Virus record (IMG/VR): IMGVR_UViG_3300014911_000028
Coordinates: 1-25,261 of that record
Direction: 5' to 3' (one strand)
DNA: 25,261 nucleotides
Source: a virus
The translations under genes and the position numbers were made by a program. Below, one piece after another: positions 1 to 25,261 of the stretch; positions within the stretch are counted from its first letter, which is position 1; each line of letters begins with the position of its first letter. The notes beneath the pieces were generated by a model, which saw only the letters and a list, made by a program, of their open reading frames with translations, was not told the DNA's origin and did not search any database.

Positions 1-267
1 ATACAATAATGGATAAGAGTCTTTGTGTGGGAGTAGGATAGATCTGATAGCAAGCAAAGAATGTTTAAATTTATCGTTTTCCAAATAACCATTTGTTAGA
101 TCTTCTAATAAAGAGGATAAAGTCCAGGCTAAGGATGTGTCCAAGTCTAATTTGTGAGACTTACAGTCAATAGGGCATCTATGAGGATGCTTTTTACATT
201 TGGGATTAAAATTGTGGGCATACAATGCCAACTGTTTTCGGAATATGCAGGCTTTTTTAGTGTTCAT
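1..267 (-). CDS. Hypothetical protein, runs off the left edge
   Basis: Open minus-strand frame from an ATG at 267 to the window edge, about 89 codons with no stop, so the C-terminus is missing. A GGAGGG Shine-Dalgarno lies 5 nt before the ATG. The N-terminal third carries a Cys/His cluster (Cys 24, then His, His, Cys and Cys within NPKCKKHPHRCPIDCKSH), which could bind zinc; the rest is Leu-rich and probably helical. Its first 11 nt overlap the end of the gene upstream (257-445), so the two are probably translationally coupled. I do not recognise the family. Confidence 0.6.
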   Translation of the reverse strand, partial: MNTKKACIFRKQLALYAHNFNPKCKKHPHRCPIDCKSHKLDLDTSLAWTLSSLLEDLTNGYLENDKFKHSLLAIRSILLPHKDSYPLLY

Positions 268-445
268 AGATCCCTCCACTTGTTTTATAATTGATATTTG
301 GAGTAATAGTAAAATGGATTCCATTTATGTCAATATCGTTTTCAATACAATAGTCTATAAACTTTTTAAGATCTCTGTCTAGCCCTTCTAATAATTCATC
401 TTTGATTCTTACTAAATCCTTTTTGTCTAAATTCTTGTATGTCAT
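257..445 (-). CDS. Hypothetical protein, 62 aa
   Basis: The ATG at 445 is preceded by AAAGGAGGTGTTAAG, a near-ideal SD shared by many genes of this leftward block. A sigma70-type promoter lies just upstream (469-497). The protein is charged: the N-terminal half is a predicted amphipathic helix (DKKDLVRIKDELLEGLDRDL) and the C-terminal half looks like beta strand. No family recognised. Confidence 0.7.
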   Translation of the reverse strand: MTYKNLDKKDLVRIKDELLEGLDRDLKKFIDYCIENDIDINGIHFTITPNINYKTSGGIYEH

Positions 446-468
446 CTTAACACCTCCTTTTACAAATT

Positions 469-497
469 ATTATGTTCTAATATTTAAGCTCTGTCAA
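469..497 (-). promoter_or_regulatory. Sigma70-type promoter, leftward
   Basis: Read on the minus strand, TTGACA (497-492) is separated by 17 nt from CATAAT (474-469). It lies 24 nt upstream of the SD-bearing start at 445. Only two genes of the leftward block (257-445 and 1-267) lie in the window downstream of it. Confidence 0.6.
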
Positions 498-520
498 TAA
501 AAAATTTATTCTATACTCCA

Positions 521-706
521 TTATTTTGGGACACTATACCACCCCCCGTAAATTATGGATTTAATTAGAGCTTTCAAAAGCTCTCCGTGTTCAAATATAT
601 TCTCCAAGTATCCCCAAATTACGGATGGGGAAATATAAGTCCCATCCGTGAGGATCTCTATTTCATTGTCTTCTCTGTTATACTTTATGGCCACTATTCC
701 CTTCAT
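521..706 (-). CDS. Hypothetical protein, 61 aa
   Basis: The frame is open further upstream, but the start at 706 is chosen because AAGGAG lies 5-6 nt before it and it overlaps the stop of the upstream small membrane-protein gene in an ATGA arrangement. The protein begins MKGIVAIKYN, then has Asp/Glu-rich and hydrophobic stretches consistent with a small alpha/beta fold. No family recognised. Confidence 0.6.
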   Translation of the reverse strand: MKGIVAIKYNREDNEIEILTDGTYISPSVIWGYLENIFEHGELLKALIKSIIYGGWYSVPK

Positions 707-861
707 TTTTGTCTCCTTGAAAGGTTTATTATTTTTAATAATGCAATTGTCCATACTCCTGCCCATCCAATATCTGATATGAGATTTTCAGACAGGGATA
801 AGCAGGAGATGGACAGAAAAGAGATACCTATCCATAGGGTCAATTTTTCTTTATTATTCAT
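703..861 (-). CDS. Small membrane protein, 52 aa
   Basis: Short minus-strand frame starting at 861 (GGAAGGATCTAATA before the ATG) and ending at 703, overlapping its neighbours on both sides (8 nt with the gene upstream, 4 nt ATGA with the one downstream). Two hydrophobic segments are visible: about residues 8-24 (TLWIGISFLSISCLSLS) and 34-47 (GWAGVWTIALLKII). This is the pattern of a tiny two-helix membrane protein, perhaps holin-like or an accessory protein. The double overlap supports it being real; the function is not assignable. Confidence 0.5.
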   Translation of the reverse strand: MNNKEKLTLWIGISFLSISCLSLSENLISDIGWAGVWTIALLKIINLSRRQK

Positions 862-1003
862 TATTAGATCCTTCCCATCTTTTTAATTCCCTTTCAGCTC
901 TTTCAATCTCCTGATCTAGATAATCAATCAGAGACTGCAACTGTGAGTCAAATTCATCAAGCAGTCTATCCATGTTTTTTAATATGCTGTCTATTTCAGT
1001 CAT
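854..1003 (-). CDS. Coiled-coil peptide, 49 aa
   Basis: Starts at 1003 with AAAGGAGATATTACC upstream; the stop overlaps the next gene by 8 nt. The protein is strongly heptad-like, with Leu/Ile at regular spacing (MDRLLDEF..LQSLIDYLDQEIERAERELKRW), so it should be a single coiled coil. Together with the overlapping membrane peptide downstream it resembles an i-spanin/o-spanin or holin-accessory pair in size only; there is no sequence proof of that. Confidence 0.55.
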   Translation of the reverse strand: MTEIDSILKNMDRLLDEFDSQLQSLIDYLDQEIERAERELKRWEGSNNE

Positions 1004-1017
1004 GGTAATATCTCCTT

Positions 1018-1263
1018 TCATTGGTAATGGAGTTTTTGTCTGGGAAATAAAATATCATATTCTTTGCTAAACTCAATTAATCCTTCTCTATCTTCTGCCT
1101 TGAGAAGTCTATCTAATTCTTTTCTTCTATTTTCAGAAATTTCATTTATAAAAGATAGATAGACTTCTATGGATGGCTTCTTAGGAAGCCCATATTTTTT
1201 GTAAGAGTTAGGAGCATACTTTTTCAGTAAGTGTTTAGCTATTTTCTCTTTGTTGTTTTTCAT
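1018..1263 (-). CDS. Hypothetical basic helical protein, 81 aa
   Basis: The ATG at 1263 is preceded by AAAAGGAGGTATAATT. The protein is Lys-rich at its N-terminus (MKNNKEKIAKHLLKKYAPNSYKKYG), then has two predicted helices with many charged residues (SENRRKELDRLLKAEDREGL). No domain recognised; it sits in a run of similarly small same-strand genes. Confidence 0.65.
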   Translation of the reverse strand: MKNNKEKIAKHLLKKYAPNSYKKYGLPKKPSIEVYLSFINEISENRRKELDRLLKAEDREGLIEFSKEYDILFPRQKLHYQ

Positions 1264-1277
1264 AATTATACCTCCTT

Positions 1278-1541
1278 TTAATAATTAAAAATCCATTTAT
1301 TTTTATGGAAATAGACTTTATTAAACCCTTCCTTAATAGCCCTATAAGATACCCTTTCAAGTCTCTTTATTTCACTTGAGATATGAGTCTTTAGATAGAT
1401 GTTTAAAACATCTCTTTTAGTAAGCCAATAGCCAAAAATTCCATATCTGGGTAAATCCTCTAAAAATTCTTGGCCATCTAATTCTGATTGATTGTAAGTA
1501 GTAAGGTAATGAATAATGTCATAGGCTTTCCTTAAGTCCAT
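1278..1541 (-). CDS. Hypothetical protein, 87 aa
   Basis: The ATG at 1541 has AAGGAGGTTTAAACT upstream. The gene ends 14 nt before the SD-preceded start at 1263 and begins 3 nt after the stop of the gene upstream, so it is probably co-transcribed. The sequence is mixed alpha/beta with several aromatics (YGIFGYW, KVYFHKNKWIFNY at the C-terminus). No family recognised. Confidence 0.65.
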   Translation of the reverse strand: MDLRKAYDIIHYLTTYNQSELDGQEFLEDLPRYGIFGYWLTKRDVLNIYLKTHISSEIKRLERVSYRAIKEGFNKVYFHKNKWIFNY

Positions 1542-1544
1542 AGT

Positions 1545-1724
1545 TTAAACCTCCTTCTTATAAGTTTTAATATCCTTGTGCATTTCATTTATTTCTTTAT
1601 TTGTGGGTTTGTGATCAAATTTGTAAATGATATAAAAATCTTTAAGAAATACCCAAAACCAATAATTAACTAAGTCCTTAAACCTGCTTATCTCTTTGAT
1701 AAAAAGTATTATATAGTATTTCAT
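1545..1724 (-). CDS. Hypothetical hydrophobic/aromatic protein, 59 aa
   Basis: The start at 1724 is chosen over an in-frame GTG three codons upstream because GGGAGGTGTTAGGT is correctly spaced for the ATG. The N-terminal 35 residues are rich in Ile, Leu, Phe, Trp and Tyr (MKYYIILFIKEISRF and VNYWFWVFLKDFYIIY), so membrane association is possible; the C-terminus is charged. No family recognised. Confidence 0.6.
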   Translation of the reverse strand: MKYYIILFIKEISRFKDLVNYWFWVFLKDFYIIYKFDHKPTNKEINEMHKDIKTYKKEV

Positions 1725-1740
1725 ACCTAACACCTCCCTT

Positions 1741-1923
1741 TTATTCTGTTAATCTTTTTTCTATGTATCGCCTAAACTTACCCTGATCAAAATTCTTGAA
1801 ATTTGCTCCTAGAATTATGCAGGATAAATGGATAAGGTTATTAAGGTTTTTGTTGTCAATGTATCCTAACTTTTTGCCTGATACCAAGATATTGGCAATA
1901 AGTGAAAAATGTTTCTTAGTCAT
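1741..1923 (-). CDS. Small phage-type protein, 60 aa
   Basis: The start at 1923 is preceded by AAAGGAGGTGCTAATC. The order 'TKKHFxxIAxIL ... NLIHLSCIILGANFKNFDQGKFRRYI' resembles, from memory, a widespread family of unnamed 60-80 aa phage and plasmid proteins that start with KKHF and end with a NF-[DN]-x-x-x-F motif. The function of that family is unknown to me, and the assignment is recall-based. Confidence 0.6.
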   Translation of the reverse strand: MTKKHFSLIANILVSGKKLGYIDNKNLNNLIHLSCIILGANFKNFDQGKFRRYIEKRLTE

Positions 1924-1925
1924 GA

Positions 1926-2030
1926 TTAGCACCTCCTTTCATTGATATTGTATTCTTTTTTGAGATACTCTTTTGCCTCCTTCAGGGATTCAATCCATTT
2001 TTCTATAAGTTTAGTATCTCTGTCTTTCAT
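1926..2030 (-). CDS. Very small protein, 34 aa
   Basis: Frame from an ATG at 2030 (GGAGGAGATAAG upstream) to a TAA at 1926. The predicted peptide is one amphipathic, charged helix (KLIEKWIESLKEAKEYLKKEY). The gene's own last codons form the SD (AAGGAGG) of the next gene at 1923, so expression of the two is probably linked. No function can be given. Confidence 0.45.
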   Translation of the reverse strand: MKDRDTKLIEKWIESLKEAKEYLKKEYNINERRC

Positions 2031-2056
2031 CTTATCTCCTCCTTTCCTTTTTTGTT

Positions 2057-2103
2057 CCCTATCCCCTTAGAATCTTTGGGAAATTTCAAAATAGGGGATA
2101 GGG
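2057..2103. promoter_or_regulatory. Inverted repeat, possible operator
   Basis: CCCTATCCCC (2057-2066) and its exact complement GGGGATAGGG (2094-2103) flank a 27-nt loop. It lies just upstream of the leftward start at 2030. Related sequence recurs upstream of the leftward genes at 2495 (CCCTATCCCCTTA...ATAGGGGAT, about 2538-2566) and 2871 (TTTGGGATTATAGGGGAT, 2935-2952), suggesting a shared regulator site. Confidence 0.45.
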
Positions 2104-2118
2104 GATTGAAGTTATAAG

Positions 2119-2155
2119 AAAAAAGGCCACCTAACCCTTGTGGGTCAAGTGGCCT
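2119..2155 (-). terminator. Rho-independent terminator, leftward
   Basis: On the minus strand the stem AGGCCAC (2155-2149) / GTGGCCT (2130-2124) encloses a second short stem ACCC/GGGT with a 4-nt loop, and is followed at once by six Us (complement of A2119-2124). It lies about 55 nt after the stop of the leftward gene 2211-2495, so it would end that transcript and isolate the 1-2030 block. Confidence 0.8.
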
Positions 2156-2165
2156 AATTTGAATG

Positions 2166-2201
2166 CCTATCAGCTTCTAATAGCTATTAGAAGCTGATAG
2201 G
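2166..2201. repeat. 36-bp perfect palindrome
   Basis: CCTATCAGCTTCTAATAG (2166-2183) is followed directly by its exact reverse complement (2184-2201), with no spacer. Neither side has a U-run, so it is a poor classical terminator, although it adds to the terminator block behind gene 2211-2495. Alternatives are a binding site for a dimeric recombinase or regulator, a cruciform, or a resolution site. Confidence 0.85.
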
Positions 2202-2210
2202 GTAAAGAAA

Positions 2211-2495
2211 TTAGGCAAATGAAATAAGGCCTTTTTCACCTACAAAGTGAGCGATTTTAATCTTCTCACCATAGACAGAAGTAAGAAATCGTTCAAGCCT
2301 CTTTTTAGGAAGATGGTTTATAATCCAATTTTCCCAAGAGTTCATGCTCCTAAACTTTGGGACTTTTTTAAATTTTAGGAGATTTCCAAAACTTAATCTA
2401 AATTCCTTACCGTTTGCCCTAATATGTGTGGGAGCAGAGGGATAAATAAAGACTTCCCCGAAGTTAAAACCTTTTTCAATTGTTATGTACTTCAT
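2211..2495 (-). CDS. Hypothetical protein, 94 aa
   Basis: The frame stays open to 2678, but the start at 2495 is preceded by TATAGGAGGTGTTACA, and the upstream extension translates low-complexity repeats, so 2495 is used. The protein starts MKYITIEKGFNFGEVFIYPS (beta-rich) and continues with a basic helical half (NWIINHLPKKRLERFL). No family recognised. A TATAAT hexamer (minus strand, 2528-2523) lies about 28 nt upstream of the ATG, without a clear -35. Confidence 0.65.
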   Translation of the reverse strand: MKYITIEKGFNFGEVFIYPSAPTHIRANGKEFRLSFGNLLKFKKVPKFRSMNSWENWIINHLPKKRLERFLTSVYGEKIKIAHFVGEKGLISFA

Positions 2496-2670
2496 TGTAA
2501 CACCTCCTATATTAGAATTTTCTATTATACAATTATCCCCTATCCCCTTATTTGGGTATAGGGGATTATTGCCAAGGTGGGTGATCCCTGTCCTGTTCCC
2601 TGTAGTATCAGGACAGGACAGGGGGAGGGATAGGGGGGAGGGAGTATATAGGAGGGAGGAGGTGAAGGAC
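2496..2670. other. Intergenic leader with inverted repeats
   Basis: No gene is supported here. It holds the operator-like CCCTATCCCCTTA...ATAGGGGAT (about 2538-2566), a stem CCTGTCCTG (2587-2595) / CAGGACAGG (2609-2617), and a purine tract rich in GGGAGG (2617-2662). On the minus strand this is the long leader of gene 2211-2495 and could fold strongly. Frames on both strands translate only repetitive sequence. Confidence 0.5.
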
Positions 2671-2871
2671 TTAGTCATCGCCCTTCACCTCCTTAAGATT
2701 TTTCACATTAATATCAAGCCTTGACCCTTTTGAGGTATAGCATACCCCATATCTTATGGCACCCCTTCTGTAGGTGCCTATCAGGGTCAGGACTTGCCCT
2801 GCAAGGTGCTGATATGTTTTCAGCAACCTTGCGGGATTTTTTATCTTTACTTTTTTCCCCCGCCGTCTCAT
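2671..2871 (-). CDS. Small basic protein, 66 aa, possibly beta-barrel
   Basis: Starts MRRRGKKVKIKNPARLL, then a beta-rich stretch (GQVLTLIGTYRRG, RYGVCYTSKGSRLDI) that could be a small SH3/KOW-like barrel; this is inference from pattern only. No SD precedes the ATG. The promoter at 2878-2905 would start transcription at about 2871, so the mRNA is probably leaderless. The coding sequence is more GC-rich than its neighbours and contains self-complementary segments. Confidence 0.55.
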   Translation of the reverse strand: MRRRGKKVKIKNPARLLKTYQHLAGQVLTLIGTYRRGAIRYGVCYTSKGSRLDINVKNLKEVKGDD

Positions 2872-2877
2872 GCCTGC

Positions 2878-2905
2878 AACATACCATATACATTTATTTT
2901 GTCAA
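2878..2905 (-). promoter_or_regulatory. Sigma70-type promoter, leftward
   Basis: On the minus strand TTGACA (2905-2900) is followed by a 16-nt spacer and TATGTT (2883-2878). It closely matches the promoter at 3828-3855: both read TTGACAAAAT, six variable bases, ATATGGTATG. Transcription would start next to the ATG at 2871. Confidence 0.7.
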
Positions 2906-3060
2906 TCCCTATATTTCCCTATATCAGCCAGATATTTGGGATTATAGGGGATCATTGATCTTATTTGGGTTTTTTCTTAGTTTTTTGGGAAAATTCTTAG
3001 TTTTTCTTGAAATTTGGGTTTTGGGATTGAAAAATTTGGAGAACAGCTTAACTTTTTTGT
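2906..3060. other. Intergenic, AT-rich with repeated TTTGGG/TCTTAGTTTTT
   Basis: No gene is supported. It contains one operator-like copy (TTTGGGATTATAGGGGAT, 2935-2952) and two copies of TCTTAGTTTTT (about 2975 and 2996). It separates the leftward promoter at 2905 from the rightward HNH gene. No good promoter for the HNH gene was found. Confidence 0.4.
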
Positions 3061-3504
3061 ATGGATCACCTATTAGGGATTTTCAATGGCAATAGGGTTT
3101 ATGTTTCAGATGATGATCTATATCCTTTTTGGATCACTGATACACCCAAAAAGAAAAGGAGAAAAAAGAGGAAAGTAAGGAGAGCTGAAAAGAAGGAAAT
3201 CATACCTAAGATTGAAGATATTGTAAAAGAAAGTAGTGATAGAAAAAAGAAAAGATCCCTATATAAAGCAAGGAGATATAGAAAAGAGAATCCTATATGT
3301 GAGATATGCAGAATTAGGAAAGCGGAGCATACACATCACCTTATCCCTTTATCTGAAGGCAGTAAAGATTCTTATGAAAATTTTATATCAGTATGTATTG
3401 AATGTCATTCAAGATTGCACTATAGGAGATATAGGAAGTTTATTTTATCTTCAGGAAGTATAAAGATAGATAGAGGATTTTTGAAGGGAAGGGATGAGGA
3501 TTGA
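3061..3504 (+). CDS. HNH endonuclease, 147 aa
   Basis: The C-terminal half carries a zinc-bound HNH core: Cys80 and Cys83 (CEIC), the catalytic-type HTHH at 90-93, Asn107 (ENF), Cys112 and Cys115 (CIEC) and His120. The N-terminal half has a very basic stretch (about 30-45, KKKRRKKRKVRR) likely to bind DNA. It is the only rightward gene in the 0-4.7 kb region and its 3' end overlaps the leftward gene 3420-3626 by 85 nt, both signs of a mobile nuclease gene inserted into an older operon. There is no clear SD, so the exact start is uncertain. It could be free-standing homing HNH or a packaging-associated HNH; location favours the former. Confidence 0.85.
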   Translation: MDHLLGIFNGNRVYVSDDDLYPFWITDTPKKKRRKKRKVRRAEKKEIIPKIEDIVKESSDRKKKRSLYKARRYRKENPICEICRIRKAEHTHHLIPLSEGSKDSYENFISVCIECHSRLHYRRYRKFILSSGSIKIDRGFLKGRDED

Positions 3505-3626
3505 AGGGATACCTGTGTCCAATCTTCTCGATTTACACCTATAATTCTAAAATAGCCGAATGCTGTATTTAATCTTGCTTCAACTTTACCTTTATTGATG
3601 TCCTTATATACATCTCTTAGCTTCAT
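3420..3626 (-). CDS. Hypothetical protein, 68 aa, 3' end antisense to HNH gene
   Basis: The start at 3626 has AAAAGGAGGTGTTAAG, one of the best SDs in the window. The first ~40 residues (MKLRDVYKDINKGKVEARLN, then AFGYFRIIGV) look like ordinary protein. The last ~28 are translated from the strand opposite the HNH gene and look less convincing. The original C-terminus may have been lost when the HNH gene arrived. No family recognised. Confidence 0.5.
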   Translation of the reverse strand: MKLRDVYKDINKGKVEARLNTAFGYFRIIGVNREDWTQVSLQSSSLPFKNPLSIFILPEDKINFLYLL

Positions 3627-3640
3627 CTTAACACCTCCTT

Positions 3641-3796
3641 TTATTTTAGATAATTTACCTTAAACTTCTTTTCAAAATCATTCGCTGTCTTTTCATATTC
3701 CTCAGCTCTTTTGTCTATCTCATTCAGCTTTACCTTTCCTTCAAAAAAGTCCAACATTGCCCATCTTTTGCTATGTTTGTATTGTTTTCTTTTCAT
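3641..3796 (-). CDS. Small charged helical protein, 51 aa
   Basis: Frame from an ATG at 3796 to a TAA at 3641. AAAAGGAGGTGTTAGGT precedes the ATG and a strong promoter lies 32-59 nt upstream. The sequence is Lys/Glu-rich and helical (KLNEIDKRAEEYEKTANDF). Its stop is 15 nt before the next start at 3626, so the two form an operon. As first gene of the leftward block it could be regulatory, but no DNA-binding motif is visible. Confidence 0.65.
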   Translation of the reverse strand: MKRKQYKHSKRWAMLDFFEGKVKLNEIDKRAEEYEKTANDFEKKFKVNYLK

Positions 3797-3827
3797 ACCT
3801 AACACCTCCTTTTTTATTTTTTACCCC

Positions 3828-3855
3828 ATCATACCATATCCCAGAATTTTGTCAA
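3828..3855 (-). promoter_or_regulatory. Sigma70-type promoter, leftward
   Basis: Minus strand: TTGACA (3855-3850), a 16-nt spacer, TATGAT (3833-3828). A TG dinucleotide lies close before the -10. It drives genes 3796 and 3626 leftward. Spacer and flanks resemble the promoter at 2878-2905. Confidence 0.8.
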
Positions 3856-3910
3856 GCATTTTTTTATCATTTTCTCAAAAAATTTTTATTTTTCTTAGCA
3901 ATGATCTCCT

Positions 3911-4132
3911 GCAAAAACCATGCCAACCTAAATCCTTAACCATTTCCAGCACTTAGCTCTGATTTTCCTTTGGCATGATTCTTGCTTATTCTTGTAAGTT
4001 GGTGAAAAGACAAGGGATTTGGGAATTGGCATGATTCTTGCCTTGCTGGATGCAAGAAGTATGCCAGAAGGGGTAGGATGGATGGCGGGATGTTGGCATA
4101 GATCTTGCATAGCCGTATGCAAAAAGCGTGCC
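3911..4132. promoter_or_regulatory. Six-copy TGGCAN8TTGC motif cluster (sigma54-like)
   Basis: Six sites share a GG-N10-GC core with TTGC at the end. Plus strand: 3971-3985 TGGCATGATTCTTGC, 4027-4041 the same 15-mer, 4094-4108 TGGCATAGATCTTGC. Minus strand: 3925-3911 TGGCATGGTTTTTGC, 4066-4052 TGGCATACTTCTTGC, 4133-4119 CGGCACGCTTTTTGC. The sigma54 consensus is TGGCAC-N5-TTGC with an exact GG-N10-GC. The second and third plus/minus pairs face each other across exactly 10 nt, forming inverted repeats. They may be sigma54-type promoters or paired operator/replication sites; the convergent geometry makes the second option at least as likely. Confidence 0.6.
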
Positions 4133-4144
4133 GAGTTGACCCGC

Positions 4145-4183
4145 ATGGGGCGGGGGCGGGCAAGCGTCAACCCCCTCCCCCAT
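4145..4183. repeat. GC-rich inverted repeat in AT-rich DNA
   Basis: ATGGGGCGGGGG (4145-4156) pairs with CCCCCTCCCCCAT (4171-4183) apart from a central mismatch/bulge. A second, competing pair GTTGAC (4135-4140) / GTCAAC (4166-4171) overlaps it. Together they make a GC island of about 50 bp next to the motif cluster. A U-run follows only 12 nt later, so terminator function is uncertain; a protein site or a strand-opening barrier is possible. Confidence 0.55.
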
Positions 4184-4207
4184 CTCCCTATATTTTTCAT
4201 CCCTATT

Positions 4208-4540
4208 TTTCAGGTTCAAATATTTGGGTATAGGTTGGGGTATTTCTATTTCATACTTATCTTACTCTTCAGGTATCAAATATTCTAGTATTGGGGATCA
4301 GGGTATCAAATTTTTGATATTAGCTTAGAATATCCTTATTCTTATCTCTATTTTCAGGTATCAAATACTTTGGTATTGGATTAAGATATTTTTATTCCTA
4401 TTTCTATTTCTGGGGATAATAAATTTTGGTATGGGTTAGGGTGTCTCTATCTCTACCTCTATCTCTATCTCTATCTCTATCTCTATCTCTATTCTTATTA
4501 CTATCTCCTATTCTTCAGGTATCAAATATTCTGATATTGG
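4208..4540. repeat. Degenerate iteron-like direct repeats
   Basis: Units beginning CAGGTATCAAATATT or close variants start near 4210, 4271, 4301, 4354, 4409 and 4517, each followed by TGGTATTGG/TAGTATTGG-like sequence and then a TATTTCTATTT-like pyrimidine stretch, mostly 55-60 nt apart. Several units contain an imperfect inverted repeat (TATCA...TGATA). Unit spacing and AT content suit replication iterons or an operator array in the divergent control region. Repeat identity is too low and there are no unique spacers, so this is not a CRISPR array. Confidence 0.5.
4445..4492. repeat. Hexamer microsatellite (CTCTAT)8
   Basis: Eight uninterrupted units of CTCTAT, one with CTCTAC, lie within the iteron-like region. 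Such a tract is prone to slippage and could alter promoter or origin spacing. It is polypyrimidine on the plus strand and non-coding. Confidence 0.9.
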
Positions 4541-4657
4541 CTGAGTTAGTGAGTATTAATTGAATTAAATATTTTTAGGAGACAAATAATCTCAACTGTT
4601 TTTTACTCTCTACCCCTAGATAGACCTATCCTATCTGTCTCATCTTCAGATTACTGC

Positions 4658-4685
4658 TTGACTTTTTCTATCAGATGATTATATT
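4658..4685 (+). promoter_or_regulatory. Sigma70-type promoter for the paralogue array
   Basis: TTGACT (4658-4663), a 16-nt spacer, TATATT (4680-4685). It shares TTGACTTTTT and ATGATTA before the -10 with the promoter at 5140-5167. It lies 23 nt upstream of the first array gene. Confidence 0.7.
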
Positions 4686-4708
4686 ACAAGTGGGAGATAG
4701 TTGGGAAG

Positions 4709-5038
4709 ATGCTATTCAGAGATTATATAGAGCAGGGAATATTTAGATTGATTATTAAACTGTGTCCAAAACTAACTACGGTTAGGATGATGGGATATGA
4801 TGGAATAAGGATTGCAATTCGCAGGAATAAGTGTTATAGTGGGGTAGATATATTGGGGATAGATTTTAAGGGAAGAGTGGTGAACTGGTGGATAAGATTT
4901 GTCAGGCTTAGTTATGAACTTGATGAGATAAAGAATGCTCTATATATGGCAGTTGAGAAAGTAATGAATGGAGACTATACTGAATATGAGTACAGGATTG
5001 ATGGTAGTGGGTGGGTGGAAGTGGAAGTATGGATATGA
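4709..5038 (+). CDS. Array paralogue 1 (MMGYD family), 109 aa
   Basis: First of the tandem paralogues. Layout: an N-terminal helix (about 8-22), the family core RMMGYD at 26-31 leading into a strand (GIRIAI), a FKGR motif at 53-56, a second helix (LDEIKNALYMAVEKV), the second family motif NGDY at 87-90 and a C-terminal strand (VEVEVWI). It belongs to the long-N-terminus subgroup with 5188, 6465, 7058 and 7381. No known domain recognised. The stop overlaps the ATG of a truncated relic (ATGA), the coupling used throughout the array. Confidence 0.8.
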   Translation: MLFRDYIEQGIFRLIIKLCPKLTTVRMMGYDGIRIAIRRNKCYSGVDILGIDFKGRVVNWWIRFVRLSYELDEIKNALYMAVEKVMNGDYTEYEYRIDGSGWVEVEVWI

Positions 5039-5103
5039 TCAGGGTGTTGGCAAGTGTAGGTAAGATCTATGATTATAGCTTTGAATTAGGCCAATATATT
5101 TAG
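5035..5103 (+). pseudogene. Truncated array paralogue relic, 22 codons
   Basis: Begins by ATGA overlap with paralogue 1 and reads MIRVLASVGKIYDYSFELGQ before a TAG. The first ~33 nt are nearly identical to the start of the intact gene at 5501 (shared TTGGCAAGTGTAGGTAAGAT), then similarity stops at the core motif. This is a broken copy and direct evidence of birth-and-death turnover in the array. Confidence 0.7.
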
Positions 5104-5139
5104 CTTTAGAGTGGTTATGAATTAATGATAAAGGTAGTC

Positions 5140-5167
5140 TTGACTTTTTTCAGTAAATGATTACAAT
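5140..5167 (+). promoter_or_regulatory. Sigma70-type promoter inside the array
   Basis: TTGACT (5140-5145), a 16-nt spacer, TACAAT (5162-5167). It closely resembles the promoter at 4658-4685 (shared TTGACTTTTT and ATGATTA), so it was probably duplicated together with an array gene. It drives 5188 and the genes behind it. Confidence 0.7.
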
Positions 5168-5187
5168 AGATATAAGGGAAATAAGGT

Positions 5188-5508
5188 ATGAATATAAGAG
5201 ATTGGAGAGAGAGATGTATATTTGATAGATTTATAAGGGAATTTCCACAAGTATTGGTTTTTAAGATGGTTGGATATGATAAGGTGGAATTGGTGTTTCA
5301 TAAGAGATATGGTATCAAAGCCACTTCAAGAATTGTAATATTCTTCAAAGACAGATGTGCATCACTTAATGGAGCTGATTTCTTTGAAATGGAAACTATT
5401 AGGGAATATATTCCACTTGCAATAGATAAACTACATAAAGGTGAATATCAGGAATATGAAGTCTCAGATAATAATAAAGTTATAAGAATAGTTATTGGTG
5501 ATGATTAA
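5188..5508 (+). CDS. Array paralogue 2, 106 aa
   Basis: Long-N-terminus subgroup: IRDWRER at 3-9, REFPQVLVF before the core KMVGYD at 26-31, FKDR at 53-56, and the second motif KGEYQEYE at 84-91 before a final strand (VIRIVIG). At nucleotide and protein level it is closest to the genes at 6465 and 7058. It overlaps the next gene by 8 nt (ATGATTAA). Confidence 0.8.
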   Translation: MNIRDWRERCIFDRFIREFPQVLVFKMVGYDKVELVFHKRYGIKATSRIVIFFKDRCASLNGADFFEMETIREYIPLAIDKLHKGEYQEYEVSDNNKVIRIVIGDD

Positions 5509-5818
5509 AGTATTGGCAAGTGTAGGTAAGATGTTTGGATATGATGTCTTGTGTATGAGGAATTATTATTCTGGAATGTGTGTATTTGTGGATAATAGTG
5601 TTGAGTGCAGGTATTATGGGTATAAGGGTGTATATGTTGATGGTGTTAAGATGTGTTTGGGATGCTGGGTAGGAGAAATTGATACTGATGATTTGAACAG
5701 AGTTGCAGAGAAAGCATTGGTGGAGATAGGTAGGGGAAGTGTGGAGATAAGGGATAATGTATTATGGTCTCATTTCAGTAAGGGTGATGGGGCGGTGGGT
5801 GAGATATGGATAGTGTAA
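5501..5818 (+). CDS. Array paralogue 3, 105 aa
   Basis: The start at 5501 is preferred over an upstream in-frame TTG because it overlaps the previous stop and aligns with the relic at 5035. Short-N-terminus subgroup: the core KMFGYD is at 10-15, followed by a strand (VLCMR). The middle is Cys/Tyr-rich. The second motif is weak here (IGRGSVEIRDN). It ends in a strand (GEIWIV) like other members. Confidence 0.75.
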   Translation: MIKVLASVGKMFGYDVLCMRNYYSGMCVFVDNSVECRYYGYKGVYVDGVKMCLGCWVGEIDTDDLNRVAEKALVEIGRGSVEIRDNVLWSHFSKGDGAVGEIWIV

Positions 5819-5857
5819 AGATAATAGCTACTTTTCGGGTGTATATATAAGGTGAGA

Positions 5858-6217
5858 ATGTTACTGAAACCTGAACAAGTTAAGGTTATAAGAGCTATAG
5901 GTAGGATGATGGGATTCAATATGATTCAGGTAGTAGATAAAAGAGAGAATTTTGGTAAATTCTGTATTGTGGTTGGTAGGGATAGTATAGAGAAACGCAA
6001 TTTTATTGATGGAAATACTTATTGTTGGTTTATGTCAGATAAGGGTAAGATTGACAAAGTTAACCTTGTGTGTTACTTTTGTTGGAAACTGTGGATACTT
6101 ATAGATGTTGATATGGTGTTTAATTCAGTATTGGACAGATTATCTGATGGTGATTTTAGAGTTAGAGAGTATATAATGAAAGAATATGAAAGGAAAGTAT
6201 GTGTGGTAAGGATATGA
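5858..6217 (+). CDS. Array paralogue 4, 119 aa
   Basis: Core RMMGFN at 16-21 after a helix (VKVIRAIG), and the second motif SDGDFRVREY near 98-107. The start is uncertain: an in-frame GTG two codons upstream (5852) is possible, since the SD-like AAGGTGAG is very close to the ATG. Coupled to the next gene by an ATGA overlap. No outside family recognised. Confidence 0.7.
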   Translation: MLLKPEQVKVIRAIGRMMGFNMIQVVDKRENFGKFCIVVGRDSIEKRNFIDGNTYCWFMSDKGKIDKVNLVCYFCWKLWILIDVDMVFNSVLDRLSDGDFRVREYIMKEYERKVCVVRI

Positions 6218-6483
6218 AAGGGTTTCTCAGTATATGTAAGATGATGGGTTGGAAAAAGGTGTTTATAATGGGTAAGGGTTGTAGTTGGAGAGTGGTAATA
6301 TTTAAAGATAGGGTCATGATTACCTACCACAGTCCTACAACTGGTGTCTTGTTTGTAGATAAGATTCCAGATGATGTGATTAGAAAAGCCTATAGTAGCA
6401 TTTCAAGTGGCAGATATGATGAGAATGTGATAGTGGGTGTAGATGATCCTGAAAGGGTGGTAGTATGTTGGATATATGTATAA
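6214..6483 (+). CDS. Array paralogue 5, 89 aa
   Basis: The start at 6214 is chosen over an ATG at 6199 because it overlaps the preceding stop as ATGA, has AAGG upstream, and makes the N-terminus (MKGFLSICKMMGWK) align with the short subgroup. The core is at 9-14 and the second motif SSGRYDE near 65. The last strand is VVVCWIYV. Confidence 0.75.
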   Translation: MKGFLSICKMMGWKKVFIMGKGCSWRVVIFKDRVMITYHSPTTGVLFVDKIPDDVIRKAYSSISSGRYDENVIVGVDDPERVVVCWIYV

Positions 6484-6824
6484 GGGATTGGAAAGAGAGA
6501 TGTGTATTTAGGGAATTTATCAGAGAGTTTTCACAAGTGTTGGTATTTAGGATGATGGGATATGACATAGTGGAGTTGTCATGGAGAGACAAGTGTTTCA
6601 ATAAGGAGGAGTATTATGTTGATCCCAGAATTAAGTGGATGAATCGGATTGAAATCCATTTCAAGGGTAGATTTATTAGTTTTAGTAGTGGTGTTGGATA
6701 TACTGTCAGTATGAAAGATTGTGGAGAATATATCTTGATTGCATTGGACAAAGTAGAGAGTGGGGATTATCAGGAATATGAGACTTTGCAGGGTGATAGG
6801 GTGTTGACAATAAATATTGATTAG
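6465..6824 (+). CDS. Array paralogue 6, 119 aa
   Basis: Long subgroup: IRDWKER at 6-12, FREFIREFSQVLVF, core RMMGYD at 29-34, FKGR at 66-69, SGDYQEYE near 104-111, C-terminal strand (VLTINID). Compared with 5188 it carries a longer loop after the core strand. AAGGGTGG lies 5 nt before the ATG. It overlaps the previous gene by 19 nt. Confidence 0.8.
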   Translation: MLDICIRDWKERCVFREFIREFSQVLVFRMMGYDIVELSWRDKCFNKEEYYVDPRIKWMNRIEIHFKGRFISFSSGVGYTVSMKDCGEYILIALDKVESGDYQEYETLQGDRVLTINID

Positions 6825-6834
6825 GAGATTTGTT

Positions 6835-7068
6835 ATGAGATATGCTATCTATGGTCTGTTTAGTGATTGGTGGGGATACTTGATTGCTATAGGATTTTGT
6901 TTGTTATTGGTGGGACTTTCTGTAGTATGGGGAATTAGGAAATATGGGAGTTTTGAGAGATTTTTGGGAAGGTTTCGGGAAGAACTCAGGGGTAATTCAG
7001 GTGTGCTGTTGGATGATTGGGAGAGTTGGTTGGAGAGAGATGAGAGGAGATGGAGAGGTGATAATTAA
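6835..7068 (+). CDS. Small single-pass membrane protein, 77 aa
   Basis: The start at 6835 has AGGAG 7 nt upstream. One clear membrane helix at about residues 12-35 (SDWWGYLIAIGFCLLLVGLS, then VVWG), followed by a charged cytoplasmic-type tail rich in Arg/Glu. It lacks the MMGYD core, so it is not a paralogue, and is the only such gene in the array. Its end overlaps the GTG start of the next paralogue by 11 nt, so it is part of the operon. It may anchor or partner the array proteins; no direct evidence. Confidence 0.7.
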   Translation: MRYAIYGLFSDWWGYLIAIGFCLLLVGLSVVWGIRKYGSFERFLGRFREELRGNSGVLLDDWESWLERDERRWRGDN

Positions 7069-7381
7069 AGATTGGAAAAGAGAGATATTGTTTAGAGAAT
7101 TTATCAGGGAATTTCCCCAGCTATTGTATTTCAAGATGATGGGGTATGATGTGGTAGAAATTGTATTCTGGGATATTACTTTTGGTAGGATGAAAGTGGA
7201 TTTCAGGAATAGGTTATTGGAAACAGAAGTGAATCTGGATAAATTCAGACTTGAATCTGTCAGAGAAATTGTAAAGGCAGCAGTTGACAAGGCTCTTAAT
7301 GGAGATTATGATTCTTACAATGAGTTAGATGATAGAGATGTCATAAAGATGATAGTTTATGATAGAGAAGTATCTGTGTGA
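7058..7381 (+). CDS. Array paralogue 7, 107 aa
   Basis: A GTG start at 7058 is chosen because it gives (M)IIKDWKRE, aligning with IRDWRER/IRDWKER of the genes at 5188 and 6465, and has GAGGAG 9 nt upstream; the frame stays open further 5'. REFIREFPQLLYF precedes the core KMMGYD at 26-31; FRNR and NGDYDSYN follow in family order. The stop overlaps the next start. Confidence 0.75.
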   Translation: MIIKDWKREILFREFIREFPQLLYFKMMGYDVVEIVFWDITFGRMKVDFRNRLLETEVNLDKFRLESVREIVKAAVDKALNGDYDSYNELDDRDVIKMIVYDREVSV

Positions 7382-7701
7382 TGGAACAACTATTGTCGGT
7401 AGAAAGTTGGATAAGTAGAGTAGTGTTTAGAGAGCTCATAAATCTATGTCCTAATATATCTATAGTTAGGATGATGGGATATGATGTAGTAAGAATATTT
7501 ACAGATGCTTATACTCTCAGACATATAGGAATAGACTTCAGAGATAGGAGAGTGATATTAGATGCAGTTTTGGATACAGATGTATCAAAATTGAAAGAGA
7601 CTTTGATGGGAGCAGTAAATAAGATAATAGATGGGGATTGTTGGGTAGGTAATAATGTAGATGGAAAGATAGAAGTAGCTGTGAAAGTGGAGATGGAATA
7701 A
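7381..7701 (+). CDS. Array paralogue 8, 106 aa
   Basis: The ATG at 7381 shares its A with the preceding TGA. Long subgroup, closest to paralogue 1: LCPNISIV then the core RMMGYD at 30-35, FRDR in the position of FKGR, second motif DGDCW, final strand (EVAVKVEM). The next gene starts 1 nt after the stop. Confidence 0.8.
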   Translation: MEQLLSVESWISRVVFRELINLCPNISIVRMMGYDVVRIFTDAYTLRHIGIDFRDRRVILDAVLDTDVSKLKETLMGAVNKIIDGDCWVGNNVDGKIEVAVKVEME

Positions 7702-7702
7702 G

Positions 7703-8008
7703 ATGACAAAAACTGTTATGGCTCTTTGCAAAATGATGGGATTGGATAGGTTATGTATTAGGGAAAGGGGTGGTGATCCGCTAATTAGAGTTTGTTTAAT
7801 TGTTAAGGGTAAGGACTGTGATGGTAGAGAAAGTAGGGATGTATGTATGCGATGTTATTGTTTGTTAGATGGTGGTTTTGAAGGCAATAGGGATTTAAAT
7901 GAGATTGTGGCTCTTGGTTTTGATAGGGTGCTGAAAGGAGAGATAGATGATATTGTGCTTTGTTGGAATGGACTTTATAAAGAAAGGGTGGGGATAGTAT
8001 TAATATGA
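7703..8008 (+). CDS. Array paralogue 9, 101 aa
   Basis: Short subgroup: the helix TKTVMALC runs into the core KMMGLD at 10-15 and the strand LCIRE. The second motif is KGEID, followed by a strand ending VGIVLI. Several Cys lie in the middle (KDCDGRESRDVCMRCYC), as in paralogue 3. GGAG lies about 11 nt before the ATG; ATGA overlap with the next gene. Confidence 0.75.
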   Translation: MTKTVMALCKMMGLDRLCIRERGGDPLIRVCLIVKGKDCDGRESRDVCMRCYCLLDGGFEGNRDLNEIVALGFDRVLKGEIDDIVLCWNGLYKERVGIVLI

Positions 8009-8364
8009 ATAGATGTGGAAAGAGTAATATGATCTTTCTTTTAGAAGATCCAAAAGTGAGTAGTCTTGAATGTATTAAAATATTAATGGGAATTACAAGA
8101 ATATATGGTTACGATAAGATGGTTGTTCATTTGTATGCTCGTAAGTTCTTCATGGATTTTGATGGTCTGCATAAGAAAAGCGGTGTTCTGAAAGGTGGTG
8201 TATATTTACAAAGATTCAAGGATGGTAATTGGGATGGTCATATTCATGTTCCAGATGGATACAATATAGATTCATTCAATAATGTTATCCTTAAACTCTT
8301 GAATATGGGTGGTTTTAAATTTTATAAAGATTATATCTATGTAGAAGGGTGGTTGAATGAATAA
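8005..8364 (+). CDS. Array paralogue 10, 119 aa
   Basis: More diverged subgroup: the helix CIKILMGI precedes the core TRIYGYD (31-37) and the strand KMVVHLYA. The second motif reads MGGFKFYKD, then a strand (YIYVEGW). Linked to its neighbours by ATGA overlap upstream and an 8-nt overlap downstream. Confidence 0.75.
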   Translation: MNRCGKSNMIFLLEDPKVSSLECIKILMGITRIYGYDKMVVHLYARKFFMDFDGLHKKSGVLKGGVYLQRFKDGNWDGHIHVPDGYNIDSFNNVILKLLNMGGFKFYKDYIYVEGWLNE

Positions 8365-8671
8365 TTGGCTTGAAAGAGTAGATGTAAAAGATTTATTTGG
8401 AAGACACAAGTCTGTAAGAATTATCATGGCTTATGCTGTCATGTGTGGTATTGATTGTGTTCATATTTATGTAGCTTCTTCAGGCGATGAAATTTACATA
8501 TTTAGAGGGATTAGTAGCAAAAAGTGGATTGCGAATGTTAGAAGGGGAGATGGTGGATATGATAGAATTGATAGATTGATTTATTCTCATTTCATAAATG
8601 GTAATTTTAAGATAGTTGAAAACAATAGTGGTTGGTATGGTAGGACTATTGAAATGGTAATAAGAGAGTAG
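8357..8671 (+). CDS. Array paralogue 11, 104 aa
   Basis: Diverged member: SVRIIMAYAV then core MCGID with strand CVHIYVA, and the second motif NGNFKIVEN followed by a strand with conserved hydrophobic spacing. The Lys/Arg before the core is missing (Val), but helix-turn-strand order and gene size match the array. Confidence 0.7.
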   Translation: MNNWLERVDVKDLFGRHKSVRIIMAYAVMCGIDCVHIYVASSGDEIYIFRGISSKKWIANVRRGDGGYDRIDRLIYSHFINGNFKIVENNSGWYGRTIEMVIRE

Positions 8672-8685
8672 AGTAGAGTTTCTAG

Positions 8686-9024
8686 ATGGCAGTAGTAATC
8701 CTGAATGGCATATACAATATTAGGAAGGTGTGCAAAAAGATAGATTTATTGTTCTCCTATACAAGAATACTTGGATGTAAGAAATGTGTATTGTATGTGG
8801 ACTGTGAGATGCAGGGAGATTCACTTATTATGAAATTACATAAACAGAGTGATGGAATATGGTCTGGGGTTGTAGTCTGTAGTAGTGGGATGGAGTATAA
8901 ACTTGAGGATGTTATAATGAGAGTTATAAGAGAGGGGAAATGGGAAATTGGTAAGGATGATGAAGGTGAGAAATTTGTGTATATGAGATATAAGATGGAG
9001 AGTCTGGGGTTGACAAGTGAATAA
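8686..9024 (+). CDS. Array paralogue 12, 112 aa
   Basis: LLFSYT then core RILGCK and strand CVLYVDC; second motif EGKWEIGKD and a strand (FVYMRYKM). It begins 14 nt after the previous stop and has only a weak SD. Diverged subgroup with 8357 and 9385. Confidence 0.7.
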   Translation: MAVVILNGIYNIRKVCKKIDLLFSYTRILGCKKCVLYVDCEMQGDSLIMKLHKQSDGIWSGVVVCSSGMEYKLEDVIMRVIREGKWEIGKDDEGEKFVYMRYKMESLGLTSE

Positions 9025-9391
9025 AAATGATTATATTTCTTGTATGAGAAACAAATATTTTCGTGAAATTAATTACATTATAAGCAGTGAGATAGCAGAA
9101 ATAGACGAGTATAAGAAACTGAAGGAGATACTTGCCTTGATAAAAATGTTGGGTGTTGAAGGATTGGAATTTAGGATAATGGTATATAATAGGAAAAGAT
9201 CATCAGTTTTCGTAGTAATAGAAGATGATGATATGATTAGAATCAATGGTTATTTTAGGTCATCTGTCAAATCTCATGAATCTAAAGTGTATGATGTAGA
9301 TAGTGTGGCTGAAATGATATATGATAGGATACAATGTGGGGATTTTGAAGTGTATAATGATCATGTATTGATTAGTATAGATATATGTTGA
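9017..9391 (+). CDS. Array paralogue 13, 124 aa
   Basis: GTG start overlapping the previous gene by 8 nt; an ATG nine codons later is an alternative. A longer helical N-terminus precedes LKEILALI and the core KMLGVE; the second motif CGDFEVYNDH leads into a strand (VLISIDI). Overlaps the next gene by 7 nt. Confidence 0.7.
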   Translation: MNKNDYISCMRNKYFREINYIISSEIAEIDEYKKLKEILALIKMLGVEGLEFRIMVYNRKRSSVFVVIEDDDMIRINGYFRSSVKSHESKVYDVDSVAEMIYDRIQCGDFEVYNDHVLISIDIC

Positions 9392-9699
9392 GGGATAGTT
9401 TGATATACAGGGCTCCTATAGATAATATTCCTATTCCAGATCAATTCAAGCTGATTCTATCTTATGTCAGGTTATTTGGGTGTGATAGATTATGTATTAT
9501 GGGGAATAGGAGAGTAGTGGAGTATAAGTATGGTAATGCTGAATTTGTTGAAGAGAGATCTCTTATACTTTGGGTTGATATTAGATCCAAGACTATGACT
9601 GTATTTGATGGTGGTGAAATTGAGTTGGAAACTGTGGAAAATAAGATTTTAAATGGGGATTTCAAGATTGAAGGAGATGCATTGATTGTGGATGTGTAA
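9385..9699 (+). CDS. Array paralogue 14, 104 aa
   Basis: Last paralogue before the IscB element: FKLILSYV, core RLFGCD, strand LCIMG, second motif NGDFKIEGD, final strand (ALIVDV). Its stop lies only about 10-25 nt before the predicted IscB guide/omega-RNA, so the element sits directly behind it. Confidence 0.75.
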   Translation: MLRDSLIYRAPIDNIPIPDQFKLILSYVRLFGCDRLCIMGNRRVVEYKYGNAEFVEERSLILWVDIRSKTMTVFDGGEIELETVENKILNGDFKIEGDALIVDV

Positions 9700-9708
9700 G
9701 AATTTCAA

Positions 9709-9985
9709 AATGTTATGCTGTTATGTCAACCACCCCACCCTAATAAAGGGTAGAGCTTATAGCTCTGAGGTTGACTAGGGGGTATGGAGATGGTAATTCC
9801 ATACAGCCGTTATTCTGGTCATGGCACTCTGGGGTGTTTCGCAAGCTCCAGACACTGTCGTTGGTGGTTAAACAGTCCTGTCGGGGTAGGGGCAGTGCTA
9901 CCAACACAAAAAGCCAGAATAACTTCCCCGATGCAGACTCTAACCTGCCTTCAGGCAGAGGTAAACTCCTTTATGTTAGGAGGAT
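9709..9985 (+). ncRNA. Predicted IscB omega-RNA 1 with guide
   Basis: The region between the array and IscB1 folds as expected of an omega-RNA. Stem GTCAACC (9725-9731) / GGTTGAC (9769-9775) encloses two small hairpins. A long-range stem GTTATTCTGG (9809-9818) / CCAGAATAAC (9914-9923) encloses further helices, including GTTGGT (9860-9865) / ACCAAC (9900-9905). A pseudoknot TCGGGG (9881-9886) / CCCCGA (9926-9931) and a 3' hairpin CTGCC/GGCAG (9945-9958) follow. In IscB systems the guide is the ~16 nt 5' of the scaffold, here about 9709-9724 (AATGTTATGCTGTTAT). Exact ends are inferred. Confidence 0.8.
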
Positions 9986-9991
9986 TTATGT

Positions 9992-11245
9992 ATGGTTGTT
10001 TATGTGTTAAATAAACAAGGTAAACCTTTGATGCCTTGTCATCCTGCAAAGGCAAGGATATTGCTTAAGCAGGGTAAGGCAAAGGTAGTGCAGAGAACAC
10101 CTTTTACAATACAACTTCTTTATGGGAGCTCAGGTTACAAACAACCTATTGTTCTTGGGGTAGATAGTGGATATTCTCATATTGGGCTTTCTGCTATTAC
10201 TCAAAAGAAGGAAGTATATAGTGCAGAAGTTCAACTTAGAACAGATATTGTGAAATTGTTATCTGAACGCAGAGAATATAGGAGAGCAAGACGGCATCGT
10301 AAGACTCGGTATCGCAAACCAAGATTTTTGAATCGTAGAAGACCTGAAGGATGGTTATCTCCCTCTATACAGCATAAATTAGATAGTCATATTAAAGCTG
10401 TTAATCTGGTGAAGAAGATTCTTCCTATAACTAAGATCAATGTTGAAGTGGCAAATTTTGACATTCAAAAGATTAAGAATCCTAATATGTCAAGAAAAGA
10501 GTATCAGAATGGAGAGCAAAAAGGTTTCTGGAATGTAAGGGAGTATGTGTTGTGTAGAGACAATCATACTTGTCAAATTTGTAAAGGTAAATCGGGAGAT
10601 AATGTATTAGAGGTTCATCATATTGTTTCAAGACAAGTTGGTGGGGATAGACCAGATAATTTAATTACACTTTGCAGATCTTGTCATCAGAGATTACATA
10701 AGGGAGAATTAAAAGTGAAGTTGAAGGTGAATAAAGGGTTTAAAGCTGAGACCTTTATGTCAACTATCAGATGGAAATTGGTGAACAAGCTAAGAGAGTT
10801 AGGAAATGTAGTATCTGTAACTTATGGTTATCTTACTAAGTTGAGACGAGTAGAGTTGGGATTAACAAAGAGTCATATCAATGACGCATTTGTAATTGCT
10901 GGTGGTAGTAATCAAATTAGGAGTTCGGTTTATTATTTTATTAAACAAGTCAGGAAATGTAATCGTAAGTTATTTAAAGGAATTAGAAGTCATATCCGTA
11001 ATATTGCTGAGAGATTTGTGAAAGGCTTTCAGAGATTTGATAAAGTCAGATATAGGGGTATTGAATGTTTTATTTTTGGTAGGAGGAAGACAGGCTACTT
11101 CAGTCTGAAAAAATTGGATGGGACTGTTATTAGTGATTCAGCAAATTATAAAGAACTTAAATTACTTGAGAGCTTCAGAACATTTTTAATGGAGATGCGT
11201 CTTCTCCCTAACATGAATGTCAGGGTCTCTGACTTAAGGAGATAG
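9992..11245 (+). CDS. iscB: IscB RNA-guided nuclease 1, 417 aa
   Basis: Full-length IscB, ancestor-type relative of Cas9. PLMP motif at 12-15; RuvC-I GVDSG with Asp58; Arg-rich bridge helix about 92-118; RuvC-II NVEVANFD with Glu152; inserted HNH with Cys194/Cys197, HH 209-210, Asn223, Cys228/Cys231; RuvC-III SHINDA with Asp298; C-terminal domain about 340-417. All catalytic positions are present, so it should be active with the adjacent omega-RNA. AGGAGG lies 8 nt before the ATG at 9992. No TnpA transposase is nearby, so it probably moves by homing or by recombination. Its 3' end (AAGGAGATAGGAG) is a ready SD for whatever follows. Confidence 0.93.
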   Translation: MVVYVLNKQGKPLMPCHPAKARILLKQGKAKVVQRTPFTIQLLYGSSGYKQPIVLGVDSGYSHIGLSAITQKKEVYSAEVQLRTDIVKLLSERREYRRARRHRKTRYRKPRFLNRRRPEGWLSPSIQHKLDSHIKAVNLVKKILPITKINVEVANFDIQKIKNPNMSRKEYQNGEQKGFWNVREYVLCRDNHTCQICKGKSGDNVLEVHHIVSRQVGGDRPDNLITLCRSCHQRLHKGELKVKLKVNKGFKAETFMSTIRWKLVNKLRELGNVVSVTYGYLTKLRRVELGLTKSHINDAFVIAGGSNQIRSSVYYFIKQVRKCNRKLFKGIRSHIRNIAERFVKGFQRFDKVRYRGIECFIFGRRKTGYFSLKKLDGTVISDSANYKELKLLESFRTFLMEMRLLPNMNVRVSDLRR

Positions 11246-11248
11246 GAG

Positions 11249-11310
11249 ATGAAATACTGTGGGACTTGTAAAAGGAGAAACACTTGTAAAAAACTGTGTG
11301 CTCAGAATGA
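11249..11310 (+). repeat. 62-bp exact direct repeat, copy 1
   Basis: Identical to 14510-14571. Identity begins exactly at the A of the start codon and ends at AATGA, where both flanks differ. The sharp left edge marks the right boundary of the IscB1 element; the right edge shares ATGA with the array gene junction. Confidence 0.95.
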
Positions 11311-11314
11311 ATGA
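11249..11314 (+). pseudogene. Truncated 21-codon copy of gene 14510 start, acting as leader ORF
   Basis: The first 62 nt (11249-11310) are identical to the start of the gene at 14510; it then stops at TGA (11312-11314). The SD comes from the 3' end of IscB1 (GGAG just before the ATG). The TGA overlaps the start codons of the next array gene (ATGATG at 11311-11316), so it can hand over ribosomes. Retains the CGTC and CKKLC cysteines only. Best read as a fragment carried in with IscB1. Confidence 0.8.
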
Positions 11315-11604
11315 TGAGTAAAAGGAATGTAAATTATAGTAAAGTTCTTAGTGCTATTATGAAAATGGTAGATGCAGATTATCTTATTATATGGTATGAA
11401 ACCAAAGCAGTTGTGAGTGTCTCAAAGAAGGATAACTACAGTCCTTATGTTTCAAGTTCTTATTGGTATAGAAAATTGGGTGGAGAAAGAGTTTATGACC
11501 TTGCCTTTGAGTGTGTCAAAAAGTATGGATTATCTATTAGAGATGGAATTATTTATAATAAGATTATAGATATTCAGTTGGAGGAGGTATTAAGTGATGG
11601 GTAA
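11314..11604 (+). CDS. Array-like protein 15, 96 aa
   Basis: The start at 11314 (or 11311) aligns MSKRNVNYSKVLSAIMKM with MGKKDANYSKALSAIMKM of the next gene, so the two are recent duplicates. The helix and KM...D..strand arrangement (IMKMVDADYLIIWY) matches the array family with Gly lost from the core. The C-terminal motif is YGLSIRDG. No own SD; translation probably depends on the 21-codon leader upstream. Confidence 0.65.
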   Translation: MSKRNVNYSKVLSAIMKMVDADYLIIWYETKAVVSVSKKDNYSPYVSSSYWYRKLGGERVYDLAFECVKKYGLSIRDGIIYNKIIDIQLEEVLSDG

Positions 11605-11908
11605 AAAAGATGCAAATTATAGTAAAGCTCTTAGTGCTATTATGAAAATGGAAGAGTGGGATTATGTGTGTCTTGTTCAGGGTGATGATGTAGTTGGATA
11701 TTTTGATAGGTATGTTGAAGTAGATAATGATACTGCGAAGTGGATTATAGATAAGATAGCTAATAAGGAGTATAAGATAGATGTAGATTTTCGGTATTCT
11801 GAATATAGATCATATATTAGTGGTAAATCTGAGTGTATTCCTATAGGAAAGGTTACTTATTGTAAGATTGAGATACCTTCTGTTATTGGAGCCACGGATG
11901 ATAGATAG
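11597..11908 (+). CDS. Array-like protein 16, 103 aa
   Basis: GGAGGAGG lies about 10 nt before the ATG at 11597. The N-terminus is nearly the same as in the preceding gene, then diverges (KMEEWDYVCLVQGDD). The second motif may be NKEYKIDVD. Overlaps the preceding gene by 8 nt and the next by 11 nt, continuing the array's coupled layout. Family membership rests on the N-terminal helix and is moderate. Confidence 0.65.
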   Translation: MGKKDANYSKALSAIMKMEEWDYVCLVQGDDVVGYFDRYVEVDNDTAKWIIDKIANKEYKIDVDFRYSEYRSYISGKSECIPIGKVTYCKIEIPSVIGATDDR

Positions 11909-12395
11909 TATTGACAGAATAACATATATTGTCATTGGAGCAATATATGATGCATTAGATGCTCTTTATAGTATGCTTGTGAAAGTGAAAAGATGGTTTG
12001 AATACATATTCTCTGGTGAAGCAAGTGCAGATTATATATACAAGAGATGTCCTTATCTGTTCAGCTTGCTTAAGATGGCAGATCTTGATCAACTCCATGT
12101 TGTTCCTATAGATGGGATTTACAAGACAAGTTTATCAGAGGTATTTTATATTAATAGAAAAGATTGTAATGTGAGATTTTCATTATATGGAGAATGTGTA
12201 TGGTTAAGCGAAAATAGTATGCTCAAGACCTGCAAGATGATAGAGAGAGCATATAAGAAAGGTAGATTTGTCGTTATACCAGAGGATACATATAGGGGAA
12301 GATTGGGGTATGTTATCTTGAATGTTCCAAATGACAAAACATGGGAAATTGTAAAAGAAAAGATATTAAAGATGTTTGAAGGGAGCATGAGATGA
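11898..12395 (+). CDS. Array-like protein 17 with hydrophobic N-terminal extension, 165 aa
   Basis: The start at 11898 has GGAG 6 nt upstream and overlaps the previous stop. The N-terminal ~45 residues are hydrophobic/amphipathic (YIVIGAIYDALDALYSML), unlike other members, and may contact a membrane. The family-like part follows: LFSLLKMADLDQLHVVPIDG as helix and strand, then KKGRFVVIPED as second motif. ATGA overlap with the next gene. Confidence 0.6.
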   Translation: MIDSIDRITYIVIGAIYDALDALYSMLVKVKRWFEYIFSGEASADYIYKRCPYLFSLLKMADLDQLHVVPIDGIYKTSLSEVFYINRKDCNVRFSLYGECVWLSENSMLKTCKMIERAYKKGRFVVIPEDTYRGRLGYVILNVPNDKTWEIVKEKILKMFEGSMR

Positions 12396-12583
12396 TCACC
12401 CAAGAAGACATAGAGAGATGGCTCAGGGAAAATACCAAGCAATGTCCACTTGGTAGAGTCAGCAAGTGGCAATGTGAACAGAATAGATCCAAACCGTCCA
12501 GATGCAGTCATAGATATAGTTATAAGGAAAAACCTATAAAATGTGAGAGTTGTGAAGAGTGGAAGACAATATTCAGGGAATAA
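12392..12583 (+). CDS. Small Cys-rich protein, 63 aa
   Basis: Starts by ATGA overlap with the previous gene. Cys residues occur as CPLG, WQCEQ, SRCSHRY and KCESCEEW, so a zinc-binding knuckle is likely. The N-terminus (TQEDIERWLREN) is helical. No named family recognised; it could be a small nucleic-acid or protein adaptor. Confidence 0.6.
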   Translation: MITQEDIERWLRENTKQCPLGRVSKWQCEQNRSKPSRCSHRYSYKEKPIKCESCEEWKTIFRE

Positions 12584-12990
12584 TTGATCTTACAAAGTCC
12601 GACTATGTTGGGTGGAAAACCATAGCTACCTATATGAGACTAAGGGGTATTGATTATGTGTCCTATACTAACTATGTAAGACACTTTGAGATCTCCCTGA
12701 GTTTCAAAGATCCATCTCTCTACATCTCTGATTTCAGATACAAGCTGACTTTGTTTGAAAATTCAATGTTTAGTGGTGAGAGTGAATTTTCTGTTATGGG
12801 AATGTGTGTCTATGAGTTTTGTAAAGATTGTGGTGGTGAATGTGGAAATGGGTGCATCTTGTTTATAAACTGCTATGATAACAATTCCTTTCAGGTGGTG
12901 GGTTATAGTGATACAAGGATGTTGGGAGAAGAATATTACAAATTATTTAATAACAAACTTACTAAAGATATTGTAAAGAGAAAGGAGTAA
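12559..12990 (+). CDS. Possible distant array member, 143 aa
   Basis: The GTG start overlaps the previous gene by 25 nt and its SD is weak, so the start is uncertain. WKTIATY followed by MRLRGIDYVSY fits the helix, K/R-x-x-G-x-D and strand pattern of the array, and FKDPS resembles the FKDR position. The C-terminal part has a Cys cluster (CKDCGGECGNGC) absent from other members. Membership is tentative. Confidence 0.55.
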   Translation: MEDNIQGIIDLTKSDYVGWKTIATYMRLRGIDYVSYTNYVRHFEISLSFKDPSLYISDFRYKLTLFENSMFSGESEFSVMGMCVYEFCKDCGGECGNGCILFINCYDNNSFQVVGYSDTRMLGEEYYKLFNNKLTKDIVKRKE

Positions 12991-12994
12991 TACT

Positions 12995-13882
12995 ATGATT
13001 TGTTATTATCACATGTCTGATTTAGATGGACAGTGTAGTGGAGCAATTGTTAAATACTACCATCCAAGTTGTAGAATGGTAGGACTAAGGTATGATGATA
13101 AGGTAAATTGGGATGATGTGATAGGACAGGATGTTGTAATGGTGGATATATCTCTCAGACCTATTGAAAACATGATCTCAGTTGCAAAACTTGCAAAGAA
13201 AATGGTATGGATTGATCATCACAAATCCATCATGGATCAGTATGATGAATTCAAGGATGCTTTTGGTAAGAAATTTGTTGCAATCCTGAGTGATGAGAGA
13301 CTTGGAGATCACAGAGCTGCCTGTGAACTTACTTGGAAATTTTTCTCAGGTAAGAAATACACTCCTATAGGCATTCATCTTATAGGGAGATATGATGTGT
13401 GGGATCATGAAGCCCATCCTGATGTCCTACCTTTTCAGTATGGGATGAGAATGTATGATACCTTTCCAGTTGAAAAGTATATGGATACTGTATGGAATAA
13501 GGTTATAGATGATGATTGGAGTTTTTACCTTGACACAGTTGAGAAAGGTAAAGCAGTATTTCAATTTGTGAATAAGGATTACTCAGCTTTCAGGAGAGCG
13601 AATGCATTTGAAAGTGTTATTGATGGATACAGATGCATCTGTCTTAACAGAATCTCAGTCAATTCCAGAATATTTGGAGACCTTATATATGACTATGATA
13701 TGGCTGTTATATTTGGATACAAAGGAAAGGGAAAATGGAAAGTGTCTTTCTATACTGCAAGGGATGATATAGATGTATCCAAGATAGCAGAAAGGTATGG
13801 TGGGGGTGGACACAAACATGCTGGTGGAGCAATAGTAGATAGTATTGACTTTATACTAAAAGGAGAAAAACATGTTTCCTAA
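12995..13882 (+). CDS. DHH/DHHA1 family phosphoesterase, 295 aa
   Basis: AAAGGAG precedes the ATG. Metal-binding motifs in order: HMSDLDG (6-12), VDIS (50-53), DHH at 74-76 (WIDHHKS), an Asp in GRYDVWDHEAH about residue 135, and the C-terminal DHHA1 signature GGGGHKHAGG near 268-277. This is the layout of NrnA/RecJ-type and related exo-phosphoesterases that cut short oligonucleotides, cyclic dinucleotides or pAp. In a phage it could recycle nanoRNA or remove cyclic-nucleotide defence signals; substrate cannot be told from sequence. Overlaps the next gene by 11 nt. Confidence 0.9.
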   Translation: MICYYHMSDLDGQCSGAIVKYYHPSCRMVGLRYDDKVNWDDVIGQDVVMVDISLRPIENMISVAKLAKKMVWIDHHKSIMDQYDEFKDAFGKKFVAILSDERLGDHRAACELTWKFFSGKKYTPIGIHLIGRYDVWDHEAHPDVLPFQYGMRMYDTFPVEKYMDTVWNKVIDDDWSFYLDTVEKGKAVFQFVNKDYSAFRRANAFESVIDGYRCICLNRISVNSRIFGDLIYDYDMAVIFGYKGKGKWKVSFYTARDDIDVSKIAERYGGGGHKHAGGAIVDSIDFILKGEKHVS

Positions 13883-14513
13883 GACAGTCAGAGTGGGAAT
13901 ACTTGACTACAGTATCCATTTCCCATACAAGTTTGATGATGATGAGTGTATGGGAGCTACGATGGTAAATAATATATACATTTCAGATACATACAAGAGA
14001 AAGAGAGTTAGTAATACAAGTATAGTGAATACTTTTCTACATGAGCTTTTTCATGCTATAGATTCATTCTATCTATCATCTATATTGGATGACAGAATTG
14101 TAACTCTGCTTGCAAATGGCTGGATTGATATTCTGTATAACAATGACATTTATCTTGATAAGATAAATAGTGTAATAGTTCAGATGGGAAATAGATTCAG
14201 GGTTAACATTATAGATAGAAATAGCATTCCCTTTCATTCATCTCAGAGAGATGCTCTTGTAACTGTTGATGTTGAAAGATTAAGTCTTAACATCTATAAA
14301 GATGTTAATGCAGATAGTAAATACCTATTCTCTCTTATGATAGTTGGGATCTTTGTGATGATTAATTTTAATCTATTCAATGGAGAACTCACCCAGATAA
14401 ATTCTGATATAGATGTTAAGAGTATCTTAGGAAAAGCCTTTACTCAGGTATTGTATGATAATCCTTGGATACTCAGATTATCTGATGTTATAAGGAGTGG
14501 TGATAACTCATGA
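13872..14513 (+). CDS. HExxH metallopeptidase-like phage protein, 213 aa
   Basis: AAAAGGAGAAAAAC precedes the ATG. The N-terminus is a beta-rich arm (VRVGILDYSIHFPY), then a zinc motif HELFH at 57-61 within TFLHELFHAID, and DDRIVTLLANGWIDIL downstream, where a third ligand could lie. From family knowledge this resembles small phage proteins with HELLHAID that are usually annotated as hypothetical metallopeptidases; the C-terminal ~110 residues here are longer than usual. ATGA overlap with the next gene. Confidence 0.75.
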   Translation: MFPKTVRVGILDYSIHFPYKFDDDECMGATMVNNIYISDTYKRKRVSNTSIVNTFLHELFHAIDSFYLSSILDDRIVTLLANGWIDILYNNDIYLDKINSVIVQMGNRFRVNIIDRNSIPFHSSQRDALVTVDVERLSLNIYKDVNADSKYLFSLMIVGIFVMINFNLFNGELTQINSDIDVKSILGKAFTQVLYDNPWILRLSDVIRSGDNS

Positions 14514-14571
14514 AATACTGTGGGACTTGTAAAAGGAGAAACACTTGTAAAAAACTGTGTGCTCAGAATGA
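14510..14571 (+). repeat. 62-bp exact direct repeat, copy 2 (source gene)
   Basis: First 62 bp of the intact gene; identical to 11249-11310. Here the ATG overlaps the stop of the preceding gene, whereas in copy 1 it follows the IscB1 stop. Confidence 0.95.
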
Positions 14572-14956
14572 GAAATGGGTTAATAAGTATGTAAGGAATG
14601 CACCATTTGATACCCTTATTGCATCGGTTCTACCAATTACTGAATGCATCCAGTATGGTAATCCTGATAAGTCTGATAAGAGATTGGCAGTGGAGTTGTA
14701 TTACCTTGATGGAAAGTCTATAGACGAGATATGTTATCATGTTGAGCTGAGTCCAAGAATGTTAAGATACATGATTGATAGAATTGAGCAGGAAAGGAGT
14801 AGGCTGGGTAAATACAGTCTCATGAATAAGATCCTTACTTGCTATCTGGATAGAAAAATAGAGAATATGTCAGAAATAGCAAATATTTGTAAGACTTATC
14901 CACTCAAGGTAAAAAGACTTATAGATGATTTCCTACAAAAATGTGGAATTTCTTAG
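14510..14956 (+). CDS. Cys-rich N-terminus plus sigma-region-4-like HTH protein, 148 aa
   Basis: The N-terminus has a CxxC-x5-CxxxC cluster (Cys 4, 7, 13, 17). The middle (RLAVELYYLDGKSIDEICYHVELSPRMLRYM in two halves) looks like a helix-turn-helix of sigma region 4 or ArpU type. The last gene before the gap in front of the terminase, a place where late-gene activators often lie, so a late transcription regulator is a reasonable inference. Its first 62 bp are duplicated behind IscB1. Confidence 0.6.
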   Translation: MKYCGTCKRRNTCKKLCAQNEKWVNKYVRNAPFDTLIASVLPITECIQYGNPDKSDKRLAVELYYLDGKSIDEICYHVELSPRMLRYMIDRIEQERSRLGKYSLMNKILTCYLDRKIENMSEIANICKTYPLKVKRLIDDFLQKCGIS

Positions 14957-15252
14957 TTATCTTTTTTCTTATTGAGAATCAGTTGCAATAAGGAATAAAA
15001 TAAGCCTGCCTAAGTTCTTAATAATTTTGCCTATTTAGACTCACCTCTAAAAATTCCTTGTAAAATCCACTATATATAGAAAGGGGTTTTGAAATCCCTT
15101 ATCTTTTCTGCTTTCAGGACACTCTTATCAGAGCAATGGGATGGGGAAGATAGCAGTTTTGGTGGGATAGCTTAGGCGGTTAGCCATTCTTTACTATTTC
15201 AGATCCCATCTTTTCCCTTTCCCACTTTTTTCTTTATGGAGATGTTGTTTCT
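14957..15252 (+). other. Gap before late operon; possible late promoter, pac/cos or leader RNA
   Basis: About 300 nt without a supported gene. Seen: a T-rich stretch after the stop (possible weak termination), AAGGG (15081-15085) / CCCTT (15096-15100) flanking a short loop, and a purine segment TGGGATGGGGAAG (about 15138-15150) partly complementary to the pyrimidine segment at about 15212-15226. No convincing -35/-10 was found, so a phage-encoded activator may be needed. Position immediately upstream of the small terminase also suits a packaging site. Confidence 0.4.
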
Positions 15253-15744
15253 ATGCCTGCTGGAAATGTCAATTTTGTAGAGAGACTTAACAGACTTAAT
15301 GAGATAAAGAGATTATTAGATCAGGGTAAGACCAACCATGAGATAGCAAAAGAAACTGGTCTGCCTATTGAGACAGTCAGGAGAAACATAAAGTATCTTG
15401 ATGACTTGATGAGCTCTGATCTTACTCCTGAGCAGATCGCTGAGAAAAGATCGGAGCTGTATCTTGAATTGATTGAAGCAAGCAACGAAGCGAGGCAGTT
15501 GTTTGATAAATATAAGACTCAGGGAAAATCAGTTGATGCAAAGCGATTCTTTGACGCATGGCTTGAAACAATACAATTGAGAGCAAAACTATATGGTCTT
15601 GATAATGTGAAAGTGGATGCATTTACTCAGGTAAACACTCAGATAAACATATCAGAGCCTGAGAGAATAGATCCAGAAATAGGTAAAAAGATAGCAGATG
15701 CCATCATATTGGAGCATGAAAAACGAGTAAGGGAGAATGTCTAG
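15253..15744 (+). CDS. terS: Terminase small subunit, 163 aa
   Basis: DNA-recognition subunit of the packaging motor. N-terminal helix-turn-helix at about 10-45 (LDQGKTNHEIAKETGLPIET), then helical oligomerisation region (ELYLELIEASNEARQLFDKY). Size and position directly before the large terminase, with an 8-nt overlap, fit. GGAG lies 11 nt before the ATG. Identified from layout and HTH rather than from strong similarity. Confidence 0.8.
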   Translation: MPAGNVNFVERLNRLNEIKRLLDQGKTNHEIAKETGLPIETVRRNIKYLDDLMSSDLTPEQIAEKRSELYLELIEASNEARQLFDKYKTQGKSVDAKRFFDAWLETIQLRAKLYGLDNVKVDAFTQVNTQINISEPERIDPEIGKKIADAIILEHEKRVRENV

Positions 15745-17662
15745 ATATTACGAAAGAGAAGAGCCCAAATATAGTAGTGTGGATGAAGTAGAAAAGCATA
15801 GGAAAGAGCTTGCAAAAGAGTATGATGGTAAATTACCAGATTATTTACATGATTATTTTGATGACGAAAGAGAGAAAGTATTAAGAGAAGAGTTTTACAG
15901 AGAAGTTGAAAAGAATAGACAGAAATTCAGGGATCTTAGTCTTGATGAAAAGATAGAGTTTAAGAGACAGAGAGACGAAAAGTTCTGGTCAGAAAATAAA
16001 CTTGCACTTGTAAAGAAAAGAAAGAGACATTCCAATCCAGTTTATCCTGAACCACCAAAGGCAGTAGAGAGAGTGGAACAGGAGAGAGAGCTAACACCTG
16101 AGGAATTACTTGCCTTAAAGAAACTATGTGAGAATAATCTGTATCTATTCGCAGTCAGATATTTCCCACACTACCTTAGCAAACCATCAAGTAAACTCCA
16201 CAGATTCCTATATAATACCCTTACAAGAGACATAAACAGAGCACACAAGAAAAAAACACTAGGACCACTTAAGCTGGCTATTGCAGCTCCAAGAGACAGT
16301 GCCAAGACTACCATTGTAGGTTGTATCCTCCCAGTATGGTGTGTCTGTTATAAGAAAAAGCATTACATAGGAATAATATCAAGTTCAAGTTCAACTGCTG
16401 AAGAAAGGCTCTATGATATAAAGACTGAGTTGGAGCATAATGAAAAACTTAAGAGAGATTTTCCTGAAGCATGTGGAAAAGGGCCTATATGGAGAAATAA
16501 TGAAATAATAACAAGGAACAATGTAAAGATTGGAGCCTATGGAACTGGTAGTCAGATAAGGGGTAGGAAATTTGGAACACATAGGTTCGGTCTTGTTGTG
16601 AATGATGATATCGAAGAAGTAGAAATGATCAGATCAGAAGCTTTGAGACAGTCTATTTACAAATGGTTTAATCAGGATCTCATCCATGCTGGTTCAGATG
16701 ACTGTGATTACATAATGATAGGAACTATTCTTGGTAGAGAAGCCCTACTATACAAGTTGATTGAAACTGATGAGTATCCAGATTGGCATGGGATAAAATT
16801 TAAAGCACTTGAAAAATTCCCCAATAATATGGAACTGTGGGATGAGTGGTATAAGATCCTGACAGATAGGTTCAATCCCAATGCAAAGGATGATGCTTGG
16901 CAGTTTTATCAGGAGCACAGAGCTGAGATGGATGAAGGGGCTGAGTTGCTCTGGCCTGAAGGAGATCCATTGTATAACTTGATGATTGAATACTATTCAA
17001 GACCTACAAGTTTTTATCATGAAAAACAGAATGAAGCACTTGATCCAAGTCAGACTCTGGTGAGTATGGACAATATCCACTTTGAGAATTTTTCAACTAA
17101 TCCAGAGATAAAGAAAATACTTAAGAATTGTGTTTACTATGGAGCACTTGATCCATCTCTAGGAAAGAAAAGCACATCTGATTACTCGTGTATTGTTACT
17201 CTGGCAAGAGATATAAAGAGTGGATACATCTATGTTGTAGATATTGACATGAAGAGGAGATCTGTAGATGATCAGATCTATGCAATCCTTGCTCACCATG
17301 AGAAATACAGATATAGAGCCTTTGCAATTGAGACAAATGCCTTTCAGGTAGTGGTTGCAGATATTCTCAGAAAGAAATCAAGGGAAACTGGCATATATGT
17401 GCCAGTAAAAGAAGTAAAGGCGGTAACTGATAAGAGAATGAGATTTGAAAGTGTTGTTCCATTTATATATGATGGGACAATTGTATTTGATAAGCATAAG
17501 ATGAATACAAAGAAAATGTATAATGAGGCAGTGTATCAGATGATCTATTTTACTGGTGTTGGTGATGAGAAGGATGACTTTGTAGATGCTCTTGGTTATG
17601 CTTTCCAAATAGCAAAAGGTAGTGGGTTTAAACTACTTACCAGACCAGCTAAGAGGAATTAG
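15737..17662 (+). CDS. terL: Terminase large subunit, 641 aa
   Basis: Packaging ATPase and headful/cos nuclease. Walker A-like APRDSAKTT at 184-192, arginine-rich GSQIRGRKFGTHR at 271-283, Walker B LVVNDDIEE at 286-294, coupling motif IMIGT at 326-330. C-terminal RNase H-like nuclease acidic residues at Asp472 (GALDPS), Glu532 (AIETNA) and Asp617 (DDFVDAL). The ~120-residue charged N-terminal extension before the ATPase is longer than in many TerL. Acts at the portal vertex during assembly. The frame is intact. Confidence 0.95.
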   Translation: MSRYYEREEPKYSSVDEVEKHRKELAKEYDGKLPDYLHDYFDDEREKVLREEFYREVEKNRQKFRDLSLDEKIEFKRQRDEKFWSENKLALVKKRKRHSNPVYPEPPKAVERVEQERELTPEELLALKKLCENNLYLFAVRYFPHYLSKPSSKLHRFLYNTLTRDINRAHKKKTLGPLKLAIAAPRDSAKTTIVGCILPVWCVCYKKKHYIGIISSSSSTAEERLYDIKTELEHNEKLKRDFPEACGKGPIWRNNEIITRNNVKIGAYGTGSQIRGRKFGTHRFGLVVNDDIEEVEMIRSEALRQSIYKWFNQDLIHAGSDDCDYIMIGTILGREALLYKLIETDEYPDWHGIKFKALEKFPNNMELWDEWYKILTDRFNPNAKDDAWQFYQEHRAEMDEGAELLWPEGDPLYNLMIEYYSRPTSFYHEKQNEALDPSQTLVSMDNIHFENFSTNPEIKKILKNCVYYGALDPSLGKKSTSDYSCIVTLARDIKSGYIYVVDIDMKRRSVDDQIYAILAHHEKYRYRAFAIETNAFQVVVADILRKKSRETGIYVPVKEVKAVTDKRMRFESVVPFIYDGTIVFDKHKMNTKKMYNEAVYQMIYFTGVGDEKDDFVDALGYAFQIAKGSGFKLLTRPAKRN

Positions 17663-17672
17663 GGGGTAGAAG

Positions 17673-19226
17673 GTGGCAGAGAATAGTAAACAGATAAAAT
17701 TGGCAGATAGGAGACATCCCTACTACGAAGACAATGTTGATATGTGGGAGATGTATTATGATGCTGTAAAAGGTGGGGATAATTTTGTAAATGATTCTTA
17801 TCTGTTCTCACACATGTTGGAAGATGAAGATAGTTATGATGATAGATTGTCAAGAGCCTACTATCTCAATTTCTGTGAGACAGTAGTTAATATATATAAT
17901 TTCTATATATTTAGGGAAAACATAGAGAGACCACCTGATCAGAGATTGATAGATTTTAGAAAGAATGCAAATGGTAGGGGAGACCACATATCCAAAGTTA
18001 TAAGGGATATAGGATATTGGTCTCTGGTATATGGAGTTGTCCATGTCCTTGTGGATGTTCCAAGAGTTGGAAATGGGAAAAGGATAAGTAGGAGAGACGC
18101 AAAAAAGAAAGGAATTCATCCTTATTGCAAACTCATCTATCCTACAAGGCTTGTTGATTGGTCTGTAGATGATGTGGGAAAATTTAATTGGGTGCTGATA
18201 AAAGAAGATTACTTTGATGATAGTGATCCTTTTAAAGAGAGATCCACATACAAGCACTACAGACTGATCACTAAAGAAATGTGGAGAGTGGAAGATGAAG
18301 ATGGTAATCTGGTGAAGTATCCAGATGGATCCCCAGCAGAAGGAGAGAATAAGCTGGGGATTGTCCCTGTAATTACTGTATATCATAGGGAGTCGGATAA
18401 AGATAAGATAGGGGAGTCTCTATTAAAGGATATAGTGTATGTAAACAGAGCCATAATGAATTGGTGCTCTTGTATAGATGAGCAAATTGAAAGACATACA
18501 TTTTCTCAGTTGGTTGTGCCAGATGCAGGAGAGTTGGCTGAAGCACAGGAGACAGGAGATGACCCACTTTACAAGATAGGGACATCTACCATCTGGACAT
18601 TTCCCGCAAATGCCAACCATCCACCAAGATTTATATCTCCTGATACAACTAATATAAGGACAATCTGGAATCTCATACTTGACCACGCCAAAGAGATATT
18701 CAGGATGGCAGGATTGCTTGGCTCTACTGGGGATCTGTATGTAAGTAGATCTGGTAGAGCTGCTCAGATAGGATTTCAAGGTGTAAATGCTGCACTTGCA
18801 GAAAAGGCATCCACATATCAGATGTGTGAAAATGAAATCTCCAAATTGGTATTGATGTATCTGGATGAAGATGTAGAAAGCTATGAAGAAGTCAAGTATC
18901 CATCTACATTTGATGTGGCATCCTTGTCTGAAGAAATAGATTCACTGTTCAGGGTAATGGAAAAGAATTTCTCAGCCACATTGAATAAGATGATACAGAA
19001 AAACATAGCAAGGAGAGCTGTTCCACTTGCTCCTGAAAGTATTAGAAAGCAGATTGAAGATGAGATAGATAGTAGTAGTGGAGTGGTAGAGCAGACCAAG
19101 AGAGAGAGAAAGGGATCTACTGAAGATGGTAATCCGAATACCAATTTGGGAGAGACATTCAGGAGTTATGAAGATGTGTATAGGGAAGAAGTGCAGCATA
19201 GGACATCGGAAAAGGAGCAAGAATAG
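17673..19226 (+). CDS. Phage portal protein, 517 aa
   Basis: GTG start 10 nt after TerL, with GGGGG upstream. Begins with HPYYEDNVDMW and DSYLFSHMLEDEDSYDDRL, then alpha/beta core segments including VPVITVYHRES and IWTFPANANHP; after LGSTG comes a long helical part, and the C-terminus is a charged tail. Length and place between TerL and scaffold are those of a 12-subunit portal. The sequence resembles DUF4055-like portals; that subfamily assignment is from memory. Confidence 0.85.
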   Translation: MAENSKQIKLADRRHPYYEDNVDMWEMYYDAVKGGDNFVNDSYLFSHMLEDEDSYDDRLSRAYYLNFCETVVNIYNFYIFRENIERPPDQRLIDFRKNANGRGDHISKVIRDIGYWSLVYGVVHVLVDVPRVGNGKRISRRDAKKKGIHPYCKLIYPTRLVDWSVDDVGKFNWVLIKEDYFDDSDPFKERSTYKHYRLITKEMWRVEDEDGNLVKYPDGSPAEGENKLGIVPVITVYHRESDKDKIGESLLKDIVYVNRAIMNWCSCIDEQIERHTFSQLVVPDAGELAEAQETGDDPLYKIGTSTIWTFPANANHPPRFISPDTTNIRTIWNLILDHAKEIFRMAGLLGSTGDLYVSRSGRAAQIGFQGVNAALAEKASTYQMCENEISKLVLMYLDEDVESYEEVKYPSTFDVASLSEEIDSLFRVMEKNFSATLNKMIQKNIARRAVPLAPESIRKQIEDEIDSSSGVVEQTKRERKGSTEDGNPNTNLGETFRSYEDVYREEVQHRTSEKEQE

Positions 19227-19238
19227 GAGTTGGACTGA

Positions 19239-19817
19239 GTGAAAAGATTATTTACTATCATTTTACTATCTTTTCTATTTACCATAACTTTCTGTGTAAG
19301 GGCTGATACTCCGTCAAAGTTAACAAAAGTCTACAAGTGGATGTGTGATAATCCAGAAGGGAGTAAAGACCTTAAGATCAAGACTCTGTTTGATGGATCT
19401 ATTCTGGTTCAGAGACAAGTAGTAAAAGAGGAAGACATAAGTAAGTTTGACTATAAGTGGAGATGGAATCTCCATCTGGTTGCTGTTGTGTATGTAACTG
19501 ATGGAAAAGAAAAGTGGTATAGAAAGTCCATTTGGTTTCAGGTAAGGGAGTATCAGGCTCTTGTATCAGGAGATAGGCAGTTTGTAGAATATTGGCTTGC
19601 TGACCTTGATCTTGATGGTAAGGTGGATCAGTATTTTAAGAAATTTGAAATTACTACACCGAGCTGTAATACAGAATATTTTAGATTTGTTTTTCCACAG
19701 TATCCTAAAGGGTTTGTGAACTTTGATTGGTATAAGATGTCAAAAAAGGAGCTTGATGAGGTTTTCAATAAAGAATTAAACTTTTGGCATAATGTTATGA
19801 TGAATAAATCAATCTAA
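19239..19817 (+). CDS. Exported protein in head operon, 192 aa
   Basis: GTG start with AGGAG upstream. Clear signal peptide: MKRLFTIILLSFLFTITFC then VRA with likely cleavage before DTPSK. The mature part is beta-rich with many Trp/Tyr (KWRWNLHLVAVVYV is close to the visible pattern) and a Cys pair. A secreted or periplasmic protein between portal and scaffold is not part of the usual head module, so it may be a moron gene acting on the host surface, for example in superinfection exclusion. Function not known. Confidence 0.8.
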   Translation: MKRLFTIILLSFLFTITFCVRADTPSKLTKVYKWMCDNPEGSKDLKIKTLFDGSILVQRQVVKEEDISKFDYKWRWNLHLVAVVYVTDGKEKWYRKSIWFQVREYQALVSGDRQFVEYWLADLDLDGKVDQYFKKFEITTPSCNTEYFRFVFPQYPKGFVNFDWYKMSKKELDEVFNKELNFWHNVMMNKSI

Positions 19818-19833
19818 GAATAGGAGGTATGTC

Positions 19834-20784
19834 ATGGAAAGAGATGAAAGGCTGGATAGCCAGACCACGCTGGATAGCAATGATGATAAAGATTTAGACA
19901 ATAATAAAGTTACTGATACTCAAAAAGATGATAAGGATAAGGACTTTGATCCAGATGAAAGGATCTCTTATCTTGAATCAGAACTCAAAAAAGTGATTCA
20001 GCAGAGAGATAGAGCTAAGAGAGAAAGAAGAACATTGCAGGAAAAGTTAAGAGAACTTGAACCTCAGGTCTCAAAGCTCTCAGATTTTGATAAAATCCAG
20101 CAGGAATTACAAGAGTTGAGAGAGTTCAGACAGAAGGTGTTAGAGGAGGAGGAAAAGAGGAAGCTGGAAAAGGCAGATGAGGTGGAAAGGGAAAGGATAA
20201 GGGCTAAGAAAGAGATTGAGAAACTGAGAGCTGAATTTGATGAGCAACTCAAGACATTGCAATCTGAAAGAGAGAAATTTGAAAATGAACTCAAGCAGAA
20301 ACAGTCTCAGATAGAAAAGTTGAGAGACTACAGACTGCAAGCTGAAATACTTGATGCAGTAAGAAAATACAAACCCATTAATCCCAACCAGATAGTTAAG
20401 CTGGTTAAGGATAGGTTCACATACGATCCTGACCTTGACAGATTTGTTGCAATAGAGAGAGATGAAAGGGGAAAGATCAGGGATGAAAAGACTGTGGATG
20501 AAGTGCTAAAAGAGTTTGCTGAAGATCCTGATAATGACAACTTGTTTGAAGCAAGTGTAAGTGGGAAAGGAGTAGGTGGATCTGCTACCACCAAGACTGG
20601 TGCAAGTCCAGCTAAGGAGTCAAATTATGGGAAATACAATCCCAATGATCCCAAGATAAAGAAAGAGGCAGAAATGCTGGGATTGAGTGTGGAAGACCTG
20701 ATAGAGATATACAAGAAAAGAGATGAGAAATTGGAGCGGATACAGAAACAAAGAGACAAAATACAGAGACCATCTATTTTTTAA
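19834..20784 (+). CDS. Capsid scaffolding protein, 316 aa
   Basis: AGGAGG lies 8 nt upstream of the ATG. N-terminal ~45 residues are Asp/Lys-rich and disordered, followed by a very long coiled coil (about 45-165, many Glu/Lys/Arg heptads), a small helical domain around 170-235, and a basic C-terminal tail (KLERIQKQRDKIQRP) that could bind the capsid protein. This is the typical layout of a scaffold that guides head assembly. Located upstream of the decoration and capsid genes, now separated from them by IscB2. Confidence 0.8.
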   Translation: MERDERLDSQTTLDSNDDKDLDNNKVTDTQKDDKDKDFDPDERISYLESELKKVIQQRDRAKRERRTLQEKLRELEPQVSKLSDFDKIQQELQELREFRQKVLEEEEKRKLEKADEVERERIRAKKEIEKLRAEFDEQLKTLQSEREKFENELKQKQSQIEKLRDYRLQAEILDAVRKYKPINPNQIVKLVKDRFTYDPDLDRFVAIERDERGKIRDEKTVDEVLKEFAEDPDNDNLFEASVSGKGVGGSATTKTGASPAKESNYGKYNPNDPKIKKEAEMLGLSVEDLIEIYKKRDEKLERIQKQRDKIQRPSIF

Positions 20785-20793
20785 ATATAGATT

Positions 20794-21030
20794 ATGGCCG
20801 AGTTGAGGTGTTATAGGTTCCCACTAATAAAGCCTATAACCAGCCTTAGCCTGATGGCTACGACAAGAGAAGTTATCACATCTTGGGATGCATTCGCCAG
20901 TTCCAAGCTCTGTGGTTATGGTTCTATTGCTCTCATTGTGGGAGTGAGAGTGTAGGGTCATAACATGTAAGCTCTCTTGTCATTGGCGAGGCGAACTTTA
21001 CCCCTATTTGGGAGGTTCTCTTTAAGGAGA
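20794..21030 (+). ncRNA. Predicted IscB omega-RNA 2 with guide
   Basis: First stem GTTATAGG (20810-20817) / CCTATAAC (20833-20840); long-range stem GACAAGAGA (20862-20870) / TCTCTTGTC (20973-20981); inside it GTTATG (20915-20920) / CATAAC (20959-20964) and CTCTCA/TGAGAG (20930-20950); possible pseudoknot TTCGCC (20893-20898) / GGCGAA (20990-20995). Shape and order match omega-RNA 1, and a TTCGC-loop hairpin with TCCA on its 3' side is conserved. The predicted guide, about 20794-20809, is ATGGCCGAGTTGAGGT. Ends are inferred. Confidence 0.78.
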
Positions 21031-21039
21031 GTTATAATT

Positions 21040-22314
21040 ATGAGAGTATTTGTTTTAGACAAGGACAAGAGACCATTAGCTTCTTGTCATCCTGCCAGAG
21101 CAAGAATACTTTTAAAGGAAGGTAAGGCATCTGTTTATAAGATGTTTCCGTTTACTATTATACTTAAAGAATCCTATCCTGATTTTAAACCCAGAGTTCA
21201 CTGTTTGAAATTTGATCCTGGTGTTAGTGAAAGTGGAATGGTTGTTGTTGAGAAAAGCAGAGATAAGTATAGTTCTGTTGGTAGAGTTGTATTTGCTTCA
21301 GTGATAAAACATAAGTTTTATCTTGTGAGAAGGAGAATGATAAGTAGAGCTTTACGGAGAAGATTCAGAAGGAAGAGATTAAGGAGAAGAAAAGCAAGAT
21401 TTTATAGGGCAGTTTCTAGTAATTGGATTAGCCCATCTCTTTCTTCTGTATTGAGTAACTATGTAACATGGATTAATAGGATAGTAGCATTATCTCCGAT
21501 CAGTGAGATATTTGTTGAAGTTAGTAAGTTTGATTCTCACAAGATGAAAGATAAATCGGTGCATGGAAATCTATATAGGTTTGGAGAGTTGTATGGTGTT
21601 AAAGATATAAGGAGTTATATCTTTGACAAGTTTAAGCATCGATGTGTATATTGTGGATCAACTTCTAACCTTGAAATAGATCATATTATACCTAAGAGTA
21701 GGGGTGGGTCTGATAGGATTGATAATCTTGTTTTGGCATGTAGAAAATGTAATAATGAAAAAGGTAACAGAACAGCGTCTGAATTTGGATATGATAACAT
21801 ACAGCAATTAGTTGGTAAGTCTCTAAAAGCACCAAGTGTTCTAAATAGACTCAATATTAAATTGATTGAATTTTTAGAGTTCTTAGGGAAACCATACTAT
21901 ATCAGTGATGGAATAACAACAAGTCATAATAGAAAGTTTCTGGGTTTGAAGAAGGAACATTGGATCGATGCTTTATGTGTAGGGGAAATCTATGATAAGA
22001 TAATTTATCCTTCGTATGGGTTGTATATAAAGGCTGAAGGGAGAGGTAATAGACAGATTGTTAGAAATGATAAGTATGGATTTCCCAGATTTCATCTTTC
22101 AAGAAATAGACATCACTTTGGCTTCAGAAGCGGAGATATGGTTAGGACTAACGATGGAATAATTGGAAAAGTTGTATGTAGAAGTAGAGGGCAGTTTGAT
22201 GTTAAGACAAAGAATGGAACAATATATAGGAAGTATACTGAATGTGAAGTCATATTTAAAAGAGATGGTTATTCTTATTCCCATTTTATGATTGCAAATA
22301 ATTTGGAGGTGTAG
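21040..22314 (+). CDS. iscB: IscB RNA-guided nuclease 2, 424 aa
   Basis: The start at 21040 (AAGGAG upstream) removes a 21-residue extension that is really omega-RNA. PLAS in the PLMP position (12-15); RuvC-I KFDPG with Asp59; Arg-rich bridge helix about 97-122; RuvC-II FVEVSKFD with Glu160; HNH Cys202/Cys205, DH 214-215, Asn229, Cys234/Cys237; RuvC-III HWIDAL with Asp310; C-terminal SH3-like domain (GDMVRTNDGIIGKVV). All catalytic residues kept. Clearly different from IscB1 in HNH style (DHIIPKSRGG against HHIVSRQVGG). It interrupts the head operon, and its 3' end GGAGGTG supplies the SD of the next gene. Confidence 0.93.
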   Translation: MRVFVLDKDKRPLASCHPARARILLKEGKASVYKMFPFTIILKESYPDFKPRVHCLKFDPGVSESGMVVVEKSRDKYSSVGRVVFASVIKHKFYLVRRRMISRALRRRFRRKRLRRRKARFYRAVSSNWISPSLSSVLSNYVTWINRIVALSPISEIFVEVSKFDSHKMKDKSVHGNLYRFGELYGVKDIRSYIFDKFKHRCVYCGSTSNLEIDHIIPKSRGGSDRIDNLVLACRKCNNEKGNRTASEFGYDNIQQLVGKSLKAPSVLNRLNIKLIEFLEFLGKPYYISDGITTSHNRKFLGLKKEHWIDALCVGEIYDKIIYPSYGLYIKAEGRGNRQIVRNDKYGFPRFHLSRNRHHFGFRSGDMVRTNDGIIGKVVCRSRGQFDVKTKNGTIYRKYTECEVIFKRDGYSYSHFMIANNLEV

Positions 22315-22321
22315 ATAGGTT

Positions 22322-22795
22322 ATGGCTGAAATCAAATTTGGATGGAGAGAAGGAGATGGCAAAGGCAGAGAATATCCTGTTGCTGCTGATCAGTATTTCC
22401 ACAGAAGGGGTGGTAAGTTTGTAAAGCTGGTGTCAGGGAGAGTAACTCTCTGTGCATCTGCTGATACCCAGATAATGGGCTGGGCTGTAACCCCAAAGGA
22501 TGACGAAGGCAAGAATGCTTGGAAATCCAGCTCTACTGCTGGTAAAGATAAAGTGTTTGTAATCACAAACCTTGACAATGTGTTTGCCTGTCCTGTGGAT
22601 GAAAGGACTGCATCCATAGCCGAGTCTCTTATAGGCAGGGGTGCAGGTCTCTACAACACAGGTGCAACATATGCAACCATACAGAAAGTATGGCTCAGCT
22701 CAACAAATGCCACTCCATTGAGCATTGTGGATGTGGATACTGATAACAAGATTGCCTATGTGAAAGTTAAGCCTACACACAAGCAGGCTATATAA
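22322..22795 (+). CDS. Head decoration-like protein, 157 aa
   Basis: Small, beta-rich, between scaffold and major capsid: the place of capsid-stabilising (gpD-type) proteins. It begins MAEIKFGWREGDGKG and contains GRVTLCASADTQIMGWAV and a Gly-rich centre (GRGAGLYNTGATYAT). The SD lies in the last codons of IscB2, 7 nt after whose stop this gene begins. Role inferred from place and size; a capsid fibre or head-completion protein is possible. Confidence 0.65.
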   Translation: MAEIKFGWREGDGKGREYPVAADQYFHRRGGKFVKLVSGRVTLCASADTQIMGWAVTPKDDEGKNAWKSSSTAGKDKVFVITNLDNVFACPVDERTASIAESLIGRGAGLYNTGATYATIQKVWLSSTNATPLSIVDVDTDNKIAYVKVKPTHKQAI

Positions 22796-22837
22796 TTCTG
22801 AATTGATTTGAAAGTAAATCGGAGGTGTAAATAGATT

Positions 22838-23800
22838 ATGGCTGGTGTGCATAGATCACAGTTTACCGAATTGATGAAACGGAACTTATATGACTGGTTC
22901 TGGGAAAGCTACCCTGAAGTGCCTCCAAGGTATGAAGATATATTTGAAGTGGTAGAGTCGGATTCAGCTTATAATAAATTCACTTCTGCCATTGGCCTTG
23001 GAGAGTTGCTGGAAAAACCTGAAGGGGAAGACTTGCAGGCTGATGCTCCAATGGAAGGCTACACCATAGTGTGTAAGAATAGGTCATTTGGAAGGCTGGT
23101 CAGGTTCTCAAGAGAGACTGTAGATGATGCTCAGAAAGTTGATAACCTGCTCATGTCAACTGTGGGTAGATGGTCAAGATCTCTCATAATCACAAAGGAG
23201 AAATTCTATGCCAAGTTCTTCAACAAGGGAGCATTAACTGCTGGACATGAAGTGTTCAACAACACCATTACTGGTGTAGTGGATGACCCTTCAGGCAATT
23301 TCATCTATGATGGAAAGCCTTTCTTTGCTACAGACCATCCAGATAAGGTGGGTAATACCTACTCAAACTACAGTGCTGCTTTGGCACTTACTGCTGACAA
23401 TCTCAAGACCGTGTATAACACATATACCACAGTAAATAACAGGGATGAAAGGGGAGAGATAATAGAGCTGATTCCTGATACCCTATTAATCCCACCTGCA
23501 TTGAACTTTACTGCAAAAGAGATACTGAACAGCACATTAGTGCCAAACAGCATGGATAACACCGTGAATGTACTGGCGGGAATCGTTGATGCCTTACAGT
23601 GGAGCTACTTGACTGATACTGATGGCTGGTTCTTAGGGAAGAGGAAGTTTGGGCTTATAGCCACTCAGAGGCTGGATGTTGAGCTCGATTTTTGGGTCGA
23701 TGAAACGAGTAAAGATATGTTCGCCTCTATCTATACAAGGTTTGGTGGTTGTGTAACAAACTGGAGATACTGGGTGGCATGTTCTATCTCTTCTTCCTAA
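22838..23800 (+). CDS. Major capsid protein (HK97 fold), 320 aa
   Basis: GGAGGTG lies 10 nt before the ATG. N-terminus MAGVHRSQFTELMKRNLYDW, then an alpha/beta body with GYTIVCKNRSFGRLVRFSRE, and the segment DGKPFFATDHPDKVGNTYSN, which from memory is typical of Mu gpT-like major heads. RKFGLIATQRLDVELDF and YTRFGGCVTNWRYWV near the C-terminus fit the A-domain. Last gene of the visible head module; a strong hairpin follows. Confidence 0.88.
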   Translation: MAGVHRSQFTELMKRNLYDWFWESYPEVPPRYEDIFEVVESDSAYNKFTSAIGLGELLEKPEGEDLQADAPMEGYTIVCKNRSFGRLVRFSRETVDDAQKVDNLLMSTVGRWSRSLIITKEKFYAKFFNKGALTAGHEVFNNTITGVVDDPSGNFIYDGKPFFATDHPDKVGNTYSNYSAALALTADNLKTVYNTYTTVNNRDERGEIIELIPDTLLIPPALNFTAKEILNSTLVPNSMDNTVNVLAGIVDALQWSYLTDTDGWFLGKRKFGLIATQRLDVELDFWVDETSKDMFASIYTRFGGCVTNWRYWVACSISSS

Positions 23801-23820
23801 CCTAACCTAATGTAACCAAT

Positions 23821-23854
23821 TCTCCCCTAATCCCCACTCTGGGGTTAGGGGAGA
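23821..23854 (+). terminator. Strong hairpin after the capsid gene
   Basis: TCTCCCCTAA (23821-23830) pairs with TTAGGGGAGA (23845-23854) and CCCCA with TGGGG inside, leaving a 3-nt loop and one bulged T: 15 bp. It begins 21 nt after the capsid stop. There is no U-run behind it, so it may be an mRNA-stabilising or partial terminator. Confidence 0.6.
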
Positions 23855-23946
23855 TTAATGGATATGCTCTTTGAAAACTGTCTTACTTTTCCAGATAAAT
23901 TCTTAAATACTTTTCTCACTTTCCCAGATAAATTTTTAAGTATCTC

Positions 23947-23974
23947 TTGACAAATTAGAATTAATGATTATTAT
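23947..23974 (+). promoter_or_regulatory. Sigma70-type promoter for the downstream nuclease gene
   Basis: TTGACA (23947-23952), a 16-nt spacer, TATTAT (23969-23974), with AATGATTA before and into the -10 as in the array promoters. Start of transcription would fall at about 23981, the A of the ATG, so the mRNA is probably leaderless. Confidence 0.7.
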
Positions 23975-23980
23975 TATCAC

Positions 23981-25261
23981 ATGAGCAGAAAATATACATA
24001 CGAAGAGGTTAAGAAGGAGTTTGAAAGAAGGGGTTATAAGCTCCTAAGTAAAGAGTATAAGAATGCAAGAGAGAAACTTGAATATATCTGTCCTAAAGGA
24101 CATCATGGAACTACAATTTTCCATACCTTCAAGAGAGAAACTTGAATATATCTGTCCTAAAGGACATCATGGAACTACAATTTTCCATACCTTCAAGAGA
24201 GGACATGGTTGTCCTATCTGTGCAGGAAAAGCAAGACATAATATTGAGTATATAAGGTCTGAGTTTGAGAAAAGGGGATACAAACTCCTTACTACTGAAT
24301 ATAAAAATTCATCTCAGAAATTGGAGTATATCTGTCCGAAAGGACATCGTGGCAGTATAGCTTGGACTAATTTCAGTAGGGGTGCTGGTTGTTATATATG
24401 TGCTAATAATCAAAGGAAAGATATAAATGATGTAGTTCTTGCTTTCAAAGAAGCTGGGTTTCATCCCTGCTTTATTGAATATAAGAATGCATCCCAGAAA
24501 TTAAGATGTATGTGTAAGAAAGGTCATGTATTCATGGTGTCCTACGGTGAGATTAAGAATGGAAATGGTTGTCCTATTTGTAGGGGCAGATTAGGATTGC
24601 ATATTGATCAAATTAGGAAAGTCTTTGAGTCTAAGGATTGTCTGTTGGTATCTTCAGAATACAATGGATACGGAACTAAGTTTGAGTATTTCTGTCCAGA
24701 AGGTCATTACAATGTTACTACTCTGGACAGATTCATGTATGAAGAAGGGACTTTGTGTAGGGAATGCACTGGAACCGCAAAAAAGGAATGTTACAAAGAG
24801 AGAGTTAAAAAGGATAAGTTGGAGAGATGGAATAAAAAGTATCAAGGTATTGAAGGTATTGACTATGTGGAGTGTAAGTTATGTGGTAAAAGGAGTCTGA
24901 GTATTGACTCAAGGCATCTCAGGAATAGACACAAGATAAGCAAAGATGAATATATTAAGATGTTTCCTGATGCTATCCTTACTTCTGAGAAAAAGAGACA
25001 AATTCAATCTCATCCAGCTTGGAATAAAGGATTGAAAGGTTATTATCATCATTCAGAAGAAACTAAGAAAAAGTTATCTAAAGAGCGTAAAGGAGAGAAC
25101 AATCCTTTTTATGGAAAGAGAAGATCAAGAGAATCTATTGAGAGACAGAAGGAAAGTTTAAAAAAGACTCTCATGGAGAGATATGGTGTAGAAAATACTG
25201 TGCATATTCCAGGGGTTGCTGACAAACTATCCAAAATTATGGTAGAAAAGATAGTTAATGG
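23981..25261 (+). pseudogene. Zinc-ribbon/NUMOD3 homing-endonuclease-like gene, frameshifted; runs off right edge
   Basis: The first frame reads 54 codons from 23981 and stops at 24143-24145 because of a 64-bp tandem duplication. With one copy removed, a single frame continues to the window end. It holds four repeats of about 60-80 aa with a zinc ribbon each (CPKGHHG..GCPIC, CPKGHRG..GCYIC, CKKGHVF..GCPIC, CPEGHYN..LCREC), a Ros/MucR-like finger (CKLCGKRSLSIDSRHLRNRH), then a NUMOD3-like DNA-binding motif (HSEETKKKLSKERKGENNPF) and ERYGVENTVHIPG, seen in some homing-type nucleases. The catalytic domain is not evident here and may lie beyond the edge. A frame open from ATG 24063 could still make the C-terminal part. 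Confidence 0.7.
24066..24193 (+). repeat. 64-bp exact tandem duplication
   Basis: 24066-24129 and 24130-24193 are identical. The 8-mer CAAGAGAG starts each copy and occurs a third time at 24194-24201, so slippage between two pre-existing CAAGAGAG sites explains the event. 64 is not a multiple of three, so it shifts the frame. Confidence 0.95.

Follow-up and report, generated by a model that had tools for sequence, protein, structure and literature searches.

Arrays of sigma54-type promoter sites between divergent gene blocks of phages: a candidate control region that depends on the host

The window analysed in this study, a stretch of viral DNA of 25,261 nucleotides, carries at positions 3911-4133 six sites that resemble the −24/−12 promoter elements of sigma54 RNA polymerase. 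Comparative sequence analysis suggests, with a probability of about 0.58, that this 223-bp array is a control region between divergent operons that uses host sigma54 and is gated by an activator. We infer the binding of the polymerase, its gating, and the direction and timing of transcription from the comparisons described below.

Six sites in 223 base pairs

The exact pattern TGGCANNNNNNTTGC has five matches in the array, and a sixth site carries a single mismatch to it. An initial annotation had described these as six TGGCA-N6-TTGC sites (one off by a base), three per strand, and its coordinates are confirmed. All were identified by motif and matrix:

3911-3925, minus strand: sigma54-like −24/−12 site TGGCATGGTTTTTGC, with a predicted leftward RNA start near 3899
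3971-3985, plus strand: sigma54-like site TGGCATGATTCTTGC, the best score in the window, with a predicted RNA start near 3997
4027-4041, plus strand: sigma54-like site TGGCATGATTCTTGC, plus half of facing pair 1
4052-4066, minus strand: sigma54-like site TGGCATACTTCTTGC, minus half of facing pair 1, across a 10-nt gap
4094-4108, plus strand: sigma54-like site TGGCATAGATCTTGC, plus half of facing pair 2
4119-4133, minus strand: sigma54-like site CGGCACGCTTTTTGC, the one with the mismatch, minus half of facing pair 2, across a 10-nt gap

The exact GG-N10-GC spacing noted earlier is found in all six sites, and the gap within each of the two facing plus/minus pairs is indeed exactly 10 nt (4042-4051 and 4109-4118). 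The motif count that had been proposed for this phage, run over the whole 25,261-base record, returned the six array sites with no further exact match elsewhere and none for the reversed pattern.

The possibility that chance clustering of a short motif made the array carries practically no weight. With up to one mismatch allowed, the window has 11 matches compared to 2.76 ± 1.65 in 100 dinucleotide shuffles, none of which reached 11, and reversed-pattern controls gave 0 matches in 50 records. A scoring matrix derived from 29 published Salmonella sigma54 sites (PMC3844500) puts the six sites ahead of every other position in the window (21.5, 19.7, 19.5, 16.3, 16.2 and 15.3), and the seventh score is 10.7. 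Six Markov-simulated windows contained 0, 1, 0, 0, 0 and 0 matches of at least 15.3.

Genomic surroundings of the array

The window record includes genes for the large terminase, portal and major capsid protein. Genes to the left of the array run leftward, with an HNH ORF at 3061-3504 as the exception, and genes to the right run rightward from 4709 through the terminase and capsid genes. The features relevant to this arrangement are:

3641-3796, minus strand: 51-aa ORF with AGGAGGTGTTA just upstream, the first leftward gene candidate (from sequence and translation)
3828-3855, minus strand: sigma70-like promoter TTGACA-N16-TATGAT preceded by TG, 11 of 12 matches, pointing leftward out of the array
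4216-4541, no strand assigned: four to five copies of TCAAATAYTYTRGTATTGG repeats, right of the array
4658-4685, plus strand: sigma70-like promoter TTGACT-N16-TATATT just before ORF 4709, 10 of 12 matches, pointing rightward
4709-5038, plus strand: first rightward ORF of more than 100 aa, by ORF comparison a paralogue of ORFs 5188, 6465, 6944 and 7378
15737-17662, plus strand: large terminase (phrog_38, E 4e-92), on the strand of the rightward block that starts right of the array

Promoter-like sites are not in excess across this region (8 versus 6.1 in shuffles), and each is weak alone. The five paralogous ORFs (window 4709-7701) share 26-44% identity, and ORFs of similar size that neighbour them may be diverged copies. 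Pfam gave no match for ORFs 4709 and 5188, and PHROGs gave none for ORF 4709. Elsewhere in the window, two stretches (9725-11245 and 20810-22314) each comprise a HEARO (omega) RNA followed by a putative IscB-like ORF with HNH-type motifs.

GC skew changes from negative to strongly positive near position 4000, and within 5001-9000 G very strongly exceeds C (skew about 0.6) on the strand that codes for the paralogues. A TATCTC-type tract lies beside the array, together with the TCAAATAYTYTRGTATTGG repeats, within 4190-4541; the repeats are possibly sites of enhancer type, origin sites or sites for other proteins. The sign change in skew, the adjoining AT-rich repeats and the location of arrays upstream of terminase genes would fit a replication origin or packaging site in which the sigma54-like sites serve. 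However, the skew also tracks gene direction and such a function leaves the match to the sigma54 motif unexplained, which makes this proposal very improbable.

Agreement with the sigma54 motif

The match extends to positions that our search pattern does not fix. Across nine unconstrained positions, base frequencies in 370 phage sites correlate with the Salmonella matrix (r=0.80, permutation p=5e-5). After TGGCA, the phage sites have C56/T43 and then G67/A30 (Salmonella set C57/T38 and G64/A34), and after TTGC they have A46/T41 (A48/T44). The base just before TTGC differs, with C favoured in the phage sites and T in those of Salmonella. The 97 array sites that were not search seeds follow the consensus T-TGGCA-Y(99%)-G(86%)-n-T-T-C-TTGC-W(91%). 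This agreement at open positions renders recognition by an unrelated protein unlikely, though possible.

Phage sites share GG-N10-GC, YTGGCAYR-N4-TTGCW and the unconstrained-position frequencies with the −24/−12 promoters of sigma54 (RpoN) in Salmonella LT2 (PMC3844500). In the same text, the chromosomal intergenic sites of LT2 are mostly single and oriented to genes, whereas the phage sites are packed, two-stranded and helically phased. Silent or intragenic sigma54 binding in E. coli (PMC4591121) is similar in that binding occurs without matching transcription, and repression by overlap is mentioned there; those sites are scattered within genes, whereas the phage sites are arrayed in control regions.

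Recurrence in viral and bacterial DNA

The initial annotation considered a phage switch of this kind to be rare, but such arrays are common in IMG/VR. Convergent pairs with gaps of 0-30 yielded at least 120 matches, compared to 15 in all for a control reversed without complementing, and the divergent and tandem versions also yielded at least 120 matches each. Facing pairs with the 10-nt gap occur in 12 viral stretches and carry the sigma54 YR bases at both sites in six, although two of these six (L001 and L008) are one pair read from opposite strands. The gap is 3-8 in 102 of 130 locus-gap counts (118 convergent loci), and therefore the 10-nt gap of the window is a rarer form.

Convergent-scan loci, 10-nt-gap loci and the window together hold 77 non-identical arrays of at least three sites, and the GC content of array loci ranges from 0.30 to 0.68. 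Of 50 records, 49 contain the strict pattern YTGGCAYRNNNNTTGCW and none its reversed control; all records except the window's own had been picked for carrying pairs. Tandem scanning added 85 new loci, in which 80 of 83 non-identical arrays have all their sites on one strand; the array in the window is of the both-strand form. When kinship was judged by single linkage at 40% amino-acid identity, 284 loci fell into 77 clusters, one with 194. No relatives of the window's TerL were found in viral_contigs, and neither DNA nor protein searches brought up isolates close to the window or the array contigs, with distant ones at most. A sugar-enzyme gene at locus L066 was uninformative as a host clue.

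Facing pairs with gaps of 3-10 are absent from 337 genomes that share a class with an Amylibacter genome and from 321 that share one with a Marinospirillum genome. One of 345 genomes from the phylum of a Desulfobacteraceae genome has such a pair, a perfect hairpin and the single match in these 1003 sampled bacterial genomes; so does one of 16 other genomes, which had been preselected by a looser pattern. A GTDB search with the 10-nt gap found 27 loci, most of which look like chance or conserved genes, with YR at both sites in one (L146). The facing-pair array is a phage layout that is nearly absent from the sampled bacterial chromosomes.

We also considered that facing arms might form hairpins or terminators. 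This reading was rejected because in most pairs the inner six bases of the two arms do not complement each other; specifically, at least four of the six are shared in 6 of 127 facing pairs with gaps of 3-8.

Arrays in cultured phages

A blastn search with the array of locus L003 (E<=10) returned 344 phage records, comprising 301 Vibrio, 42 Pseudomonas and one Listeria record; single matches were weak, and Pseudomonas phage Kat and Vibrio phage D419 were inspected. In Kat, a facing pair (4-nt gap) and a third site lie in a stretch of about 630 bp that lacks annotated genes. The facing pair of D419 is separated by 3 nt and accompanied by further sites. Whole-record counts in six phages with sites range from 3 to 6, with 0 for the reversed control, and neither Roseobacter phage CRP-125 nor Vibrio phage CHOED has a site in its record. 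Both Pseudomonas and Vibrio, the hosts of the array-bearing isolates, have rpoN.

Alignment of five diverged Pseudomonas phages, Kat, PaP1, XD2, Roomu-2 and Bitten, places the facing pair at a constant position with a gap of 3-4 nt and variable inner bases, and the −12 element of one site is off by a base in each of the last three. The third site differs in strand, being minus in Kat and PaP1 and plus at the corresponding place in XD2, Roomu-2 and Bitten, which suggests that direction matters little.

Other features were observed at these loci. In Kat, about 70 nt that follow a strong −10 element, shortly ahead of the facing pair, are conserved (L351, 3919-4002), and three repeats ending in GCTAAC, spaced by about 20 bp and partly kept in the five phages, lie beyond the third site (L351, 4213-4272). 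These are possibly a small RNA and activator sites, respectively. In D419 (L352), TTTC replaces TTGC at −12 in sites beside full ones, and these are perhaps decaying or variant sites.

Placement and orientation

Array midpoints fall in divergent gaps in 29 of 77 arrays compared to 7.3 expected, and inside genes in 11 compared to 38.9, where the expectation comes from random positions in the same loci, genes are mechanically called ORFs, and 26 of the 77 arrays lie too close to a locus end for classing. TerL reads away from the array in all 135 usable loci and, once arrays sharing a 30-mer are removed, in 105 of 105 (TerL is present in 136 loci, one being left out for having fewer than two sites within 300 bp).

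Sigma70-like promoters (at least 10 of 12 matches) within 400 bp of 150 arrays point outward in 92 cases and inward in 19, compared to 94 and 79 at 400-1600 bp. Where flanks are divergent, the outermost sites of the arrays have no outward preference (leftmost 15 plus and 11 minus; rightmost 15 minus and 11 plus). Both counts used redundancy filters of 18-20 bases that also drop unrelated arrays sharing the consensus, and the window was dropped in one such filtering. Central divergent control regions with sigma70 promoters are known from phages. The arrays resemble these regions in lying between divergent gene blocks with outward sigma70-like promoters, but differ by the sigma54-type array between the promoters.

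One-strand arrays have a sigma70-like promoter within 300 bp upstream on the opposite strand in 27 cases and on the same strand in 2, versus 22 to 29 farther off. In loci with TerL, 27 point away from the terminase block and 5 toward it, and thus they would not drive that block. This is the pattern expected of a divergent control region in which sigma70 serves one side and sigma54 the other.

Both-strand arrays in tandem gene contexts have 61 sense and 72 antisense sites, a balance that is forced because the search seeds hold one site per strand. Isolated sites divide 20 to 15 relative to genes. The sites in the rightward half of contig G008 are mostly antisense; at its locus L013, single leftward sites occur just past the stop codons of consecutive rightward genes. 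At locus L066, CTGCCATTTTGGCAG palindromes that look like short hairpins follow directly on tandem sigma54 sites (2103-2117 and about 2809-2870), near the expected RNA start. The earlier suggestion that sigma54 is used in both directions holds in that sites are present on both strands. Each site is a candidate promoter; in this class, orientation has no gene preference, in a biased test, and outward sigma70-like promoters flank the arrays.

Helical phasing of neighbouring sites

Spacings between neighbouring sites are periodic, at 10.5 bp for divergent (n=60), 10.75 bp for tandem (n=105) and 11 bp for convergent (n=56) neighbours (p<=0.001 versus jitter). These values derive from nearest-neighbour spacings with one count per protein-similarity cluster and offset; counts per locus without clustering give a best period nearer 9.5 bp. 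The minimum spacing between sites is 17-18 bp. A fixed face of the DNA helix seems to matter to the array. This is compatible with a looped activator making contact as well as with bound proteins touching one another, and by itself does not tell the two apart.

That minimum spacing and the regular phasing would also suit a small cooperative protein other than sigma54, encoded by phage or host, that has a closely similar target and uses the array as an operator or paired site. In addition, two polymerases would not fit on facing sites at once, judging from typical footprint sizes. Against such a protein, the unconstrained positions have base frequencies near-identical to those of real sigma54 sites, and no protein family accounts for more than 2 of the 100 proteins that flank the arrays. 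A host DNA-binding protein is needed at the SrpA-controlled promoter of Pseudomonas phage K5, a relative of the phages compared here, but the SrpA site, NTATC..GATAN, is a different motif from the sigma54-type array sites (PMC5945682), and SrpA was rejected as the user of the array for this reason. We consider a protein of this type improbable. The initial annotation had left the choice between a sigma54 switch and a look-alike paired site undecided; sigma54 fits far better given the unconstrained bases, the divergent control region and the lack of a recurrent adjacent regulator.

A proposed role for host sigma54

Neither the sigma54 DNA-binding domain (PF04552) nor the sigma54 activator domain (PF00158) was detected in the 50 records, many of which are fragments, and a sigma54 or activator encoded by the phages was therefore rejected. 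A shared adjacent regulator was likewise rejected, since the 100 proteins flanking the arrays, as distinct from the rest of each genome, include no Pfam or PHROG family more than twice. With no recognizable sigma54 or activator of phage origin, the user of the array is probably host sigma54 polymerase with a host activator.

We propose that the 223-bp array in the window provides binding sites for host sigma54 polymerase between the leftward small genes and the rightward terminase and capsid block. The polymerase would rest on these sites as a silent closed complex, and transcription would start only with an active host activator, an enhancer-binding ATPase. In this way, the array could add a second, signal-gated layer to the outward-pointing sigma70-like promoters that flank it. 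Because opposite-strand sites overlap, one bound polymerase would exclude its facing neighbour, and this mutual exclusion might turn the region into a two-way switch.

Alternatively, the sites might act as a decoy that captures host sigma54 polymerase without producing useful RNA, such that replicating phage DNA soaks up a scarce factor and silences the sigma54 genes of the host. Facing pairs would then hold the captured enzyme in an unproductive state. Tight packing, the near absence of facing pairs from bacterial chromosomes and the lack of an activator domain in the 50 records agree with this possibility. Against a plain set of promoters are the balanced strands, the lack of outward preference, the strand change of the corresponding site among related isolates and the antisense sites of contig G008; these leave some probability to a decoy and less to a mimic protein. 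However, a sponge would have no need to border the terminase block on its upstream side (135 of 135 loci), to stand back-to-back with sigma70-like promoters or to be helically phased, and one-strand arrays exist. We regard a decoy as unlikely, and favour the activator-gated control region.

A broader proposal, to which we give slightly less than even odds, is that these phages form a class with helically phased host-sigma54 arrays at the junction of divergent gene blocks. Lacking their own sigma54 or activator, such phages would be wired to the stress or nutrient activators of the host, with the array serving as a switch or a trap.

Implications for phage biology

Sigma54 promoters are already known. 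An open-literature search found no description of packed, phased, two-strand sigma54 arrays in phages, which is not proof of their absence from print. The general view is that phages begin their programme with the housekeeping sigma factor or a polymerase of their own, and sigma54 fires only once a host activator senses a condition. Cultured Pseudomonas and Vibrio phages with these sites make the sigma54 reading directly testable. The recurrence of the arrays in many unrelated, mostly uncultured phages suggests wide use or capture of host sigma54. If widespread use is true, infection decisions would be tied to host physiology, and the arrays would offer a DNA signature for predicting the hosts and regulatory logic of uncultured phages.

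Follow-up and report, generated by a model that had tools for sequence, protein, structure and literature searches.

The question raised by this locus is whether a row of small genes in an uncultivated phage represents one gene family, and what such a family could do for the virus. The window analysed here is the whole stretch of 25,261 nt, positions 1 to 25,261 of the IMG/VR record IMGVR_UViG_3300014911_000028. Comparison of the sequences indicates that at least 16 of its small genes are descendants of one ancestor, produced by repeated duplication and rapid divergence.

Layout and membership of the array

Within positions 4709–9699 we observed 15 rightward ORFs; 14 are family members (94–124 aa), and the remaining one codes for an unrelated membrane protein. 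Overlaps of 4–19 nt occur at about ten of the 14 array junctions. The genes are listed below; "leave-one-out" refers to an HMM made without the gene in question.

4709–5038, plus strand: array gene 1, group A; BLAST match to 7378, E 8e-13; leave-one-out 32.9 bits, p=0.001
5188–5508, plus strand: array gene 2, group A; leave-one-out HMM; AF2 model
5501–5818, plus strand: array gene 3, group B (MIKVLASVGKMFGYD); leave-one-out HMM; DNA repeat
5852–6217, plus strand: array gene 4, group B; leave-one-out p=0.001
6199–6483, plus strand: array gene 5, group B; leave-one-out p=0.001
6465–6824, plus strand: array gene 6, group A; BLAST match to 5188, E 3e-26; leave-one-out HMM
6836–7068, plus strand: non-member, 77 aa, with a single apparent transmembrane stretch and a weak resemblance to holins (PF07332, E 0.003, under the curated cut-off)
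7058–7381, plus strand: array gene 7, group A; BLAST; leave-one-out HMM
7378–7701, plus strand: array gene 8, group A; BLAST; leave-one-out HMM
7703–8008, plus strand: array gene 9, group B; leave-one-out p=0.001
8005–8364, plus strand: array gene 10, group B; leave-one-out p=0.001
8357–8671, plus strand: array gene 11, group B, weaker; leave-one-out p=0.004
8686–9024, plus strand: array gene 12, group B, with the weakest support among the 14; leave-one-out p=0.014; BLAST match to 8005, E 0.001
9017–9391, plus strand: array gene 13, group B; leave-one-out 29.8 bits, p=0.001
9385–9699, plus strand: array gene 14, group B; leave-one-out HMM; AF2 model
11311–11604, plus strand: array member 15; N-terminal module in common with 11594, remainder different; p=0.09 alone
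11594–11908, plus strand: array member 16; leave-one-out p=0.001
11889–12395, plus strand: gene 11868, membership not supported; profile test p=0.17
12559–12990, plus strand: gene 12559, membership doubtful and not supported; profile test p=0.03

The start of array gene 3 (5501) was set from the repeat, while the ORF list has a TTG at 5495 instead. For array gene 7, the GTG at 7058 (or the ATG at 7040) fitted the family better than the ATG at 6944.

The five genes of group A (4709, 5188, 6465, 7058, and 7378) are homologous by BLASTP, with E-values from about 4e-7 to 3e-26. With an HMM made from group A only, the scores of the other nine members summed to 55.9 bits, compared to a mean of 4.1 (sd 4.4) and a maximum of 23.3 bits for 1000 composition-preserving shuffled sets. 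In the leave-one-out tests, 12 of the 14 members scored above all 1000 of their own shuffles (p=0.001), with 8357 and 8686 somewhat weaker, and in every test the member outscored all real control segments from the window. All 14 were thus recovered by profiles that excluded them, as expected of a single homologous tandem family, and the BLASTP and HMM results together confirm the 14-member paralogue array that the initial annotation had placed at 4709–9699.

That the resemblance arose by chance from the unusual base composition is hardly conceivable: in these genes the coding strand is G-rich with only 4–8% C, which biases the amino-acid make-up, but the composition-preserving shuffles were beaten both collectively and singly and the homology within group A is strong, so that this explanation is refuted for the whole set and individual doubt is left only for 8686, 11868, and 12559. 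The same profile tests bear on the three or four remote members proposed earlier at 11314–12990, where 11594 holds, together with 11311, which has its 5' end in common with 11594; 11868 and 12559 do not. The IRDW/REFIREFPQ motif, previously assigned to five genes, is strong in three of them and just partial in 4709 and 7378.

Despite divergence to a mean pairwise identity of about 20% (minimum 9%), the array proteins keep one secondary-structure plan: a helix ending in a [KR]-x-x-G-[YFWC]-[DNK]-type turn, three strands, a helix ending in a G-[DEN]-[FY]-type motif, and two strands. Invariant residues in group A are few, and an obvious catalytic set is absent from it. The charge of the array proteins varies widely, with pI from 4.7 to 9.2, as expected for binders with different partners and not for one enzyme; this range also led us to reject a reading of the proteins as DNA mimics.

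Duplication, promoters and the IscB element

Several features in and around the array bear on its history.

4658–4685, plus strand: sigma-70-like promoter P1, TTGACT-16-TATATT, with a phage-specific block ATGAT before the -10 (motif scan)
5035–5103, plus strand: remnant of a group B gene copy (MIRVLASVGKIYDYSFELGQYI*), decayed and overlapping gene 1 by ATGA; matches 5496–5542 at 79% identity over 47 nt
5140–5167, plus strand: promoter P2, a copy of P1 located 482 bp downstream (motif scan)
9010–9037, plus strand: third occurrence of the promoter motif; it overlaps the array gene 13 start (motif scan)
9725–9943, plus strand: HEARO (omega) RNA of an IscB element (RF02033, 127.7 bits)
9992–11245, plus strand: IscB RNA-guided HNH/RuvC nuclease, outside the paralogue family (sequence beside the HEARO RNA; HNH-type matches)

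A unit of about 470 bp, made of a promoter, a gene A, and a gene B, was copied in tandem with a spacing of 466–482 nt. The motif TTGACW-N11-ATGATTAYWWT, which was built from the very promoter sites it then matches, has four exact matches in the window, while shuffled sequences average 0.27 matches even with up to two mismatches. Farther downstream, beyond the IscB/HEARO element that divides the array in two, genes 11311 and 11594 have only their 5' 71 nt in common (85% identity over 71 nt; 59% over 27 aa, E 1e-7).

The initial annotation had proposed repeated duplication plus diversifying selection. Duplication is well supported by the homology of all 14 genes, the promoter–A–B repeat, the decayed copy, and the sharing limited to the 5' ends of 11311 and 11594. 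Diversifying selection may have acted on the copies; divergence among them was 0.34–0.57 at codon position 1, 0.35–0.49 at position 2, and 0.46–0.63 at position 3, values which point to weak constraint and nothing further, with the copies saturated for dN/dS.

Relatives and predicted fold

The earlier statement that no known phage family carries the array signature was upheld in every collection searched. Pfam gave no significant match for ten members, and PHROGs, Pfam, and NCBIfam gave no significant profile match over most of a protein, the best hits (E about 0.02–0.3) being short and differing from member to member. For the eight members compared with the PADLOC profiles there was no family match, with one weak match to AbiEi (E 0.014) for 9017 alone. 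We found no relatives of the array in PDB or BFVD, and tblastn of 5188 and 9017 against INPHARED with E up to 10 returned nothing. Scans of IMG/VR (with the group A alignment, 6465 alone, and a degenerate DNA motif) and of GTDB genomes (with group A) also returned nothing; these scans seed on short peptides that are conserved and verify candidates against a single sequence, which could leave distant relatives undetected. No stretch of the group B alignment was conserved enough to serve as a query. No housekeeping family matched the profiles, and no known inhibitor or anti-defence protein matched the array by sequence or fold.

The ORFs of 18 related phage records (fully or partly) and of further loci were scanned with the 14-member HMM. 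The family was not found in about 30 related phage records, mostly fragments (18 of them examined by profile). Being restricted to a lineage and not seen in these records, the array is accessory. For the terminase, capsid, and DHH protein of the phage, we found no close cellular or cultured relative.

The AF2 model of 5188 (pLDDT 85, pTM 0.77) has the element order alpha-bbb-alpha-bb; the gene 2 model is also given as alpha-alpha-bbb-alpha-bb. For 9385, modelled with an alignment that left out group A, the order is the same, at moderate confidence (pLDDT 81, pTM 0.68; four of its five models were weaker). The comparison covers element order in two distant members with separate alignments, and at that level the predicted folds agree; the unrelated folds that would have spoken against a common family were not seen. 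The alpha-bbb-alpha order suggested a dsRNA-binding domain, a candidate that was rejected: there was no PDB match at E <= 0.001, no such domain appeared among the matches listed, and the array fold has two additional C-terminal strands.

Possible role and comparable systems

The likeliest role of the array is a repertoire of related small binders or inhibitors, different members of which would block different host or defence proteins; we hold this reading tentatively, at a little under even belief. One small phage gene family was copied repeatedly in tandem, partly as the promoter–A–B unit; at least one copy decayed, and two members have just their N-terminal module in common. Host RNA polymerase would start at the sigma-70-like promoters and make a polycistronic transcript, with translation coupled, ahead of the structural genes. 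Each protein would be a small soluble binder that keeps the fold and varies in its outer parts, separate members would block separate targets, and birth and death of copies would maintain the repertoire. An anti-defence role, also proposed in the initial annotation, is plausible by analogy.

The nearest working parallel, again by analogy, is the AcrID1 paralogue cluster of the archaeal virus SIRV2; in the literature on phage tandem paralogue arrays we found no closer case. SIRV2 has 12 AcrID1 homologues, many of them adjacent, which its authors attribute to duplication, possibly with diversification of function (PMC11065993). Like the array, this cluster and its relatives comprise many strongly diverged small accessory paralogues per virus, many close together, with a common regulatory sequence ahead of several copies (PMC11065993). 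On the other hand, SIRV2 is a rudivirus with TATA/BRE promoters, compared to the sigma-70-like promoters of this tailed-phage-type virus; tight translational coupling is seen only in the array; and at least one member of the SIRV2 cluster is known to inhibit CRISPR. The array was not assigned to AcrID1/DUF1374, as there was no significant match in Pfam (ten members) or to PDB by sequence or fold, and the likeness is one of genome architecture only.

Tandem copies within a phage genome are also known from T4, which overcomes ToxIN by amplification of the counter-defence locus tifA (PMC9391042), and from T6, which overcomes Septu by amplification of tRNA-Tyr/segB, the homing endonuclease SegB promoting the segmental amplification (PMC13096335). 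Those copies arose by recombination and are recent products of experimental evolution, whereas the array copies are old, diverged, and different in charge and length. A mobile endonuclease promotes copying in T6; here an IscB element lies inside the array, its link to the duplications being hypothetical.

A related phage contig, IMGVR_UViG_3300035698_015577, with homologous terminase, portal, and capsid, carries at 26.5–40.9 kb a 22-copy array of an unrelated family (about 65–80 aa, MKELKVGDKVKILSKS...RKIGIDIL), whose mean identity is 36% compared to 20% here. Several of these tandem small paralogues have 4-nt overlaps. That array lies on the strand opposite to the structural genes, while ours lies on the same strand and upstream of them. 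The tandem-array architecture thus recurs in this phage group.

Three other explanations were weighed against the binder repertoire. In the first, rather unlikely in our view, the paralogues form a host-takeover module and bind parts of the host transcription, replication, or translation machinery instead of defence systems. The anatomy would be identical and the targets alone would differ; the genes are small and diverged, have sigma-70-like promoters, and are flanked by a divergent intergenic region on one side and the structural genes on the other. However, the proteins have no recognisable host-binding motif or fold, and the examples of copy-number growth we found in the literature involve counter-defence genes (PMC11065993, PMC9391042, PMC13096335).

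It is improbable that the array is a by-product of recombination at a duplication hot spot, to which mobile nucleases like IscB may contribute, with copies persisting under little selection. The IscB/HEARO element within the array, the direct repeats, the decayed copy, the only mild skew of divergence to codon position 3, and the SegB-driven amplification in T6 (PMC13096335) all fit. Without selection, though, many broken frames would be expected, and we see a single decayed stub; the other 14 frames are intact, their motif order is conserved, and the copies have kept their promoters.

We give little credence to the paralogues being subunits of one hetero-oligomer with a set stoichiometry. This would account for the coupled translation of neighbours through the overlaps, but compact phage operons often have such overlaps in any case, and the low identity, the wide charge variation, and the gain and loss of copies (the decayed copy at 5035) argue against it.

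The binder-repertoire reading can be extended to a standing library: one lineage-specific scaffold without a known structural relative, at least 16 paralogues whose partners differ, generated by tandem promoter–gene copying and N-terminal module exchange, with IscB breaks feeding the copying, in a phage group that repeatedly invents libraries from unrelated scaffolds. The 22-copy array suggests this last part, yet the extended version as a whole is a long shot.

Clusters of diverged accessory paralogues are already known from a few archaeal viruses, with at least one member being an anti-CRISPR. An orphan family arranged in a much tighter, coupled array in a tailed phage, along with a second, unrelated array in its relative, would indicate a general route to inhibitor repertoires, and the array supplies 16 small candidate proteins to express and screen.

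Membership and predicted fold

The array at 4709-9699 is one family, in which five members (group A) are related by BLASTP and nine (group B) are more diverged.

Features of the array and of the IscB elements (RNA-guided nuclease genes with HEARO RNA)
4709-9699, rightward: 14 family members and one unrelated small membrane protein (6836-7068)
4709, 5188, 6465, 7058, 7378: group A members
9725-9943: HEARO RNA, between members 14 and 15
9992-11245: IscB, between members 14 and 15
20810-22314 (insertion region 20790-22360): second HEARO/IscB pair, at the 5' end of a conserved head gene

Group B was tested with profiles because its divergence is too high for reliable pairwise BLAST. With an HMM of group A alone, the nine proteins had a summed score of 55.9 bits, compared to a mean of 4.1 and a maximum of 23.3 bits for 1000 sets of their shuffled versions. 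When each member was held out and scored with a profile of the other 13, 12 of the 14 outscored every one of their 1000 shuffled versions; 8357 (p 0.004) and 8686 (p 0.014) were weaker, and control segments from other window proteins reached at most 7.4 bits. The BLASTP relations and the profile tests thus bear out the single diverged family proposed in the initial annotation. Its remote members stood in part: 11594 was accepted by a leave-one-out-type HMM test, and 11311, which reached p 0.09 by itself in this test, has the initial 27 residues and 71 nt (the 5' module only) in common with 11594; the HMM test gave no support for 11868 and 12559.

The AlphaFold2 model of 5188 with the group A alignment (pLDDT 85, pTM 0.77) had the order helix-helix-strand-strand-strand-helix-strand-strand. 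For 9385 with a group B-only alignment, a short N-terminal strand was followed by a helix, three strands, a helix and two strands (pLDDT 81, pTM 0.68; the remaining four of five models were poorer). Unrelated folds had been named as evidence against the family; the two models agree in element order and, as they come from separate alignments, the order therefore agrees between halves never co-aligned. The family has one predicted fold plan. Neither model matched the PDB at E <= 0.001, nor did the 5188 model match a viral structure library.

Growth of the array and neighboring mobile elements

A sigma-70-like promoter with a common block, TTGACW-N11-ATGATTAYWWT, precedes both gene 1 (at 4658) and gene 2 (at 5140), and further copies lie at 9010 and 23947; since the motif was taken from these very sites, its statistics are circular in part. 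The spacings between the promoters (482 bp), the A genes (479 bp) and the B genes (466 bp) are similar: promoter + A + B was copied as one unit. Of the first B copy, a stub of 22 codons remains (5035-5103), with its ATGA junction retained. This repeated unit, the decayed stub and the 5' module common to 11311 and 11594 are what duplication, decay and exchange of modules leave behind; the array grew by tandem duplication, as the initial annotation had held. We also observed that C makes up only 4-8% of the coding strand in array genes (4709-9699, 11311-11908; GC skew about 0.6) and 10-19% in most core genes.

Immediately ahead of the second HEARO RNA, the presumed guide stretch (ATTATGGCCGAGTTGAGG, M-A-E-L-R) resembles the beginning of the next head gene, which is what a homing element would be expected to show. 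The MAELR start resembles homologues in related phages (compare locus L021), and the head-gene start is re-created to the right of the element. The second element looks like a phage IscB working as an RNA-guided homing element. In T6, counter-defence loci undergo segmental amplification that is promoted by the homing endonuclease SegB (PMC13096335); by this analogy, IscB could possibly be linked to array growth.

Immediately after the first IscB gene stands a copy of the opening 21 codons of the regulator-like gene 14510, as part of an 85-nt direct repeat (11238-11322 and 14499-14583, 88% identical). With the repeat at both ends, the 3.26-kb segment between may have been inserted or duplicated.

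The virus record and related phages

The 25,261-base record is probably a fragment. Most genes left of ~4 kb are leftward, and the part to the right of ~13 kb codes for terminase, portal and capsid as well as for a DHH phosphoesterase, a putative metalloprotease and a regulator-like protein. Homologues of the packaging and head genes in uncultivated phages are roughly 32-75% identical; in cultured phages all homologues are distant.

Probable mobile nuclease genes, with NUMOD3 and treble-clef zinc-finger repeats, lie at 24063-25259 and in the phage records G001, G002, G010, G012 and others, several per genome, adjoining and inside core genes. Long insertions split terminase or capsid genes in L012, L019, L020, G012, G013 and G018; in L019 the pieces of the terminase lie within one open frame (308-4456), suggestive of an intein. 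The record MT835680.1 (L063), filed as 'Bacteriophage sp.', resembles a bacterial chromosome scaffold, given its serine hydroxymethyltransferase-, thymidylate kinase-, LpxA- and LpxB-like genes.

Distribution and possible role

No relative of the array family was found in Pfam, PHROGs, NCBIfam, PADLOC, PDB, BFVD, INPHARED, IMG/VR or GTDB, nor in some 30 phage records, many of which are fragmentary, that share homologous core genes. Within the reach of these searches the family is confined to this lineage, in line with the remark that no known phage family has this signature. The related phage contig G018 (IMGVR_UViG_3300035698_015577) carries at 26505-40900 a tandem array of an unrelated family, a protein of 65-80 aa (MKELKVGDKVKILSKS...RKIGIDIL) in 22 diverged copies, several of them linked by 4-nt overlaps; this protein had no significant match in Pfam. 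It is the strategy of a tandem array, not the protein, that recurs in this phage group.

The closest working parallel is the rudivirus SIRV2, which carries 12 homologues of the anti-CRISPR AcrID1 (PMC11065993); unlike these, the array family is not an AcrID1 member as far as tested. A role in host takeover alone seems unlikely to us, and so, taken together, do a protein complex and a by-product of recombination. Our tentative preference is for a repertoire of inhibitors with defence among the targets: the array would be expressed as a coupled polycistron from host-type promoters, and its proteins would serve as binders against host or defence proteins.
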